From Flagellimonas hadalis (GTDB taxonomy: Bacteria; Bacteroidota; Bacteroidia; Flavobacteriales; Flavobacteriaceae), in the NCBI RefSeq assembly GCF_007785775.2, contig NZ_VNIK02000001.1, positions 546,678 to 610,677 on the forward strand: 64,000 bases of DNA, written 5' to 3'. The position numbers and the translations under genes were made by a program. The notes beneath the pieces are model-generated. The model had not been told where the DNA came from and searched no databases. It saw only the letters and a list, made by a program, of their open reading frames with translations. Below are positions 1 through 64,000 of this stretch, piece by piece. Numbering within the stretch: position 1 is the first letter of the stretch; each line of letters opens with the position of its first letter.

Positions 1-1145
1 GCCCAGGCCCCTTTTTCATAAAACGTAAGGCTGCCCGCCCCTGGGTTTCTGAGTGCCTCCCCTTGGTCATCCTCGGAAAAACTTTTCAATGCTTCGGCCG
101 TTCCCAACAAATGCCAATAGAAATGATCTTCTCCAAATAAATCTTTTTCGGCCAAATAGGCATAATACGTAGCAAACCCCTCGTGCAGCCAATGGTGCTC
201 GCTACTGGTTTCGGTGACCAGATTTCCGAACCATTGGTGGGCCAGTTCATGCGCGTTGACATTCACGTAGTTTTTGTCCACAAAAGCCGTGGAATCGATC
301 ACGTATTGGTTGGAAAAAATGGTGCAGGTGGTGTTTTCCATACCCGCATATAAAAAATCCTGAACGGGCACCTGTTTGTAGTTCTGCCAGGGATAGGCTA
401 CGCCGATTTCCTTCTCCAAAAAATCAAAAATATGTTGGGTATGGCGATAGGTAGGCTCCACCTTTAAGTTATCCTTGGGTTCGTAATACAGTTCAATGGG
501 TACTCCGGAAGAGGATTTGAGCTCTTGTTTATCAAAATTGCCTATGGCAAACCCGACCAAATAGCTGCTCATGGGTTTTTTCATGTCAAAAAACCAATGC
601 TTAGTATTTTGAATGCTCTTAAAACTTCTATCCAACTTTCCATTTGAAATTACATTATATTGCTCTGGAGCAACAATGATAAGATCAAATTCTACTTTTT
701 CGGTCATATCATCCAAACTCGGCAACCAATGGCTGGTATATTTGCCTTGGCCCTGGGTCCAAACTTGGTCATTGCCCGGAATGTCATCATCCCAGCCTAA
801 AAAATATACCGTCTGTTTAGGTTGTGTTTCATATTGGATAAATAGTTTATTCTTTGTTGAAGGTTTTAATTTCTTATGGATTATCAACTTCTTTGTATTG
901 TACAAATGGTCAACTTTTTTTCCGTTCAACTCTACTTTAAAGATTTTCATGTTTTGAGCATCGAGAAAAAAAGTATCAAGCTGTGAAGTAACATCAAATG
1001 TATATTCCACTGACCCTTTTATTTTCAAACTATCAACATCCACATAAAAAAATGGCTTGGCATGGATAAAATCCACCTTGTCCTGAACTTGGGCGCTCAG
1101 CAATTGCACAAATAGGAAAAAAATAAGAGTCGGGTTCAGCTTCAT
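1..1145 (-). CDS. M1 family metallopeptidase (aminopeptidase N-like), C-terminus outside the window
   Basis: Read directly on the minus strand from an ATG at 1145; the frame stays open to the window edge, so about 381 N-terminal codons are visible. A signal peptide starts the protein (MKLNPTLIFFLFVQLLSAQ), so it is exported. The M1 beta-sandwich domain is followed by the substrate-binding GMEN motif near residue 268 and the zinc site HELAH (299-303) with the third ligand Glu322 in WLHEGFA, giving the classical HEXXH-x18-E spacing. M1 enzymes remove N-terminal residues from peptides; an exported flavobacterial member probably feeds on peptides in the periplasm or outside. The start lies only 46 bases from recG, which is divergent, so the two promoters must overlap. 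The family is certain; the exact substrate is not. Confidence 0.93.
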   Translation of the reverse strand, partial: MKLNPTLIFFLFVQLLSAQVQDKVDFIHAKPFFYVDVDSLKIKGSVEYTFDVTSQLDTFFLDAQNMKIFKVELNGKKVDHLYNTKKLIIHKKLKPSTKNKLFIQYETQPKQTVYFLGWDDDIPGNDQVWTQGQGKYTSHWLPSLDDMTEKVEFDLIIVAPEQYNVISNGKLDRSFKSIQNTKHWFFDMKKPMSSYLVGFAIGNFDKQELKSSSGVPIELYYEPKDNLKVEPTYRHTQHIFDFLEKEIGVAYPWQNYKQVPVQDFLYAGMENTTCTIFSNQYVIDSTAFVDKNYVNVNAHELAHQWFGNLVTETSSEHHWLHEGFATYYAYLAEKDLFGEDHFYWHLLGTAEALKSFSEDDQGEALRNPGAGSLTFYEKGAW

Positions 1146-1191
1146 GCCATCATCGTATCAAAAGTCCTTCCAAATTACATATTTTAGTTCG

Positions 1192-3297
1192 ATGAATCCC
1201 AATTTTCTACAAACTCCCATAGCCTATCTTAAAGGTGTCGGTCCCAACCGGGCCGATGTTCTAAAGGCCGAACTGGACATTGAGACCTATCGGGACCTGC
1301 TCCATCTCTTCCCTAATCGCTACTTGGACCGCACCAGCTATTACAAGATCAACCAATTGCAGCCCAGTGGTGCCGATATGCAGGTGGTCGGGAAGATCAT
1401 CCACCTCAAAATGGTGGAACAAAAGCGCGGCAAGCGCCTGGTGGCGACCTTTGTGGATGAAACGGGACAAATGGAACTGGTTTGGTTCCGAGGTCATAAA
1501 TGGATCAAGGAAAGTCTGAAGATCAACGAACCCTACGTGGTTTTCGGTCGGGTTTCGCAATACGGCAGCACATTTTCCATACCCCACCCCGAAATGGAGC
1601 TGTTGCACAAACACCAGCAAGGGCTGAAAATTGCCATGCAGCCCATCTACCCATCCACCGAAAAGCTGAGTGCTTCGGGCATTACCAACAGGGTGGTCTC
1701 CAAAATGGTGCAGCAACTTTTACTAGAGTCCAAAGGGTATTTTCCTGAATCATTGTCCAAAGACATGCTGGAAGAGCTTCGGCTGATTCCGAAGGCGGAG
1801 GCATTGTTCAACATCCATTTTCCCAAAAACCAAGAGCTGTTGGCACGCGCCCAATTCCGATTGAAGTTTGAGGAACTGTTTTTTGTGCAGATGCAATTGA
1901 TTTCCAAAAAAATGCTCCGCAAACAAAAAATTAAGGGTTTGCCGTTTGAAAATGTGGGGGAAAATTTTACCACTTTTTTTGAAAAACACCTTCCCTTTGA
2001 ACTCACGGAAGCCCAAAAACGGGTCATCAAGGAAATCCGGAACGATATGGGCAGCAATGCACAAATGAACCGCCTGTTGCAGGGCGATGTGGGATCCGGA
2101 AAGACCATCGTGGCCCTGATGTGCATGCTATTGGCCATCGATAATGGGTTCCAGGCCTGCTTGATGGCCCCCACGGAAATCCTGGCCACCCAGCATTACA
2201 ACGGACTCAAGGAGCTTTTGGTCAACATGGACATTAAGATTGCCCTGTTGACAGGTTCCACAAAAAAATCAGAGCGGACCCTGCTGCACAACCAGTTGGA
2301 AAACGGGAACCTGAACATTTTGGTGGGCACCCATGCCGTTTTGGAAGATAAGGTCCAGTTCCGCAACCTAGGACTGGCCATTGTGGACGAGCAACACCGC
2401 TTCGGGGTGGCGCAGCGTTCGAAGCTGTGGCATAAAAATGATATACCTCCACATGTGTTGGTGATGACGGCAACCCCTATTCCCCGAACCTTGGCCATGA
2501 GTCTGTATGGGGATTTGGATGTTTCCGTAATCGATGAACTCCCTCCCGGTCGTAAACCCGTGACCACCGTGCATCGGTTTGACAATAATCGTCTAAAAGT
2601 GTTTGGCTTCCTCAAAGAGGAAATCAAAAAAGGGCGACAGGTGTATATCGTGTACCCTTTGATCCAAGAATCGGAAGCGATGGATTACAAGGACCTAATG
2701 GATGGCTACGAGAGCATCGCCAGGGATTTTCCGCAACCGGAATACCAGATTTCCATTGTACACGGACAAATGAAGCCTGCGGACAAGGACTATGAAATGG
2801 AACGTTTCGTAAAGGGTGAGACCCAAATCATGGTGGCCACTACCGTCATCGAGGTCGGGGTGAACGTACCCAACGCCTCGATGATGATCATTGAAAGTGC
2901 GGAACGCTTCGGACTCTCCCAATTGCACCAGCTACGTGGGCGGGTGGGACGTGGCGCGGAGCAGAGTTTCTGTATCCTGATGACGGGCCACAAACTGTCC
3001 GAAGACGCCAAAACACGCCTTCAGACCATGACCAGCACCAACGATGGCTTCGAAATTGCCGAGGTGGACCTCAAACTTCGTGGTCCCGGGGATTTGATGG
3101 GCACCCAGCAGAGTGGGTTGCTTACCCTGAAGATTGCGGATATCGTCAAGGACAATCAAATTTTACAGACCGCTCGGTATCATGCCCTGCAATTGCTGAA
3201 AAATGATCCCAAACTGGAAAAAGAGGAAAATGCACCCGTGCTCCGGGCCTTTACCCGAATGATGGCGCAAAAGACGATTTGGAACTATATCAGTTGA
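1192..3297 (+). CDS. recG: ATP-dependent DNA helicase RecG
   Basis: RecG regresses stalled replication forks and processes branched recombination intermediates. The 701-residue product has the family length. An N-terminal wedge/OB domain is followed by helicase motifs: Walker A GDVGSGKT at about 298-305, a DEQH box at about 399, TATPIPRTLAMS (motif III) and QLRGRVGRG (motif VI) near the C-terminus. An earlier in-frame ATG at 1144 would overlap the divergent peptidase start codon; the ATG at 1192 (MNPNFLQTPIAYLKGVG) matches the usual RecG N-terminus and is chosen. It appears monocistronic; the next genes are on the other strand and end close by. Confidence 0.97.
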   Translation: MNPNFLQTPIAYLKGVGPNRADVLKAELDIETYRDLLHLFPNRYLDRTSYYKINQLQPSGADMQVVGKIIHLKMVEQKRGKRLVATFVDETGQMELVWFRGHKWIKESLKINEPYVVFGRVSQYGSTFSIPHPEMELLHKHQQGLKIAMQPIYPSTEKLSASGITNRVVSKMVQQLLLESKGYFPESLSKDMLEELRLIPKAEALFNIHFPKNQELLARAQFRLKFEELFFVQMQLISKKMLRKQKIKGLPFENVGENFTTFFEKHLPFELTEAQKRVIKEIRNDMGSNAQMNRLLQGDVGSGKTIVALMCMLLAIDNGFQACLMAPTEILATQHYNGLKELLVNMDIKIALLTGSTKKSERTLLHNQLENGNLNILVGTHAVLEDKVQFRNLGLAIVDEQHRFGVAQRSKLWHKNDIPPHVLVMTATPIPRTLAMSLYGDLDVSVIDELPPGRKPVTTVHRFDNNRLKVFGFLKEEIKKGRQVYIVYPLIQESEAMDYKDLMDGYESIARDFPQPEYQISIVHGQMKPADKDYEMERFVKGETQIMVATTVIEVGVNVPNASMMIIESAERFGLSQLHQLRGRVGRGAEQSFCILMTGHKLSEDAKTRLQTMTSTNDGFEIAEVDLKLRGPGDLMGTQQSGLLTLKIADIVKDNQILQTARYHALQLLKNDPKLEKEENAPVLRAFTRMMAQKTIWNYIS

Positions 3298-3326
3298 GCA
3301 AACCCGGTGCATCCCAAAAATAGGCC

Positions 3327-3698
3327 TTATTCTTTTCCAACAATTTTAGGAAAGTTGTTCAATATCTGCCAATCTGAACTTTCCCTGACGACCACGATCA
3401 CAGAATTGAACAACAGCGCCTCACTTTCCAAAGCAACGTTCACCACAGCTAAATGGCTTCCGTATTCTTCAATGGAATGGACGGTGATTGTTCGGGGTAC
3501 TCCCCCAAACGTTTTTTCCCCTACCAATCGTTTATATTCCTTCTTGGAGAACTGGTATAGGCCCGGCTTATCGAAAAAACCATCTTGCACATTTTGATAA
3601 TCTTTGTGCAACACCCGATCCAGTAGTTGGATATCGTTCGTGTCCCCTGCCCCGATAAAGTCTTTTACGGCCTGTTCTATTTGAATAATCTGATTCAT
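3327..3698 (-). CDS. NTF2/SnoaL-like small protein (putative lumazine-binding type)
   Basis: A 123-residue protein without a signal peptide. Its pattern (helical start IEQAVKDFIGAGDTND, then alternating beta strands ending DWQILNNFPKIVG) is that of the NTF2-like/SnoaL cone fold used by small enzymes and ligand-binding proteins. Its ATG overlaps the stop codon of the upstream azoreductase gene (ATGA, 3695-3698), so the two are translationally coupled. It therefore belongs to the operon controlled by the ECF41-like sigma factor, whose own C-terminal domain is the same fold. No catalytic residues can be assigned, and the function is unknown. Confidence 0.75.
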   Translation of the reverse strand: MNQIIQIEQAVKDFIGAGDTNDIQLLDRVLHKDYQNVQDGFFDKPGLYQFSKKEYKRLVGEKTFGGVPRTITVHSIEEYGSHLAVVNVALESEALLFNSVIVVVRESSDWQILNNFPKIVGKE

Positions 3699-4285
3699 AT
3701 CATTTGTTTTACTTGATTTGTGTAATGTATTTCTTGGCCCAAAATGAAATCCGCCGATGCGGTTCCGTTTATGGAAACCATTTTAACGTCTTCAATCCCG
3801 ACAAAGCCCAATAGTTGTTGTAGGTATTGCTCAAAAGGTTCGGATATTTCTGGATCGGTCTTTTTTCCTCCCATGGAAGTGATCACATAGGCCTTTTTGT
3901 TTTTCAACAGGCCCTCATAGCCTTGGTCGCCATGATATCGAAACGTTTGATTTACCCTAATGATATGGTCAAAATAGGATTTCAGTGTGGAAGGAATCCC
4001 AAAATTGTACATCGGACAGGTCAGCAGCAACACATCACTTTCCCTTATCTCATCACAGAGCATATCCGATGTCTCCAACACTCCATCATCTTGGGTGCCA
4101 CCAAAAAAGGCCTGTGTGACTTCTTGGGTCAAATGGGGTATCCGTTCCTTGTTGAGGTCCCTGTAATTGATTTTTGAACCAGGGTTCCTTTCTTTCCACA
4201 TTTGAATAAAAATGTCCCCATACTTGCGGCTAAACGATCCTTCTTCCCGTAGGCTACTGTCAATTCTTAATAAAGTTTGCATCAT
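3695..4285 (-). CDS. azoR: FMN-dependent NADH-azoreductase / flavodoxin-like NAD(P)H oxidoreductase
   Basis: A flavodoxin-2 fold protein of about 197 residues: MQTLLRIDSSLREEGSFSR (phosphate loop for FMN), LLLTCPMYNFGIPSTLKSYFDH (the family P-x-x-N-F-G-x-P-x-x-L-K signature) and VITSMGGK. These enzymes reduce quinones and azo compounds with NADH and are typically induced by electrophile stress. The start is the ATG at 4285 (or 4282). A longer frame beginning at 4309 would run through the promoter found at 4299-4325, so it is rejected. The gene lies directly behind the sigma factor gene and overlaps the following NTF2-like gene by 4 bases. An oxidoreductase next to the sigma gene is the arrangement known for ECF41 factors. 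Confidence 0.85.
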   Translation of the reverse strand: MMQTLLRIDSSLREEGSFSRKYGDIFIQMWKERNPGSKINYRDLNKERIPHLTQEVTQAFFGGTQDDGVLETSDMLCDEIRESDVLLLTCPMYNFGIPSTLKSYFDHIIRVNQTFRYHGDQGYEGLLKNKKAYVITSMGGKKTDPEISEPFEQYLQQLLGFVGIEDVKMVSINGTASADFILGQEIHYTNQVKQMI

Positions 4286-4298
4286 GTTTTTTATTGAA

Positions 4299-4325
4299 GA
4301 CAATCCCAATGAAAAAAACGTGACA
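4299..4325 (-). promoter_or_regulatory. Candidate ECF sigma promoter of the azoreductase operon
   Basis: On the minus strand TGTCAC (4325-4320) is followed after 17 bases by TGTC (4302-4299). The same TGTCAC-N17-TGT(C/T) arrangement lies in front of the sigma factor gene itself, and the published ECF41 promoter consensus is close to TGTCACA...CGTC. The site sits just behind the sigma stop codon (4328) and implies a leader of about 10 bases before the azoreductase ATG. This is inferred from pattern sharing; no transcript start is known. Confidence 0.6.
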
Positions 4326-4327
4326 GC

Positions 4328-5152
4328 TCACCGGACTTTTAGCAATTTTAATTTTTGGGGATCTACAATGGAGTACAGGCTGGCAATGCGATGGTTATCG
4401 CAAACCAAGATCTGGCAATTATAGACCTTGTCATTTTCATGGAAGACGACCGCAGGTTGATGATTGATTTCGGTGATAAAGTATTTTTTGTCCTGCAAGA
4501 ACAGTCCATAGACATTTTGGAGCAGCTTTGCTGTACTCTTGGCCCCGACCAAGCTTCCTGTGATGACCTTAACCGTACTGCCTCCGTCGGCCATGAGTTC
4601 GATATCCTCTACCAACAATGATTCTAGCTTGTCCAGATCTGCATTTGCAATGGCATTGATGTAGGCTTTCAACACTTCTGGCTCCGTCCGCTTTTCAATA
4701 TAATTGGTCGTCTTCAGTGATTTCTTTGCCCGAAGAAACAACTGCCTCGAGTGATCGGTCTGGATATCCAATACATCCGCAATCTCTTTGTGCTTATAGG
4801 CAAAACCCTCTTTTAAGATGAAAACGGCACGTTCCAATGCGTTCAGCTTCTCCATCAGCACCAAAAGGGAATACGAAGCTGTTTGTTCTTTTATGATATG
4901 GCTATCGGCCTGGTTCAGGTCCACAGGGTCGGGAAGCCATTCGCCATATTTGGACTTGTAGGATTTTCGTTTTTTCAGGTTTATGGCGTGGTTCACCACA
5001 GATTTGATAAGATAATTCCGTTCATCCTCAACATGTGACCTATCGGCTCCTATGTATTTTTCAATAACATCCTGAACCACATCCTTGGCATCCTCCATGG
5101 AGCCTGAAATATTATAGGCATAGGTTGTCAGGATTCTATGAATGTTTTCCAT
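4328..5152 (-). CDS. ECF41-type RNA polymerase sigma factor with C-terminal SnoaL-like domain
   Basis: The 274-residue protein combines sigma2 (about 1-70, with MEDAKDVVQDVIEKY), a linker carrying WLPDP (72-76), sigma4 (about 90-150, helix-turn-helix HKEIADVLDIQTDHSRQLFL) and an NTF2/SnoaL-like extension (about 155-274) with a DGG motif at 189-191. A WLPEP-like linker motif plus a DGGGKV-like motif in the extension is the hallmark of ECF41 (SigJ-like) factors, which lack a classical anti-sigma factor and are held in check by their own extension. The gene is followed by an oxidoreductase, as usual for this group. The gene and its neighbour have matching promoter motifs, so autoregulation is likely. 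The inducing signal is unknown. Confidence 0.88.
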   Translation of the reverse strand: MENIHRILTTYAYNISGSMEDAKDVVQDVIEKYIGADRSHVEDERNYLIKSVVNHAINLKKRKSYKSKYGEWLPDPVDLNQADSHIIKEQTASYSLLVLMEKLNALERAVFILKEGFAYKHKEIADVLDIQTDHSRQLFLRAKKSLKTTNYIEKRTEPEVLKAYINAIANADLDKLESLLVEDIELMADGGSTVKVITGSLVGAKSTAKLLQNVYGLFLQDKKYFITEINHQPAVVFHENDKVYNCQILVCDNHRIASLYSIVDPQKLKLLKVR

Positions 5153-5170
5153 TGGGGTTTTATATAGGAA

Positions 5171-5197
5171 AACAAGATAGCAGTATAAAACGTGACA
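5171..5197 (-). promoter_or_regulatory. Candidate autoregulated ECF promoter of the sigma factor gene
   Basis: On the minus strand TGTCAC (5197-5192), 17 bases, then TGTT (5174-5171). The first 11 bases, TGTCACGTTTT, are identical to those of the azoreductase promoter. The distance to the ATG at 5152 is 18 bases. This supports one regulon of at least two transcription units read by the same sigma factor. Confidence 0.6.
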
Positions 5198-5360
5198 ACA
5201 TAATCGTTTTTTTTCAGGAAAAGGGCCTTTTTATGTGAAAAAAGGGAGGGTCAATTCTTCAGCTGTGATAATTTGCATCTGGACAGAGGCATTTGTTAAC
5301 ATTCCGAAAATTTCATTGAAACAGCCGTTGAACATCGTAATTTTAATGGGCTTTAAAAAA

Positions 5361-5368
5361 TAGATTTG
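5361..5368 (+). promoter_or_regulatory. Bacteroidota-type -7 promoter element of the leu operon
   Basis: TAGATTTG matches the TAnnTTTG consensus of the primary sigma factor in Flavobacteriia and lies 45 bases before the leuC ATG. No convincing -33 TTG is seen at normal spacing. The short leader leaves no room for a leader-peptide attenuator or a T-box. Confidence 0.45.
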
Positions 5369-5413
5369 CATTCATATCTTAACTTTGAAAGCTTACAAAA
5401 TTTGATTGATACA

Positions 5414-6823
5414 ATGAGCAAGACGCTATTTGACAAAGTGTGGGACTCCCATGTGGTAAAACATATTGAAAATGGCCCGGATGTGCTGTTCATAGACAGG
5501 CATTTGGTACACGAAGTCACCAGTCCCGTGGCTTTTTTGGGATTGAAGAACAGGGGCATCAAGGTGCTGTATCCTGAGCGGACCTTCGCGACCGCCGATC
5601 ACAACACCCCAACACGGAACCAACATTTGCCTGTGCAAGATCCATTGTCGGCCAACCAATTAAAGGCCTTGGAGGAAAATGCCGCAGCGCACAACATCCC
5701 TTATTGGGGACTTGGGCATGAGAAAAATGGCATTGTCCACGTCATTGGTCCGGAAAATGGAATCACAGCTCCCGGCGCGACCATCGTGTGCGGGGACTCA
5801 CATACATCAACACACGGCGCTTTTGGCGCCATTGCCTTTGGGATTGGGACCAGCGAGGTGGAAATGGTGCTCTCCACGCAGTGCATCATGCAGCCAAAGC
5901 CCAAGAAAATGCGCATCAACATCAACGGAAGCCTGAGCAAGGCCGTAACACCCAAGGATGTCGCGTTGTTCATCATCTCCAAATTGACCACTTCCGGTGC
6001 CACCGGTTATTTTGTGGAATATGCCGGAGATGTGTTCAAGAACATGTCCATGGAAGGCCGTATGACCGTTTGCAACCTCAGTATCGAGATGGGTGCCCGC
6101 GGCGGTATGATCGCTCCCGATGAGAAGACCTTCGAGTACATCAAAGGTCGTGAATACACGCCCAAAGGAGCTGATTGGGACAACGCCATGATATACTGGA
6201 AAACCCTGTATTCCGACAGTGATGCTGTTTTTGACAAGGAACTTACTTTTGAGGCTTCCGAAATAGAACCCATGATCACGTATGGCACCAACCCGGGAAT
6301 GGGTATGGGCATCAAAAATGATATTCCATTGGCCGAGGCCGTGGAAGGCGGTGTGGCCACCTACAAAAAATCATTGGAGTATATGGCGTTCCACGAAGGG
6401 GATGCCATGATCGGCAAACCCATCGACTTTGTGTTCCTGGGAAGCTGCACCAATGGTAGGATCGAGGATTTCAGGGCATTTGCTTCCATCATCAAGGGAA
6501 GAAAGAAAGCGGAAAATGTGACCGCTTGGCTGGTACCCGGTTCGCACAGGGTGGAAGAAGCCATCAAGGAAGAGGGCATCTTGGACATCCTTCACGAGGC
6601 TGGATTTGAACTTAGGGAACCCGGTTGTTCCGCTTGTTTGGCCATGAACGATGATAAAATTCCCGCAGGCAAATACGCGGTCAGTACGTCCAACCGAAAC
6701 TTTGAAGGAAGACAAGGTCCAGGCGCCAGAACCCTATTGGCAAGTCCATTGGTGGCTGCTGCAGCGGCCGTGACCGGAAAGGTGACCGACCCAAGGGAAC
6801 TCATGGAAGAAGCTTACGCATAA
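5414..6823 (+). CDS. leuC: 3-isopropylmalate dehydratase large subunit
   Basis: With LeuD it isomerises 2-isopropylmalate to 3-isopropylmalate in leucine biosynthesis. The 469-residue protein carries the three cysteine ligands of the 4Fe-4S cluster: C345 in GSCTNGR and C405/C408 in PGCSACLAM, at the family positions. The start is the ATG at 5414 ([15 protein letters not shown], the usual N-terminus); an earlier in-frame ATG at 5366 overlaps the promoter element. It is the first gene of leuC-leuD-leuA-like-leuB. Confidence 0.98.
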
Positions 6824-6910
6824 CAATTTACAATGAACAATGACCAGTGAACAATTAGCAATAAAAATCCATTGTTGATTGAATATTGATAACTGATAAT
6901 TGATTAAAAA
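6824..6910 (+). repeat. Low-complexity intergenic array between leuC and leuD
   Basis: A/T-rich words related to ACAATGAACAATG and GATAACTGATAATTG fill the whole 87-base gap. It belongs to the dispersed word-array family described for several other gaps in this window. It does not interrupt the operon and has no hairpin followed by a T run. Confidence 0.5.
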
Positions 6911-7507
6911 ATGGCATACGATAAATTCAACATATTGACAAGTTCAGCGGTACCATTGCCCATAGAAAATGTGGATACCGACCAAATCATCCCTGCCCGA
7001 TTCCTAAAGGCCACTGAGCGAAAAGGATTTGGCGATAACCTGTTCAGGGACTGGAGGTATAACGCTGACGGAAGTCCAAAAGAGCATTTTGTACTTAACA
7101 ACCCCATCTTCTCCGGAAAAATCTTGGTAGGTGGCAAAAACTTTGGTTCTGGTTCATCCAGGGAACACGCGGCATGGGCCGTTTACGATTATGGGTTCCG
7201 ATGCGTGGTTTCCAGTTTTTTTGCAGATATTTTTAGGGGAAACTGTCTGAATGTTGGTGTGTTGCCCGTTCAGGTGAGCCCCGGTTTTCTGGACAAGATC
7301 TTTACCGCCATCGAGGCCGATCCCAAAACAGAACTGAAAATAGACCTGTCCGAGCAGACCATTACCATTTTGGCCACCGGCGAAAGCGAAAGTTTCGAGA
7401 TCAATGGGTACAAAAAACAGAACATGCTCAATGGTTTTGATGACATTGATTATTTGTTGAACATCAAAAAGGACATAGAGGTCTTTGCCGAGAACACTCC
7501 CCTTTAA
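6911..7507 (+). CDS. leuD: 3-isopropylmalate dehydratase small subunit
   Basis: Partner of LeuC, forming the swivel domain of the isomerase. The 198 residues are the family length; [13 protein letters not shown] near the N-terminus and [13 protein letters not shown] (about 76-88) are the LeuD signatures for substrate recognition. It lies 87 bases behind leuC and 21 bases before the next gene, in the same operon. Confidence 0.98.
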
Positions 7508-7528
7508 ATTGGGCGTACTGCATAACGA

Positions 7529-9046
7529 ATGAAAAAACGTACCATTGAAATCATGGACACCACCCTCCGGGATGGTGAACAAACCTCTGGGGTCTCCTTT
7601 TCAGCTTCCGAAAAACTCACCTTGGCCAAGTTGCTATTGGAAGAACTCAAGGTAGATCGGATTGAAGTGGCATCTGCCCGCGTATCCGAAGGAGAACTGA
7701 AAGCAGTCCAAAACATTACGGAATGGGCAGCCTCGGAAGGATACCTTTCCAAAGTAGAGGTGCTCACTTTTGTGGACAATGGCGTATCCTTGAATTGGAT
7801 GATTGAGGCGGGTGCGAAGGTACAGAACTTGCTCACCAAAGGCTCAATCAATCATTTAACACATCAGCTTAAAAAGACTCCAGAACAACATTTTATAGAA
7901 ATTGAAAGTGTAATCTCTCAAGCCCAAGAACTCGGTATTGAAACCAATGTGTATCTAGAGGATTGGAGCAACGGAATGCGAAATTCCAAGGCATATGTTT
8001 TTCAGTTTTTGGACTTTTTGACCCAGCAACCCGTCAAGCGGATTTTACTGCCGGACACCTTGGGAGTGCTCACACATACGGAGACAGGTTCATTTTTCCA
8101 AGAAATCATTGAAAGATACCCCAACTCCCATTTTGATTTTCATGGACACAACGATTACGACCTAAGTGTCGCCAATGTCATGGAAGCGGTAAAAGCAGGA
8201 GTACATGGATTGCACCTGACCGTCAACGGTATGGGTGAACGTGCAGGAAACGCCCCATTGGCCAGTGTTGTGGCCGTGATCAACGATTTTCTGCCGGAAA
8301 TCACCATAGGTGTCAAGGAATCCTCACTGTATAAAGTAAGTAAACTGGTATCCGCATTTACCGGTTTTGGCATACCTGACAATAAACCTATCGTCGGGGA
8401 TAATGTTTTTACACAAACTGCTGGAATACATGCAGATGGAGACAGTAAAAAGAATCTTTACTTCAACGATTTATTGCCGGAACGTTTTGGCAGGAAGCGG
8501 AAATATGCCCTAGGAAAAACCTCCGGGAAAGCCAATATCCAAAAGAATTTGCAGGAGCTTGGACTGACCTTGAACGACGAAGAACTGAAGAAGGTCACCG
8601 AACGCATCATTGAACTGGGTGACAAAAAAGAACGGGTCACCAAGGAAGATCTGCCCTACATCATTTCAGATGTATTGGATAGCAACTTGTACCAACAAAG
8701 GGTTTTTGTGAAATCCTACGTACTGACCCACTCCAAAGGCCTAAAACCCTCCACTACCCTTTCCATTGAGATTGAAGGGAAGCTGTACGAGGAAAGTTCC
8801 CAAGGCGATGGTCAGTTTGATGCTTTCATCAATGCCCTCAAAAAAGTGTACAAAAAAGAGAACCGGGAGCTTCCCAAGTTGGTGGACTATGCCGTGCGCA
8901 TACCTCCGGGGAGCAATTCCGATGCCCTTTGCGAGACCATAATCACTTGGCAAACCAAGGAAAAGGATTTCATCACCCGTGGATTGGATTCCGACCAAAC
9001 GGTATCGGCCATAAAGGCCACGGAAAAAATGCTGAATCTAGTATAA
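7529..9046 (+). CDS. 2-isopropylmalate synthase-family enzyme (LeuA or citramalate synthase type)
   Basis: A DRE-TIM metallolyase of 505 residues that condenses acetyl-CoA with a 2-oxo acid. Visible signatures are DTTLRDGEQTSG at the N-terminus (catalytic Arg and metal Asp), HGHNDYDLSVAN (metal His pair), NGMGERAGNAPL, and a C-terminal region about 370-505 corresponding to the LeuA dimer/regulatory domain. Its place between leuCD and leuB argues for 2-isopropylmalate synthase in the leucine pathway. The sequence is, however, of the divergent subclass that also includes (R)-citramalate synthases, so the accepted oxo acid (2-oxoisovalerate or pyruvate) cannot be settled by eye. A threonine dehydratase is present further on, so isoleucine does not require a citramalate route. 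Confidence 0.85.
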   Translation: MKKRTIEIMDTTLRDGEQTSGVSFSASEKLTLAKLLLEELKVDRIEVASARVSEGELKAVQNITEWAASEGYLSKVEVLTFVDNGVSLNWMIEAGAKVQNLLTKGSINHLTHQLKKTPEQHFIEIESVISQAQELGIETNVYLEDWSNGMRNSKAYVFQFLDFLTQQPVKRILLPDTLGVLTHTETGSFFQEIIERYPNSHFDFHGHNDYDLSVANVMEAVKAGVHGLHLTVNGMGERAGNAPLASVVAVINDFLPEITIGVKESSLYKVSKLVSAFTGFGIPDNKPIVGDNVFTQTAGIHADGDSKKNLYFNDLLPERFGRKRKYALGKTSGKANIQKNLQELGLTLNDEELKKVTERIIELGDKKERVTKEDLPYIISDVLDSNLYQQRVFVKSYVLTHSKGLKPSTTLSIEIEGKLYEESSQGDGQFDAFINALKKVYKKENRELPKLVDYAVRIPPGSNSDALCETIITWQTKEKDFITRGLDSDQTVSAIKATEKMLNLV

Positions 9047-9137
9047 CGGACAGAAGTTCAAGGCACGAGTTCAAACACAAGGACAAAAGACTGATTGGAA
9101 TAACCAAATAACTCAATAACACAATAACCACAGATAA
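9047..9137 (+). repeat. Low-complexity intergenic array between the leuA-like gene and leuB
   Basis: Two word types follow one another: AGTTCAAGGCACGAGTTCAA (reverse of the CTTGAACT word found elsewhere) and an 8-base periodic stretch AATAACCA-AATAACTC-AATAACAC-AATAACCA. The second is the reverse complement of the GTTATTGG array at 22.1 and 32.0 kb. Confidence 0.6.
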
Positions 9138-10196
9138 ATGAAACTGAACATAGCCCTCTTGGCCGGGGATGGAATTGGCCCAGAAGTGATCGACCAAGCC
9201 GTAAAAGTATCTGATGCCGTAGCTGCAAAGTTCGGACATGAAATCAACTGGACACCGGCCCTTACCGGAGCCGCTGCCATCGATGCCGTTGGAGAACCCT
9301 ATCCCGATGCAACCCACGAAGTGTGTGTGGCCGCTGACGCCGTGTTGTTCGGGGCCATCGGACATCCACGTTTCGACAACGACCCATCCGCCAAGGTCCG
9401 TCCCGAGCAAGGTTTGTTGAAAATGCGCCAAAAATTGGGATTGTTCGCCAATGTCCGCCCCACGTTCACTTTCCCATCCTTGATCGATAAATCGCCCTTG
9501 AAAAAGGAACGCATTGAAGGTACCGACTTGGTCTTTTTGCGTGAATTGACCGGAGGTATCTATTTTGGAAAAAGAGGTCGCGAAGACAATGACAATACCG
9601 CATACGACACTTGCACCTATACCCGTGCCGAAGTGGAGCGTTTGGCCCGAAAAGGTTTTGAAATGGCGATGCAACGTTCCAAAAAACTGTGTTGTGTGGA
9701 CAAAGCCAACGTATTGGAAACATCACGCCTATGGAGGGAAACCGTTCAGAAGTTGGAAAAGGAATATCCAGAAGTACAGGTTTCCTACGAATTTGTGGAT
9801 GCCGTAGCGATGCGTTTGGTGCAATGGCCCAGTTCCTATGACGTGTTGATCACCGAAAACCTATTTGGGGACATCCTCACCGATGAAGCATCCGTAATCT
9901 CTGGCTCCATGGGATTGATGCCCTCGGCTTCCTTGGGAGAAAAGACCTCTTTGTTCGAGCCTATCCACGGATCTTATCCACAGGCAGCCGGGAAGGACAT
10001 TGCCAACCCATTGGCCACCGTACTTTCTGCAGCCATGATGTTCGAGACCGCTTTTAGTTTGAAGGACGAGGCCGAAGCCATCCGTGAAGTGGTAAACAAA
10101 TCACTGTCCGAAGGCGTAGTCACCGAAGACCTTGCCGATGGCGGAAAAGCCTACAAGACCAGTGAAGTTGGGGACTGGCTGGCGAAAAATATTTAA
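9138..10196 (+). CDS. leuB: 3-isopropylmalate dehydrogenase
   Basis: Oxidatively decarboxylates 3-isopropylmalate with NAD+ to the leucine precursor 2-oxoisocaproate. The 352-residue product has the family length, with [11 protein letters not shown] at the start, [12 protein letters not shown] and [13 protein letters not shown] (metal-binding aspartates) and [12 protein letters not shown] (adenine loop). It is the last gene of the leu operon and is followed by a strong hairpin. Confidence 0.98.
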
Positions 10197-10221
10197 TCAA
10201 CCCCCACATAGACCAAAAAAG

Positions 10222-10250
10222 AAAGCCCCAATAGTTCGGGGCTTTTTATT
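10222..10250. terminator. Bidirectional terminator between leuB and gapN
   Basis: AAAGCCCC (10222-10229) pairs with GGGGCTTT (10238-10245) across an 8-base loop; T-rich flanks on both strands make it usable for leuB (+) and for the convergent dehydrogenase (-). Confidence 0.85.
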
Positions 10251-10270
10251 TTACTACGGTTTTTACTTTT

Positions 10271-11863
10271 CTACAAAATATAATCCGTACTCAAGAAGTT
10301 GCTCACCTTGGCCTCCAACAACTGCTCCACGGTTTGGGTATTCACTTCATTATCCTTGAAGGCCACAAAAGTTCGGACAGAAAAGGACCTCAAAGCATCG
10401 TGCACACTCAATGTAGCCTGTGCCGAATCCTTTCTCCCCGTAAACGGATAGACGTCAGGTCCACGTTGGCAAGAACTGTTCAGGTTCACTCGGCACACCA
10501 AGTTGGCCAATGTATCGATCAACGGTGACAAGGTATAGACATCCTTGCCGAACAAACTCACCTGTTGTCCATAGTTGGACTCGGCCATATCATCCAAAGG
10601 CTCTTCTATATCGGTAAATGACAATACGGGAATGATGGGACCAAACTGCTCCTCCTCATATACCCTCATATCCTTCGAAACGGGGTAGAGCACTGCGGGC
10701 CAGATGTAATTGTCATAATGCTTTCCACCCTTTTTGTTGATGACCTTGGCACCTTTTGCTTTTGCATCGTCCAACAATTCTTGGATATAGGCAGGCTTGT
10801 CCGGCTCTGGAAGTGGCGTAAGGCTCACTCCATCGTCCCATGGATTTCCAAATTTCAGAGCATCCACTTTTTCAGAAAAACGTTTCAAGAATTCATCCTT
10901 GATATCCTCATGCACATACACCACTTTGAGTGCAGTACAGCGTTGCCCATTAAAGGACAGCGTACCGGCGATACATTCGTTGATGGTCAGGTCGAGGTCG
11001 GCATCCGGCAGTACAATGGCCGGGTTCTTGGCCTCCAATCCCAATACCAGACGAAGTCTGTTGCTCTTTGGGTGTTGGTCCTGTAGTGCATTGGCCGATT
11101 TACTGTTGCCGATCAAGGCCAGGACATCTACCTTCCCGGTTTTCATTATAGGAGCCGCTACGGCCCTTCCACGCCCAAATAGTATATTCACCACTCCTTT
11201 GGGAAAACTGCTCTGAAATGCCTCCAAAAGTGGCGTAATGAGCAGAACCCCATGCTTTGCCGGCTTGAAAATGGTCGTGTTCCCCATAATGATGGCCGGA
11301 ATGAGCAGGGCAAAAGTCTCGTTCAAGGGATAATTGTAGGGGCCAAGGCACAAAACTACGCCCAGTGGACCCCTGCGAATATGGGCATACACCCCATCGT
11401 GCTTATCAAACTTGGCGCTATTGCGGTCCAATTGCTTGTACTCTTCGATGGTGTCATAAATATACTCAACGGTACGGTCGAATTCCTTGTATGAATCCGG
11501 CTTGGATTTTCCGATTTCCCACATCAGCAGTTTGACCACTTCCTCCCTTTTCTTCTCCATCTTTTTCACAAAGGACTCCATGCACTCGATGCGGTCCTTG
11601 ACCTTCATGGTGGGCCAAATCCCTTTTCCCCTGTCATAGGCCGCCATTGCCGAATCCAAAGCCTGTAAGGCCTCTTCTTCGCCCATGTCAGGAATACTGC
11701 CCAAAACTGTCGGGGCATATTCCTTGGTGGATGATATCGTGGAGACCACGGGAGTTGTCGCTCCATTCCATTTGCGGAGTTCCCCGTTTACCAAATAGGT
11801 CTTTTGATGGATCTCTTCCTTGATTTGAAATGCTTCTGGTATTACGGTCTTGGCTATTGACAT
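10271..11863 (-). CDS. gapN: NADP-dependent (non-phosphorylating) glyceraldehyde-3-phosphate dehydrogenase, GapN-type aldehyde dehydrogenase
   Basis: Aldehyde dehydrogenase superfamily, 530 residues. The catalytic set is visible: Asn177 in GPYNYPLN, Glu277 in LGLEAKNP, and nucleophile Cys309 in NGQRCTALK. The C-terminal [15 protein letters not shown] is characteristic of the GapN branch, which oxidises glyceraldehyde-3-phosphate straight to 3-phosphoglycerate and makes NADPH without ATP. It stands alone between the leu and ilv operons. NADPH supply for IlvC-type reductions would fit but is only inference. Other long-chain or semialdehyde substrates remain possible. Confidence 0.8.
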
Positions 11864-11916
11864 AAATTGTTGTTTATAGAATTAGTGTTCTCAAAAAAAT
11901 GGTCGGCAGGACTTCA

Positions 11917-11924
11917 CAAAGCTA
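11917..11924 (-). promoter_or_regulatory. -7 promoter element of gapN
   Basis: On the minus strand TAGCTTTG, a full TAnnTTTG match, 53 bases before the gapN ATG. Confidence 0.4.
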
Positions 11925-12024
11925 ACATAAAAATGCTTGGAAAAGACCTCATTTCCTTGGGTTTTACTTCGAAAACGATGTAACTGTACCGATATCAAAA
12001 CAGGCCCTGAAATTGTTGTGGAAA

Positions 12025-13290
12025 TCACACCAAATACTGGAACAGGTCGGGTTTGTCGTTGAGATAGTCCCCAAAAAAATTGTTCGCCTTCATGCGCTGG
12101 ATCAGCGGCTCCAGGTCATCGGCAGATTTGAGTTCTATCCCCACAACGGCGGGTGCATTCTCCCTGCTCGACTTTTTGGAATATTCAAAATGGGTGATGT
12201 CATCGTCCGGACCCAAAATATCGGCCACAAATTCCTTTAAGGCACCAGGTCGCTGCGGAAACCGAACAATAAAATAGTGCTTTAGATTCGCGTAGAGCAA
12301 CGCCCGTTCCTTGATTTCGGCGGTACGGGTGATATCGTTGTTGCTTCCACTGATGATACAGACCACATTTTTTCCTTTGATCTCTTCCGCATAATCGTCC
12401 AAAACGGCAATGGTCAAAGCACCGGCCGGTTCCACCACAATGGCATCACGGTTGTACAGGTCCAAAATGGTCTGGCACACTTTCCCTTCGGGAACGGTGG
12501 ATACCTGGTAAAGATAATCCCGGCAAATGGGGAACGTCAACTGCCCCACTTTTTGCACCGCAGCACCATCGATGAACTTATCAATATGCTGCAACTCGAC
12601 CAATTCCCCTTTTTCTATTGATTTTTTAAGTGAAGGAGCCCCTTCTGGTTCCACACCTATGATTTTGGTCTGGGGCGAAAGCGCCTGAAAAGTTCCGCAA
12701 AGTCCGGAAGCAAGGCCACCACCGCCAACAGCGGCAAACACATAATCAATGGGCTCATCGGATTGCTGAAGGATCTCCAATCCCACCGTAGCCTGCCCCT
12801 CAATGATCTTTTCATCATCAAAAGGGTGCACAAAGGTCTTTCCTTCTTGCTCACAAAACAATTGGGCAGCTTTGTTGGAATCATCAAACGTATCGCCTTC
12901 CAACACTACTTTCACCCATTCCCCACCAAACATATTGGTCTGATCGATTTTCTGTTTTGGGGTCACCACGGGCATGTAAATGGTGCCTTTAACCTGCAAA
13001 TGGCTGCAGGCAAACGCCACACCTTGGGCATGGTTTCCCGCACTGGCGCAGACCACTCCCCTTTTTAGTTCCTCTTGGGTCAATGAGCTGATCTTATTGT
13101 ACGCCCCGCGAATCTTATAACTACGGACCCGGTGCAGATCCTCCCGTTTTAAAAGGATATTGGCCCCATATTTTTTGGAATAGCGGATACTTTGCTGCAA
13201 AGGCGTCTCGTCAGCAACCTGCCGAATCGTTTCTGCTGCTTGATAAATATCCGCTATTTGTGGAAAATAGGTGTCCACTGCTTTATTCAT
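12025..13290 (-). CDS. ilvA: Threonine dehydratase (biosynthetic type with one ACT-like domain)
   Basis: Deaminates threonine to 2-oxobutanoate, the first step to isoleucine. The PLP lysine is K59 in VRSYKIRGAYNK; the glycine-rich phosphate loop is AAVGGGGLASG. The C-terminal 90 residues (HYFIVRFPQRPGALKEF onwards) form one ACT-like regulatory domain, as in the short IlvA class, where isoleucine inhibits and valine relieves. The gene is the last of the ilv operon, 16 bases behind ilvC. Confidence 0.95.
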   Translation of the reverse strand: MNKAVDTYFPQIADIYQAAETIRQVADETPLQQSIRYSKKYGANILLKREDLHRVRSYKIRGAYNKISSLTQEELKRGVVCASAGNHAQGVAFACSHLQVKGTIYMPVVTPKQKIDQTNMFGGEWVKVVLEGDTFDDSNKAAQLFCEQEGKTFVHPFDDEKIIEGQATVGLEILQQSDEPIDYVFAAVGGGGLASGLCGTFQALSPQTKIIGVEPEGAPSLKKSIEKGELVELQHIDKFIDGAAVQKVGQLTFPICRDYLYQVSTVPEGKVCQTILDLYNRDAIVVEPAGALTIAVLDDYAEEIKGKNVVCIISGSNNDITRTAEIKERALLYANLKHYFIVRFPQRPGALKEFVADILGPDDDITHFEYSKKSSRENAPAVVGIELKSADDLEPLIQRMKANNFFGDYLNDKPDLFQYLV

Positions 13291-13306
13291 GGGGCCAATC
13301 GATTTT

Positions 13307-14782
13307 TTATCCGATGGGCTTCATAGCCGTCATGGAAGCGCGCAAACGGGCTCCAACCACTTCCACATCGTGTGTACGGATGGCCTTGTTTACAGCGATC
13401 AATTTGATGTTGTCCACACCATTGTCCTTTCCTTCGCCAAATTTCTTCCCGATGACATCCGTTTCGATTTTCTTCATGAAATCAGTCAACAAAGGCTTAC
13501 AGGCGTGGTCAAACAGGTAGCAACCATACTCAGCGGTATCGGAAATGACACGGTTCATCTCGAACAATTTCTTTCTGGCGATGGTGTTTGCGATCAATGG
13601 GGTTTCGTGAAGCGACTCGTAGTAAGCCGATTCGCCAATGATTCCGGATTCTGTCATGGTCTCATAGGCCAATTCAACCCCAGATTTCACAAAAGCGACC
13701 ATCAACACACCGTTGTCGTAGTACTCCTGCTCAGAGATTTTCACATCCCCTGCTGGAGTCTTTTCAAAGGCAGTTTCGCCGGTAGCGGCACGCCAATCCA
13801 ATAGATTTTTATCGCCATTGTCCCAATCTTCCATCATGGTTTTGGAAAAATGACCGCTCATGATGTCATCCATGTGCTTTTGGAACAACGGACGCATGAT
13901 CACTTTCAATTCTTCGGCCAAATCAAAGGCCTTTATCTTGGCAGGGTTAGACAAACGGTCCATCATATTGGTAATCCCACCCTGTTTCAATCCTTCGGTG
14001 ATGGTTTCCCATCCGTATTGGATCAATTTGGACGCATAGCCCGCATCCACACCCTTTTCAATCATTTTATTGAAGGAAAGGATAGATCCTGTCTGCAACA
14101 GACCACAAAGAATGGTCTGCTCTCCCATCAAATCCGACTTTACCTCGGCTACGAAGGAAGATTCCAACACACCAGCTTTATCGCCACCAGTACCGGCAGC
14201 ATAGGCCTTGGCTTGCTCCAAACCTTTCCCCTCCGGATCATTTTCCGGGTGAACGGCGATCAAGGTCGGAACTCCGAATCCTCTTTTGTACTCTTCACGC
14301 ACCTCAGAACCTGGGCTTTTTGGCGCCACCATGATCACGGTGATGTCCTCACGGACCTGCATTCCTTCTTCCACAATGTTGAATCCGTGGGAATAGGATA
14401 ATGTGGCCCCTTTTTTCATCAACGGCATAACGGTACTTACCACATTGGTATGTTGCTTATCCGGGGTCAGGTTGATGACCAGGTCTGCAGAGGGGATCAA
14501 CTCCTCATAGGTTCCAACCGTAAAATTGTTCTCCTTGGCATTTTTAAAGGATTGTCTTTGTTCTTTTATGGCGGCGGCACGGAGTGCATAGGAAATATCC
14601 AATCCTGAGTCCCTCATGTTCAAACCTTGGTTCAAACCTTGGGCTCCACAGCCAACAATTACAATTTTTTTGCCTTTTAGGGCGGTAACACCATCAGCAA
14701 ACTCACTGGGGTCCATAAACCTACATTTTCCCAATTGGGTCAATTGCTCGCGAAGCGATAGTGTGTTGAAGTAATTTGTCAT
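13307..14782 (-). CDS. ilvC: Ketol-acid reductoisomerase, class II
   Basis: Converts acetolactate and acetohydroxybutyrate to the dihydroxy acids with NADPH and Mg2+. The 491 residues are typical of the long class II enzyme, with duplicated C-terminal knotted domains. The Rossmann loop [19 protein letters not shown] and the metal-binding [14 protein letters not shown] are visible. It lies 22 bases behind ilvN. Confidence 0.97.
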
Positions 14783-14804
14783 TTTTAGTATCTGATTTTG
14801 CTAT

Positions 14805-15332
14805 TTATTGATTTTGAAACTCTGCCAAGAGGTTGGTAATGGGCATGGCGGCCTTGCTGACGGCTATCCGGCCCGTGCGCACAAATTGCATGATGCCATA
14901 AGGCTCCAATGCTTCGTGCATTTCGTCAATCTCATGCCGACGTCCGGTTTTTGCCAACACAAAGAACTCGCGACTCACCGTAACGATCTGTGAGTGGTGT
15001 TCTTTGATGATATTTTGAATTTGGCGTTCATCAAACAACAAAGCAGAGGCTATTTTGAACAAGGCAGACTCTTGATAAATAGTCTCCTCATCCGTATGGT
15101 AATAGGCTTTGATGACCTCTACCTGCTTTTCAATTTGATTGACGATCTTTATGGCCCAATCTTCGGTGGAAAAAATTACAATCGTGAATTTTGATACACC
15201 TTCAATCTCTGATTTTGAAACATTTAAACTTTCTATATTGATGTGTCGCTTTAAGAATATCCCTGATATCCTGTTCAGCAATCCCACATGATTTTCGGAG
15301 TAAACCGAAATGGTAAACCATTCTTTTTCCAT
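14805..15332 (-). CDS. ilvN: Acetolactate synthase small (regulatory) subunit
   Basis: Regulatory partner of IlvB. The N-terminal ACT domain is clear (FTISVYSENHVGLLNRISGIF, then INIESLNVSKSE), followed by the second ALS small-subunit domain (IVTVSREFFVLAKTGRRHEIDEM), 175 residues in all. Unusually it is separated from ilvB by a methyltransferase gene; only one base divides that gene's stop codon and the ilvN ATG. Confidence 0.95.
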   Translation of the reverse strand: MEKEWFTISVYSENHVGLLNRISGIFLKRHINIESLNVSKSEIEGVSKFTIVIFSTEDWAIKIVNQIEKQVEVIKAYYHTDEETIYQESALFKIASALLFDERQIQNIIKEHHSQIVTVSREFFVLAKTGRRHEIDEMHEALEPYGIMQFVRTGRIAVSKAAMPITNLLAEFQNQ

Positions 15333-15333
15333 G

Positions 15334-15915
15334 CTATTTTATTTTAACTGCAACGATAAGTCCTGTGGACCAATCCATCTTTGTAAGTGTTATATCTTCT
15401 CTCTTTTCCAGTATTTGAACCAATTCCTTGGCTTTTTCTTCGTGTCCTGATGGCCAATTGGGCTGTTTGCGCATGTCATCAATCACATAAAAACCACCCG
15501 TTTTCAGCAATTCCAATGCTTTATCCAAATGGCTATACTTTCCGGGCCAAGCATCTGCAAAAATCAAATCGAAAGCTGCTCCATTGTAGGATTCCAACCA
15601 TTCTCCACCATCGGTACAAACCAATTCCAATCTAGACTCACCATCAAAAAAAGTATTGGCAATCTGAATGAGCTCCGGATCGTTGTCAACACTGACGATT
15701 TGGGAATTTTCATCCATGCCTTTGATCATCCAAGCCAAGGACAGTCCGATTCCCGTACCCAACTCCAAAAAATTTCCATTGGGCTTGGAAGCCACCAGTG
15801 TCTTCAGCAATGTGCCAATGTACACGTCGGAAGGCATGCCAAAACCTATTTCCCTCGATTTCTCAAGCAACGCCGGATACCTACCTGGCATTTTTATAAT
15901 ATTGGCCTGGTCCAT
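15334..15915 (-). CDS. Class I SAM-dependent O-methyltransferase inside the ilv operon
   Basis: A 193-residue Rossmann methyltransferase with motif I LELGTGIGLSLAWM (ELGTGIG at 51-57), an acidic residue after strand 2 (VSVDNDPE) and FDLIFADAWPGKY with a conserved aspartate. This is the pattern of the small O-methyltransferase family (catechol-OMT/caffeoyl-CoA-OMT like). It is wedged between ilvB and ilvN with gaps of a single base on each side, so it must be co-transcribed and probably coupled. No substrate is known; a link to branched-chain synthesis is only positional. Confidence 0.85.
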   Translation of the reverse strand: MDQANIIKMPGRYPALLEKSREIGFGMPSDVYIGTLLKTLVASKPNGNFLELGTGIGLSLAWMIKGMDENSQIVSVDNDPELIQIANTFFDGESRLELVCTDGGEWLESYNGAAFDLIFADAWPGKYSHLDKALELLKTGGFYVIDDMRKQPNWPSGHEEKAKELVQILEKREDITLTKMDWSTGLIVAVKIK

Positions 15916-15916
15916 C

Positions 15917-17650
15917 TTACTTCAATAAGATATCGGAGATGGAAGCTCCTGTCGGAACCATTGGGAACACATTGTCTTCCTTCTCTACCCGAACCTCCAA
16001 GAAATAAGGGTCTTTGGACGCCATCATTTCCTCCACGGCTTCCTTCAGATCGGAACGCTCCACTACCCTTCTGGCCTTGATGTGATAGCCTTCGGCGATT
16101 TTCACGAAATCAGGATTGGTCATTACGGTTGAGGCGTAACGTCTTTCAAAGAAAAGTTCCTGCCATTGGCGCACCATCCCCAAGTGATCGTTGTTGAGGA
16201 CCACAATTTTAACGGGAAGATTGTGTTGGAAGATAACCCCAAGCTCCTGAATGGTCATTTGGTACCCACCATCGCCGATGATAGCAACAACTTCACGCTC
16301 CATGGCGCCCATTTTGGCACCGATGGCCGCTGGAAGGGCAAATCCCATGGTGCCCAAACCACCAGAAGTGATGTTACTTTTGGTCTGTTTGAACTTGGCA
16401 TACCGACAAGCTATCATCTGGTGCTGTCCCACATCGCTAACAATTACAGCCTTATGTCCAGAAGCCACATTGATCTGCTCAATGACTTCACCCATGGTAA
16501 GGCCCGGCTTGGTGGGATAGATATCCTTGTCAATTACGGTATCGTATTCGATTTGTCGCTTTTTCTCAAACTCGGCCACCCACTCCTTGTGCTCATTCTT
16601 GTTGACCAAGGGCAACAAAAGTTCCAAGGTTTGCTTGGCGTTGCCCAAAACGGCAACATCCACCTTTACATTTTTATTGACTTCCGCTGGATCTATCTCA
16701 AAATGAATGACCTTAGCTTGTTTGGCGTAGGTTTCCAGATTCCCGGTCACCCGGTCATCAAACCGCATCCCGATGGCAAGAAGCACATCGCATTCGTTGG
16801 TTAGCACATTGGGGCCGTAATTTCCGTGCATGCCCACCATGCCCATGTTCAGCGGGTGGTCGGTATCCATGGCTGAAAGTCCCAAAATGGTCCAAGCTGC
16901 AGGGATTCCCGCTTTTTCGACCAATGCCTTCAGTTCTTCCTCGGCCTCGCCCAAAATAACACCTTGTCCAAAAACGATATAGGGTTTTTTGGCGTTGTTG
17001 ATCAATTCCGCTGCCTTTTCAATGGCTCCCATATCTGGCTTTGGAGCTGGTTTGTAGCTTCTCACCCCCGTGCATTTCTCATACACGAAATCCAACTCAT
17101 CAAACTGGGCATTTTTGGTGATGTCCACCAATACGGGGCCTGGGCGTCCCGACCTTGCAATGTAGAATGCCTTGGCCATGATTTCGGGGATTTCATCCGC
17201 CCGGGTAATCTGGTAGTTCCATTTGGTCACCGGGGTTGAAATGCCTACGATATCGGTTTCCTGAAAAGCATCTGAACCCAACAAATGCCGTGCCACCTGC
17301 CCGGTGATACAGACCATTGGCGTAGAATCTATCTGGGCATCGGCGATACCTGTCACCAAGTTCGTGGCTCCGGGACCGGAAGTGGCCATGGCCACCCCCA
17401 CTCTTCCGCTTACCCTTGCGTACCCCTGTGCAGCATGGGTCGCCCCTTGCTCATGTCGGGTAAGGATGTGGGTAAGCCTATCCTGAAACTTGTACAATTC
17501 GTCATACACGGGCATGATGGCCCCTCCGGGATACCCATAGATCAAATCCACACCCTCTGCCAACAAACAATGGATGATGGCCTCAGCTCCGGTGATACGG
17601 ATCGCTGTCTTTTTTTTCGTGTCTTTCTTTTCCGCTTTTAATGTTTCCAT
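15917..17650 (-). CDS. ilvB: Acetolactate synthase large (catalytic) subunit
   Basis: Thiamine-diphosphate enzyme making acetolactate or acetohydroxybutyrate. The 577-residue protein shows the TPP glutamate region GYPGGAIMPVYDEL, the FAD domain and the TPP motif GDGGYQMTIQEL near 450. It belongs to ilvD-ilvB-OMT-ilvN-ilvC-ilvA; the gap from ilvD is about 48 bases. Confidence 0.97.
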   Translation of the reverse strand: METLKAEKKDTKKKTAIRITGAEAIIHCLLAEGVDLIYGYPGGAIMPVYDELYKFQDRLTHILTRHEQGATHAAQGYARVSGRVGVAMATSGPGATNLVTGIADAQIDSTPMVCITGQVARHLLGSDAFQETDIVGISTPVTKWNYQITRADEIPEIMAKAFYIARSGRPGPVLVDITKNAQFDELDFVYEKCTGVRSYKPAPKPDMGAIEKAAELINNAKKPYIVFGQGVILGEAEEELKALVEKAGIPAAWTILGLSAMDTDHPLNMGMVGMHGNYGPNVLTNECDVLLAIGMRFDDRVTGNLETYAKQAKVIHFEIDPAEVNKNVKVDVAVLGNAKQTLELLLPLVNKNEHKEWVAEFEKKRQIEYDTVIDKDIYPTKPGLTMGEVIEQINVASGHKAVIVSDVGQHQMIACRYAKFKQTKSNITSGGLGTMGFALPAAIGAKMGAMEREVVAIIGDGGYQMTIQELGVIFQHNLPVKIVVLNNDHLGMVRQWQELFFERRYASTVMTNPDFVKIAEGYHIKARRVVERSDLKEAVEEMMASKDPYFLEVRVEKEDNVFPMVPTGASISDILLK

Positions 17651-17698
17651 AAGCCTATATTTTGGGGTTGTCCCGCTATGCTCTTCTGGAGCTCGTTT

Positions 17699-19375
17699 TT
17701 ATATCAAATCCGTTACACATCCCTTGGATGCTGATGAGACCGTCTTGGCATATTTGTACAAACTGCCCGATTTCACTTTCAATTCCGGCTGTTTCCACTC
17801 TTTTCTTCGCTTTTCCAGTTCTTCATCTGAAATGTTCATGTTGATGGTATTGTTTACGGCATCGATGGTAATTTCATCACCATCCTTCACCAAGGCAATT
17901 CCACCACCCACTTGCGCTTCAGGGGAAACGTGACCCACCACAAACCCATGGGAACCACCAGAAAAACGTCCGTCGGTGATCAAGGCCACGTCCTTTCCAA
18001 GACCAGCACCCATGATGGCAGAAGTCGGTTTCAACATTTCGGGCATACCGGGCGCGCCTTTGGGCCCTTCGTAGCGAATGACCACTACGTCACCTTTCTG
18101 CACTTTTCCATTGTGGATGCCTTGGTTCACTTCAATTTCACCATTGAAAACCCTTGCGGTTCCAGTGAAACTCAATCCTTCTTTTCCTGTGATCTTGGCC
18201 ACGGCACCTTCTGTTGCCAAATTGCCGTACAGGATGCGGATATGCCCTGTTTCCTTGATGGGCTGCTCCAAAGGCTTGATGATATCCTGACCTTCTGCCA
18301 AATCGGGAACATCCAAGAGGTTTTCTGCCAATGTTCTGCCCGTAACTGTCATACAATCCCCATGCAGCATGCCTTTCTTCAACATATATTTCAATACTGC
18401 CGGCACACCACCAATTTTATGAAGGTCTTCCATCAAGTATTTCCCACTGGGCTTCAAATCGGCCAACAACGGGGTCGATTCGCTGATACGTGTGATGTCT
18501 TCCAAAGAGAAATCCACCTCAGCGGCATGGGCAATGGCCATAAAATGCAATACGGCATTTGTGGAACCTCCCAAAACCGTCACCAACCGAAAGGCATTCT
18601 CCAACGCTTTTTTGGTCACGATGTCCTTGGGCTTCAAATCCATTTCCAAAAGGTTCATAATGGCTTCTCCTGCGGATTCACAATCAGCACCTTTGGCTGA
18701 GTTAACCGCTGGAATGGAAGAGTTAAAGGGCAATGACATGCCCATCGCCTCAATGGCCGAGGCCATGGTATTGGCGGTGTACATACCCCCACAGGCCCCA
18801 GCTCCCGGACATGCCTTGTGGATAACTGCCTTGAATTCTGTTTCATCTATGGTTCCCGCCACTTTTTGGCCATAGGCCTCGAAGGCAGAAATGATATCCA
18901 ATTTCTTATCGTTATGGCAACCAGGGGCAATGGTGCCTCCATAGACCAAAATTGAAGGCCTGTTCAGCCTTAATTGGGCCATAAGGGCTCCGGGCATGTT
19001 CTTATCGCAGCCCACAACGGTCACCAGTCCATCATAATACATGGCCTGCATCACTGTTTCGATGGAATCGGCGATGATGTCCCTCGATGCCAAGGAATAA
19101 CGCATTCCCGGAGTTCCATTGGAAATTCCATCACTAACGCCGATGGTATTGAAGATGAGTCCGACCATATTGGAAGCCTCCACTCCTCTTTTCACCTCTT
19201 TGGCCAATCCGTTCAAGTGCATGTTACAAGGGTTCCCCTCATAACCGGTACTGGCTATTCCAATAAATGGTTTTTGTAAATCTTCATCTGTGAGCCCCAA
19301 TGCATGCAACATGGCCTGGGCGGCCGGCAGCGTAGGATCTTGGGTCACGTTCTTGCTAAACTTGTTCAATTCCAT
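17699..19375 (-). CDS. ilvD: Dihydroxy-acid dehydratase
   Basis: Fe-S dehydratase giving 2-oxoisovalerate and 2-oxo-3-methylvalerate. The 558-residue product has the cluster cysteines in [16 protein letters not shown] and [15 protein letters not shown]. The ATG at 19375 (MELNKFSKN) is chosen over a TTG two codons earlier. First gene of the ilv operon. Confidence 0.97.
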
Positions 19376-19426
19376 TATCAAATTTCATTCTAATGCAGCG
19401 TTCTACTGAATTTATCTCTGCAAACC

Positions 19427-19434
19427 AAAGATAG
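19427..19434 (-). promoter_or_regulatory. -7 promoter element of the ilv operon
   Basis: On the minus strand TATCTTTG, a full TAnnTTTG match, 52 bases before the ilvD ATG, giving a leader of about 45 bases. Confidence 0.5.
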
Positions 19435-19571
19435 ATGTTTAAAAAGCCTTAGATTTTTAACAGAAAAGGGCTGTTTAAATCCATTTGGAACATAATAAAC
19501 TTTAATTGCTGTAAATCAACTACTTAAGCCATTTTAAAATCCAATATTCAATTATTTTCACCGGTAAAGAA

Positions 19572-19606
19572 AAAGGGCCTGCATCAGCTTTTGATACAGG
19601 CCCTTT
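19572..19606 (-). terminator. Terminator behind the pxp operon
   Basis: AAAGGGCCTG (19572-19581) pairs with CAGGCCCTTT (19597-19606); the inner TCA/TGA bases extend the stem. Read on the minus strand the hairpin is followed by TTTTTCTTT, placing it as the end of pxpA-B-C transcription. The alternative, an attenuator in front of ilvD, is less likely because the ilvD promoter lies downstream of it. Confidence 0.75.
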
Positions 19607-19746
19607 CCATCGACAGCACGTCTGTATCATTCCAGATTTGGAACAATAATGACCACGCTGATGACTGGATTATTTCTTTTCATGCTCCAATGTTACGAAA
19701 AATTTGGGTGTTATTCCACCATCCGATCAAAAAAAAGAATTGGAAC

Positions 19747-20586
19747 TCACACCAGTTTGAAGGTAAGCTTGTCCCCTGACTTTTTCTGGGCCAGGGTACA
19801 TATCGAATCTTCTGAAAGTTGCAAGACACGCGGATACCCTCCGGTGGTCTGCCCGTCCTTCATCAAAACGATCAATTTTCCGGCCGGAGTGAACTGCACC
19901 GTACCCGGCAAAGTACCCGAAGTGAGCATGGAATGGGAGTGCCCGGCTATGGTCTCCGAAAGTTGGTAGGCCATTCTATTGTTTTCCTTGGAAACGGTGA
20001 ATGTCTTCGTGAAGATCTCGGTGAGTTGGGCATCGGACAGGATGGAAAACTCAGGCCCCTTATACACTTCCAAATAGTTTTTATGGAAGTGCTCCTCTAT
20101 CTTCACCTCGGAAATAATGGGACTGTACGAAAGCATTTTGCCATATTTCACCTCATCGCCGTCCTTGAGTCTTTTTTTCTTGGTCACGGGAACAAATTGC
20201 GAACGGCTCCCCAAGACCACATCCGTCTGGAAACCTCCTTTTATGGCCAAATAGCCCCTAAAACCATCATCCAACCTGCCATAGGACAGGATATCCCCTT
20301 TGTCCACTTTCACCACATGATAGTTTTCTATGGGTTGATTGTTCAGGGTGGCGGAAATATGGGCACCGGACAGGCAGATGTAGGTAGGCTCATCAAATTG
20401 GAGCGTGGGGCCTGTCATGGTAATTTCCATCGCAGCGGCATTGGGGTCGTTTTCCAACAAGAGATTGGCCTTTTTTACAGATAGTACGTCCATCGCCCCC
20501 GAAATTGGAACACCGATGTCACGGTATCCGAACCGCCCCAAATCTTGAATGGTCACAAAAAAACCGGATTTCAACACTTTAAGCAT
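19747..20586 (-). CDS. pxpC: 5-oxoprolinase subunit PxpC (biotin-dependent carboxyltransferase-like fold)
   Basis: Third subunit of the bacterial ATP-dependent 5-oxoprolinase, which hydrolyses pyroglutamate to glutamate. The 279 residues match the KipA/AHS2 family: VTIQDLGRFGYRDIGVPISGAMD at the N-terminus, KGGFQTDVVLGSRS, and GTVQFTPAGKLIVLMKDGQTTGGYPR near the end. It overlaps the end of pxpB by 8 bases. Confidence 0.95.
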   Translation of the reverse strand: MLKVLKSGFFVTIQDLGRFGYRDIGVPISGAMDVLSVKKANLLLENDPNAAAMEITMTGPTLQFDEPTYICLSGAHISATLNNQPIENYHVVKVDKGDILSYGRLDDGFRGYLAIKGGFQTDVVLGSRSQFVPVTKKKRLKDGDEVKYGKMLSYSPIISEVKIEEHFHKNYLEVYKGPEFSILSDAQLTEIFTKTFTVSKENNRMAYQLSETIAGHSHSMLTSGTLPGTVQFTPAGKLIVLMKDGQTTGGYPRVLQLSEDSICTLAQKKSGDKLTFKLV

Positions 20587-21313
20587 CCAACGCTACTTTT
20601 TCTGGTTTATAAATGCCCACTTCTCCTTCTATTTTGTGCAGTTCGTATTCAGCTTTCGATATTTTTTCAAACTGGATTTTGTCCCCGACCTTAACAAAAC
20701 AGGGTTCTTTTGCATTGGGGTCGAACAAGGTGACCGGACAATTCCCGATGATGTTCCAGCCTCCCGGGGAGTCCTGCGGATAAATGCCCGTTTGTTTTGC
20801 CGCCAATCCCACGGAGCCTTTGGCCACCGCCAAGCGAGGTTCGGCCCTCCTTGGAATTTCAAGGGATGTAGGGAGTCCGCCCAAATACATGAAACCCGGC
20901 AAAAATCCGATGCCATAGACCACATATTGATGGGAAGTATGCTGATGGATGAGTTCTTCTATAGACAAACCCAAGGTTTTTGAAACTTCTTCGATATCGA
21001 TCCCAAATTCCAGGTCGTAGCATACTGGAATGGTCCACAAATGTCGTTTTCTTTTGATGGCTGGGCTTACTTGTTCGGCATAGCAGTCCAAAATGAGCTT
21101 TTTGACCTCTTCGAAATCCAAATGGTCCTCATTATAAACCATGGTCAGGGAATTGTAGGCCACGGACATCTCCCAACCTTGTATTTTGCGTTGCTTGAAG
21201 GCATCCATGAAATCGAGAATGTCTGCCAGAATGGATTCTTCAACTTTGTTGGGCCATTCGATCAAGACGGCCCGTTCTCCAAATGGTTTGATGGTGATGG
21301 GGTAACTTTTCAC
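20579..21313 (-). CDS. pxpB: 5-oxoprolinase subunit PxpB (KipI family)
   Basis: The 244-residue AHS1/KipI-family subunit, with PFGERAVLIEW at the start and GFLPGFMYLGGLP plus PRRAEPRLAVAKGSVGLAAKQTGIYP in the middle. The only start that preserves the family N-terminus is a GTG at 21313 overlapping the pxpA stop (GTGA), so translation is coupled. Confidence 0.95.
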   Translation of the reverse strand: MKSYPITIKPFGERAVLIEWPNKVEESILADILDFMDAFKQRKIQGWEMSVAYNSLTMVYNEDHLDFEEVKKLILDCYAEQVSPAIKRKRHLWTIPVCYDLEFGIDIEEVSKTLGLSIEELIHQHTSHQYVVYGIGFLPGFMYLGGLPTSLEIPRRAEPRLAVAKGSVGLAAKQTGIYPQDSPGGWNIIGNCPVTLFDPNAKEPCFVKVGDKIQFEKISKAEYELHKIEGEVGIYKPEKVALDA

Positions 21314-22053
21314 TTTTCTAGGTTCACCTGATGTTTGGGTAATTCCCGTGAAAGATACATCAATATTTCCAATGCCGAAGGAGTATCCCCGTGCACACAG
21401 AGGGTTTTTGCCTCTATTCTTCGGATTTTTCCATCCACAGCGGCAACAGTGCCTTCTTTTATTATGGGCAATATATGGTCCAAGACCTTTTTAGGGTCTT
21501 CAATCAGGGCTTTTTCACTTTTTCTGGACACCAAACTCAAGTCAGGATTGTAGTTTCTGTCCGCAAAGGCTTCGGGCCATACCTCAAAACCTATGGTCTG
21601 GGCCTTACTTGCCACCACAGACCCAAACGGGGCATACACAATGGTCGTGTTCTTATATTCCTTGATGGCCTCCAAATAGACATCGGCAGCCCCGGCATCT
21701 TTTGCCGTTTGGTTATACAAGGCGCCATGCGCCTTGATATGATGCAGTTGGTCACCTTCCTTTTTTAGGATGCTATTGAATGTGTCCAATTGATCTCTTA
21801 TACTTTGTATAAGCGCATCCGCAGGGATGTCCATCACTTCCCTTCCAAAATTGGCCTTGTCGGGGTACGATGGATGGGCACCTATTTTCACACGGTACTT
21901 TCGGGCCAATAGGATGACTTCCCGCATGCTCTGGACATCGCCCACGTGTCCGCCACAGGCAATATTGCATGAACTGATGAAGGGAAAAATATCGGCCTCA
22001 TTGCCTATTCCTTCCCCAACGTCACAGTTGATGTCCATTTTCCATGTTTTCAT
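21310..22053 (-). CDS. pxpA: 5-oxoprolinase subunit PxpA (LamB/YcsF family)
   Basis: The 247-residue LamB/YcsF polysaccharide-deacetylase-like subunit. MDINCDVGEG near the N-terminus, SSCNIACGGHVGD, IGAHPSYPD and KAHGALYNQ carry the acidic and histidine residues expected in the active site. First of pxpA-B-C; the transporter gene 118 bases upstream is on the same strand. Confidence 0.96.
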   Translation of the reverse strand: MKTWKMDINCDVGEGIGNEADIFPFISSCNIACGGHVGDVQSMREVILLARKYRVKIGAHPSYPDKANFGREVMDIPADALIQSIRDQLDTFNSILKKEGDQLHHIKAHGALYNQTAKDAGAADVYLEAIKEYKNTTIVYAPFGSVVASKAQTIGFEVWPEAFADRNYNPDLSLVSRKSEKALIEDPKKVLDHILPIIKEGTVAAVDGKIRRIEAKTLCVHGDTPSALEILMYLSRELPKHQVNLEK

Positions 22054-22171
22054 TTGATGGGTTGATATGTTATTGGGGTATTATGTTATTCATTTATTGG
22101 TTATTCAGTTATTGGTCATTGGTTATTGACCATTGGTTTCAGGTTTCCGTCTTCTAACTTTCGATTTCAAA
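22054..22171 (-). repeat. GTTATTGG word array between the transporter and pxpA
   Basis: The gap is filled by near-repeats of 7-9 bases (TTATTGGG, GTATTAT, GTTATTCA, TTTATTGG, TTATTCA, GTTATTGG, TCATTGG, TTATTGAC, CATTGG), then GTTTCAGGTTTCCG-like words. It is a member of the dispersed intergenic array family. Confidence 0.65.
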
Positions 22172-23368
22172 TCAAAACACTCCTGCTACTTTAAGGATGC
22201 TTTTTATCCCCAGAAAAATACTGAACAGCACTATGGCCAGTCCGAAGGCATTCTGAAGCATCGTGTTCTTGAACTGGCCCATAACGGACCTTTTGTTCAC
22301 CACCCAAAGCAACAATAGGGCCATGATTGGAAGCAACAGCCCATTGGCCACTTGGGCAAATTGTATCACTTCGATGGGTTTGATGTCGAAAGACAATGAG
22401 ACAACACCACAGAAAAGCACAAAGGCCCAGGTCCATTTGAATCGCTTGTCCTGCATGCCACCAGACCATCCAAAACAGCTACTAGCCACATAGGCCGCCG
22501 CCAATGGCGCGGTGATGGCCGAAGTAATCCCTGCGGCCAATAGTCCAACGGACATAAAGTAAACGGCCATTTTGCCGAAGAGGGGTTCCAGCCCCTTTGC
22601 CATGTCCAAAACTTGGTCCACATTGGCAATGGGAGCTGCTGAAGCGGTCACCAAAATGGCAATGGACACGATACCTCCCAAGGCAATGGATACAATCGTG
22701 TCCCATTTCACCTCCTTGATTCCGGTTTCTGACTTCCACTTCTCCTTGACCAAGGATGCATGTAAAAAAAGATTGTAGGGCACCACCGTGGTCCCGACCA
22801 AAGCGATGACGGTGAACAAACTCCCTTCCGGAAGGCTGGGCACGAACATCCCTTTCGTTATTTCCGTCAATGAGGGTTTGGTGATGATGGCACAAAGGAC
22901 AAAACTAGCTCCCATGATGCCCACCAAGCCTACAAAAATGCGTTCCAATATCTTATATGTACTGAACCAGAGCAACAGGAATATGAAAATCCCGATCAAC
23001 ATAGGCAAGTACGGTTTTGCCCATTCCTGGCCAACAAATTGTTCCAATCCCAAGGTCGCCCCACCTATATTCCCCGCCTCGTAGGCAGCGTTGCCGATGA
23101 GTATAGCCGCTAAAACCACGGTGATCACCGTTTTCTTCATCCAGGGTACTTTCAGCTCTTGACGTACCACATCCACCAGTCCACTTTGGGTGACCACTCC
23201 TATCCTACCTGCCATTCCCTGTAGCACAATGGTGGCCAAAATGGACACGGCCAAGGCCCAGATAAGGGCATATCCGAAGCGTGCCCCGGCCAAGGTGCAC
23301 ATTGCTATGGTTCCCGGTCCCACGAAGGCCGCTGCGACCAATACCCCCGGTCCTATTTTTTTAAACAT
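22172..23368 (-). CDS. Nramp-fold transporter lacking the metal-binding motifs; candidate 5-oxoproline transporter
   Basis: A membrane protein of 398 residues with about 11 hydrophobic segments, recognisable as the Nramp (SLC11) family. The two metal-site signatures are changed: the TM1 motif DPGN reads GPGT (17-20), and the TM6 MPH reads VPY (196-198, in VVPYNLFLHASLV). The Asp, Asn and Met that coordinate Mn2+/Fe2+ are therefore missing. It lies directly ahead of pxpA-B-C, and Bacillus subtilis has the same linkage (ycsG beside ycsF). A role in importing the organic substrate is inferred from this. Metal transport by another site is the alternative. Confidence 0.85.
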   Translation of the reverse strand: MFKKIGPGVLVAAAFVGPGTIAMCTLAGARFGYALIWALAVSILATIVLQGMAGRIGVVTQSGLVDVVRQELKVPWMKKTVITVVLAAILIGNAAYEAGNIGGATLGLEQFVGQEWAKPYLPMLIGIFIFLLLWFSTYKILERIFVGLVGIMGASFVLCAIITKPSLTEITKGMFVPSLPEGSLFTVIALVGTTVVPYNLFLHASLVKEKWKSETGIKEVKWDTIVSIALGGIVSIAILVTASAAPIANVDQVLDMAKGLEPLFGKMAVYFMSVGLLAAGITSAITAPLAAAYVASSCFGWSGGMQDKRFKWTWAFVLFCGVVSLSFDIKPIEVIQFAQVANGLLLPIMALLLLWVVNKRSVMGQFKNTMLQNAFGLAIVLFSIFLGIKSILKVAGVF

Positions 23369-23416
23369 TGCTCAGTTGGTTCATGCAATGAATTTAACAG
23401 GATATTGGGACAAACC

Positions 23417-23447
23417 ATGTATTTCGTCCAAAAAAATGTATTTCGTC
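23417..23447 (-). promoter_or_regulatory. Two direct repeats in front of the Nramp/pxp operon
   Basis: ATGTATTTCGTC occurs at 23417-23428 and again at 23436-23447, 19 bases apart, starting 49 bases from the transporter ATG. Read in the direction of the operon the unit is GACGAAATACAT. The position fits a regulator site, possibly for a pyroglutamate-responsive factor; no regulator gene is adjacent. Confidence 0.45.
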
Positions 23448-23552
23448 TAAAAAAGGGATGTTTTACATCGACCGATTATACGAATTTGCAAAAGCGAAAG
23501 TTATTATGATTACCAAATCGTACTACAAAACTTGAACTTGACTAACACACTT

Positions 23553-23996
23553 ATGACCTGTAAGGATTGTGGCAAAAGTATTGATCATCATCAGTACCGG
23601 GCATCCATGGATTCCCTTGGTGTTCAGCTTTGCGAAAGACATACTCGACTTATCAAAAAAGTCATCCTTGACAACGATACTCCCCCAGAAGCCGTCCAAC
23701 TCTTTTATGCTTTGAAGGAAGCCGGTGCCCATCCCATGTTGGAATGGTGGGACGGCAAAAAATCGGTCGATATTGCCATTTCAAGGGTAAAACTGAACAT
23801 TGAAATAGATAGGGATTATAGTAGGATAACCCACGAACAGGCCATAAGCGATCTTGAAGATGCCATGCACTCGTTCAAAAATGGGTTCACCACTATTCGA
23901 ATTCCCCATTTGGCCATCACCTATTATTTGGATGAAACCGTACAGAACATTTTGGGGATCATCTCCGGGCTCAAGGCAAACATCAAGGCCATCTAG
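23553..23996 (+). CDS. Small protein with zinc-ribbon start and PD-(D/E)XK-like nuclease core
   Basis: A 147-residue protein from the ATG at 23553 (MTCKDCGKSIDHHQYRAS); a TTG seven codons earlier is less likely. The N-terminal CKDC plus the later C-E-R-H could bind zinc. The core WWDGKKSVDIAISRVKLNIEIDRDYSR has the strand pattern V-D-I-A-I...I-E-I-D of DUF559/Vsr-like PD-(D/E)XK folds, and HEQAISDLEDAMHSFKNGFTTIRI follows as the family helix-strand pair. The function is unknown; nuclease activity is inferred from the motif only. Its stop overlaps the stop of the convergent cupin gene. Confidence 0.75.
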   Translation: MTCKDCGKSIDHHQYRASMDSLGVQLCERHTRLIKKVILDNDTPPEAVQLFYALKEAGAHPMLEWWDGKKSVDIAISRVKLNIEIDRDYSRITHEQAISDLEDAMHSFKNGFTTIRIPHLAITYYLDETVQNILGIISGLKANIKAI

Positions 23997-24403
23997 TCAC
24001 AAAACTGCAGACTATTATCCTTTTTGGTGAGCTTGTATTCCAAAATATTGATGATGATGGGGTGTTCGCCTATGTTCTCCAGATCGTTCACATAGTTTTT
24101 GCCCCTGTACTCAAAATATTCCGTATCCCCGGGATCCAGTTTTATCATGTCTATTTTGCCGTTTCCGTACCGGGTAAGGGCCAATCCCCCCGTAGTGCAG
24201 ACCCAACCATAGTTGGTATTGTGCCTTCGGAAAGGAATTCGTTCGCCCGGGGCCAAATGCAGATCCCAAAGCTTGACACTTTCGTTCTCAAATACCAATC
24301 TATTACTCAAAGACCTTGTTATATCTTGATGCAGCAACTCATCGATCTTCTCCTGCTCCCACGGGTCAAAGTTGCCCACTGGGTTCAATTCCACACATTG
24401 CAT
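23993..24403 (-). CDS. Small cupin-domain protein
   Basis: 136 residues from the ATG at 24403 (MQCVELNPVGNFDPWEQEK). A longer frame from 24511 adds 36 residues without conserved character. The middle (VKLWDLHLAPGERIPFRRHNTNYGWVCTTGG, then GDTEYFEYRGKN) is a single cupin barrel. The usual His-x-His pair is reduced, so metal binding is uncertain. The stop codons of this gene and the convergent upstream gene share the bases CTAG at 23993-23996. Confidence 0.7.
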   Translation of the reverse strand: MQCVELNPVGNFDPWEQEKIDELLHQDITRSLSNRLVFENESVKLWDLHLAPGERIPFRRHNTNYGWVCTTGGLALTRYGNGKIDMIKLDPGDTEYFEYRGKNYVNDLENIGEHPIIINILEYKLTKKDNSLQFCD

Positions 24404-24567
24404 TCTTATGAATTTTGAAAAATGGGTGCAAAAATACTCCATAACATACTCAAATCCAGATCGGTAAGGATATTTAACGTATTTTTTACACTTATTCCCC
24501 AAAAGGGTCATTCCATTGCCAATTCCATGGCCAAGTCCCTAAAATTTTGGATTTTTCAAAAATGGGT

Positions 24568-26103
24568 TTATCCCAACCAGCCTTCCCTATCCAAACTTCT
24601 GTATTGGATGGCTTCCGAAATATGGTTCTGGTTGATGTTCTCTGCCCTTTCCAGATCGGCAATCGTCCTGGACACCTTCAGGATCCGGTCATAGGCACGT
24701 GCCGAAAGATTCAGCCGTTGCATGGCATTTTTCAGCAATTCCTTGGAAGATTCGCCCAAAGGGCAAAACTGTCGTATGTGCTTGGTGTCCATCTGGGCAT
24801 TGTAATGGATGCCTTCCCATTCGGAAAATCGGGCAGTCTGGATGTCCCTTGCCACCTCCACCCTTTTCCGGATCTCCATACTGCTCTCCCCTTTTCGTTC
24901 TTCGGAGAGTTTTTCGAAAGGGACTGGGGTCACTTCAATATGGATATCGATCCTGTCCAGCAAAGGTCCTGATATCCTGCCCAAATAACGTTGCATCTCC
25001 GCAGGTGAAGAAGTGACAGGTGCGTCGGGGTCGTTAAAATAACCGCCTGGACTAGGGTTCATGCTCGCTACCAACATAAAACTGCTGGGATAGGTGACCG
25101 TGTATTGGGCCCGTGCAATGGTGACCTCCCTGTCTTCCATGGGTTGTCGCATCACTTCGAGGACCCTGCGCTCAAATTCGGGAAGCTCGTCCAAGAAAAG
25201 CACGCCGTTGTGCGATAAGGAGATTTCCCCGGGCTGTGGATAACTGCCACCACCGACCAGGGCAGCACTACTAATGGTATGGTGCGGACTCCTGAACGGG
25301 CGTTGGCTCATCAACCCCTTGTTTCTCACTTTGCCCACCACACTGTGGATCTTGGTGGTCTCCAAGGCTTCATGCAAGGTCATTGGAGGCAAAATGGAAG
25401 GCAACCGCTTGGCCAACATGGTCTTTCCTGCTCCTGGCGGACCTATCAAAATGATATTGTGTCCACCCGCTGCGGCAATTTCCATACAGCGTTTGATACT
25501 CTCCTGGCCTTTTACATCGGCAAAATCATGTTCCGGAAAGTTGAGATGTTCATAAAACTCTTGGCGGGTATCCACATAGGTCCGTTCCAAAGGGATTTCC
25601 AAATCAAAGAAATCCATCACCTCCTTGATGTTCTCCACGCCATAGACCTCAAGGTCCTTTACAATGGCGGCCTCGCTGGCATTTTCCTTTGGAAGTATAA
25701 ATCCTTTGAAACCCTCTTGTTGTGCCTTTATGGCAATGGGCAGGGCTCCTTTGATAGGTTGGAGGCTGCCGTCCAACGACAACTCACCCATGATGATATA
25801 GTTTTGGATGCCCTCCGACCTGATCTGGCCCGAAGCGGCCAAAATGCCCAATGCCAAAGTGAGGTCATAGGCCGAGCCTTCCTTTCTGAGATCGGCCGGG
25901 GCCATGTTGATGGTTATCTTTTTTCCCGGGATCTTGTACCCATTGTTCTGTAGCGCGGCAGCTATGCGGTAATTGCTTTCCTTGATGGCGTTGTCGGGCA
26001 GTCCCACCAAATGATAGCCTATACCCTTGTCCACATTCACTTCCACTACGACAGTGGTCGCCTCAATGCCGAAAACGGCACTGCCATGAATTTTTATCAG
26101 CAT
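24568..26103 (-). CDS. yifB: YifB/ComM-family Mg-chelatase-like AAA+ ATPase
   Basis: 511 residues: an N-terminal Lon-protease-like ChlI fold (about 1-160, ending in ILPKENASEAAIVKDL), an AAA+ core with Walker A GPPGAGKTMLAKR and Walker B LFLDELPEF, and the C-terminal Mg-chelatase lid domain. ComM is a hexameric branch-migration helicase needed for integrating DNA in natural transformation; the flavobacterial protein probably has the same role. It stands alone behind a terminator. Confidence 0.93.
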   Translation of the reverse strand: MLIKIHGSAVFGIEATTVVVEVNVDKGIGYHLVGLPDNAIKESNYRIAAALQNNGYKIPGKKITINMAPADLRKEGSAYDLTLALGILAASGQIRSEGIQNYIIMGELSLDGSLQPIKGALPIAIKAQQEGFKGFILPKENASEAAIVKDLEVYGVENIKEVMDFFDLEIPLERTYVDTRQEFYEHLNFPEHDFADVKGQESIKRCMEIAAAGGHNIILIGPPGAGKTMLAKRLPSILPPMTLHEALETTKIHSVVGKVRNKGLMSQRPFRSPHHTISSAALVGGGSYPQPGEISLSHNGVLFLDELPEFERRVLEVMRQPMEDREVTIARAQYTVTYPSSFMLVASMNPSPGGYFNDPDAPVTSSPAEMQRYLGRISGPLLDRIDIHIEVTPVPFEKLSEERKGESSMEIRKRVEVARDIQTARFSEWEGIHYNAQMDTKHIRQFCPLGESSKELLKNAMQRLNLSARAYDRILKVSRTIADLERAENINQNHISEAIQYRSLDREGWLG

Positions 26104-26129
26104 TTGGAAATTTTGTCAAATCAGGGCAA

Positions 26130-26150
26130 AAAATAGGCAAAGCCTATTTA
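26130..26150 (-). terminator. Terminator of the penicillin-acylase gene
   Basis: AAATAGGC (26131-26138) and GCCTATTT (26142-26149) form a stem with loop AAA; on the minus strand it is followed by TTTTTTG. It lies 74 bases behind the acylase stop codon. Confidence 0.8.
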
Positions 26151-26223
26151 CCAAAAGCCCATTGATTGACAATAGCGCGGTTTGAATTGATGGATAGCCC
26201 TTCCCAACCAATGGATGAAAAAA

Positions 26224-28617
26224 TCACTCTTTGGTGAAGGTGAGTATGGACTCGGCTTTTTCCTCGATTTCCTGTTTGTTCATCATCATTTTTCGGAACT
26301 CTCCCTTCACGTACATTTCAGCCTGGTCCTTGTAATGCTTGCTGAACGGATTTCCAGATTGTCCCGTGGGCAATATGCTGATACTGTTCTCAATATCCGA
26401 GAAATCAACAATCCTTCGTGTGGACGGTCCAGAACTTACTTTGTAAAATCCTGTGTCGTCATAAGGAAACGACAGGTTATTGATGACCTCACGGGTGCCT
26501 TCAACAGGAAATGGCCCCACATTGAAATACTTGCGAAGGGATTCCACTTGACCAATGGGGTGTTGGTGTTCCAAGGTGTGTACCTTGTTCCAGGTCCATT
26601 CGCTTGGGTCTGCCCCAAAATCGCTGACCAGAGACTCCCATGCATCGGCAAAGGATTTCATCACGATATCTTTTCGTGTTTCCACAACATCCTTGGTATG
26701 GACATTGTCCCACCATTTTCCACTTTCCATTTTGGCGCCCCAAGCAATTTGTCGCTTGAAAATGTGTGTGGCCAAAAACTGGTTGAACATTTCCGTGCCC
26801 AGTTCGTCCTCCATGGTGTTTTTGACCATATAGTATTCGCTTCTGTGGAACAATGTGGGACTGGTACTTGTCAACGTATATTCCCCGTTCCAGTTTTCAA
26901 GGGAATCCACCAACACCAACTGCTCTTGGGTCAAGAGGGACACATCGAACAGTTTGATCAGTTCGGTCACCAATTGTGTGTTAACAGGAGAAGTCACGTC
27001 CAAGATCATCTCGGAAACAGCCTCTTTGTCCCAATCATCCTTGGTATCCAAAAGCTGCACGATCCTTCTTGCCCTGTTCTCGGGCAGGTAATATCCGGGA
27101 TACAGCATCCCTGCAATGGAATCGGGCTGGTTATTTGCGGAATAAACGTAGTTCCACGGCGGATTTTCTGCACTTGGGTTTTCTGAAAAATCCAAATAGC
27201 GCAATGGTTCTTCTTTCCCTGAGGTGCCGTCCAAAATATACTTGGTGGACAGGCTGTCCGGCATTTGATAGAGTTTTGCCGTGGCCCACCAGCCTACGTT
27301 GCCCTCGGCGTCACCGTACATCACATTCAGTCCAGGGGCATGGATCTTGGGCAATGCATTTTTGAATTCTTCCAGATTGGTGGCGTGGCTCAGTCCATAA
27401 AGGGCGTCCATCACCTCGTTCTTGGGTTTGGTGTATATCCACGACATGGACACGGGCCTTTCCCCTGAAATCTGATCGGCAATTTGGTTCAACACAGGTC
27501 CGTGCTGTGTTTTTCGGTAGGTGAAGGAAACATCTTTCCCATCCTTTACCTTGATGGTCTTGGTCACATACCCGTATTCTTTCCATCCTTCGGCGGTCTT
27601 GTACTTGGTGCTGTCGGATGGATGTGTTTCCTCGTAATAAAAATCAATGTCGTCATTCTCGAACATGGTCAGCCCGTAGGCCAAATTCCTGTCGTGCCCC
27701 AATAGCGGAAATGGCACACCGGCCAAATGATAGCCATATTTTTCATAGGTGGGCGTACTGATATGCGCTTCGTACCATACGGATGGTTGGGCAAACCCGA
27801 TGTGGGGATCGTTGGCCAGGATCACCTTGCCGTTCTTGGTCTTCTGTGGGGCAATTACCCAACTGTTGCTCCCCTCAAATTGTGGAATCGGCAATTTTTC
27901 CAAGGCTGCCGTCACACTGGTCGTAATATTTGAAGCCAGCGAATCCGTGTTGATCCCTTTGTAGTTCTTGATCCAGACCGTTGAGGTATCGGAACCTATG
28001 GCAAGGTCCTTCATGTATTCCTCACCCAATTTTTTCCTCATACTGGTCAGTAGAGGGTCTGTTTTGTGCGCCATGGCGAAACTGAAGGCCATGTAGCCCA
28101 CTGCATTGTGAATGTCCTCCAAAGAAAAAGGTTCCTTATCCAGTCCAGTAAGGTAAAACTCGATGGGTGTGGGGCCCTTTTCGATAAATTCGTTGATTCC
28201 GTCCAAATACGCTTGTGAAAGGATGGCGGTTCTGCCATTCAAGTCTGTATTGGACACTGTTTCTGCCGAATTGTCATCAATACCCAAGGAAAGAAAGAAT
28301 TTATCGGTTTTCAAGAGGTCTTTGCCAAATACTTCGGAAAGCCTACCCTTGGCCACTCGTCTCAACAGTTCCATTTGCCACAAACGGTCCTGCGCATGCA
28401 CGTAGCCCAATGCCCTAAGGGCATCTTCTTCTTTGTCCGCATATATGTGGGGGATTCCGTAAGTATCATAAAGTACTTTGACCTCACTGTCCAATCCTGT
28501 CAATGTCTTTTTTCCACTGTAATCAGGCTTGAGGCCGTTCAAGAAAATGGCAATGCCAATGAGAGCCAACAGAATCAACCCTGCAATAAACAGAAGTACT
28601 TTTTTTAGTTTTTTCAC
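26224..28617 (-). CDS. Penicillin acylase family protein (Ntn hydrolase)
   Basis: A 797-residue precursor with an N-terminal membrane anchor (KVLLFIAGLILLALIGIAIFL). The family hydrolyses amide bonds of acylated amines, such as acyl-homoserine lactones and beta-lactams, after autocatalytic cleavage. The cleavage/nucleophile site is visible as GSNSWV with Ser250; the segment before it is the alpha chain and spacer, and the rest the beta chain, with ILANDPHIGF directly after. The only start in front of the anchor is a GTG at 28617. The natural substrate is not predictable from sequence. Confidence 0.92.
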   Translation of the reverse strand: MKKLKKVLLFIAGLILLALIGIAIFLNGLKPDYSGKKTLTGLDSEVKVLYDTYGIPHIYADKEEDALRALGYVHAQDRLWQMELLRRVAKGRLSEVFGKDLLKTDKFFLSLGIDDNSAETVSNTDLNGRTAILSQAYLDGINEFIEKGPTPIEFYLTGLDKEPFSLEDIHNAVGYMAFSFAMAHKTDPLLTSMRKKLGEEYMKDLAIGSDTSTVWIKNYKGINTDSLASNITTSVTAALEKLPIPQFEGSNSWVIAPQKTKNGKVILANDPHIGFAQPSVWYEAHISTPTYEKYGYHLAGVPFPLLGHDRNLAYGLTMFENDDIDFYYEETHPSDSTKYKTAEGWKEYGYVTKTIKVKDGKDVSFTYRKTQHGPVLNQIADQISGERPVSMSWIYTKPKNEVMDALYGLSHATNLEEFKNALPKIHAPGLNVMYGDAEGNVGWWATAKLYQMPDSLSTKYILDGTSGKEEPLRYLDFSENPSAENPPWNYVYSANNQPDSIAGMLYPGYYLPENRARRIVQLLDTKDDWDKEAVSEMILDVTSPVNTQLVTELIKLFDVSLLTQEQLVLVDSLENWNGEYTLTSTSPTLFHRSEYYMVKNTMEDELGTEMFNQFLATHIFKRQIAWGAKMESGKWWDNVHTKDVVETRKDIVMKSFADAWESLVSDFGADPSEWTWNKVHTLEHQHPIGQVESLRKYFNVGPFPVEGTREVINNLSFPYDDTGFYKVSSGPSTRRIVDFSDIENSISILPTGQSGNPFSKHYKDQAEMYVKGEFRKMMMNKQEIEEKAESILTFTKE

Positions 28618-28699
28618 TACCTTTTAGGTTAAGTCGATTACCTCCCTAAGGTAAAACTAATTTCCTGACCCTTTAAAAAAAAGTAAAAGGACTTACCAA

Positions 28700-30679
28700 T
28701 TATTTGTCCATGGAAAGATGGTGCTTTTCCAAGCCCGATCTTAGCCATTCCCCGTAGGTTTCCACATCCACATATTGGACAGCGTCGTTCAAAATTTCGA
28801 GATTGGGAGAAAGTAGCACGTAGTAGGGTTGCGAGGCCGCATTGAAGTTGATGGTCTGGAAAGTCCCCCACTTTTGGCCCACGGTCTCAATGGCCTTTAT
28901 CCGTCCGGAATCGTATTTGAAGTCGAACCTTTCTTCTTCGGGAAGTTCCTTTCTGTCGTCCACGTAGAGGGAGATCAGCACATATTCGTCCTTCAAAAGG
29001 GGATAGATGCTACTGTGGCTCCATACGTTTTCTTCCATCTTTCGGCAATTCACACATGCCCACCCCGTGAAATCGAGCAAAATGGGTTTGTTCACGGCTT
29101 TGGCATGGGCCACACCTTCTTCAAAGTCCTTGAAACAATCCAAACCAAGGGGGCAATCGCTTTCGGTTTCGATTACACTGTAAAAATCCGGGGGCGGAAA
29201 TCCACTCAATAATTTCAAATGGGTCACCTGGAAAAGGCCCAGTATCAAATACACCGAAAATGCCAAACTCAATACGCCAAAGATTTTTCGGGTCGTGGTC
29301 AGTTTTTTCTTTGGACCATCATGCGGAAAACGAAACAGCCCGAACAAATACAGGGTCATCAGCATAAAGAGCACTATCCAGATACCGACAAAGATCTCTC
29401 TTTTCAACAATCCCCAATTGCCCACCAAATCGGCATTGGAAAGGAACTTGAAGGCTAGGGCCAGCTCCAAAAAGCCCAAAACGACTTTCACGGTGGTCAT
29501 CCATCCGCCCGATTTGGGCAAGGAGTTCAACCAGGCCGGGAACATGGCAAACAATGCAAATGGCAGGGCCAAGGCCAAACCAAAACCGACCATTCCCGCC
29601 GATAGGTTGGTCGCGACATTGCCTTCAGCCAGCGTAGTGCTCCCCAGCAGTCCGCCCAAAATGGGGCCGGTGCACGAGAAGGACACTATGGCCAAGGTCA
29701 GCGCCATGAAAAAGATACCCAATCCCCCTCCTACTTTGGACGAGGCGGAGTCCATCTTGTTGGCCCAAGAGCTGGGTAGGGTCAGTTCATAATAACCGAA
29801 AAATGAAAAGGCAAAAAAGACGAAAATGATGAAGAAGAACACGTTGAGCCAAACATTGGTGGCAATGGTGTTCAGTATCTGCGAGTCCACCGAATTGAAC
29901 AAATGGAAGGGCAAGCTCAGCAAGAAGTAGATCAAAACGATGAAAAATCCATAGAGAACGGCATTTCCGATGCCCTTGGACTTGTTCTGCGTATGTTTGG
30001 TGAAAAAGGAGACCGTCAACGGGATCATGGGAAACACACATGGAGTCAACAAGGCGATGAGCCCGCCCAAAAATCCAAGCCCAAAGATCATCCATAGGTT
30101 GGATTTTCCTTCAGCGTCCATTTGTGCTCCCTGGTTCAAAAGGTGTTTGTTCTTCAAGTCCACCTTCAACGACTCCCCCAAGGCCACACTTCTTTCGTTC
30201 AACTCCTTGTTCTCTGCCACAAAGGTGCTGCCATCCAAGGAAATCTGGAAAAGATGGTCCATGGGAATACAGACTTCCTTGCAGATTTGGTAAAACAGGT
30301 TCACCGAAATCTGGTTGACCTCTGGGTTGAGCAGTTTTATCTTTTGGGTGAAGATGGCCTCTTTCTTGAAGAAAGTCTCATCCACTTCAAAAATGTCACT
30401 GTACTCGGTGATGGTCTCGCTTTCCTCAGTTTTACCTACGAGTTCGTAATCCTCCCCTGCTTTTTCAAAAGTGAATTCACTGGGCAGCGAACCTCCTTCG
30501 GCCGTGTATTGGGAATAGACGTGCCATCCGTCCATGATTTTTCCCGTGAAGACCAGTTCGTATTCCGTGTCCGATATTTTATGGACTTCGTGGCTCCAAA
30601 CGGCAGGGTTGGCCTCTGTTTGGGCAAATGCGACCAGATTGATGAAGATTGATCCTAAAAAAAGTAAAAATGACCTCAT
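28700..30679 (-). CDS. dsbD: DsbD-type thiol:disulfide interchange protein
   Basis: A 659-residue membrane protein carrying electrons from cytoplasmic thioredoxin to the periplasm. Order: signal peptide (MRSFLLFLGSIFINLVAFAQ), N-terminal DsbC-like domain with C-K-E-V-C, a CcdA-like membrane domain of eight segments (with LLTPCVFPMIPLTVSFF and SCTGPILGG), and a C-terminal thioredoxin domain with CVNC (C542/C545). A longer frame from 30895 would overlap tilS; the ATG at 30679 overlaps the tilS stop by 4 bases and is chosen. Confidence 0.95.
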   Translation of the reverse strand: MRSFLLFLGSIFINLVAFAQTEANPAVWSHEVHKISDTEYELVFTGKIMDGWHVYSQYTAEGGSLPSEFTFEKAGEDYELVGKTEESETITEYSDIFEVDETFFKKEAIFTQKIKLLNPEVNQISVNLFYQICKEVCIPMDHLFQISLDGSTFVAENKELNERSVALGESLKVDLKNKHLLNQGAQMDAEGKSNLWMIFGLGFLGGLIALLTPCVFPMIPLTVSFFTKHTQNKSKGIGNAVLYGFFIVLIYFLLSLPFHLFNSVDSQILNTIATNVWLNVFFFIIFVFFAFSFFGYYELTLPSSWANKMDSASSKVGGGLGIFFMALTLAIVSFSCTGPILGGLLGSTTLAEGNVATNLSAGMVGFGLALALPFALFAMFPAWLNSLPKSGGWMTTVKVVLGFLELALAFKFLSNADLVGNWGLLKREIFVGIWIVLFMLMTLYLFGLFRFPHDGPKKKLTTTRKIFGVLSLAFSVYLILGLFQVTHLKLLSGFPPPDFYSVIETESDCPLGLDCFKDFEEGVAHAKAVNKPILLDFTGWACVNCRKMEENVWSHSSIYPLLKDEYVLISLYVDDRKELPEEERFDFKYDSGRIKAIETVGQKWGTFQTINFNAASQPYYVLLSPNLEILNDAVQYVDVETYGEWLRSGLEKHHLSMDK

Positions 30680-31983
30680 GTAAGCTGTGTGATCTTTATA
30701 ATTTGTCGGGTTGAATCCCCCACCTTGAAACGTTCGTCTGCCCTTCGGCCCACCACCCAAACAATATCGTTGTCCGAGCAAAGCAGCCATTGCTTTTCCT
30801 TTGATATGACATCCATTTTCTCGTCCTTGAAAAATTTGGACAGTTTTTTCTTCCCTTGCATACCGAAAGGATAAAAATAGTCGCCTTTTTCCCAATTTCT
30901 TAACACCAACGGGAAGTTTAACTTTTCCTTATCGATAAAGATGGTGTCCTGCCCTGATTTTTCAATGCTTTTAACGTTTTCCAGATTTAGTTTGAGGGGC
31001 AAATTTGGCTGTTCTTCATTTTCAAAGATCAAATATGGTCTTTTTGGTTCGCCCTCCAATTCTGAAAGGATCAAATGCTGCCTGTCCTTCACCAATCTAT
31101 GGGTCTTGGAAACCACTTCCTTACCACTCATAGCAGTCAAGAGATGCTGTACATCGTCCCATTCCGTGAAGCCGTATGCTTTAAAAAGTTCGTACACATA
31201 GGTTGCCGTAGGTTGTAAATGCTCCAATTCCCCTATATCTATCGTAATGCTTCCTCCATTTTCCACAAAAAGCTTTGCTTTGATGCTCTGGATATGGTTG
31301 TCCACCAAAGTATGGGTCTGGAGCAGATGGGATTGGGTGCGTATAAAATTTTGGAGAAACGTGGGATGCAGCTCCTTCAGTTTGGGCACGAGTTCGTGCC
31401 TTATCCTGTTGCGAAGGTACTTGTTGCTGGCATTGCTGCTGTCCTCCCGCCATTGGATGTGTTCAGACTGGGCATATGCCATCACTTCTTCCTGTGAAAA
31501 GACAAGTAGGGGGCGGACAGTTTTCCCGTTCACTTCGGGAATTCCCAAAAGACCTTCGATGCCTGTGCCCCGGGAAAGATTGATCAGGAAAGTCTCCAAG
31601 TTGTCATCGGCATGGTGGGCCGTTACCAAAAAATCAAAGCCCTCTTTTCCCAAAACCTCTTGGAACCACTGATAGCGTAGGTCCCTTGCCGCCATTTGGA
31701 TGGAACCCCGGTTCTTCTCTGCATAGGCTTCCGTGTCGAATCGTTTGACCAAGACTTCCACGCCCAATTGTTCCGCCAATTGGCTCACAAAATCCTCATC
31801 GCCATCACTTTCCGCACCACGCAACCCAAAATTGCAATGGACCAAAGCCATGTCCAGCCCCAATTTTCGGCATAAATGGGCCAAAACCACACTATCCACT
31901 CCCCCACTACAGGCCACCAACAACCGCTTTCCCTTCAACAAAGGCAGATTAAGGTCCACATGCTTTTTAAACTTTTCCAGCAT
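30676..31983 (-). CDS. tilS: tRNA(Ile)-lysidine synthase
   Basis: Modifies C34 of the AUA-reading tRNA-Ile to lysidine, an essential step. The PP-loop SGGVDS is at residues 26-31 in LLVACSGGVDSVVLAHL; the N-ATPase domain, TilS substrate domain and C-terminal domain (ending FPFGMQGKKKLSKFFKDEKM...) give 435 residues, the usual length. It forms a coupled pair with dsbD. Confidence 0.97.
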   Translation of the reverse strand: MLEKFKKHVDLNLPLLKGKRLLVACSGGVDSVVLAHLCRKLGLDMALVHCNFGLRGAESDGDEDFVSQLAEQLGVEVLVKRFDTEAYAEKNRGSIQMAARDLRYQWFQEVLGKEGFDFLVTAHHADDNLETFLINLSRGTGIEGLLGIPEVNGKTVRPLLVFSQEEVMAYAQSEHIQWREDSSNASNKYLRNRIRHELVPKLKELHPTFLQNFIRTQSHLLQTHTLVDNHIQSIKAKLFVENGGSITIDIGELEHLQPTATYVYELFKAYGFTEWDDVQHLLTAMSGKEVVSKTHRLVKDRQHLILSELEGEPKRPYLIFENEEQPNLPLKLNLENVKSIEKSGQDTIFIDKEKLNFPLVLRNWEKGDYFYPFGMQGKKKLSKFFKDEKMDVISKEKQWLLCSDNDIVWVVGRRADERFKVGDSTRQIIKITQLT

Positions 31984-32203
31984 ACCACAAAAATACGATT
32001 CGTTGTTGAGTTATTGGGTTATTCAATTACTGAGTTATTCAGTTATTGGAATTTGGCGACTGATGCTTGGAGCTTCAATTTTTCGTAAAGATTCGTGATT
32101 TTCGTGTCCACTCTATAAAAACACCTCTAAAGTCCCCTCAAAGGGACAGTTGTTCTTGTTTCTTAAAACTTGAATTTGAACTTAAACCTGAAAACCTAAA
32201 CCT
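31984..32203. repeat. Word-array intergenic region between tilS and pabB
   Basis: A 220-base gap. It contains GTTATTGG-GTTATTCA-ATTACTGA-GTTATTCA-GTTATTGG (32013-32048, an 8-9 base period), then TTGGAATTTGG, GATGCTTGGAGCTTC, and towards the pabB end AACTTGAATTTGAACTT followed by CTTAAACCTGAAAACC. All of these words recur in other gaps of the window. No gene or hairpin terminator is seen. Confidence 0.65.
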
Positions 32204-33493
32204 CTAGCCTTCAATCCCTCCCTCCAAAACGCTACGCATGGCCCTAGCCTTCAACAAGCATTCCTGATATTCCATTTCGGGGTCGGATTTTGCGGTGATG
32301 GCACTTCCCACGGAATAGGAAACGAACCTATTCTTTTCGTTGTACAAAATGCTCCGTATGACCACATTGAAGTCGAAATTACCCTCTGGGTCAAAATAAC
32401 CCACTGCCCCACTGTACAGACCTCGTTTGGTCTCCTCCAATGCTTCGATGATCTTCATTGCAGATATCTTCGGTGCGCCGGTCATACTGCCCATCGGAAA
32501 GGTTTCCGTTATCAGGTCAACAGGGTTTGCGCTTGGATCCACTCTTGAAGTGATGGTCGAGATCATCTGGTTTACTTGTTTGTATCCATAAACTTTACAA
32601 AGTTCTTCAACCACAACACTTCCTTTGATGGCACTTTTGGAAAGATCGTTCCTCACCAGATCGGTGATCATGATGTTCTCCGCCCTTTCCTTTTCATTTT
32701 GGGCCAGTTGTTTCCGTAGGCGCAGATCGTCGTCAGCTTCCTTTCCCCGTGGCGCAGTGCCCTTTATGGGCTGTGAAATTACTTTCTCTCCCTGCTTTCT
32801 CAAATACCGCTCCGGGGAGGCGCACATCAAATACCTTTCGTCCAAGCGCATGTAGGCCGCAAACGGGGGTTCGGATATGGAATTCAGTTTTTTGTAGGTC
32901 TCCAAAGGAGCTATTTGAACGTCTTGGGCATAAAACTCCTGACAAAAATTGGCCTCATAAATATCCCCGCGATGGATGTGTTCCAAAAAACGGTTCGCTT
33001 TTTCAAAATAGGCATCTTTGTGGATGCGCATCTTTATGGGAACGGGGGAGGTATTGCTATTGTTGGTGTCATCTTCGCCCATCAACGAGACGATGGCCTC
33101 AAAATCCTTTTCAATGTCATCCGCATCCAAATACAAAAAACTGAGTTGGTCCCCATCCAGTATGACAATTTTTAGGGGCTGAAAAAAATACAGGTCCGGG
33201 AACCCTACACCATCCGCGTTATGGGAAACCAAATCCTCCAACTGGTTTTTTAGGTCGTATGAAAAATACCCGAAGAGCCAGTCAGGTTGGTGTGCAAAAT
33301 GTTTCCTGAGTTCTTCCAAATTGGAAAACTCCCTGGATCTGCCCACAGCCAGACAGGCTTCGAAGGAAGAATAATTGCCCCGATGCCCATTGCTGTCCAA
33401 CCACACCGCGTCGGTGTAGTTCTTGGACCATTCCAAAAGGGCGCTTTTACTTTGTAAAGGTGGTGTTATTTTAAAGGAACGCTGTGTACGCAA
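32204..33493 (-). CDS. pabB: Aminodeoxychorismate synthase component I
   Basis: Chorismate-binding enzyme of folate (4-aminobenzoate) synthesis, 429 residues. PIKGT at 242-246 carries the lysine that marks PabB, where anthranilate synthase has PIAGT; TDLVRNDLSK and TETFPMGSMTGAPK are the other chorismate-domain signatures. No ATG exists before residue about 154, so the start must be non-ATG; the TTG at 33493, seven bases behind the upstream stop, fits the domain length. It is probably co-transcribed with the FMN reductase gene. Confidence 0.93.
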   Translation of the reverse strand: MRTQRSFKITPPLQSKSALLEWSKNYTDAVWLDSNGHRGNYSSFEACLAVGRSREFSNLEELRKHFAHQPDWLFGYFSYDLKNQLEDLVSHNADGVGFPDLYFFQPLKIVILDGDQLSFLYLDADDIEKDFEAIVSLMGEDDTNNSNTSPVPIKMRIHKDAYFEKANRFLEHIHRGDIYEANFCQEFYAQDVQIAPLETYKKLNSISEPPFAAYMRLDERYLMCASPERYLRKQGEKVISQPIKGTAPRGKEADDDLRLRKQLAQNEKERAENIMITDLVRNDLSKSAIKGSVVVEELCKVYGYKQVNQMISTITSRVDPSANPVDLITETFPMGSMTGAPKISAMKIIEALEETKRGLYSGAVGYFDPEGNFDFNVVIRSILYNEKNRFVSYSVGSAITAKSDPEMEYQECLLKARAMRSVLEGGIEG

Positions 33494-33500
33494 TGTCCAA

Positions 33501-34034
33501 TCATTTTAACGAGCTCAAAAAGGTTTGGAGTGCCTTTTGGTGCTCTGCTTTCAAGGATTCATCCAAAATCCCATCCTCTGAAAAATTATCGTGGAACGAA
33601 GGCAGGGAAAACGTGGCGATGATTTCCGCGCCGAACCTTGGCAACATATTCTGGATCACGCCCAAAGAGCCCATACCCCCTCGCTTGCCTCCCGATGTGG
33701 ACATGAGGAGCACCTTTGTCCCCTCCAAAAATTTTCGGTCCAAACGCGACAACCAATCCAACACATTTTTGAAATAGGCCGATGGGTTGCCGTTATGCTC
33801 GTTCACGGAGAGTATAAGCCCATCCGCATTCCGAATATCTTCCTTCAACTCCACCAAAGCATTGGAATACCCTTTTCTTTTTTCATCATCCTCACTGAAC
33901 ATGGGAAACGGGTATCTTGTCATGTTCAACAATCGAAGGTCGTGCCCTTCCACCAAAGAAGTGGTCAATTGTACAAGTTTGAAGTTAATGGATGTTGAAG
34001 AATTGCTTCCGGCCAATGCCAAAATCGATGCCAT
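33501..34034 (-). CDS. NAD(P)H-dependent FMN reductase-family protein
   Basis: A 177-residue flavodoxin-like protein: LALAGSNSSTSINFKLV forms the FMN phosphate loop, and SVNEHNGNPSAYFKNVLDWLSR is the family G-x-x-x-x-x-K-N-x-x-D-W signature. Such proteins reduce quinones, chromate or free FMN with NAD(P)H. First gene of a pair with pabB; no functional link is known. Confidence 0.88.
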   Translation of the reverse strand: MASILALAGSNSSTSINFKLVQLTTSLVEGHDLRLLNMTRYPFPMFSEDDEKRKGYSNALVELKEDIRNADGLILSVNEHNGNPSAYFKNVLDWLSRLDRKFLEGTKVLLMSTSGGKRGGMGSLGVIQNMLPRFGAEIIATFSLPSFHDNFSEDGILDESLKAEHQKALQTFLSSLK

Positions 34035-34099
34035 AGAAAAAAATCATTGATTGTTTCGCTAAAATACCCCAATTGGGGCAGAGTTGTGAGTATTTTGTA

Positions 34100-34107
34100 T
34101 AATTTTG
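34100..34107 (+). promoter_or_regulatory. -7 promoter element of the acyltransferase gene
   Basis: TAATTTTG, a full TAnnTTTG match, 57 bases before the ATG at 34165. It also rules out a TTG start at 34105, which would lie inside it. Confidence 0.5.
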
Positions 34108-34164
34108 CCACGGAAAGCATCCAAAGTACTTGCAAAACAAGTATATAGGAACATATCGAACCGA

Positions 34165-35361
34165 ATGACAGCTAAGACCAACAGGTTATTTTTTGTAGAT
34201 GCCATGCGTGCTTGGGCCATATTGATGATGCTCCAAGGGCATTTTATCGATGGGCTTTTGGAACCTGCCTTCAGGGACCTCAACAATGGCGGCTTCCGTG
34301 TTTGGCTCTATTTTCGGGGAATCACCGCACCTGTTTTCTTTACGGTTTCCGGATTCATTTTTACGTACTTGCTTGTCCGGGTGCCCCAAAAAGGGATGGA
34401 CAATCCAAGGGTGGCCAAAGGCATTCGCCGTGGACTTCAACTCATTTTTATTGGCTATTTGCTGCGTTCCAATCTATTTGGACTGCTCAAAGGGGAGATT
34501 TACCCCTCTTTTTACTTTGTGGACGTACTACATTGCATCGGGCTTTCCATTTTGGCCTTGATCGGGGTCTATCTGTTGACCATCAATAGAAAAAAGCATG
34601 TTTTCCCATTGTTGCTATTGACCATTACCGTAGTCCTGTTCCTATTTGAACCGCTTTACAAACAATGGTCGTTTTCTTTTTTACCGGAATTCTTTGCCAA
34701 TTATTTTACCAAGGCCAATGGTTCTGTGTTTACCATCATTCCTTGGTTGGGATATGCCACCATCGGGGCTTTTATCTCCATCCTCTTTTTGAGGTTCAAG
34801 GATTTCAAATTCCTCTATCCTGCGGCCATTGCCATTTCGCTGGGACTTGGCGCCATTCTGTGCTACGCGTTGTCACCAACCTTCCTTGCCATTTACGAAT
34901 GGACAGGGGTGGAGCTTTTCAACTTGCTCCAGATCAACAACTACCTGTTCGTCCGATTGGGCAATGTGTTTGTGGTGTTTGCCGTGTTCATGTTGCTTCG
35001 GCAGTTTATCAACAACCGGACTATCCTGAATATTGGATCTAGCACCCTTTCCATCTATGTGATCCACTACATGGTCCTTTATGGAAGTTTGACTGGATTG
35101 GGTCTCTATCGGTTCTTTCACCACTCGCTGAGCCCTTCCGTGGCCATAACCGGAGCAGTGCTTTTTATGTTCGTCTGCACCTTTTTGGCACTGAAGTATA
35201 GCCAATACGAAGAGGATATCAAATCCAGTATTGCCTGGGCTTGGGATACTGCAAAGAAACAAACGCTCGAAATCAAGGAAATTTCATTTTCCGTGTTGAA
35301 GGAACTGTTGTCCAGGGCAGGTCTGGTACTCAAAAGACTCTTCCGCACTGTAAAAGGCTAA
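34165..35361 (+). CDS. Membrane acyltransferase (DUF1624/heparan-glucosaminide N-acetyltransferase-like)
   Basis: 398 residues with about ten hydrophobic segments. The first carries RLFFVDAMRAWAILMMLQGHF, typical of the DUF1624/acyltransferase-3 superfamily, where the R...D...H residues transfer acyl groups across the membrane. The last 45 residues are a charged cytoplasmic tail (YSQYEEDIKSSIAWAWDTAKK...). The acceptor is unknown. Chosen start ATG 34165; it ends against the convergent lpdA with a shared hairpin. Confidence 0.8.
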   Translation: MTAKTNRLFFVDAMRAWAILMMLQGHFIDGLLEPAFRDLNNGGFRVWLYFRGITAPVFFTVSGFIFTYLLVRVPQKGMDNPRVAKGIRRGLQLIFIGYLLRSNLFGLLKGEIYPSFYFVDVLHCIGLSILALIGVYLLTINRKKHVFPLLLLTITVVLFLFEPLYKQWSFSFLPEFFANYFTKANGSVFTIIPWLGYATIGAFISILFLRFKDFKFLYPAAIAISLGLGAILCYALSPTFLAIYEWTGVELFNLLQINNYLFVRLGNVFVVFAVFMLLRQFINNRTILNIGSSTLSIYVIHYMVLYGSLTGLGLYRFFHHSLSPSVAITGAVLFMFVCTFLALKYSQYEEDIKSSIAWAWDTAKKQTLEIKEISFSVLKELLSRAGLVLKRLFRTVKG

Positions 35362-35370
35362 CCCCAACAA

Positions 35371-35412
35371 AAAAGGCATCCAATCCTAAGACCGAATGCC
35401 CTTTTATCTTTT
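35371..35412. terminator. Terminator between the acyltransferase gene and lpdA
   Basis: AAAAGGCAT (35371-35379) can pair with ATGCC-CTTTT (35396-35405) with one bulge; T-rich bases follow on the plus strand and TTTTTTG on the minus strand, so it can serve both convergent genes. Confidence 0.65.
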
Positions 35413-35425
35413 TATTATCCATTGA

Positions 35426-36829
35426 CTAACTATGTATCGACCTTTTGTCCGTTGCATCCAAGGCTGCTTCCTTTACAGCTTCGGCATAGGTCGGGTGTGC
35501 ATGGCTCATCCGTGCAATGTCCTCGGCAGAAGCCCTGAATTCCATTGCGGTAACGGCCTCTGCGATCAAATCGGCACAACGTGCTCCCACCATGTGGACG
35601 CCCAACACCTCATCGGTCTTTTTGTCCGCCAAAATTTTCACAAATCCGTCCAGATCCATACTGGCACGTGAGCGACCCAATGCCCTCATGGGGAACTGGC
35701 CCACTTTATAGTCCACACCTTCTTCCTTCAATTGTTCCTCGGTCTTGCCCACTGCGGCCACTTCTGGCCAGGTATAGACCACCCCGGGAATAAGGTCGTA
35801 GTTGATGTGTGGTTTTTGTCCGGCCAAGAGTTCGGCCACCAAAACGCCTTCTTCTTCGGCTTTGTGTGCCAACATGGCCCCTTTGATCACATCCCCAATT
35901 GCGTAAATGTTGGAGACGTTGGTCTGTAGGTGGTCGTTCACCGCTACCCTGCCCCTATCGTCCAGTTTTACCCCGGCCGCTTCAAGGTTCAATCCATCGG
36001 TATAGGGCCTACGTCCCACACAGACCAAGCAGTAGTCGCCGGTCAATACCACTTCCTCTCCCTTTTTGTCGTCTGCCTTCACAATGACTTCTTTTCCTTT
36101 GCGCTCCACCGCTTTTACCTTGTGGGACAGGTTGAAGGACATCTTTTGTTTTTTCAGCACTTTCATCAATTCTTTGGAAAGGGCGGCATCCATTGTAGGG
36201 ATAATGCGGTCCATATATTCCACAACGGTCACTTCGGAACCAAGACGTTTATAGACTTGTCCCAATTCCAGACCGATGACCCCTCCTCCGATAACGATCA
36301 GGTGTTTGGGGACTTCCTTGAGTTTGAGCGCTTCGGTGGATGTGATGATGCGTTCCTTGTCCAGTTGGATGAACGGCAAGGTGGAAGGTTTGGATCCCGT
36401 GGCAATGATGATGTTCTTTGCCTCGATGGTCTCCGTTTTTCCATCTTTTTCAATATTGATGTGCGTTGCATCCTTGAAACTTCCGAGTCCGTGGTGGACA
36501 TCTATCTTGTTCTTGCCCATCAAAAACTCGATGCCCTTGGTGTTCTGCTCCACAACATCCTGTTTGCGAGCGATCATTTGCTTTAGGTTCACCTTCACTT
36601 CCCCAGGAATATCGATCCCATGTTCGGCGAAATGTTTGATGGCGTCCTCGTAGTGGTGCGATGAGTCCAAAAGGGCCTTGGATGGAATGCAGCCCACATT
36701 GAGGCATGTGCCTCCCAAGGTATCGTACTTTTCAATGATTGCGGTTTTCATTCCCAATTGGGCGCATCTAATCGCTGCCACATAGCCTCCGGGGCCCGAG
36801 CCAATGACAGCTACATCATATTGATTCAT
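35426..36829 (-). CDS. lpdA: Dihydrolipoyl dehydrogenase (E3)
   Basis: FAD disulfide oxidoreductase serving the pyruvate, 2-oxoglutarate or branched-chain oxoacid complexes and the glycine cleavage system. In 467 residues: FAD loop GSGPGGYVAAI, redox pair C42/C47 in GGTCLNVGCIPSK, NAD loop GGGVIGLELGQV, and the C-terminal active-site His in HAHPTYAEAVKEAA. It stands alone; a promoter is not obvious. Confidence 0.97.
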   Translation of the reverse strand: MNQYDVAVIGSGPGGYVAAIRCAQLGMKTAIIEKYDTLGGTCLNVGCIPSKALLDSSHHYEDAIKHFAEHGIDIPGEVKVNLKQMIARKQDVVEQNTKGIEFLMGKNKIDVHHGLGSFKDATHINIEKDGKTETIEAKNIIIATGSKPSTLPFIQLDKERIITSTEALKLKEVPKHLIVIGGGVIGLELGQVYKRLGSEVTVVEYMDRIIPTMDAALSKELMKVLKKQKMSFNLSHKVKAVERKGKEVIVKADDKKGEEVVLTGDYCLVCVGRRPYTDGLNLEAAGVKLDDRGRVAVNDHLQTNVSNIYAIGDVIKGAMLAHKAEEEGVLVAELLAGQKPHINYDLIPGVVYTWPEVAAVGKTEEQLKEEGVDYKVGQFPMRALGRSRASMDLDGFVKILADKKTDEVLGVHMVGARCADLIAEAVTAMEFRASAEDIARMSHAHPTYAEAVKEAALDATDKRSIHS

Positions 36830-36901
36830 ATTGTATGGTTTGTAAGGATAATCCGTTCTTTAAAACAGGTGTAAAAATACGAATGTTTTTTCGTTGGAAC
36901 G

Positions 36902-37022
36902 TCGGGATGGTGAAAGTTTCGGGTTTGGAGATGGAAGGCGAATGGCCAAGGGTTAGAGGGAAAATCCAATTTACAATGAATAATAACAGCATAACCCCTT
37001 AACCAAATAACCCAATCATCAA
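36902..37022. repeat. Word-array region between the BspA-like gene and lpdA
   Basis: Contains TTTCGGGTTTGGAGATGG, CAATTTACAATGAATAATAAC and CTTAACCAAATAACCCAATC words. The last, AACCCAATCATCAAA, recurs beside the terminator of the second BspA-like gene at about 39.48 kb. Confidence 0.5.
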
Positions 37023-37025
37023 AGC

Positions 37026-37057
37026 AAAAAACCGGAAGAACCTTTTGGTCCTCCCGG
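37026..37057 (-). terminator. Terminator of the first BspA-like gene
   Basis: On the minus strand CCGGGAGGACC-AAAA-GGTTCTTCCGG (37057-37032) forms an 11-pair stem with G-U pairs, followed by TTTTTTGC. The stem pairs only well on this strand, which fixes its direction. Confidence 0.8.
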
Positions 37058-37084
37058 CCTTTGAAAAAATGTCTTAAAATTAAT

Positions 37085-38971
37085 TCAGAAGCATTGGCCA
37101 CTTTCGTCGTTGATGGTCCAACCTCTGCCAAGAGCCAAACCTGTATAGGCATTTGCCCCGGTATTGCTACCACAAACGCTGAGACCTGCGGCACCTAATA
37201 CAATGTTATCGGGGGTATTGGGCTGGTTGTTCCATCCATTCAATGTGAAACTATAATTTAATGTACTCATCCCACAATTGTCCAGCATGCCCGTCATATT
37301 GGTCACACTGGAAATATCCCATGCACCCAAGGTTACATTAAAAGTTGTGGCCCCATTGAACATGTAGGCCATGTTGGTGACATTGGAAGTATCCCATCCT
37401 GTTACATTCCTGTTAAAAGATGAGGCCCCATTGAACATGTTGGACATGTTGTTGACTTTGGAAGTGTCCCAACCTGTTACATCACCGTTAAAAGCAGTTG
37501 CATCTCGGAACATGCTGCCCATAGTGAGTACATTGGAGGTGTCCCAAGTGTTAATGTTCTGGTTGAACGAGGTTGCCCCAGAGAACATTCCGAACATATT
37601 GATAACATTCGAAGTTTCCCATCCCCCGATGGGTTGGTCAAAGGTAGTGGCTCCCTTGAACATACTGGAAAAGCTGGTAATACCCGAAGTGTCCCACCCA
37701 CTGATGTCCTGGTTAAAGGCAGTGGCATTTTCGAACATACTTTCCATTCCAAGTTCGGTCACATTGGAAGTGTCCCATCCACCAATGTCCTGGTTAAAGG
37801 CAGTGGCATTTTTGAACATACTTCCCATTCTGGTCACATTGGAAGTGTCCCAGTCCCCGATATCCCCATTAAAGGCAGTGGCATTTTCAAACATTGACCT
37901 CATGTCGGTCACCTGGGACAGATCTGGCACATCGGTGGCCTTATAGGTCATCTGCGTGCAACCTCTAAATGCAAAGCTCATGTCCTCCCATTGGATGTTG
38001 CCCCATTGGTCTATCGAAAGGAGCTTCGTAGCATCACCATTATCCATATATATGTGAGGGAACTGCCCCAAGATGGCCACGGTATGGTCGCCCGCGGTGG
38101 CATAGGCGTGTGAGGGGGGCGCGCTTGTGTTGATCTCCTCCACCGTGCCATCGCCCCAGTCTATCGTATAATCGTAAACGTAATTTAAAAAGTCATCGTC
38201 ATCTGTGCCAATGACAATCTGCTCATTGGCCGCAGTGGTCCTCCAAGTGGTGACAAAGGCGTTGGGGTTGCCGGCCAGCTCGTCCACGTCCGTGACCTTA
38301 ATGGTCACCGTGGCCTGTGCGGTGGCAGTGCCATCGCTCACCTCTACGGTGATGCTGTGCTCCGTGTCGGTCTCAAAGTCGAGGTTCTTGCCAGCTGCAA
38401 GGGAGAGCTCCCCGGTAGCGGGATCGATTTCGAAGAGATATTTGTCATTGGCCACGATGCTGTAGGTCAGTTCATCTCCATCAACATCGGTGGCCTCCAT
38501 GGTGCCGATCACTTCGGTGTCGGCAATGTCCTCCGCTACGGTAAATTCCTGGTCCGCTATCTCGGGAGCAGTATTCTGTGGAACGACCTCTGTCACCTTT
38601 ATGGTGATGGTGGCCGAGGCGGTGTCCTCCCCGTCGCTCACCTCCACGGTGATGGCGTGCTGTGCCTTGGTGGCAAAGTCAAGGGATTTTCCTTGCGCCA
38701 ATGTCAGTGCCCCTGCGGCAGTGATGGCGAAAAGGTCGTTGTCGTTCGTCTTGATGCTGAAGGTCAGTGCATCCTTGTCCGCATCGGAGGCCACTACCGT
38801 TCCGATGGCATCGGCCGGGGTAATGTCCTCCATGACAGTGAACTCCTGTGCGGCGATTACCGGGGCAGTGTTCTTGTCGGATGGCGGTGTTGGGCCATCG
38901 TCCTTGCCGCAGGACCAGAGCAGGGCCATGGCCATAAGTGCAATACCTAATTTTTTAAAAGTGTTTTTCAT
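37085..38971 (-). CDS. Surface lipoprotein with two cadherin-like repeats and BspA (DUF285) repeats
   Basis: 628 residues from the ATG at 38971. A lipobox (LLWSC, Cys21) is followed by GKDD, matching the C-x-K-(D/E)2 lipoprotein export signal that sends Bacteroidota lipoproteins to the cell surface. Next come two cadherin-like domains (NTAPVIAAQEFTV... and NTAPEIADQEFTV...), a PKD-like strand (YDYTIDWGDGTVEE), and eight 25-residue DUF285 units of the form WDTSNVTNMxxMFxxATxFNxDI, capped by GMSTLNYSFTLNGW. BspA-type repeats mediate adhesion in other species. No type IX sorting domain is seen. A longer upstream frame has no signal and is discarded. It is a tandem paralog of the next gene. Confidence 0.88.
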   Translation of the reverse strand: MKNTFKKLGIALMAMALLWSCGKDDGPTPPSDKNTAPVIAAQEFTVMEDITPADAIGTVVASDADKDALTFSIKTNDNDLFAITAAGALTLAQGKSLDFATKAQHAITVEVSDGEDTASATITIKVTEVVPQNTAPEIADQEFTVAEDIADTEVIGTMEATDVDGDELTYSIVANDKYLFEIDPATGELSLAAGKNLDFETDTEHSITVEVSDGTATAQATVTIKVTDVDELAGNPNAFVTTWRTTAANEQIVIGTDDDDFLNYVYDYTIDWGDGTVEEINTSAPPSHAYATAGDHTVAILGQFPHIYMDNGDATKLLSIDQWGNIQWEDMSFAFRGCTQMTYKATDVPDLSQVTDMRSMFENATAFNGDIGDWDTSNVTRMGSMFKNATAFNQDIGGWDTSNVTELGMESMFENATAFNQDISGWDTSGITSFSSMFKGATTFDQPIGGWETSNVINMFGMFSGATSFNQNINTWDTSNVLTMGSMFRDATAFNGDVTGWDTSKVNNMSNMFNGASSFNRNVTGWDTSNVTNMAYMFNGATTFNVTLGAWDISSVTNMTGMLDNCGMSTLNYSFTLNGWNNQPNTPDNIVLGAAGLSVCGSNTGANAYTGLALGRGWTINDESGQCF

Positions 38972-39046
38972 ACTCAATTTGTTTTTATTGTTAGAATGAA
39001 TAATGCGGCAAGATGGGGCATTCGTAGAAAAGATTTGGGCACGATC

Positions 39047-39109
39047 TGACGGATGCGGGGTTTGGTTTGACGGATGCGGGTTTTGGGTTGAGGGGAGAAG
39101 AGGTCGGAA
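39047..39109 (-). promoter_or_regulatory. Three 21-bp iterons upstream of the first BspA-like gene
   Basis: TGACGGATG begins at 39047 and 39068, and a decayed copy TGAGGGGAG at 39089, exactly 21 bases apart. In the sense of the gene the core is TCCGTCAAA/TCCGTCAGA, close to the LytTR-domain site [TA][AC][CA]GTTN[AG][TG], whose direct repeats are also spaced 21 bases. The last copy lies 76 bases from the ATG. Confidence 0.55.
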
Positions 39110-39492
39110 GTCCAAAGTCGGAATGTGGTCTAAAGCCCATGTACAGGTTTCAAGTTCAAAAGGAGCTGGAGCTGTGGGTTTTGGGTTCCGAGTTTTGGGT
39201 TTCAGGCTTCAGGCTGGGGATGTGTCAGTATGCGGTATGCAGTGGACAGCTTACAATAAGCAATAATCGAATAATCCAATAACCGAACAACCAAATCACC
39301 TAAATGCTAAGTCTATCCTCTATGGTCTATTTTCTTTCGTCCATTTTGACACGAATTTCACCAATATGCACAAATAAATTTTTGGACTCCTGACTTCCGC
39401 CTTCCGAGGTTTCGACTACGCCTATCTGCCGACAAAGACAGGCTCAACGTGACACTTGGGACTTCCGACAACCCATTAACCCAATCATCAAA

Positions 39493-39529
39493 TAAAAAAC
39501 CACCGAAAGACCCAAGGACCTTCCGGTGG
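39493..39529 (-). terminator. Terminator of the second BspA-like gene
   Basis: On the minus strand CCACCGGAAGGTCC and GGGTCTTTCGGTGG (39529-39500) pair with a 2-base loop and G-U pairs, then TTTTTTATT. It resembles the terminator behind the first BspA-like gene and is probably paralogous to it. Confidence 0.8.
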
Positions 39530-39578
39530 CACAAACAGCTCAAAAAAAATAAAAACAATAATCTAGTTCAATGCAATT

Positions 39579-40790
39579 TTATTGACAGGCCACGGGGCCG
39601 TCATCATTGATGGTCCATCCATTTTGGCCTATCAGGACCGTATTTCTGAAATAGGTAGTGTCAGCATCATTACAGAACGTGATACCAGTGGCTCCCAATA
39701 CAATCCCATTGGGGATGAATACATTGCCTTGGCCGCCCCAACCCTTCAAAGTGCTACTGTAATTTATAGCATTCATTCCTGAATTGTTGAACATATTGGT
39801 CAAGTTGGTAATGCTGGACAAGTCCCAGTCCCCCAGGCTTTGATTAAATGAGGTGGCCCCGGCGAACATATTGCCCATGTTGGTCACTTTGGAGGTGTCC
39901 CATTCCCCAAAGGGTTGATTGAACAATGTGGCTCCGTTGAACATATTGAACATGTTGGTGACGTTGGATATGTCCCAATTTGCTATGTTTCCATTGAAGG
40001 AAGAGCATCCATTGAACATACTTTCCATATTGGTCACATTTGAAAGATCGGGGATGTCCGTAGCATTGTACACCATATTTTCACAGTGAAGAAAGGTGGC
40101 TTGCATACTTTTCCACTGTATATCTCCCCATTGTTCAATGGACATCAGTTTCTTTGCGTTATCAACACCATCAAAAAAGGTGTTGAAGTAAGGGAATTCC
40201 CCTTTGATGGCAATGGTATATGTACCCGCAGTGGCATACACATGGGAAGCACCCTCGTTGGAAGTGAGCTCTTCCACTGTGCCATCCCCCCATTCAATGG
40301 TATAATCATAGGTATAGCTCCCGTTTCCATATAAGGCGATCTCTTCTCCATTGGATTCGGTTTTCCAAGTGGTAACAAAGGAAGCCGGGTCGTTGGCCAA
40401 GGATTCGTCCACGTCACCTACTTTTATGGTCACCGAGGCAGTGGCCGTTTTGTCCCCATCGCTAACTTGTATCGTGATCACATGCTGCGTAGCGGTTTCA
40501 AAATCCAATGCTTTTCCAGTGGCAAGTGAAAGGTCGCCAGCCGCAGTGATCTCAAAGAGATTGTTGGCATTGGTCTTGATACTGAAGGTCAATGCATCTT
40601 TTTCCACATCAGTGGCCTTTACCATGCCAATGACCTCGGTATCGGCTATGTCCTCATCCACGGTGAATTCCTGTGCCAAGATGCTGGGGGCAGTGTTTTT
40701 GGGCGGGGTGGGCCCATCATCTTTGCTGCAGGACCATGTCAGAGTGGAGACCAAAATTACAATCCCGAAACTCTTCATTACTTTTTTCAT
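39579..40790 (-). CDS. Surface lipoprotein with one cadherin-like domain and BspA (DUF285) repeats
   Basis: 403 residues. The signal peptide ends in TLTWSC (Cys21) followed by SKDD, again the surface-export signal. One cadherin-like domain (NTAPSILAQEFTVDEDIADTEVIG) precedes the PKD-like segment (YDYTIEWGDGTVEELTS), three full 25-residue units (WDISNVTNMFNMFNGATLFNQ and relatives) and a cap GMNAINYSSTLKGW. Domain order and even the signal position match the neighbouring gene, which has two cadherin domains and eight units. The pair therefore arose by tandem duplication followed by repeat gain or loss. Adhesion or matrix binding is inferred from the repeat family. Confidence 0.88.
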   Translation of the reverse strand: MKKVMKSFGIVILVSTLTWSCSKDDGPTPPKNTAPSILAQEFTVDEDIADTEVIGMVKATDVEKDALTFSIKTNANNLFEITAAGDLSLATGKALDFETATQHVITIQVSDGDKTATASVTIKVGDVDESLANDPASFVTTWKTESNGEEIALYGNGSYTYDYTIEWGDGTVEELTSNEGASHVYATAGTYTIAIKGEFPYFNTFFDGVDNAKKLMSIEQWGDIQWKSMQATFLHCENMVYNATDIPDLSNVTNMESMFNGCSSFNGNIANWDISNVTNMFNMFNGATLFNQPFGEWDTSKVTNMGNMFAGATSFNQSLGDWDLSSITNLTNMFNNSGMNAINYSSTLKGWGGQGNVFIPNGIVLGATGITFCNDADTTYFRNTVLIGQNGWTINDDGPVACQ

Positions 40791-40856
40791 AACAAACTTT
40801 TTAGATTAAAAACTACCGCAAGGTGAGCAGTTTTTATCAAATTGAAAGAGACGATC

Positions 40857-40919
40857 TGACGGATGCGGGGTTTGGATTGACGGATGGGCCTTTTGAATTG
40901 ACGGAGAAAATTTGGAAAG
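40857..40919 (-). promoter_or_regulatory. Three 21-bp iterons upstream of the second BspA-like gene
   Basis: TGACGGATG at 40857, TGACGGATG at 40878 and TGACGGAGA at 40899, exactly 21 bases apart. On the sense strand the cores are TCCGTCAGA, TCCGTCAAT and TCCGTCAAT; the latter two match eight of nine positions of the LytTR consensus. The block begins 67 bases from the ATG. The first 20 bases (ACGATCTGACGGATGCGGGG) are identical to the block before the paralog. Confidence 0.6.
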
Positions 40920-41021
40920 TGTAAAATCTGGACTGTGGACGTTCAAAACAAAAGCAGGTGCAGAGCCATTGCTGCAATAATAACAACTGAAAAAGCAATA
41001 ACCCGAAAATTGAAAAGCAGT

Positions 41022-41483
41022 TTAACCAATGTGCACCGATGGGGTGTTCTTCACTTCGCTGATCACAAACGAACTCTGTGTGTTCCCTATATTATTGATA
41101 GTGGTAAGCTTGGTGAGCATGAATTCCCGATAACTTTTCATGTCGGCCACATTGATCTTTAGGATATAGTCGTAATCACCTCCTACGTGGAAACATTCCG
41201 AGACTTCTTCAAGTTTCAGCACTTCCCGTTCAAACCGCAGCACATTGTCCTTGGTGTGCTGCACCAAACGGATGTGGCAAAGCACCGTGAAATCCTTTTG
41301 CAGTTTCTTTTTGTCCACCAAGGCCACATATTGGGTGATCACACCCGTGCGCTCCAATCGACGGATGCGTTCATAGACCGCAGTTTTGGAAAGTTGGAGC
41401 ATATCTGCGTAGTGTTTTGTGGTCTTTTTGCAGTCTTCTTGGAGCAATTTTACCAGTTGTTTGTCCACCAAATCCAGTTCCAT
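41022..41483 (-). CDS. Lrp/AsnC-family transcriptional regulator
   Basis: 153 residues from the ATG at 41483 (MELDLVDKQLVKLLQEDC); a TTG seven codons earlier is not needed. An N-terminal helix-turn-helix (HYADMLQLSKTAVYERIRRLERTGVI) is followed by the RAM/ACT effector domain (LCHIRLVQHTKDN... and CFHVGGDYDYILKINV). It is divergent from a methionine gamma-lyase-like gene, as mdeR is beside mdeA in Pseudomonas putida, so regulation of that gene by an amino acid is likely. Confidence 0.93.
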   Translation of the reverse strand: MELDLVDKQLVKLLQEDCKKTTKHYADMLQLSKTAVYERIRRLERTGVITQYVALVDKKKLQKDFTVLCHIRLVQHTKDNVLRFEREVLKLEEVSECFHVGGDYDYILKINVADMKSYREFMLTKLTTINNIGNTQSSFVISEVKNTPSVHIG

Positions 41484-41524
41484 ACTGATTATTTTTCGGT
41501 TCAATGCTTTTGAGTTGGATAAAA

Positions 41525-41572
41525 ATAGAATTAATATCTAAAATATAAGTTTAAAGACATCTAAAATTCTAT
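41525..41572. promoter_or_regulatory. Candidate Lrp-type operator between the regulator and the C-S lyase
   Basis: ATAGAATT (41525-41532) and its inverse AATTCTAT (41565-41572) flank two direct copies of ATCTAAAAT (41536-41544 and 41559-41567). TAGAATTAATATCTA at 41526-41540 matches 11 of 15 positions of the E. coli Lrp consensus, with both conserved ends. The site is midway between the divergent start codons. Confidence 0.5.
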
Positions 41573-41632
41573 ATATCAACAATTATATTGACTTTAGGAC
41601 TACACTTGATTAGTTTTACAAAAAATCATATC

Positions 41633-42832
41633 ATGGACTACAAAGCAGCGGAACATATTCAAGATCTTCAATATTTTGGCGAATTCGGAGGGGTAAACCC
41701 TTCCATATCAGATTCTTCCACTTATACCTTTCTGTCAGCAAAGACCATGTTCGACACCTTTGAGGGAAACACGGAGGGTTGCTATTTGTACAGCCGTCAC
41801 TCTTCCCCGTCCAACTTATATCTGGGGGAAGCGATGGCCCAGTTGGAAGGAACCGAATCCGCCAATGTCTATGCCAGTGGTATGGGGGCCATCACAGCCG
41901 TTATCCTTCAACTTTGCGATGCCGGCGACCATATCGTTTGCAGTAGGACCATCTATGGCGGCACCTACGCATTCCTGAAAAACTTCGTGAAGAAATTCAA
42001 CATCTCGGTGTCCTTTGTGAACATAACAGATTTGGACACGGTCGAGAAATCTATCACGCCAAAGACCAAAATGATCTTTTGCGAGGCCATCAGTAATCCG
42101 CTGTTGGAAATTGCAGATATCCTTTCGCTGTCCAAAATTGCAAAAAAGAATACTATGCCCCTGGTGGTGGACAATACGTTTTCACCACTTACTATACACG
42201 CGGCCCAATTGGGTGCAGACATTGTGGTGCACAGTCTCACGAAATTCATCAATGGGACCAGTGATTGTGTGGCAGGTGCCGTCTGTGCCTCCATCGATTT
42301 TTGTTTGGGTTTGAAAGATGTGAACCACGGGGCCGGAATGCTCTTGGGCAGTACGTTGGACAGTCTGCGGGCGGCATCCATCCTTAAAAACATGCGCACG
42401 CTGCACATCCGCATCAAAAAGCACAGTGAAAATGCCCATTATCTGGCCGAAAAATTTGAAAAGGACGGACTCAAAGTGGTGTACCCCGGTTTGGAGAGCC
42501 ACCCCGGACATCAACTTATGAAAGCGCAGATGAACCATGAGTATGGGTTTGGCGGTATGCTCACCATGGATGTGGGATCCGTGGAGCGGGCCAACGCCTT
42601 GATGGAACTCATGCAAGAGAAAAAGTTGGGCTATTTGGCCGTAAGTCTAGGGTTCTACAAAACCTTGTTCAGTGCTTCGGGCACATCCACTTCCTCCGAG
42701 ATTCCTTTGGAAGAGCAGGAAGAACTCGGGCTATCACAAGGCCTTATCCGATTCTCCATTGGTTTGGACAATGACATCCACAAGACCTATCTGTCCATGC
42801 GGAGCTGTATGGAGCAATTGGGAATTATCTGA
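41633..42832 (+). CDS. PLP-dependent C-S lyase, methionine gamma-lyase/cystathionine gamma-lyase family
   Basis: 399 residues from the ATG at 41633 (MDYKAAEHIQ); a TTG 15 codons earlier is rejected. The PLP lysine is K204 in HSLTKFINGTSDC; Y53 and R55 (YLYSRHSSPS) contact the cofactor of the neighbouring subunit, and Y108 is the catalytic tyrosine. At the position of Cys116 of P. putida methionine gamma-lyase there is Gly110 (TIYGGTYAF), so methionine may not be the best substrate; cystathionine or cysteine is possible. The divergent Lrp-type gene and following NhaC-family transporter suggest an inducible sulfur amino acid catabolic unit. Confidence 0.85.
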   Translation: MDYKAAEHIQDLQYFGEFGGVNPSISDSSTYTFLSAKTMFDTFEGNTEGCYLYSRHSSPSNLYLGEAMAQLEGTESANVYASGMGAITAVILQLCDAGDHIVCSRTIYGGTYAFLKNFVKKFNISVSFVNITDLDTVEKSITPKTKMIFCEAISNPLLEIADILSLSKIAKKNTMPLVVDNTFSPLTIHAAQLGADIVVHSLTKFINGTSDCVAGAVCASIDFCLGLKDVNHGAGMLLGSTLDSLRAASILKNMRTLHIRIKKHSENAHYLAEKFEKDGLKVVYPGLESHPGHQLMKAQMNHEYGFGGMLTMDVGSVERANALMELMQEKKLGYLAVSLGFYKTLFSASGTSTSSEIPLEEQEELGLSQGLIRFSIGLDNDIHKTYLSMRSCMEQLGII

Positions 42833-42835
42833 TAA

Positions 42836-42990
42836 AGAGACATTGGAAAATAGACCATAGAGGATAGACTTGGTGATTTGGCTATTGAGATTTGGTGCTT
42901 GAGGTTGGAAGTCCGAAGTCGGAAGTGGTTTTTTTGTCTGTTCTTGCACTTGAAACTTGCACTTGTACTTTTTAGCAGATTTCTGACCGA
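42836..42990. repeat. Word-array intergenic region before the NhaC-family gene
   Basis: Contains GACCATAGAGGATAGACTT (42853-42871), found again at about 39.31 kb (reverse) and 51.37 kb. It then has GATTTGGCTATTGAGATTTGG, GGAAGTCCGAAGTCGGAAG (42909-42927) and CACTTGAAACTTGCACTTG (42947-42965). The 228-base gap shows no gene. Confidence 0.65.
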
Positions 42991-43060
42991 ACTGAAAAAT
43001 TATGTTTTTGGAGAACAGGGTTCAAAATCGTAATATTACCCTTTAACAAACCCAGACCAT

Positions 43061-44539
43061 ATGCCAAACAAAGAGGAAAAACCAAAGTACAGGGAAGACG
43101 AACACATTGTAGAGGACAAAAACCTCACCATTTTCCAAGCACTCATCCCTGTTTTTGCCCTCGTGGCGATGTTGGCCTACAATGTCTTTGTTTTTGGGGA
43201 TAATGCACTGAGCGGTTCCAATCAATTCATTTTGTTGATGGGCGGAGCAGTGGCGGCCATCGTCGGTTTTTTCAATAAGGTCTCCTACGAACAAATGATC
43301 GATGAGGTGGCAGAGAATGTCCGTTCCACCACAGGGGCATTGCTCATTCTCCTCATGGTGGGCGCCCTTTCGGGTACGTGGCTGGTGAGCGGCATTATCC
43401 CCGCCATGATCTATTACGGATTACAGATCCTGAACCCAACCATATTTTTGGCGGCCTGCGTGATCATCTGCGCCATCATTTCCGTGGCCACGGGCAGTAG
43501 TTGGACCACTTCGGCCACCGTGGGCATTGCGCTCATCGGTATCGGCGACGCCTTGGGCATTTCCCTGGGCATGACCGCAGGAGCGGTGCTTTCCGGTGCC
43601 TATTTCGGGGATAAAATGTCCCCCTTGAGCGACACCACCAATCTGGCCCCGGCCATGGCGGGCGGTGACCTGTTCTCGCACATCAGGTACATGGCCCTGA
43701 CCACGACCCCGACCATCATCATCACCCTTGTCGTGTTCATCATTATGGGCTTCACCATTGACACAACGGGCGATGCGGACACCAGTTCCATCTTAACGAA
43801 TATTGGTGCTACCTTTAACATCAATGGATGGCTCTTTTTGGTGCCCTTGGCCGTTATCTTTCTAATAGTAAAAAAAGCACCTCCTTTGATGGCCCTGCTT
43901 GTCGGGACATTATTGGGCGGATTGTTTGCCCTTATTTTCCAGCCGGACATTGTCGCCACCATAGGTGGAAGTTCCCAATTGACCTTCGAATCTGCTTACA
44001 AAGGCATTTTAAATGCCATCACGGTTGATACCCAGATAGCTACACAGGACCCTGCACTGAACGATCTTTTCTCTTCGGGTGGAATGTCGGGCATGTTGGG
44101 CACGATATGGCTCATTGTCTGCGCGATGGTCTTCGGGGGCATCATGGACGGCATCGGGGCACTGGAACGCATTACCGAATCGCTTCTCAAATTGGCCAAG
44201 ACCACTTTTGGTTTGTTTGCCAGCACCGTAGGGAGCTGTTTGGCTCTGAACATCACCGCTTCGGACCAGTATCTGGCCATTGTGGTCCCTGGTAAAATGT
44301 TCTCCAAGGCCTATGCCGAACGTGGATTGGCTCCAGAAAACCTGAGCCGTTCCTTGGAGGATTCGGGAACAGTCACCTCGGTATTGGTCCCCTGGAACAC
44401 ATGCGGCGCCTACCATAGTGGGGTGCTCGGTGTAGGTGTCGGGGAATACTTCTTTTATGCCATCTTCAACTGGCTGAGCCCTTTCATGACCTTGCTGTTC
44501 GCCGCGTTCAAGATCAAGATCAAGCAGTTGACCCAATAG
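43061..44539 (+). CDS. NhaC-family Na+/H+ antiporter or methionine (MetT-like) transporter
   Basis: A 492-residue membrane protein with about 12 segments. TGSSWTTSATVGIALIGIGDALG and GAVLSGAYFGDKMSPLSDTTNLAPAMAGG are the NhaC-superfamily core. Besides Na+/H+ antiporters this family contains substrate carriers such as the MetT methionine transporters. Its place 228 bases behind a methionine-lyase-like gene makes an amino acid role plausible, but the sequence alone does not decide. The N-terminal 20 residues are highly charged and cytoplasmic. Confidence 0.82.
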   Translation: MPNKEEKPKYREDEHIVEDKNLTIFQALIPVFALVAMLAYNVFVFGDNALSGSNQFILLMGGAVAAIVGFFNKVSYEQMIDEVAENVRSTTGALLILLMVGALSGTWLVSGIIPAMIYYGLQILNPTIFLAACVIICAIISVATGSSWTTSATVGIALIGIGDALGISLGMTAGAVLSGAYFGDKMSPLSDTTNLAPAMAGGDLFSHIRYMALTTTPTIIITLVVFIIMGFTIDTTGDADTSSILTNIGATFNINGWLFLVPLAVIFLIVKKAPPLMALLVGTLLGGLFALIFQPDIVATIGGSSQLTFESAYKGILNAITVDTQIATQDPALNDLFSSGGMSGMLGTIWLIVCAMVFGGIMDGIGALERITESLLKLAKTTFGLFASTVGSCLALNITASDQYLAIVVPGKMFSKAYAERGLAPENLSRSLEDSGTVTSVLVPWNTCGAYHSGVLGVGVGEYFFYAIFNWLSPFMTLLFAAFKIKIKQLTQ

Positions 44540-44624
44540 ATGCTCTCCGAAACAGCCATTTTTCAAGAGGTGTCATTTTTATCAACAACATGGTACAGCC
44601 ACCCGAAGGAAGGTTTTTTTTGAG

Positions 44625-44632
44625 TATTTTTG
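44625..44632 (+). promoter_or_regulatory. -7 promoter element of tpx-dgkA
   Basis: TATTTTTG, a full TAnnTTTG match, 23 bases before the tpx ATG. Confidence 0.5.
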
Positions 44633-44654
44633 ACCCTCAAACAAAAAATAGATC

Positions 44655-45161
44655 ATGGCAACAGTCACCCTCAAAGGAAATCAAATACACACACTTGGCA
44701 ACCTTCCTGAAAATGGTTCCCAAGCCCCTGACTTTAAGTTGGTAAAGAACGACCTTTCCACCGTATCCCTTTCGGATTACAAAGGACAAAAGTTGGTACT
44801 CAATATTTTCCCCAGTGTGGACACCGGGACCTGCGCACAGTCGGTCCGTCAGTTCAACCAAGAGGCCGCAGAATTGGACAATACCAAAATATTGTGCATC
44901 TCCAAAGACCTTCCATTTGCCCAAGCCCGTTTCTGTGGAGCCGAAGGCATAGACAAAGTGGAGACCCTTTCCGATTTCAGGGACGGTAATTTTGGCACAT
45001 CATATAATGTGACGTTTGTGGATGGCCCATTGCAAGGGTTGTTGTCCCGATCCGTTGTGGTATTGGACGAAAACGGCAAGGTGATCCATTCCGAGCAGGT
45101 TTCCGAAACGGTGGACGAACCCAACTACAAAGCTGCGCTTGAAGCGTTGATGGATGCCTAG
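44655..45161 (+). CDS. tpx: Thiol peroxidase (atypical 2-Cys peroxiredoxin)
   Basis: Reduces hydroperoxides with thioredoxin. 168 residues with the peroxidatic Cys60 in SVDTGTCAQSVRQFN and the resolving Cys94 in ARFCGAEG, the same spacing as in E. coli Tpx. The end overlaps the dgkA start by 8 bases. Confidence 0.97.
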   Translation: MATVTLKGNQIHTLGNLPENGSQAPDFKLVKNDLSTVSLSDYKGQKLVLNIFPSVDTGTCAQSVRQFNQEAAELDNTKILCISKDLPFAQARFCGAEGIDKVETLSDFRDGNFGTSYNVTFVDGPLQGLLSRSVVVLDENGKVIHSEQVSETVDEPNYKAALEALMDA

Positions 45162-45519
45162 GGAATCTTTCTTGAAGAACAGGATCCGCAGTGTGGGCTA
45201 TGCACTAAAGGGCATGTTCCTGCTCCTGAGGACGGAGGCCAGCATCAAGATCCAGTTTTTTATCGCACTTTTGATGACGGCCGCTGGGTTCTTTTTCGAA
45301 ATCTCCAGTACCGAATGGATCGTACAATTATTGTCCATCGGGATGGTCATGGGAGTAGAGGGAGTCAACACTGCCATTGAAAAACTATCGGACTACATCC
45401 AGCCCCAAAGGGACCCAAAAATCGGTTTGGTCAAAGATATTTCGGCTGGGGCCGTGATGATCGTGTCCGTCATTGCCAGCATCATCGGACTCATCATCTA
45501 TATCCCCAAGCTGCTATAA
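45154..45519 (+). CDS. dgkA: Diacylglycerol/undecaprenol kinase family protein
   Basis: A 121-residue membrane protein with three hydrophobic helices; VEGVNTAIEKLSDYI and DISAGAVMIVSVIASI are the DagK signatures, including the catalytic Glu and Asp. It phosphorylates diacylglycerol or undecaprenol to recycle lipid carriers. Overlaps tpx by 8 bases. Confidence 0.95.
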   Translation: MPRESFLKNRIRSVGYALKGMFLLLRTEASIKIQFFIALLMTAAGFFFEISSTEWIVQLLSIGMVMGVEGVNTAIEKLSDYIQPQRDPKIGLVKDISAGAVMIVSVIASIIGLIIYIPKLL

Positions 45520-45545
45520 AAACGTCCAAGGAATGTTGGAGTACG

Positions 45546-45553
45546 TAAATTTG
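45546..45553 (+). promoter_or_regulatory. -7 promoter element in front of ftsK
   Basis: TAAATTTG, a full TAnnTTTG match, 29 bases before the ftsK ATG and 27 bases behind the dgkA stop, so ftsK-lolA-lptG-ribBA may form its own transcript. Confidence 0.5.
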
Positions 45554-45581
45554 TAACTTAGCCCCGAATTAAAAACCATTG

Positions 45582-47963
45582 ATGGCAAAGAAAAGGACCA
45601 CATCAAAATCCAAGACTGCAACTACCAAGAAGAAAATCTCGCTTAGGCCCTCCAAGCAGAACAAGATTATTTTTGGAAGTCTTTTGATCGTTCTCAGCAT
45701 TGCGCTCTTCTTCTCCTTCATGTCGTTCTATTTTACATGGCAGGAAGACCAGAGCATGCTGTCCGAATTCGCGAACCGGAACGCAGAGGCCAGCAACCTG
45801 CTGAACAAGTTCGGGGCCAGTGTGAGCCATTTTTTCATGTACCAAGGTTTTGGGCTCGCTTCCTTCGCTTTTCCTTTGTTGTTGGCTGTAACAGGACTCT
45901 ACCTCTTTTTGGGATTGGAGGCCAAAGGGCTTATCGGGAAATGGGTATGGGGACTCACGGGCGTTATTTGGCTGTCCGTTGCATTGGGCTTTTTCGCTGC
46001 CGATTTCCCCCTTTTGGGTGGACTCATTGGTTTCGAGATGAACGATTTCCTTCAGGACTATACGGGCAAAATTGGGGTGTTCCTGATATTGTTGTTCGTG
46101 TTGATGGTGATTTTGGTACGGTTGTTCAACTTTACCCCGGAAGGCTTTGCCAATTTCTTCCGTTCCCAAAGGGAAAAGATAAAATCCGATTTTCAAGGAA
46201 CGGAAACAAACCCCGATGAAGAAACATACATAGAGCATGAAGATGGGGGTATCGAATTGAAGATGGACGACCCTGCACCGGAAAAGGTGGACACCTATAC
46301 CCACAAAAAGGACATTCCCCCACTCCAGACCGCAGCAGGACTCGATGTCAACCTTCCAGAAGAGGAGGAGTCCGATATTGACCTGACCGTGGAAGAAACC
46401 CCAGTGGAAGAGGAAACCGAGGTAAAAGCAGCCAAACTGGTCAAGGATTTTGGGGAGTTTGACCCCAAATTGGAACTTGGAAATTATAAGTTCCCTCCCA
46501 TGGAACTACTGGATGACCATGGAGCATCAGGTGGTATCACCATCAACCAGGAAGAACTGGAGGAGAACAAGAACCGTATTGTCAGCACCCTGAAAAACTA
46601 CAAGATCGGCATTGCGCAGATCAAGGCCACCATCGGCCCAACGGTGACCCTTTATGAGATAGTGCCCGAAGCGGGAATCCGTATTTCCAAGATCAAAAAT
46701 CTTGAGGACGATATCGCCCTCTCCTTGGCGGCACTGGGTATTCGGATCATCGCCCCCATACCCGGAAAGGGAACAGTGGGTATCGAAGTGCCCAACAAAA
46801 AGGCCACCGTGGTCTCAATGAGGTCGGTCATCGCCTCCAACAAGTTCCAGAAAGCGGAAATGGAGCTGCCCATTGCCTTCGGGAAGACCATCAGCAATGA
46901 AACCTTTGTGGTGGACCTTGCCAAAATGCCCCACTTGCTCATGGCGGGTGCCACGGGTCAGGGTAAGTCCGTGGGATTGAACGCGGTGATCACCTCCCTG
47001 CTCTATAAAAAGCACCCGGCTGAGGTAAAGTTCATCTTTGTGGATCCCAAAAAAGTGGAACTTACCCTCTACAATAAAATCGAGCGCCACTTTTTGGCCA
47101 AACTGCCCGACTCGGACGAGGCCATCATAACGGACAACACCAAGGTCATCAATACGCTGAACTCGCTCTGTATTGAAATGGACAACCGCTACGAGCTGTT
47201 GAAAACGGCCATGGTGCGTAACATCAAGGAATACAATGTAAAATTCAAGGCGCGGAAGCTCAACCCCAATGACGGACACAAGTTTCTGCCCTATATCGTC
47301 TTGGTGATCGATGAGTTTGCCGACCTTATCATGACAGCGGGCAAGGAAGTGGAAACGCCCATTGCCAGATTGGCACAGTTGGCACGGGCCATTGGCATAC
47401 ACTTGATCATTGCCACGCAAAGACCTTCGGTGAACGTGATCACGGGGATCATCAAGGCCAACTTCCCGGCCAGGATAGCTTTCCGAGTGACCTCAAAAAT
47501 AGACTCCCGCACCATTTTGGACGCCCAGGGCGCCGATCAGCTTATCGGCCGTGGGGACATGCTCTACACACAAGGGAACGATGTCACCCGTTTGCAGTGT
47601 GCCTTTGTGGACACGCCCGAGGTGGGCAAGATCACAGAGTATATCGGTTCCCAACGTGCCTATCCCGAAGCCCATTTGCTTCCCGAGTATGTCGGTGAAG
47701 ATTCTGGCACAGGTATTGATTATGATATTTCGGAAAGGGATGATATGTTCCGCGAGGCCGCTGAGGTGATCGTTACGGCCCAGCAAGGTTCGGCATCCCT
47801 GATCCAACGGAAATTAAAATTGGGATACAACAGGGCCGGAAGGATCATCGATCAATTGGAGGCGGCCGGAATTGTGGGCCCCTTCGAGGGCAGCAAGGCG
47901 CGGCAAGTGTTGATCCCAGATATTTATTCTTTGGAACAATTTTTAGAAAATGAATCAAAATAA
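45582..47963 (+). CDS. ftsK: DNA translocase FtsK
   Basis: Coordinates chromosome dimer resolution with division. 793 residues from the ATG at 45582: a basic tail, four membrane segments (about 25-190), an acidic linker, then the RecA-like motor with Walker A GATGQGKS at 456-463 and Walker B IVLVIDEFADLIM, and the C-terminal gamma winged-helix (ASLIQRKLKLGYNRAGRIIDQLE) that reads KOPS sites. A TTG one codon earlier is not needed. Confidence 0.97.
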   Translation: MAKKRTTSKSKTATTKKKISLRPSKQNKIIFGSLLIVLSIALFFSFMSFYFTWQEDQSMLSEFANRNAEASNLLNKFGASVSHFFMYQGFGLASFAFPLLLAVTGLYLFLGLEAKGLIGKWVWGLTGVIWLSVALGFFAADFPLLGGLIGFEMNDFLQDYTGKIGVFLILLFVLMVILVRLFNFTPEGFANFFRSQREKIKSDFQGTETNPDEETYIEHEDGGIELKMDDPAPEKVDTYTHKKDIPPLQTAAGLDVNLPEEEESDIDLTVEETPVEEETEVKAAKLVKDFGEFDPKLELGNYKFPPMELLDDHGASGGITINQEELEENKNRIVSTLKNYKIGIAQIKATIGPTVTLYEIVPEAGIRISKIKNLEDDIALSLAALGIRIIAPIPGKGTVGIEVPNKKATVVSMRSVIASNKFQKAEMELPIAFGKTISNETFVVDLAKMPHLLMAGATGQGKSVGLNAVITSLLYKKHPAEVKFIFVDPKKVELTLYNKIERHFLAKLPDSDEAIITDNTKVINTLNSLCIEMDNRYELLKTAMVRNIKEYNVKFKARKLNPNDGHKFLPYIVLVIDEFADLIMTAGKEVETPIARLAQLARAIGIHLIIATQRPSVNVITGIIKANFPARIAFRVTSKIDSRTILDAQGADQLIGRGDMLYTQGNDVTRLQCAFVDTPEVGKITEYIGSQRAYPEAHLLPEYVGEDSGTGIDYDISERDDMFREAAEVIVTAQQGSASLIQRKLKLGYNRAGRIIDQLEAAGIVGPFEGSKARQVLIPDIYSLEQFLENESK

Positions 47964-47967
47964 GACC

Positions 47968-48615
47968 ATGATCAAGAAACATATCCTTTTTATCGCACTT
48001 TTTGCTTCGGCAGTTTTTTCATACGGACAGGGTTCGGATAAGGCCAAGGCGCTTTTGGACGAAGTGTACAACAAGGTGAAGTCCTACAAGAACATCTATA
48101 TCGATTTTCAGTCCACCATTGAAAATACAGAGGCCGACCTGAAACAGGACACCAACGGCAACGTTACCCTAAGTGGTGAAAAATACGTTTTGAACTACCT
48201 GGGCGCACAACAGCTCTACGATGGCAAAAAGGTATATACCATCGTTCCCGAGAACGAGGAAGTCACCATTGAGGACGTGAACGAGGAGGACGACAATGTG
48301 AGCCCATCAAAAATGCTCACCTTCTACAAGACGGGGCACAACTACCAATGGGACATTGAACAAAATGTGGGTGGCCGGAAAATCCAATATGTGAAGTTGA
48401 CCCCAATCGACTCCAATACCGAGATCAAATCGATATTGTTGGGCATCGACACGCAGACCAAGCACATCTACAAGCTCATCCAAACGGGGAACAATGGCAC
48501 AAAGACCACCATTACCGTTAATTCTTTCAAAACCGACCAACCCATTTCGGGGGCTATGTTTACCTTTAACGAGAAAAAATACGAGGACAAAGGGTATTAT
48601 ATCACAAGAAACTAG
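47968..48615 (+). CDS. lolA: Outer-membrane lipoprotein carrier LolA
   Basis: Periplasmic chaperone moving lipoproteins from the inner to the outer membrane. From the ATG at 47968 it has a signal peptide (MIKKHILFIALFASAVFSYG) and a LolA/LolB barrel with YKNIYIDFQSTIENTEADL and GNVTLSGEKYVLNYLG, about 215 residues. A start six codons earlier (47950), inside the end of ftsK, is also possible. Confidence 0.92.
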   Translation: MIKKHILFIALFASAVFSYGQGSDKAKALLDEVYNKVKSYKNIYIDFQSTIENTEADLKQDTNGNVTLSGEKYVLNYLGAQQLYDGKKVYTIVPENEEVTIEDVNEEDDNVSPSKMLTFYKTGHNYQWDIEQNVGGRKIQYVKLTPIDSNTEIKSILLGIDTQTKHIYKLIQTGNNGTKTTITVNSFKTDQPISGAMFTFNEKKYEDKGYYITRN

Positions 48616-48618
48616 ACA

Positions 48619-50130
48619 TTGAAAATACTAGACCAGTATATATTAAAAAGGTTTCTATACAATTTTTTCAGTTCCTTCTTCATTCTGATTGTCATATTCA
48701 TTTTTCAGGGAATATGGCTTTTCATCGATGATTTGGCAGGAAAAGGGCTTGGCATTGTCATCATTGCCAAGTTCATTTTTTATTTTATACCCACCCTTAT
48801 CGACAAGGTACTCCCCTTGACCGTACTGCTGTCCTCCATTCTCACTTTTGGCACCTTTGCCGAAAATTATGAGTTTGCGGCCATGAAGGCTTCCGGCATC
48901 TCATTGCAGCGCGGCATGCGTAGCCTTATTGTTTTTGTGCTGTTTTTGGGCGTGGTCACTTTTTTCTTTGCGAACAATGTGATACCCAAATCCGAACAGA
49001 AAATGTTCAACCTAAGGAGGAACATTGCCAAGGTCAAACCGGCAGCGGCCATCACCGAAGGAGTTTTCAGTGATTTTGAAGGCACTGGTGCGGGCATGAA
49101 CATCAAGGTGGACAAAAAATATGGGGAACAAGACCGGTTTTTGGACAATGTGATCATCCATAGAAAAACCGACCAGAACATCAACAACACCGTAATCAAG
49201 GCCAAGTCTGGCGAACTCATCAGCAGTGAGGAGTCCGACATCATCCAATTGGTGTTGAAAGATGGCAACTATTACGAGGAACTGGTTTCCAAGGACCCAA
49301 AGGAGCAGCGTAAGAAACCGTTTGCCAAAGCGGACTTCAAGACTTATACCATCAACATCGACATCTCCGAACTGAACGATCAGGACATGGAGGAGGACCA
49401 GAACATTACCACCAACAAGATGAAGAATGTGAGCCGATTGATCAAGGATATCGACTCCCTCCGCGAAAACAATCTCGAAAAGGTGGAGGCCTTTTCAAAG
49501 AACATCGTCAACCGTATGGGCGCTTTTCCAATACTTCCCAAAAAAAATCTCCAAAAGGCAGAAAGCCCCAAACTGGAACTCATCCAAACAGAGGAACAGA
49601 AGAAGAAAGAGATCCAAAAGGATTCCATCAAGGACATTGAAGGCCTATTGGACCATCTTGAGGAGTGGCAACGGCTACAGGTGGTAAAGAACGCCAAGAA
49701 TTCCGTTTCGGGCATCATGAGCACCGTAACGGCCAAAAAGGACGAACTGCAGAGCAGGTACAAGTTCTACAACAGCCATATCCTGTCGCTCCACCAAAAA
49801 TATGCACTCGCACTTTCCTGCATCATCCTATTCTTCGTGGGGGCCCCGTTGGGTGCCATCATCCGGAAAGGAGGGCTTGGATTGCCCATGGTCATTGCCA
49901 TTGTCTTATTTTTGACCTATTATTTCATAGGGGTATTTGCAGGGAACTATGCCAAGGAAGGCAACATACACCCTGCCATAGGAGCCTGGCTGTCCACCCT
50001 GATCATGTTGCCCTTGGGCGTTTCGCTCACCAAAAGGGCCACGGCCGACAAGGGACTGTTCGGGCTTGGTCATATTTTTGACCGCATAAAATCGATATTT
50101 AAAAAGAAGAAAAAAGATTCTGAAGAATGA
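48619..50130 (+). CDS. lptG: LptF/LptG-family lipopolysaccharide export permease
   Basis: Inner-membrane part of the Lpt LPS exporter. 503 residues, about 140 longer than E. coli LptG: three N-terminal helices (KILDQYILKRFLYNFFSS at the start), a periplasmic jelly-roll with an added charged, helix-forming insert (about 270-385, with IQTEEQKKKEIQKDSIKD), and three C-terminal helices. The family N-terminus begins exactly at the TTG at 48619, three bases behind the lolA stop, so a TTG start codon is assigned. It overlaps ribBA by 4 bases. Confidence 0.92.
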   Translation: MKILDQYILKRFLYNFFSSFFILIVIFIFQGIWLFIDDLAGKGLGIVIIAKFIFYFIPTLIDKVLPLTVLLSSILTFGTFAENYEFAAMKASGISLQRGMRSLIVFVLFLGVVTFFFANNVIPKSEQKMFNLRRNIAKVKPAAAITEGVFSDFEGTGAGMNIKVDKKYGEQDRFLDNVIIHRKTDQNINNTVIKAKSGELISSEESDIIQLVLKDGNYYEELVSKDPKEQRKKPFAKADFKTYTINIDISELNDQDMEEDQNITTNKMKNVSRLIKDIDSLRENNLEKVEAFSKNIVNRMGAFPILPKKNLQKAESPKLELIQTEEQKKKEIQKDSIKDIEGLLDHLEEWQRLQVVKNAKNSVSGIMSTVTAKKDELQSRYKFYNSHILSLHQKYALALSCIILFFVGAPLGAIIRKGGLGLPMVIAIVLFLTYYFIGVFAGNYAKEGNIHPAIGAWLSTLIMLPLGVSLTKRATADKGLFGLGHIFDRIKSIFKKKKKDSEE

Positions 50131-51269
50131 TGGTCGCCAAGGATAAAAAAATACAACTGCACGCCATAGAAGAAGCCATTGAGGACATCCGTCAGGGAAA
50201 GGTCATCATAGTGGTGGATGATGAAAACAGGGAGAACGAAGGCGATTTCATTGCAGCTGCCGAAAAGGTCACCCCGGAAATGATCAATTTCATGGCCATG
50301 CACGGTCGGGGACTCATCTGTGCCCCATTGACCGAAAGCCGATGTGAAGAACTACAACTGAACATGATGGTGCAGAACAACACCGTACTGCACCAGACCC
50401 AGTTTACCGTATCCGTGGACCTGTTGGGACATGGGTGCACCACGGGCATATCCGTACACGACAGGGCCAAGACCATCAAAGCTCTCGTGGACAAGGATAC
50501 CAAGCCCCATGAATTGGGGAAACCTGGACATATTTTCCCTCTCAGGGCCAAGAACGGAGGGGTATTGAGACGTACCGGGCATACCGAGGCCGCCATAGAT
50601 TTCGCCCGATTGGCCGGACTGGAACCTGCAGGGATCTTGGTAGAGATCCTGAACGAGGACGGGACCATGGCACGTTTGCCCGAGCTCCTAAAAGTGGCCA
50701 AAAAGTTTGACCTAAAGATCGTTTCCATCGAGGACCTGATTGCCTACCGTATGGAGCACGACAGTTTGATAGAACTCAAGGAAGCCTTTGACATCAAGAC
50801 CCGTTTTGGTGATTTCAGGCTACGCGCCTATCAGCAGACCACGAACGATCAGGTGCATATTGCCTTGGTAAAGGGAAGTTGGAAATCTGGCGAACCGGTT
50901 CTTACCCGAATCAATTCCACTTTGGTGAACAACGATATGCTGGGTACCTTGACCAACAATCCGGATGAAGCGTTGCAGCGGATGTTCGATGTGCTCAATG
51001 CCGAGGAAAAAGGTGCCATGATCTTTATCAACCAAGGCAATCAGTCCACCAATCTCTTGAGCCGCTTGTCAGAATTGAAGAAACTCCAGGCCCAGAGCAT
51101 CCACAAGGCCCCAAAAATTGATATGGATGCCAAAGACTTTGGCATCGGTGCACAAATCCTGCACGACCTCAACATTTCCAAGATCCGCTTGTTGAGCAAT
51201 TCCGGTCAGACCCGTCGCGTGGGAATGGTGGGTTACGGTCTTGAGATTGTGGAATACGTGAATTATTGA
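50127..51269 (+). CDS. ribB: 3,4-dihydroxy-2-butanone-4-phosphate synthase with degenerate GTP cyclohydrolase II domain
   Basis: Riboflavin synthesis. The N-terminal domain (1-205) has the DHBP-synthase acidic loop DDENRENEGDF and HGRGLICAPLTESRC, HGCTTGISVHDRAKT and RRTGHTEAAID. The C-terminal domain (about 210-380) has the RibA fold but lacks its three zinc cysteines: where active enzymes read SECLTGD..SLRCDCG, this protein has NSTLVNND..TLTNNP. The cyclohydrolase half is probably inactive, so RibA activity must come from another gene. It starts inside the lptG stop (ATGA). Confidence 0.92.
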   Translation: MMVAKDKKIQLHAIEEAIEDIRQGKVIIVVDDENRENEGDFIAAAEKVTPEMINFMAMHGRGLICAPLTESRCEELQLNMMVQNNTVLHQTQFTVSVDLLGHGCTTGISVHDRAKTIKALVDKDTKPHELGKPGHIFPLRAKNGGVLRRTGHTEAAIDFARLAGLEPAGILVEILNEDGTMARLPELLKVAKKFDLKIVSIEDLIAYRMEHDSLIELKEAFDIKTRFGDFRLRAYQQTTNDQVHIALVKGSWKSGEPVLTRINSTLVNNDMLGTLTNNPDEALQRMFDVLNAEEKGAMIFINQGNQSTNLLSRLSELKKLQAQSIHKAPKIDMDAKDFGIGAQILHDLNISKIRLLSNSGQTRRVGMVGYGLEIVEYVNY

Positions 51270-51513
51270 TTGTCCATTCGGTTACTTGGATATTTAGTTA
51301 TTGGGTTACTGTCCGCCGAATCATTATGATTTGACATTTGATGCTTGATGTCCGAAGAGACCAAAGAACATGGACCATAGAGGATAGACTTTGGTTGTTC
51401 TGTTATATAATTATTGGAAACTGCTTACTGCTTACTGCTTACTGGTTCAATGGAATTTGGAATTTCAGGTTTGGAATTTGGCACTTGAAACTTGAGCTTG
51501 AACTTTTACCCGA
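51270..51513. repeat. Word-array intergenic region between ribBA and the KdnA-like gene
   Basis: The densest array in the window: GGTTACTTGGATATTTAGTTATTGGG, TTTGATGCTTGATGTCC, GACCATAGAGGATAGACTT (51373-51391), three CTTACTG words in a row (51424-51445), GGAATTTGGAATTTCAGG-TTTGGAATTTGG, and CACTTGAAACTTGAGCTTG (51481-51499). It separates two convergent genes and shows no hairpin terminator or gene. Confidence 0.7.
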
Positions 51514-52707
51514 CTAGAGAACCTTTTTAATGGCCTCCACCATTCTTTGGGCCCTATCCGCTACTTCTGCTTCGGTCCATCCCAGTTTGACCAAACAGGA
51601 AATGGTCCTGCCCATCCAATGGTCCGATTCCGAAAAGTCGGCCTTGGAATAGTCAGGAAGGCTTTCCTTCACTTCTTTTGGCAGTTGGCCCAGCGATTTC
51701 AGTTGGGTGAGGTGTTCCCACTTTTTGTAGTAATGCCAATTGTTGTTGTACCAATAGAAACAGGCATCGACACCATTTTCTCCCAGTGCCTTGTGGGCCT
51801 TTTGCGCCTTTTCTTCTGAAGGAAGGAAAAAACTGAGGAACGAATAGTTCTCTTCCCCACCATCAGGCACACTTCGGAACACGATTTCAGGGATTTGTGA
51901 CAGGGCATCCCTCAAAATGGAATAGTTCCTTTTTTGGATGGAAAGAAATTCGTCCAATCGGGACAGTTGGGCCAAACCGACTGCCGCGTTCATTTCGGAA
52001 ATCCGGAAATTGTATCCCAAAAAAGGATGTTGCTCCGCTCCTCTATCCTTCCCGATATGGTCATGCCCATGATCGGAGTATTTATGGGCATTTTCGTAGT
52101 AATCTTTATTGTTGGTAATGATGGCGCCTCCCTCGCCACAAGTAATTGTCTTGACATAGTCAAAGGAAAAGCAGCCCAGATCCCCAATGCTTCCCAACGG
52201 CTTACCCTTATAGCTCCCGCCGATGGCCTGGCAGGCATCTTCAAGCAACAACAGGCCGTGTCTGTCACAAATGACTTTCAGGGCATCCAAATTGGCCATG
52301 GAACCGCACATGTGAACGGGCATGACCACCTTGGTCCTCGGCGTTATGGCCTTTTCCACAGCGGATGGATTTAGGGTCAAGGTCTCATCGATGTCCACTA
52401 AAACAGGAACGGCCCCAAGTGCCAAAATGGACTCGAAACTGGCCACAAAGGTGAATGTGGGCATGATCACCTCGTCCCCTGCCCCCACTCCGGCACTGGC
52501 CAGGGCCACTGTCAACGCCGCCGTGCCGCTGCTCACCAAATGGGCATGTTGCACTTGCATTCTTTTGGCAAGGGCGCTTTCGAGCTGCTCGGCCTTCCAG
52601 TGTCCGTTCCGCATGCCGTCGAAACCATAGCGCATCAACACTCCTGAGTCCAATACATCTTGTACTTCCTTTCTTTCCTTATCTCCAAAAAATTCAAATC
52701 CAGGCAT
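51514..52707 (-). CDS. kdnA: DegT/DnrJ-family aminotransferase, probable 8-amino-Kdo transaminase KdnA
   Basis: A 397-residue PLP sugar aminotransferase: EDACQAIGGSYKGKPLG with the cofactor aspartate and K186 in CFSFDYVKTITCGEGGA. The segments YSDHGHDHIGKDRGAE, FRISEMNAAVGLAQL and VDACFYWYNNNWHY closely resemble, as I remember it, KdnA of Shewanella, which aminates 8-oxo-Kdo for lipopolysaccharide. KdnB, its alcohol dehydrogenase partner, is not in this window. Other nucleotide-sugar aminotransferase roles are possible. Lies 11 bases behind a TauE-like permease gene. Confidence 0.75.
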   Translation of the reverse strand: MPGFEFFGDKERKEVQDVLDSGVLMRYGFDGMRNGHWKAEQLESALAKRMQVQHAHLVSSGTAALTVALASAGVGAGDEVIMPTFTFVASFESILALGAVPVLVDIDETLTLNPSAVEKAITPRTKVVMPVHMCGSMANLDALKVICDRHGLLLLEDACQAIGGSYKGKPLGSIGDLGCFSFDYVKTITCGEGGAIITNNKDYYENAHKYSDHGHDHIGKDRGAEQHPFLGYNFRISEMNAAVGLAQLSRLDEFLSIQKRNYSILRDALSQIPEIVFRSVPDGGEENYSFLSFFLPSEEKAQKAHKALGENGVDACFYWYNNNWHYYKKWEHLTQLKSLGQLPKEVKESLPDYSKADFSESDHWMGRTISCLVKLGWTEAEVADRAQRMVEAIKKVL

Positions 52708-52718
52708 TCTCTAAATAT

Positions 52719-53477
52719 TTATTGATCAAAAAACCATAGTTTAACCGCCATAATGACAACTACCACTACCAGAAAGGTCTTGATGAACCCATCTCCTTTC
52801 TGAACAGAGAACCGACTTGCCACCCAAGCCCCCGATCCATTGCCAATGGCCAAAATAAGCCCCATTTTCCAGTTGACTTTGTCATTCAGGGCAAAAACCG
52901 CCAAGGCGGACAACATGTAAATGAACACGACCACTACTTTGGTGGCATTGGAGCGCACCAAATTCATTCGGTTGACATAGTGGGTGTACAGCATCATCAA
53001 AAAACCAAGTCCTGCATTGATGAACCCGCCATAGATGCCGAAAAGGAAAAACACCACGACACTTACCCAAAGATACTTTCCCGTGAGCCTTTCTTCCATA
53101 TCTTCTGCCCGCATCTTGGGCTTGAAAATGATGATGATGACCACTGCCAACATCACCATGGACAAAATCCTGTTGAAGGTCTCCCCGTTGATGTCCACTG
53201 CAATATAGGCACCAATGATGGAACCCAAAAAGGAGGCAAACCCGAGATATACATTAAAAGGATAGGTGGATACGCCCTTGCTCTTGAAACCGGCCGTGGA
53301 CATAGCGGTCTGTACCACAATGGCCACCCTGTTGGTACCATTGGCCACGGCTGCGGGCAAACCTAAAAAAATGAGCGTCGGCAAGGAAAGTAGCGATCCA
53401 CCGCCAGCCACTGTATTGATGAAGCCCACTGCAAAACCTACCGCCACCAAAAGCAAATAGTGATACCATTCAAGCAT
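52719..53477 (-). CDS. TauE/SafE-family anion permease
   Basis: A 252-residue membrane protein with about eight segments. VAVGFAVGFINTVAGGGSLLSLPTL and GFINAGLGFLMMLY are the two half-repeats with the family G-x-x-x-G motif. The family exports sulfite or small organic acids; the substrate here is unknown. First gene of a pair with the aminotransferase. Confidence 0.85.
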   Translation of the reverse strand: MLEWYHYLLLVAVGFAVGFINTVAGGGSLLSLPTLIFLGLPAAVANGTNRVAIVVQTAMSTAGFKSKGVSTYPFNVYLGFASFLGSIIGAYIAVDINGETFNRILSMVMLAVVIIIIFKPKMRAEDMEERLTGKYLWVSVVVFFLFGIYGGFINAGLGFLMMLYTHYVNRMNLVRSNATKVVVVFIYMLSALAVFALNDKVNWKMGLILAIGNGSGAWVASRFSVQKGDGFIKTFLVVVVVIMAVKLWFFDQ

Positions 53478-53559
53478 ATGGACAAAAGTAATGGGTATTG
53501 TTCAATTGACCTTGACAAAAATAAAGTCGTCGGTTTTTTCTCAGAATTAAAAAGGTTGT

Positions 53560-53567
53560 TATATTTG
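53560..53567 (+). promoter_or_regulatory. -7 promoter element of the tRNA-Ser gene
   Basis: TATATTTG, a full TAnnTTTG match, 11 bases before the mature tRNA start, with a T-rich stretch about 20 bases upstream. Confidence 0.6.
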
Positions 53568-53578
53568 CACCCGCATTG

Positions 53579-53663
53579 GGAGAAATGGCAGAGTGGTCGA
53601 ATGCGGCAGTCTTGAAAACTGTTGAGGGTCACACCTCCGGGGGTTCGAATCCCTCTTTCTCCG
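53579..53663 (+). tRNA. tRNA-Ser (anticodon UGA)
   Basis: An 85-base cloverleaf: acceptor arm GGAGAAA pairs with TTTCTCC (53656-53662), discriminator G; D-arm with GGTCGAATGCGGC; anticodon arm GCAGTCTTGAAAACTG with TGA; a long variable arm typical of serine tRNAs; T-arm GGGGGTTCGAATCCC. CCA is not encoded. Confidence 0.95.
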
Positions 53664-53675
53664 CAAAAGCAAATG

Positions 53676-53706
53676 AAAAGCCCCTTTTTAAGGGGCTTTT
53701 GTTTTT
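53676..53706 (+). terminator. Terminator of the tRNA-Ser gene
   Basis: AAAAGCCCCT (53676-53685) and AGGGGCTTTT (53691-53700) form a strong hairpin followed by GTTTTT; it may also serve the convergent TlpA-like gene. Confidence 0.9.
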
Positions 53707-53725
53707 AGGTTGCAGAACCACTTGT

Positions 53726-54925
53726 TCATTCTTTAGCAGGTCCTGTCATATAGGTATCCACAAAGTGGATAAGTTGCGTCCCATGTAAGTTTTTGGCCAG
53801 CACCCTACCCTCAGTGTCCAGTAGAAAGTTGGCAGGAATGGTTCTCAACCGCAGGGCATCCATCAACGGATTTTGGTCGCCCAACAAATGGGAGGCGTGC
53901 AACCATCTGTCGACCCCGTCACGTTCCATGGCATTTACCCATGCTTTTTCGTTGCTTTCCAATCCATAGGCAAGTATCTGGAAGCCATTGGGGCGGTACT
54001 TTTCCCAAAGAGGAAGCAGCACATTTCGGTTCTCGATACGGCAGGGGGCGCACCAAGAGGCCCAAACATCCAAAAGAAGCAGTTTTTCCCCTTTCAACAC
54101 CTCTCCCAAAAGCAAAGTTTCCCCACTTCTCATGGGGAATTCCAAACTCGGCATCAAATCGCCCATCAAAATGGGCAAATTAGCCTTGTCCGCTTTTAGA
54201 ACCAATTCTTGCACCAAGGGATGATCGGGATACAATGCACCCCATTCTTGGGCCTGCGCAAACAAAAATTCGGCAACCCGTTCGTAATCCCCTTCGGGAC
54301 TCACCCATCTGATGGCCAACAGTGCGGCCAATAGCTCTTCAGTACTGTTGGCAAAATCCATCAGTTCAGTCTGGTAATCGAGCAACTTCCCTTCCCGGTC
54401 CAACAGTGCTTCATCTGCGTCACTGACATTGGAGGAACTTTCCTTGTATTCATCAAAAGCCCGTAATCTTAAATCCCGTAACCGCAATATCTCTTTATTT
54501 GTTTCTGACGGGGATTCCATGGACAAGCTGGCCTGAAACTCATCGATGCTTGCCTTTATTGTTATTCGCTCCCCTGTCTTCCAAACCAAGGGAACGTAAT
54601 TGTCAGTGCGGGGGTCTTCGTTCTCCAACAGATTGGCAAAGCCCACTCCTCTTTTTTGAACAGCCAATTCCAACAATGTGGGATTTTCCATATGGGGCAA
54701 TCCGGAAAAACTAAAATAGCCATCCTTGCCCACAACGGCCGAATCCAAAGCACGGGCCACAAAACTTTGGCCCACATCACTCCATTTCCCGGGTTGGAGA
54801 AGATATATCTTTGGTCGCCATTCACTCCCGTGGGAAAGGTCGATAGTACCCGAGATTGGGTGTGGCTTTGAACAGCCGTCCATCAAAAAGGCTAGGAGCA
54901 CTACTAAGGGGAACACGGATCTCAT
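53726..54925 (-). CDS. TlpA-like thioredoxin-domain lipoprotein
   Basis: 399 residues. A lipobox (LAFLMDGC) anchors it. The first 240 residues form the beta-rich and helical region usual before flavobacterial TlpA domains. The C-terminal thioredoxin fold has WCAPC in LLLLDVWASWCAPCRIENR and the cis-proline RTIPANFLLD. It probably reduces or isomerises disulfides in the periplasm; the client is unknown. Confidence 0.9.
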   Translation of the reverse strand: MRSVFPLVVLLAFLMDGCSKPHPISGTIDLSHGSEWRPKIYLLQPGKWSDVGQSFVARALDSAVVGKDGYFSFSGLPHMENPTLLELAVQKRGVGFANLLENEDPRTDNYVPLVWKTGERITIKASIDEFQASLSMESPSETNKEILRLRDLRLRAFDEYKESSSNVSDADEALLDREGKLLDYQTELMDFANSTEELLAALLAIRWVSPEGDYERVAEFLFAQAQEWGALYPDHPLVQELVLKADKANLPILMGDLMPSLEFPMRSGETLLLGEVLKGEKLLLLDVWASWCAPCRIENRNVLLPLWEKYRPNGFQILAYGLESNEKAWVNAMERDGVDRWLHASHLLGDQNPLMDALRLRTIPANFLLDTEGRVLAKNLHGTQLIHFVDTYMTGPAKE

Positions 54926-55048
54926 CCTGTAAAATTAATGATTTACGGATCTTCTTCTTTTCATAAAAACCGGTAAAATCATTTAAAAGCCTCGAAGTTA
55001 TGTGAAGGTCTATTTTACGACCAATCGGGATAATCACACACTTTCTTC

Positions 55049-55432
55049 ATGAAAACCAAACGAATTGCCTCAGCCCTGCTCCGGATCGTTCCCGCAATCA
55101 TTCTTCTGCAAACATTGTATTTTAAGTTTACCGCCGCCCCGGAATCGGTGTTCATTTTCAAGACATTGGGATTGGAACCTTATGGACGCATCGGGTTGGG
55201 TGTTTTGGAACTCATTACCGCAGTGCTCCTCCTCGTTCCCCGGACCACTTGGATCGGTGCGCTGCTGGGAATGGGAATCATGGCAGGTGCCCTTTTCTCC
55301 CACATCACCACGCTTGGGGTGGTCGTTCAGGATGATGGTGGCACCTTGTTCATCCTGGCCCTGATCACTTTTGTGTGTTGCTCGGCTTTGGCCTGGATAC
55401 AACGTGGACAGATTCCTTTCTTCAAAAGATAA
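55049..55432 (+). CDS. DoxX-like small membrane protein
   Basis: 127 residues with four hydrophobic segments (RIVPAIILLQTLYFKF, GVLELITAVLLLVP, LGMGIMAGALFSHI, LFILALITFVCCSALAW), the plan of DoxX/MauE proteins, which often support respiratory or redox enzymes. A YFKFTA start and GxLELITAVLLL are family features. No specific role can be given. Confidence 0.8.
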   Translation: MKTKRIASALLRIVPAIILLQTLYFKFTAAPESVFIFKTLGLEPYGRIGLGVLELITAVLLLVPRTTWIGALLGMGIMAGALFSHITTLGVVVQDDGGTLFILALITFVCCSALAWIQRGQIPFFKR

Positions 55433-55495
55433 TCCCACATTAGGATAGCGGTTTTGTCAAATTGAGGTTATTTTTAATCCCTCAAAAAAAATACA

Positions 55496-55834
55496 ATGTC
55501 TGATAATTTGACCTGGAGCGATTTTATGAAAGTGGAAATGGTAGTGGGTACCATCCTGTCGGCCGAGACGTTTGAAGAGGTACGGAACCCCGCTTACAAA
55601 ATGCTCATCGATTTTGGCCCTTTGGGCCAGCGAAAGACCTCTGCACAGATCACCAAACTTTACCAACCTGACGAACTCATCGGAAAACAGGTAGTGGCCG
55701 TGGTCAACTTTCCGCCAAAACAGATTGCCAACATGATGAGTGAGTGCCTGGTCTTGGGCGGCGTGGGCGACAATGGTGAAGTGACCCTCATCCAACCCGA
55801 AAGAAGTGTGGAAAACGGAACACGCATCGGTTAA
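55496..55834 (+). CDS. csaA: tRNA-binding protein CsaA-like
   Basis: A 112-residue EMAP-II/Trbp111 OB-fold: WSDFMKVEMVVGTILSAETFEEVRNPAYKM, IDFGPLGQRKTSAQI, VVAVVNFPPKQIANMMSECLVLGG. CsaA binds tRNA and has been proposed as a secretion chaperone in Bacillus. It ends nine bases from the convergent antiporter gene. Confidence 0.92.
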   Translation: MSDNLTWSDFMKVEMVVGTILSAETFEEVRNPAYKMLIDFGPLGQRKTSAQITKLYQPDELIGKQVVAVVNFPPKQIANMMSECLVLGGVGDNGEVTLIQPERSVENGTRIG

Positions 55835-55843
55835 CCGACAAAT

Positions 55844-57328
55844 TTATCCTTCGGCCACATTGGCCCCCGACAAGGAAAGGGACTCATAGACCTTCTCCAA
55901 TATCTCGGGTTTGTCCGTGAGCACCACCAGCCTGTCGTTTGCCTGCAGTTCCGTTGAGCCATTGGGAGTAAGGTAATTTCCATCGCGTTCTATCATGGCG
56001 ATGATGGCCTTCTTCGGAAAGTTCAGGTTCACGATCTTCAACCCCACCGTGGGACAACCTTCTTGTATGGCAATCTCCTTCATGATGGCCTTGGGATGTT
56101 CCGTGAGAAGTTCATCCGTGGGCGATAGGGGTTTTGCCTTTTCCGGTAGGCCCACATGGAGCCATTTGGCCACTAGGGACAACGTGCTGCCCTGTATAAG
56201 CACAGAAGTCAATGACACGAAGAACACGATATTGAATATCATATCGGCCTTGTCTATGCCTGCCAAGAGCGGATAGGTGGCAAAAACGATGGGCACGGCA
56301 CCCCTCAACCCTACCCAGGAAATGTAGAACCTGCGCCTTAACTTCATCCGGAAGGGCAACAACGAGATGAGCACTGCCACTGGACGGGCCACAAAGATCA
56401 AAAAGAGGGAGATCATCAACCCTATTCCTATAAAAGGTACAATTTGCGTAGGAAAGACCAATAGGCCCAATGTCAAGAAGAGGGCTATCTGCATCAGCCA
56501 GGCCAGACCATCGAACATCCGCATGATGGTCTTTTTGTGTATCAGGTTCTGGTTCCCCAGATATACCGAGCAGATGTATATGGCCAAAAATCCGTTACCC
56601 CCCACGAAGTCGGTCGCCGAAAACGTGATGAACATGAGGGCGATGGTCAGAACGGGATAGAGTCCTTCAAAATCCAACTGGATACGGTTGATGATGATCT
56701 TGCTCAGCTTCCCGAAGAGAAACCCTGCAATACCTCCGATCACCATTTGCATAAAAAACAGGGGCAGAACGGAAAGGATACTTTTATCAGGTTCTTGCAC
56801 CAATGACAGGAAAGCGATGGTCAGCACATAGGCCATGGGGTCGTTACTTCCGCTCTCCAGTTCCAATGTCGGTCTCAGGTTCTTTTTGAGGGCAAGGTTC
56901 TTTCCCCTTAATATGGAAAACACCGCTGCCGCATCCGTGGAGGACACAATGGCGCCCAACAATAAACTTTCATACAGCCCAAAATCGGTGATCAAATACA
57001 CAAAATAGCCCAAACCCACGGCCGTGAGCAAAACCCCCAAAGTGGAAAGGGCCACCCCCTCCTTGAGCACGGGCTTCACCGATTGCCAGTTGGTGTCCAG
57101 CCCTCCAGAAAACAGGATGAAGTTCAAGGAAACCACGCCCACAAACTGGGCAATCTTGGGATTGTCAAAATAGATGCCGCCAATGCCGTCCGATCCCGCC
57201 AACATCCCTATGGTCAAGAACAATAACAGGGTGGGAACCCCAAAACGATAGCTGGTCTTACCGGCAATGATGCTGATCAAAAGCAATACAGAGCCAATAA
57301 GGATGATGTTCTCTATGGTAATGTTCAT
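55844..57328 (-). CDS. CPA1-family K+/H+ antiporter with RCK_C domain (NhaP2/CvrA-like)
   Basis: 494 residues. About 12 membrane segments to residue 400, with the ion-site motif VSSTDAAAVFSIL and LELESGSNDPMAYVL; then a cytosolic TrkA-C/RCK_C domain (VGLKIVNLNFPKKAIIAMIERDGNYLTPNG...DRLVVLTDKPE). This domain order is that of the K+/H+ antiporter NhaP2, which protects against K+ overload at alkaline pH. Confidence 0.92.
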   Translation of the reverse strand: MNITIENIILIGSVLLLISIIAGKTSYRFGVPTLLLFLTIGMLAGSDGIGGIYFDNPKIAQFVGVVSLNFILFSGGLDTNWQSVKPVLKEGVALSTLGVLLTAVGLGYFVYLITDFGLYESLLLGAIVSSTDAAAVFSILRGKNLALKKNLRPTLELESGSNDPMAYVLTIAFLSLVQEPDKSILSVLPLFFMQMVIGGIAGFLFGKLSKIIINRIQLDFEGLYPVLTIALMFITFSATDFVGGNGFLAIYICSVYLGNQNLIHKKTIMRMFDGLAWLMQIALFLTLGLLVFPTQIVPFIGIGLMISLFLIFVARPVAVLISLLPFRMKLRRRFYISWVGLRGAVPIVFATYPLLAGIDKADMIFNIVFFVSLTSVLIQGSTLSLVAKWLHVGLPEKAKPLSPTDELLTEHPKAIMKEIAIQEGCPTVGLKIVNLNFPKKAIIAMIERDGNYLTPNGSTELQANDRLVVLTDKPEILEKVYESLSLSGANVAEG

Positions 57329-57654
57329 ATGTTCAGGATAGTGGCTGTAAAATGTACCAAACTATTTGTTTTGGCGTTTATCGAAATGGCTAATTTAATC
57401 GAATTTGACCGATTTATGGCGAGGATAGCCTTCCCAGATTTGGACTTTGTTATGGATCTAGTTTTCAGTCGTCCATCGGTGCAAAAAGTTCGTTTACTGG
57501 TATTTTTGAGTTCATTCGCCTATTAAAAGACTCAAATTTATTCGATGAAATACACTTTTTAGTCGTTAAAAGTCAAAACCTATGAAAAATTGATAAGTAT
57601 TTGCTTGGTTTCTTTTTGATCTTTGTCATGTATTAACCCCCAAATCTATACATC
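57329..57654. other. Intergenic region between the antiporter and the PD40 gene
   Basis: A 326-base A/T-rich gap between divergent genes. It must hold both promoters. The last 30 bases contain the leader motif CCCAAATCT (57639-57647). No gene with coding character, repeat or hairpin terminator is seen. Confidence 0.5.
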
Positions 57655-57657
57655 ATG
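57639..57657 (+). promoter_or_regulatory. Shared leader motif, copy 1 (PD40 gene)
   Basis: CCCAAATCT at 57639-57647, then seven bases ending ATC, then ATGA. The same block precedes the small open frame at 58886 and the response regulator at 59195. Confidence 0.5.
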
Positions 57658-58503
57658 ACACGATCTACAATTTACAGCCTACTTGTTTCAGGAATGATTC
57701 TTGCCACCCAAAACACTTTTGGGCAAATGGCAAAAGAAATGATAGATGAGAACATAAACGGAGGTGTTTCCACCGTAGATGGTTATGTACCCTCCATGTC
57801 TGTCACCCAGGATGGAAAAATTGCCTACTTCAGCAAGGCCACCTATCAGAAACCACTATATGGGGTGTTCTCCAAAAAAGAATTGATCCACGAGATCTAC
57901 CGCACGGAATACATCAACGGTAAATGGACCAATATCACCAAAATGGATGTCTGTCCCCAGCACTACTCCGCCAAGCACCCCACTGTTTCCGATGATGGAA
58001 AGCGACTGTTCTTTGCCTCGAACATGAAAGGCAGTTATGGCAAATATGACATTTATGTGGCCGACATCAATAAAGATGGCAGTCTTGGTGTCTCCAAGAA
58101 CCTAGGCCCAAAAGTGAACACCAAAGAGGACGAACTCTACCCCAACATCTACAACGGTACCTTGCTCTTCTTCGCTTCCGAAGGACGCGATGGTTACGGT
58201 GGATTGGACCTGTATGCCACCCAAGTGGTACAGAACACCCTTACCCCTTCCGTTAACCTCGGTAACCACATCAACAGCGACAGCGATGACTATGCCATCC
58301 AACTTAGCCCAGAAAAGAAATTGGGGTTGGTAGTGTCCAACAGAGGCTTCAACAACACCATATCCCAATACACGGTGGCCTACGGACGTCCTGAAAAACA
58401 AGATGATTATAAGGATATTGCTCAAAGGGACATGGACCTTCAAACGGCAATGAATGTAGGTTCTGAATACAAATACACAGATACCTCCTTCGAGGACAAA
58501 TAA
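57655..58503 (+). CDS. Secreted PD40 (WD40-like beta-propeller) repeat protein
   Basis: 282 residues with a signal peptide (STIYSLLVSGMILATQNTFG). Four blades are recognisable from repeats such as KHPTVSDDGKRLFFASNMKGSYGKYDIYVAD, ELYPNIYNGTLLFFASEGRDGYGGLDLY and DYAIQLSPEKKLGLVVSNRG. Similar propellers occur in OmpA-type proteins near type IX secretion genes, but no OmpA domain is present and the protein ends after the propeller. It shares its leader motif with the response regulator further on, so common control is possible. Confidence 0.8.
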   Translation: MTRSTIYSLLVSGMILATQNTFGQMAKEMIDENINGGVSTVDGYVPSMSVTQDGKIAYFSKATYQKPLYGVFSKKELIHEIYRTEYINGKWTNITKMDVCPQHYSAKHPTVSDDGKRLFFASNMKGSYGKYDIYVADINKDGSLGVSKNLGPKVNTKEDELYPNIYNGTLLFFASEGRDGYGGLDLYATQVVQNTLTPSVNLGNHINSDSDDYAIQLSPEKKLGLVVSNRGFNNTISQYTVAYGRPEKQDDYKDIAQRDMDLQTAMNVGSEYKYTDTSFEDK

Positions 58504-58672
58504 AAATATAATGACTAAAAATCGGTCAACTACCTGGTAAAGTGTCAACTGATGCGTTTCATAGCCGAGAATTCGAAACACTCATGACCATGATAAGAAA
58601 GACAGGGGGAACTGACAGTCTATCATAGAAAGCGGGTTGTATTATTTCAATCTGACCGATTTTTTCACCAAG

Positions 58673-58706
58673 AATAGGATGCTCTCAAAAGCATCCTATT
58701 TTTTTT
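58673..58706 (+). terminator. Terminator behind the PD40 gene
   Basis: AATAGGATGCT (58673-58683) and AGCATCCTATT (58690-58700) form an 11-pair stem with loop CTCAAA, followed by eight T. Confidence 0.9.
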
Positions 58707-58869
58707 GTTTATAGTTTGACAAACAGCCAATTACAAACTTATTCTTTTCATATCAGCCTTCATTCTGGACTTTGAGGAGGGTACAAGCAAGTGCATTTGA
58801 ACGAAAAGCACTACAAAAAATTCTATGCAATGCAAAAAAATTATACTTTAACTCTTGAAATAATACAAT

Positions 58870-58888
58870 CCCAAATCTATTAGTCATG
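58870..58888 (+). promoter_or_regulatory. Shared leader motif, copy 2
   Basis: CCCAAATCT at 58870-58878, seven bases ending GTC, then ATGA, with TATACTTTAA upstream (58841-58850) as a possible promoter element. Confidence 0.45.
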
Positions 58889-58951
58889 AAAAAAAACTAC
58901 AACTCTCGGAAAAAAGGCATCCCTAAACCTCATTTGGATCCTTCATTTTAA
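58886..58951 (+). CDS. Possible 21-residue basic peptide
   Basis: A short frame MKKNYNSRKKGIPK-PHLDPSF ending in TAA. It is supported only by its position directly behind the same leader motif that precedes two real genes. It is strongly basic, without a membrane segment. It could be a small protein, a leader peptide or the remnant of a duplicated start region. Confidence 0.3.
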   Translation: MKKNYNSRKKGIPKPHLDPSF

Positions 58952-59177
58952 GAAGGCAACCTACCTCTTCTAAACTTTATTTTTTGACCTGATCCTTTGG
59001 ATCTCACCCGGACTGAAAGTCTAGGAATGGGTCTGTATTGCACATGTTTTTGGTCGTTCAAGAGCATGGATCGGCATATTGCACCCTTTTTCCAACCCTT
59101 TCAAACTGTGGAACGGGCTCTTTATGCCCTATGGCAAACCTCTAAATTCAAAGAAAAATGTAAAAGTTATCAATCCC

Positions 59178-59197
59178 CCCAAATCTTTCTTATCATG
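59178..59197 (+). promoter_or_regulatory. Shared leader motif, copy 3 (response regulator)
   Basis: CCCAAATCT at 59178-59186, eight bases ending ATC, then ATGA. It supports the ATG at 59195 as the true start of the regulator. Confidence 0.5.
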
Positions 59198-59839
59198 AAA
59201 ACAAATGCATTAAAAATTGCCATCATCGACAACGATGAGGCACTCGACCCTATTTATCGGCTTTATTTCAGCGAACATGTCGGGTATGAACTCCATGGAG
59301 TCTACAAATCGGTACAAGGGCTGCTCTCCAGTTTCGGCCGCACACACCCGGACATTATTATCTGTGAGGCACAGCTCAACGGCATCTCTGGAATAGATGG
59401 CCTGGATTACTTTCTGAAGAAAAATGAAGATCTCAAAGTACTGATGATGAGCAAAAAAAATGATTTCAAGCTCATCAAGGAGGCCTTTAAGAAAGGAGCT
59501 TCGGGCTACCTGATCAAACCCCTCTCCAAGGAAAGGTTTTTCAATGCTTTGGAAGCCTTGCACCTACATGGTGTGGCCTTGGAGCACGATGTAGCCAAAA
59601 AGATCATCAACTCGTTCCAGACGAAGAGCTTTGAGTCGTTCTCCCGAAAGGAAAACCAGATCATAGAATTGCTCACCCAAGGTTTTACCTACAAGATGAT
59701 TGCCGATAGGCTCTGTGTAACGCCCAGCGCGGTGAATTTCCACATCCAGAACATTTACGTCAAACTGAATGTGAACTCCAAATCGGAAGCTTTGCAAAAG
59801 TTAAAGGAAATGGAGATTCGCCAACTCAATGCGGCTTAG
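59195..59839 (+). CDS. LuxR/NarL-type response regulator with Glu at the phosphorylation site
   Basis: 214 residues from the ATG at 59195. The receiver domain (1-130) has the acidic pair (D12, D14 in IIDNDEALD), the switch Ser86 (VLMMSKKND) and Lys108 (GYLIKPLS). At the phospho-acceptor position (HPDIIICEAQLNG) there is Glu58 instead of Asp, with a three-residue insertion behind it. Glu can mimic the phosphorylated state, so the protein may act without a kinase. The C-terminal helix-turn-helix (SRKENQIIELLTQGFTYKMIADRLCVTPSAVNFHIQNIYVKL) is a normal GerE/LuxR domain. No histidine kinase is adjacent. Confidence 0.88.
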   Translation: MKTNALKIAIIDNDEALDPIYRLYFSEHVGYELHGVYKSVQGLLSSFGRTHPDIIICEAQLNGISGIDGLDYFLKKNEDLKVLMMSKKNDFKLIKEAFKKGASGYLIKPLSKERFFNALEALHLHGVALEHDVAKKIINSFQTKSFESFSRKENQIIELLTQGFTYKMIADRLCVTPSAVNFHIQNIYVKLNVNSKSEALQKLKEMEIRQLNAA

Positions 59840-59860
59840 ATCTGTATTTTGAACAAAAGC

Positions 59861-59895
59861 AAAAGGCCCCGACATAAAATGTCGGGGCCTTTTTT
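59861..59895. terminator. Bidirectional terminator between the response regulator and dnaK
   Basis: AAGGCCCCGACAT (59863-59875) and ATGTCGGGGCCTT (59879-59891) form a 13-pair stem with loop AAA and T runs on both strands; it serves both convergent genes. Confidence 0.92.
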
Positions 59896-59916
59896 GATTA
59901 TTTGATATGGGAGAAA

Positions 59917-61836
59917 TTATTTCACTTCCTCGAAGTCAACGTCTTCCACATTATCGCCTTCCTTGGCTCCGCCTCCTGCTGCGCTATCCGCTCCGGCAGA
60001 AGCACCTGCTGCACCGTTGGCCTGCGCCGCATCGGCTTGAGCCTTGTACATTTCCTCGGAAGCGACTTTCCAGGCTTCGTTGATTTTGTTCAACGCAGGC
60101 TCAATGACCGCCAAATCCTTGCTCTCATAAGCCTTTTTCAATTCTTCCAGAGCATCTTCAATTGGCTTTTTCTTGTCATCGGACAATTTATCGCCAAACT
60201 CCTTCAACTGCTTTTCAGTCTGGAAGATCATGCCGTCGGCCTCGTTCAACTTATCGGCGGTTTCCTTCGCTTTTTTGTCCGCTTCGGCATTGGCCTCGGC
60301 TTCGGCCTTCATCTTTTTGATTTCTTCCTCGGTCAAACCAGAAGATGCCTCGATACGGATATCTTGGGTCTTGTTCGTGGCTTTGTCCGTTGCAGAAACC
60401 TTGATGATACCATTGGCATCGATATCGAAGGTCACTTCAATCTGAGGCGTACCCCTTGGTGCCGGTGGAATACCGTCCAAGTGGAACCTACCGATGGTTT
60501 TGTTGTCCGCTGCCATAGGGCGCTCTCCTTGCAATACGTGGATTTCCACCGAAGGTTGATTGTCCGCCGCAGTGGAGAACACTTGCGATTTCTTTGTTGG
60601 AATGGTGGTGTTGGACTCGATCAATTTGGTCATTACACCGCCCATGGTCTCGATACCCAAAGAAAGTGGGGTAACATCCAACAAGAGTACATCTTTCACA
60701 TCCCCGGTCAATACCCCTCCTTGGATAGCGGCACCTACGGCCACTACCTCATCTGGGTTTACCCCTTTGGATGGCTTTTTTCCGAAGAATTTCTCAACCG
60801 CTTCCTGTACCGCAGGAATACGGGTGGAACCACCTACCAGGATAATCTCATCGATATCGCTCTTGGAAAGTCCGGCAGATTTCAATGCTTTTTCACAGGG
60901 CTCAATGGTCCTTTTGACCAAATCGGCGATCAATTGCTCAAACTTGGCCCTTGACAAGGTCCTTACCAAGTGCTTGGGCCCTGAAGCAGTCGCCGTTACA
61001 TAAGGTAGGTTGATCTCTGTCTGTGCAGAAGATGACAATTCGATCTTGGCCTTTTCGGCAGCTTCCCTCAAACGTTGAAGAGCCATGGGATCCTTGCGAA
61101 GGTCCATGTCCTCATCTTTCTTGAACTCCTCTGCCAACCAATCGATGATCTTTTGGTCCACATCGTCACCGCCCAAGTGGGTATCCCCGTCTGTGGCCAG
61201 TACTTCGAACACACCGTCACCCAACTCTAGGATGGAAACGTCGTGCGTACCTCCACCAAAGTCAAATACCACAATTTTTTGGTCCTTGTCCTTCTTATCC
61301 AGACCATAGGCCAAAGAGGCTGCGGTCGGTTCGTTGATGATTCGCTCCACGGTCAGTCCAGCAATCTCACCGGCTTCCTTGGTGGCTTGACGTTGCGAAT
61401 CGTTAAAATATGCTGGAACGGTGATGACCGCCCTAGTCACGTCTTGTCCTAAGTAATCCTCGGCAGTTTTCTTCATTTTTTGAAGAATCATGGCCGAAAG
61501 CTCTTGTGGGGTGTACAAACGACCATCGATATCCACCCTAGGGGTATCGTTGTCGCCTTTTACCACTTTGTAAGGCACCCTTTCCGCTTCCTTTTGCGAC
61601 TCGGAATACTTGTTCCCCATGAACCGCTTAATGGAATAAATGGTCTTATGGGGGTTGGTCACCGCCTGTCTTTTTGCAGGGTCACCGACCTTAATCTCTC
61701 CGCCTTCCACAAACGCGATCATGGATGGGGTTGTGCGCTTTCCCTCTGCATTGGGGATCACCACAGGTTCGTTACCTTCCATTACAGAGACGCAGGAGTT
61801 GGTCGTACCCAAGTCTATACCTATAATTTTGCTCAT
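59917..61836 (-). CDS. dnaK: Chaperone DnaK (Hsp70)
   Basis: 639 residues. The actin-like ATPase starts [21 protein letters not shown] and has [14 protein letters not shown] and [14 protein letters not shown]; the substrate domain follows after [16 protein letters not shown]. The C-terminal tail is alanine-rich and acidic and ends in EDVDFEEVK. DnaJ and GrpE are not next to it. Confidence 0.98.
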
Positions 61837-61920
61837 CGTATCTAAAAGTTATATCTGTTTAAAAATTATTTTCTTGTCCTTGGTCATGAAGTGTCAATGA
61901 TTATGCCATGACCGAGAATA

Positions 61921-61933
61921 TGACAAGGTGTCA
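61921..61933 (-). promoter_or_regulatory. Perfect inverted repeat upstream of dnaK
   Basis: TGACA-AGG-TGTCA at 61921-61933, 85 bases before the dnaK ATG. Related halves TGTCCTTGGTCA (61875-61886) and TGTCAATGA (61892-61900) lie between it and the gene. It could be a heat-shock operator or activator site; no such site is established for this group to my knowledge. Confidence 0.45.
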
Positions 61934-62044
61934 GCAAATTGAAAAATCTTCAGTAAGAGTCCTTTAAAATAATGTGTGATCGATCATACCGAAAAATATA
62001 CGTGTCCTTAATCGGATATTCTCAATTTATTTCCCTTAGCTTCC

Positions 62045-62052
62045 TATATTTG
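62045..62052 (+). promoter_or_regulatory. -7 promoter element of sdaA
   Basis: TATATTTG, a full TAnnTTTG match, 17 bases before the sdaA ATG. Confidence 0.55.
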
Positions 62053-62069
62053 AAACCATAATCCAAACT

Positions 62070-63494
62070 ATGGAATGTATCAGTGTGTTCGATATGCTCA
62101 AGATTGGGGTGGGGCCTTCCAGTTCGCACACCCTTGGACCTTGGCGTGCAGCAGAGCGTTGGATCGGTGAACTGAAGGAGCAACAACTTTTTAATAACGT
62201 AGAAGCCATTTCCGTTTTCCTGTATGGCTCCCTCTCCCTCACCGGAAAAGGGCATGCCACAGATGTTGCCGTGGTCATGGGGTTGATGGGCACCGATCCA
62301 CAAACGGTTCCCATTGACAGTATTTCAGGAAGTATTGACAGGGTGAAGGCAGAAAACCTTCTGAATCTTTCCGGTGAACGCAACATCCCTTTCCATTTTG
62401 GGAAAGACATTGTCTTCAAAAAGGAATTTTTGCCCTTCCATGCCAACGGCATCCGGTTTGAGGCCAAATTGACGAATGGAAATACCGTTTCAGAAACCTA
62501 CTATTCCATAGGGGGCGGGTTTGTGGTGAAAGAAGAACTCATCAACTCCAAAGAGAACAAGGAAACCTTCAAAAGTTTTCCCTTCCCGGTACAAACAGGC
62601 AGTGAGCTTCTGCATTATTGTGAATCGGAAAATAAACGCATTTCAGAAATCGTGATGGCAAACGAACTTTCGCTACGGACAGAAGCGGAAATCGATGAAG
62701 GTCTCCAACGCATTTGGAACACCATGTTGGAAAGCATGTATGTGGGCTGCCACACCGAAGGGAAACTGCCCGGAGGCCTGAACGTGAAGCGAAGGGCCTT
62801 TGAAATGCACCAAAAACTCAAGGGGGACATCCCCTACTCCAATCCGCAGGAATGGCTGGAAAGCATCCGGGAGACGGAGGTAAAGTTCCGACAGATCATC
62901 AAATGGGTGAGCTGCTTCGCCCTCAGCGTCAATGAAGTGAACGCTTCCCTTGGGCGTGTGGTGACCGCGCCCACCAACGGGAGCGCCGGGGTCATTCCCG
63001 CTGTGTTGATGTATTATATGGTCATCGAGAACCACGATGCAAACTTTGATGATGTCCGACAGTTTTTGTTGGTGGCCAGTGAGGTAGGTAGTATTTTCAA
63101 AAAAGGGGCCACCATATCCGCGGCCATGGGAGGGTGCCAGGCAGAAATAGGAGTGTCATCGGCCATGGCCGCAGCGGGATTGACCGAACTCATGGGCGGA
63201 ACCCCCGAACAGGTGCTCATGGCCGCAGAGATTGCCATGGAACACCATTTGGGACTTACCTGTGACCCGATTGGAGGATTGGTGCAGGTGCCCTGTATCG
63301 AACGGAACGCCATGGGGGCCATCAAGGCCATCAATGCTGCGGAACTTGCGCTGGACAGCGACCCCAAGGAGGCAAAAGTGCCCTTGGACAAGGTGGTCAA
63401 TACCATGTGGGAGACCGCAAAGGACATGAGTTCCAAATACAAGGAAACTTCCGAGGGAGGCTTGGCAGTGGGCGTCTTCTTGAGTGATTGTTAA
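62070..63494 (+). CDS. sdaA: L-serine ammonia-lyase (iron-sulfur type, single chain)
   Basis: Deaminates serine to pyruvate. 474 residues with the beta domain first ([25 protein letters not shown] at 17-21) and the alpha catalytic domain ([65 protein letters not shown]). The Fe-S cysteines lie in GGCQAE, LTCDP and VPCIE. It ends with a stop codon overlapping that of the next, convergent gene. Confidence 0.96.
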
Positions 63495-63970
63495 TCCAAA
63501 CAGCCTTCCTTACCTCTGGTATCGATAAGGTAGATGATCTTCCATTCCCCGTCAAAATTGACAAGTTGGAACGAATTGATGCCGCAATGACTGAAATTGC
63601 CGTTGAGCCAAAACTCATACCCCACCCATGCATTGGCCATGGTGCGATCCACTTGGATGGAAAACGAAGTCAACTTCTCTTCAAACTGGATGCTGTCCGG
63701 AATATTGACAATCGAATGGATGAACTTTGAAAATTCCTCTGTCCGAAACAAAGTTTTTCCTTGGGGATTCCTTCCGGTGGTCTGGAGCACCACTTGATCG
63801 GCCACAGTGGAATTGATGATGGTGGAATCTTGTTTATGGAAACCTTCAAAAAAGGTCTCTATCACTTTCTTTACCTCTTCTTTTGAAGTTGCATTGGAGG
63901 CATCGGATACTTGGGCCTGTACGGAAACACCCAAAATCAACAGTGCCATAAGGCAGAACAGCTTTCCCAT
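63491..63970 (-). CDS. Secreted NTF2/SnoaL-like protein
   Basis: 159 residues with a signal peptide (MGKLFCLMALLILGVSVQAQ) and a DUF4440-type NTF2 domain: SKEEVKKVIETFFEGFHKQD, then strands ending AWVGYEFWLNGNFSHCGINSFQLVNFDGEWKIIYLIDTR. It is unrelated in detail to the cytosolic NTF2-like protein at 3.3 kb. The function is unknown. Its TAA and that of sdaA share TTAA at 63491-63494. Confidence 0.85.
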   Translation of the reverse strand: MGKLFCLMALLILGVSVQAQVSDASNATSKEEVKKVIETFFEGFHKQDSTIINSTVADQVVLQTTGRNPQGKTLFRTEEFSKFIHSIVNIPDSIQFEEKLTSFSIQVDRTMANAWVGYEFWLNGNFSHCGINSFQLVNFDGEWKIIYLIDTRGKEGCLD

Positions 63971-64000
63971 TCGTTAAGTTTTTTGATTGAAGTCCAAATT

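Follow-up and report, generated by a model that had tools for sequence, protein, structure and literature searches.

An Nramp-family gene of Flagellimonas hadalis (contig NZ_VNIK02000001.1), contained in the 64,000-nucleotide stretch of DNA that was analysed (hereafter the window), probably encodes an importer of 5-oxoproline, or of a closely related small lactam acid, and not of a metal. The Nramp family is known for carrying metals, and relatives of the window protein are annotated as divalent metal transporter. That Nramp-family proteins transport 5-oxoproline is already proposed in print for YcsG and PxpT (PMC13274462; this and the other papers given by PMC number are cited from excerpts); what is new here is, most likely, a branch apart from YcsG and PxpT that would import 5-oxoproline. 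In the literature covered, which lies mainly outside subscription journals, we found no paper in which an Nramp-family gene is connected with a HyuA/HyuB enzyme, none that separates the YcsG branch from the GPGT/VPYN branch (to which the window protein belongs) by gene neighbourhood, and none in which the mum operon is interpreted as a pxp operon; the closest precedent in the excerpts is a comparison of the mum and ycsG operons (PMC10448178).

Results

The transporter gene occupies positions 22172..23368 on the minus strand and encodes 398 residues plus a stop codon; the ORF list, Pfam and an AlphaFold2 model identify the product as an Nramp-family (PF01566) protein of the GPGT/VPYN branch. 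The PF01566 match scored 296.3 bits (cut-off 29.8) and aligned residues 23-369 to profile positions 3-356 of 357, that is, over the full length. The original prediction placed the gene in front of pxpA-pxpB-pxpC, and Pfam confirmed this order on the same strand: pxpA (21310..22053; 5-oxoprolinase subunit A, LamB/YcsF family) lies 118 nt beyond the transporter gene, pxpB (20579..21313; CT_C_D) overlaps pxpA by 4 nt and pxpC (19747..20586; CT_A_B) overlaps pxpB by 8 nt, all on the minus strand. NCBIfam models were also applied to these three: PxpA scored above the cut-off of a subfamily model (250.6 against 226) and PxpB above that of an equivalog model (167.3 against 145.6), and PxpC scored under its own cut-off (196.6 against 500) and slightly under the family-level one (224.5 against 230.2). 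The ORF list leaves a 163-nt gap (23369..23531, no strand assigned) between the transporter gene and a divergent ORF at 23532, a putative operon promoter region that holds no Rfam match; from 17000 to 29000, around the transporter gene, Rfam gathering scores were reached by neither a metal riboswitch nor any other RNA element. Promoter and terminator scans of positions 19000-24000 returned 11 and 5 candidates, respectively, close to shuffled sequence (7.8, sd 2.9, and 6.2, sd 2.5), and were therefore set aside.

The rechecked codon positions give a TM1 that reads AAFVGPGTIAM and a TM6 that reads GTTVVPYNLFLHA. In the unwound part of TM1, GPGT (codons 17-20, 23309..23320) replaces DPGN, and TM6 carries GTTVVPYNLFLH (codons 192-203, 22760..22795) where canonical relatives have GATVMPHNLYLH. 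TM3 contains YEAGNIGG (codons 96-103, 23060..23083), in which Asn100 aligns to the canonical TM3 Glu, and TM10 contains AQVANG (codons 338-343, 22340..22357); all four segments lie on the minus strand and were placed by alignment or helix breaks in the model and by codon recheck. The replacement of DPGN by GPGT and of MPH by VPY, as first described from the letters, was borne out by the ORF translation and by alignments with BfraNramp, EleNRMT and human DMT1. Against these three references, Gly17 and Thr20 stand at the positions of the canonical TM1 Asp and Asn, and Thr193, Val196 and Tyr198 at those of the canonical TM6 Ala, Met and His.

These substitutions extend to a census of 38 loci (window counted), which came from BLAST-type searches without any motif requirement. 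Positions 17, 20, 193, 196, 198, 100, 339 and 342 are G, T, T, V, Y, N, Q and N in 38/38 loci, and the canonical metal-site positions in TM1, TM3 and TM6 are likewise G, N and Y in all of them. The predicted loss of the Asp, Asn and Met ligands is thus confirmed, and the loss of the metal motif in this clade is not by chance, because the five positions are G, T, T, V and Y in all 38 loci, none of which was selected by motif. One acid is retained in TM3, Glu97, three residues ahead of Asn100 (E in 34/38, Q in 4/38), and since phmmer pairs a TM3 Glu of human DMT1 near Glu97, with a gap, the TM3 alignment is uncertain. As aligned, the pocket contains neither acid nor His, which would suit an anion more than a dication.

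The AlphaFold2 model, built with 78 sequences (mean pLDDT 89.3, pTM 0.88), breaks TM1 at residues 16-17 and TM6 at 195-196, and so presents the fold and the two mid-helix breaks by which the LeuT-fold APC superfamily is recognised. The solved structures nearest to it are DraNramp (Z 48.6, rmsd 2.3, 375 residues aligned), EleNRMT (Z 45.9, rmsd 2.5, 383 aligned) and BfraNramp (Z 44.5, rmsd 2.5, 368 aligned); an integrative model of B. subtilis YcsG (9a52, YcsG-FabL) gave Z 40.3, rmsd 3.3, 380 aligned, 21% identity, and amino acid carriers such as AdiC gave Z 30.7, rmsd 3.9, 366 aligned. With Nramp structures nearest and the ligands absent, the model indicates an Nramp fold, as had been anticipated, that has lost the metal site. 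Among NCBIfam models, the window protein scored above the cut-off of NF037982, an equivalog model titled 'Nramp family divalent metal transporter' (102 bits, cut-off 50, best stretch 6-205), and below those of the MntH/Nramp subfamily models PRK00701.1 (161.5, cut-off 430) and TIGR01197 (108.7, cut-off 272.5). The title of NF037982 is a family name and not a tested function.

To gauge how often the transporter gene and oxoprolinase genes occur together, we searched 148 evenly drawn Bacteroidota genomes with the window protein, which yielded 35 full-length clade members (window counted), and retrieved regions of ~13 kb around the other 34 loci (one shorter, 7.6 kb). An oxoprolinase-type gene lies within 6 kb of 29/35 loci, neither enzyme being found within that distance in the other six. 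Close relatives (at least 41% identity) have pxp genes within 6 kb in 20/23 loci, or 21/24 with the window, and more distant relatives (33-38%) have HyuB, with or without HyuA, in 8/11. Besides the window there are 28 linked loci, in which the enzyme gene is on the same strand in 28/28 and no more than 100 nt away in 26. By contrast, neither oxoprolinase-type enzyme was found within 6 kb of 26 other Nramp-family loci (0/26), hand-picked from weaker matches in the 148 genomes and from the window's own genome (control L097 has no BLAST match to the window protein, and controls L079 and L084 are short stretches). The difference between 29/35 and 0/26 has a Fisher p of 1.4e-11, with loci treated as independent although they are related. 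At the level of whole genomes, PxpA scored above cut-off in 34/148 and HyuB in 22/148, and the clade is present in 36/148, counting one (G128) in which a contig end cuts the transporter gene beside PxpA. All 36 clade genomes have either PxpA (27) or HyuB (9), none has both, and one of the two is present in 20 of the 112 others (Fisher p 2e-20, genomes treated as independent although related).

The association reaches other phyla. A search of named genomes for AAF[IV]GPGT[VI] or L[IV]GTT[VI]V[PG]Y gave at least 598 matches, of which 589 were confirmed and the best 80 used; motif conservation in these 80 is not independent evidence, as they were found via those motifs. Among these best 80 of 589 loci, 53 are linked within 6 kb (46 to pxp genes, 7 to HyuB) and 27 have neither enzyme within that distance, the linked members coming from Bacteroidota, Alpha- and Gammaproteobacteria, Streptomyces, one Clostridia genome and Alkalihalobacillus. 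On haloarchaeal plasmids, HyuA directly follows the transporter gene in 6/7 loci examined, taken from 23 records, and the seventh is without an oxoprolinase neighbour; two of two proteobacterial plasmid loci have neither enzyme. Viral contigs yielded no relatives among 74 pattern matches, and phage records gave seven weak matches of at most 27.7% identity.

For members that lack an oxoprolinase neighbour, 25 genomes of the 27 unlinked named loci were searched, and PxpA was found elsewhere in 21 and HyuB in three of the other four. These 24 of 25 genomes lend little to the association, because PxpA is present in 116/120 Bacillales, and genome-wide PxpA was accordingly rejected as support for solo members. 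The neighbours of unlinked members (selected neighbours, assigned by Pfam) are varied and include pyruvate-ferredoxin oxidoreductase, TrkH/TrkA, a chemotaxis receptor, TamB and others; a common metabolic partner was therefore rejected and these members are taken as solo genes. Locus L174 adjoins an arginase-family gene, and locus L156 has genes for carbon-nitrogen hydrolase and DUF2848 proteins nearby.

For a phylogeny, 68 proteins were selected by hand, and maximum likelihood recovered the GPGT/VPYN clade (42 rows) with support of 100/99. Pxp-linked and Hyu-linked members are intermixed within it, with at least four partner changes among 25 linked rows, and forcing all Hyu-linked rows together, as for a single switch, was rejected (123 log units worse, AU p 3.6e-36). 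Two unrelated enzymes, PxpABC and HyuA/HyuB (OPLAH/hydantoinase-type), thus alternate beside one transporter branch. That the transporter stays constant while the enzyme changes points to a lactam as the factor shared by both partners, most probably 5-oxoproline, and suggests that partner exchange could serve as a way to read a transporter's substrate from gene order. All 21 Pxp-linked members have Cys24 and His203, and the Hyu-linked members have Ala24 in 11/11 and Gly203 in 8/11; these differences possibly reflect substrate tuning, kinship being the alternative cause.

The original prediction also invoked a parallel in Bacillus, ycsG-ycsF. The linkage there is real, but it concerns a different Nramp-related branch, which two loci of Domibacillus robiginosus set side by side: a GPGT-type gene (L174) without oxoprolinase neighbours, and a separate operon (L190) with genes for PxpB, PxpC, a biotin carrier, biotin carboxylase, D-glutamate cyclase, an IclR regulator, PxpA and an Nramp-family protein that reads GPGFLTQ in TM1 and GGTVGGY in TM6. 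Because the gene content of L190 matches what we take to be that of the B. subtilis ycs/kip operon, we label its transporter YcsG type. This type is clustered with pxpA in 8/8 loci examined, mostly in company with genes for D-glutamate cyclase and biotin carboxylase; its plasmid-borne relatives in Bacillus badius, Moraxella, Shinella, Lactiplantibacillus, Klebsiella and Deinococcus are in every case no more than 4 kb away from PxpA. In Bacillales, a YcsG-type query matches 54/120 at 1e-40 and the window protein 7/120, and PxpA lies within 5 kb of 44/55 YcsG-type matches. The YcsG type aligns with the window protein at 19-22% identity (~21% for the YcsG model) and forms its own branch (support 100/100), set off by a very long stem (4.2 changes per site). 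YcsG was therefore rejected as an orthologue of the window protein, and the Bacillus parallel is, as judged from alignment and tree, a second and divergent type of Nramp relative that shares the partner. A tree constrained to hold the YcsG type and the GPGT clade together was not rejected (p 0.678) and had a slightly better likelihood, and one origin for both is possible.

An A. baumannii record presents the same type in the order LysR-type regulator, YcsG-type gene, PxpA, D-glutamate cyclase, PxpB-PxpC fusion and biotin carboxylase with biotin domain. This order fits the published mumR-T-L-U-H-C operon (PMC5050338), from which we infer that MumT is of the YcsG type.

Discussion

We propose that a LeuT-fold secondary importer brings 5-oxoproline (pyroglutamate), or a very close lactam acid, into the cell, where the ATP-dependent PxpABC encoded behind it would convert the lactam to glutamate. 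The unwound middles of TM1 (GPGT) and TM6 (VPY), together with Asn100 of TM3 and Gln339 and Asn342 of TM10, may form a neutral pocket that would take a carboxylate-bearing lactam where metal-carrying relatives have Asp, Glu and His. Transport would run inward, either driven by an ion gradient or downhill, with the ATP-consuming enzyme providing the pull. Transport of 5-oxoproline or a related organic acid, as originally suggested, thus fares well on the linkage in 29/35 loci and on the repeated exchange of PxpABC and HyuA/HyuB, but the idea is not new, YcsG is not an orthologue and there are Mn data for the YcsG type.

The experiments bearing on 5-oxoproline were likewise made with the YcsG type. 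In C. glutamicum, pxpT is required for growth on 5-oxoproline, which is restored by pxpT in trans, and the authors leave metal transport possible; deletion of B. subtilis YcsG is reported to stop the use of 5-oxoproline, with a polar effect possible (PMC13274462, in excerpt). Since YcsG is not an orthologue (19-22% identity), these experiments are no test of the window branch.

The alternative that survives best, although we consider it unlikely, is that the window protein imports a divalent metal, likeliest Mn2+, and stands beside the oxoprolinase because the metal is required there, by the enzyme itself or in its pathway, an explanation put forward for MntG and MumT. The main evidence against the 5-oxoproline reading comes from these two: cells overexpressing ycsG (MntG) contained more Mn, and the pxpA promoter is bound by MntR (PMC10448178); a mumT deletion had less Mn by ICP-MS and was complemented in trans (PMC5050338). 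In the excerpts, all of these are in vivo results without transport by purified protein. A metal substrate would also accord with the Nramp fold retained in the model, with the NF037982 score above cut-off and with NRMTs, which transport metal with a reduced ligand set (PMC8806188); moreover, the search of the window's own genome found three Nramp-family genes, none of the DPGN type, so redundancy is no argument against a Mn role. On the other hand, the TM1 Asp that is present in the Nramp, NRAT and NRMT motifs (PMC8806188) is Gly in 38/38 loci, the TM3 Glu and TM6 His positions are Asn and Tyr, and alanine at the TM1 Asp or the TM3 Glu abolishes metal transport by BfraNramp (PMC12873925). The Mn importers that were tested fall on the other branch, as inferred for MumT from its operon and for YcsG from its 21% identity. 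Gene neighbourhoods differ as well: in neighbour clustering, which covered only loci with an Nramp at least 33% identical to the window protein, canonical DPGN loci share one neighbouring gene family in 5/6, an iron-dependent-repressor family regulator in the one member tested, whereas GPGT loci adjoin oxoprolinases. A metal cofactor role also leaves the alternation of two unrelated ATP-dependent lactam hydrolases unexplained.

If a lactam is carried, it could be a neighbouring cyclic amide, such as a hydantoin or a D-form lactam, acted on by PxpABC or HyuA/HyuB, rather than 5-oxoproline itself, which we regard as improbable. We take the OPLAH-type enzyme to be a member of the HyuA/HyuB group, and this fits the 'hydantoinase/oxoprolinase' names on haloarchaeal plasmid records. 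The group also includes hydantoinases and caprolactamase, and because it is broader than 5-oxoprolinase, the Hyu-linked members do not narrow the lactam to 5-oxoproline. Relatives of HyuA/HyuB include N-methylhydantoinase, caprolactamase and acetophenone carboxylase; nearest in the PDB to the fused Hyu enzyme of locus L105 are a 1288-residue N-methylhydantoinase and a caprolactamase-type entry, 6yra, in which the chain bears the name 5-oxoprolinase, and four Hyu proteins tested against NCBIfam reached the cut-off of no model. Asp/Glu racemase family genes also follow the operon on two haloarchaeal plasmids. Against a different cyclic amide stands PxpABC, which is a 5-oxoprolinase in the species tested (PMC13274462) and is carried by most linked loci of the branch.

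Least probable of all is that the protein exports the lactam or its product and so relieves internal 5-oxoproline, or acts as a facilitator without fixed direction: cells do form 5-oxoproline spontaneously, and it builds up both within B. subtilis pxp mutants and in their surroundings (PMC13274462), but PxpT, on the other branch, is required for growth on external 5-oxoproline (PMC13274462) and an exporter beside a degrading enzyme would be redundant.

Import of 5-oxoproline by the window branch would mean that many 'divalent metal transporter' names are wrong and that an orphan Slc11 outgroup gains a substrate, and would turn MntG and MumT, whose type is without metal ligands, into directly testable contradictions. 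It is possible, at slightly less than even odds, that the orphan outgroup as a whole comprises widespread 5-oxoproline importers of bacteria and haloarchaea. Taken with the YcsG type, this would mean that Nramp-related proteins outside the metal-transporting branches used a neutral pocket to carry a small organic acid; the SLC11 metal site may then derive from such a carrier, and the Mn2+ importers MntG and MumT would have to be looked at again.

Among known systems, an 'orphan' outgroup of Slc11 has been described before, and the window protein fits it, as compared by motif in h3, h6 and h10. The excerpt of PMC10606218 describes Slc11 mutants with outgroup (orphan/NRMT) residues, namely Tyr and Asn in h3, Thr, Val and Tyr in h6, and Ala, Asn and Gly in h10. 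The window protein has 8/8 of the compared residues (Y96, N100, T193, V196, Y198, A338, N342 and G343), the spacing agreeing in h3 (Tyr and Asn four apart) and h10, and h6 being matched by residue order since the printed numbers are inconsistent. The presence of all eight suggests that the branch is the one already recognised as an outgroup, which in that excerpt is without an assigned substrate; the linkage to oxoprolinases found here proposes one. In a further classification, also seen in excerpt, MntG is placed in a group 'G-motif 3', and Nramp-related groups beyond NRMT-like and G-motif 3 are called entirely uncharacterised (PMC12873925).

The NRMT Mg2+ transporters (EleNRMT, 7qia/7qji) have the fold in common with the window protein, as well as a Thr at the TM6 Ala position. 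They retain the TM1 Asp, however, and NRMT-like rows retain the TM3 Glu, both of which the window protein lacks, whereas the Val and Tyr of h6 are absent from NRMT-like rows. Of the motifs that characterise NRMTs, DxxG in TM1 and TxxA/T in TM6 (PMC8806188), the window protein has Thr193 but not the TM1 Asp, which places it outside that group. Canonical Nramp/MntH proteins (DraNramp, BfraNramp) share the fold, but the window protein is without their DPGN, MPH and TM3 Glu. The YcsG type, to which PxpT of C. glutamicum was assigned through its printed 50% identity to YcsG (PMC13274462), has in common with the window protein PF01566, the pxp gene cluster and, in the seven rows of this type, Gly, Asn and Tyr at the TM1 Asp, TM3 Glu and TM6 His positions, and differs in its separate branch and in its own motifs, GPGF(L/I)TQ in TM1 and GGTVGGY in TM6, which the window protein does not have.

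On the minus strand, the operon that comprises the GPGT-type transporter gene followed by pxpA, pxpB and pxpC is flanked by two genes with relatives at other loci. Upstream lies a small divergent gene (23532-23996, plus strand), whose product bears a weak likeness to dual-CxxC small proteins (21.8 bits against the corresponding model, below the cut-off of 40), and relatives of this gene with 47-84% identity were found at 12 loci, on the strand opposite the transporter gene and 180-1387 nt upstream of it. On the downstream side, 365 nt beyond the operon, we detected a minus-strand gene (17699-19381), which from its sequence we take to encode a dihydroxy-acid dehydratase and whose relatives (71-79% identity) come after the pxp operon in 10 loci.

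In 29 loci (L117:5911-7011 and 28 others, including L111, L121, L137 and L161), a DUF2891 (PF11199) gene immediately precedes the transporter gene and is read in the same direction, with spacings ranging from a 188-nt gap to a 73-nt overlap; a search of the F. hadalis genome for a DUF2891 gene found none. The DUF2891 protein has a lipoprotein-like N-terminal start, and the structure closest to its model is Campylobacter Cj0554 (Z 38.1, rmsd 2.4, 319 residues aligned), followed by sugar epimerases and unsaturated glucuronyl hydrolases (Z ~17, rmsd ~4, 270-290 aligned). This protein may provide the substrate.

The F. hadalis genome encodes two more Nramp-family proteins, on contigs C45 and C23 (L002 and L003), one with GPSK in TM1 and the other very divergent, and none of its three Nramp-family matches is of the DPGN type. 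The GPGT type and the separate YcsG type are both present in Alkalihalobacillus algicola (Bacillales; L176 and contig C4), each adjoining its own PxpA. Among solo GPGT-type genes, those with no oxoprolinase neighbour, the one in Domibacillus adjoins an arginase-family gene (L174:5962-6993) and that of a SAR324 genome lies near carbon-nitrogen hydrolase and DUF2848 genes (L156:5405-6172 and 8409-9122).

In A. baumannii, locus L208 (4688-12145) encodes PxpA, D-glutamate cyclase, a PxpB-PxpC fusion and a biotin carboxylase with a biotin domain. This locus fits the mum operon (PMC5050338), and the published interpretation as a urea carboxylase merits re-examination.
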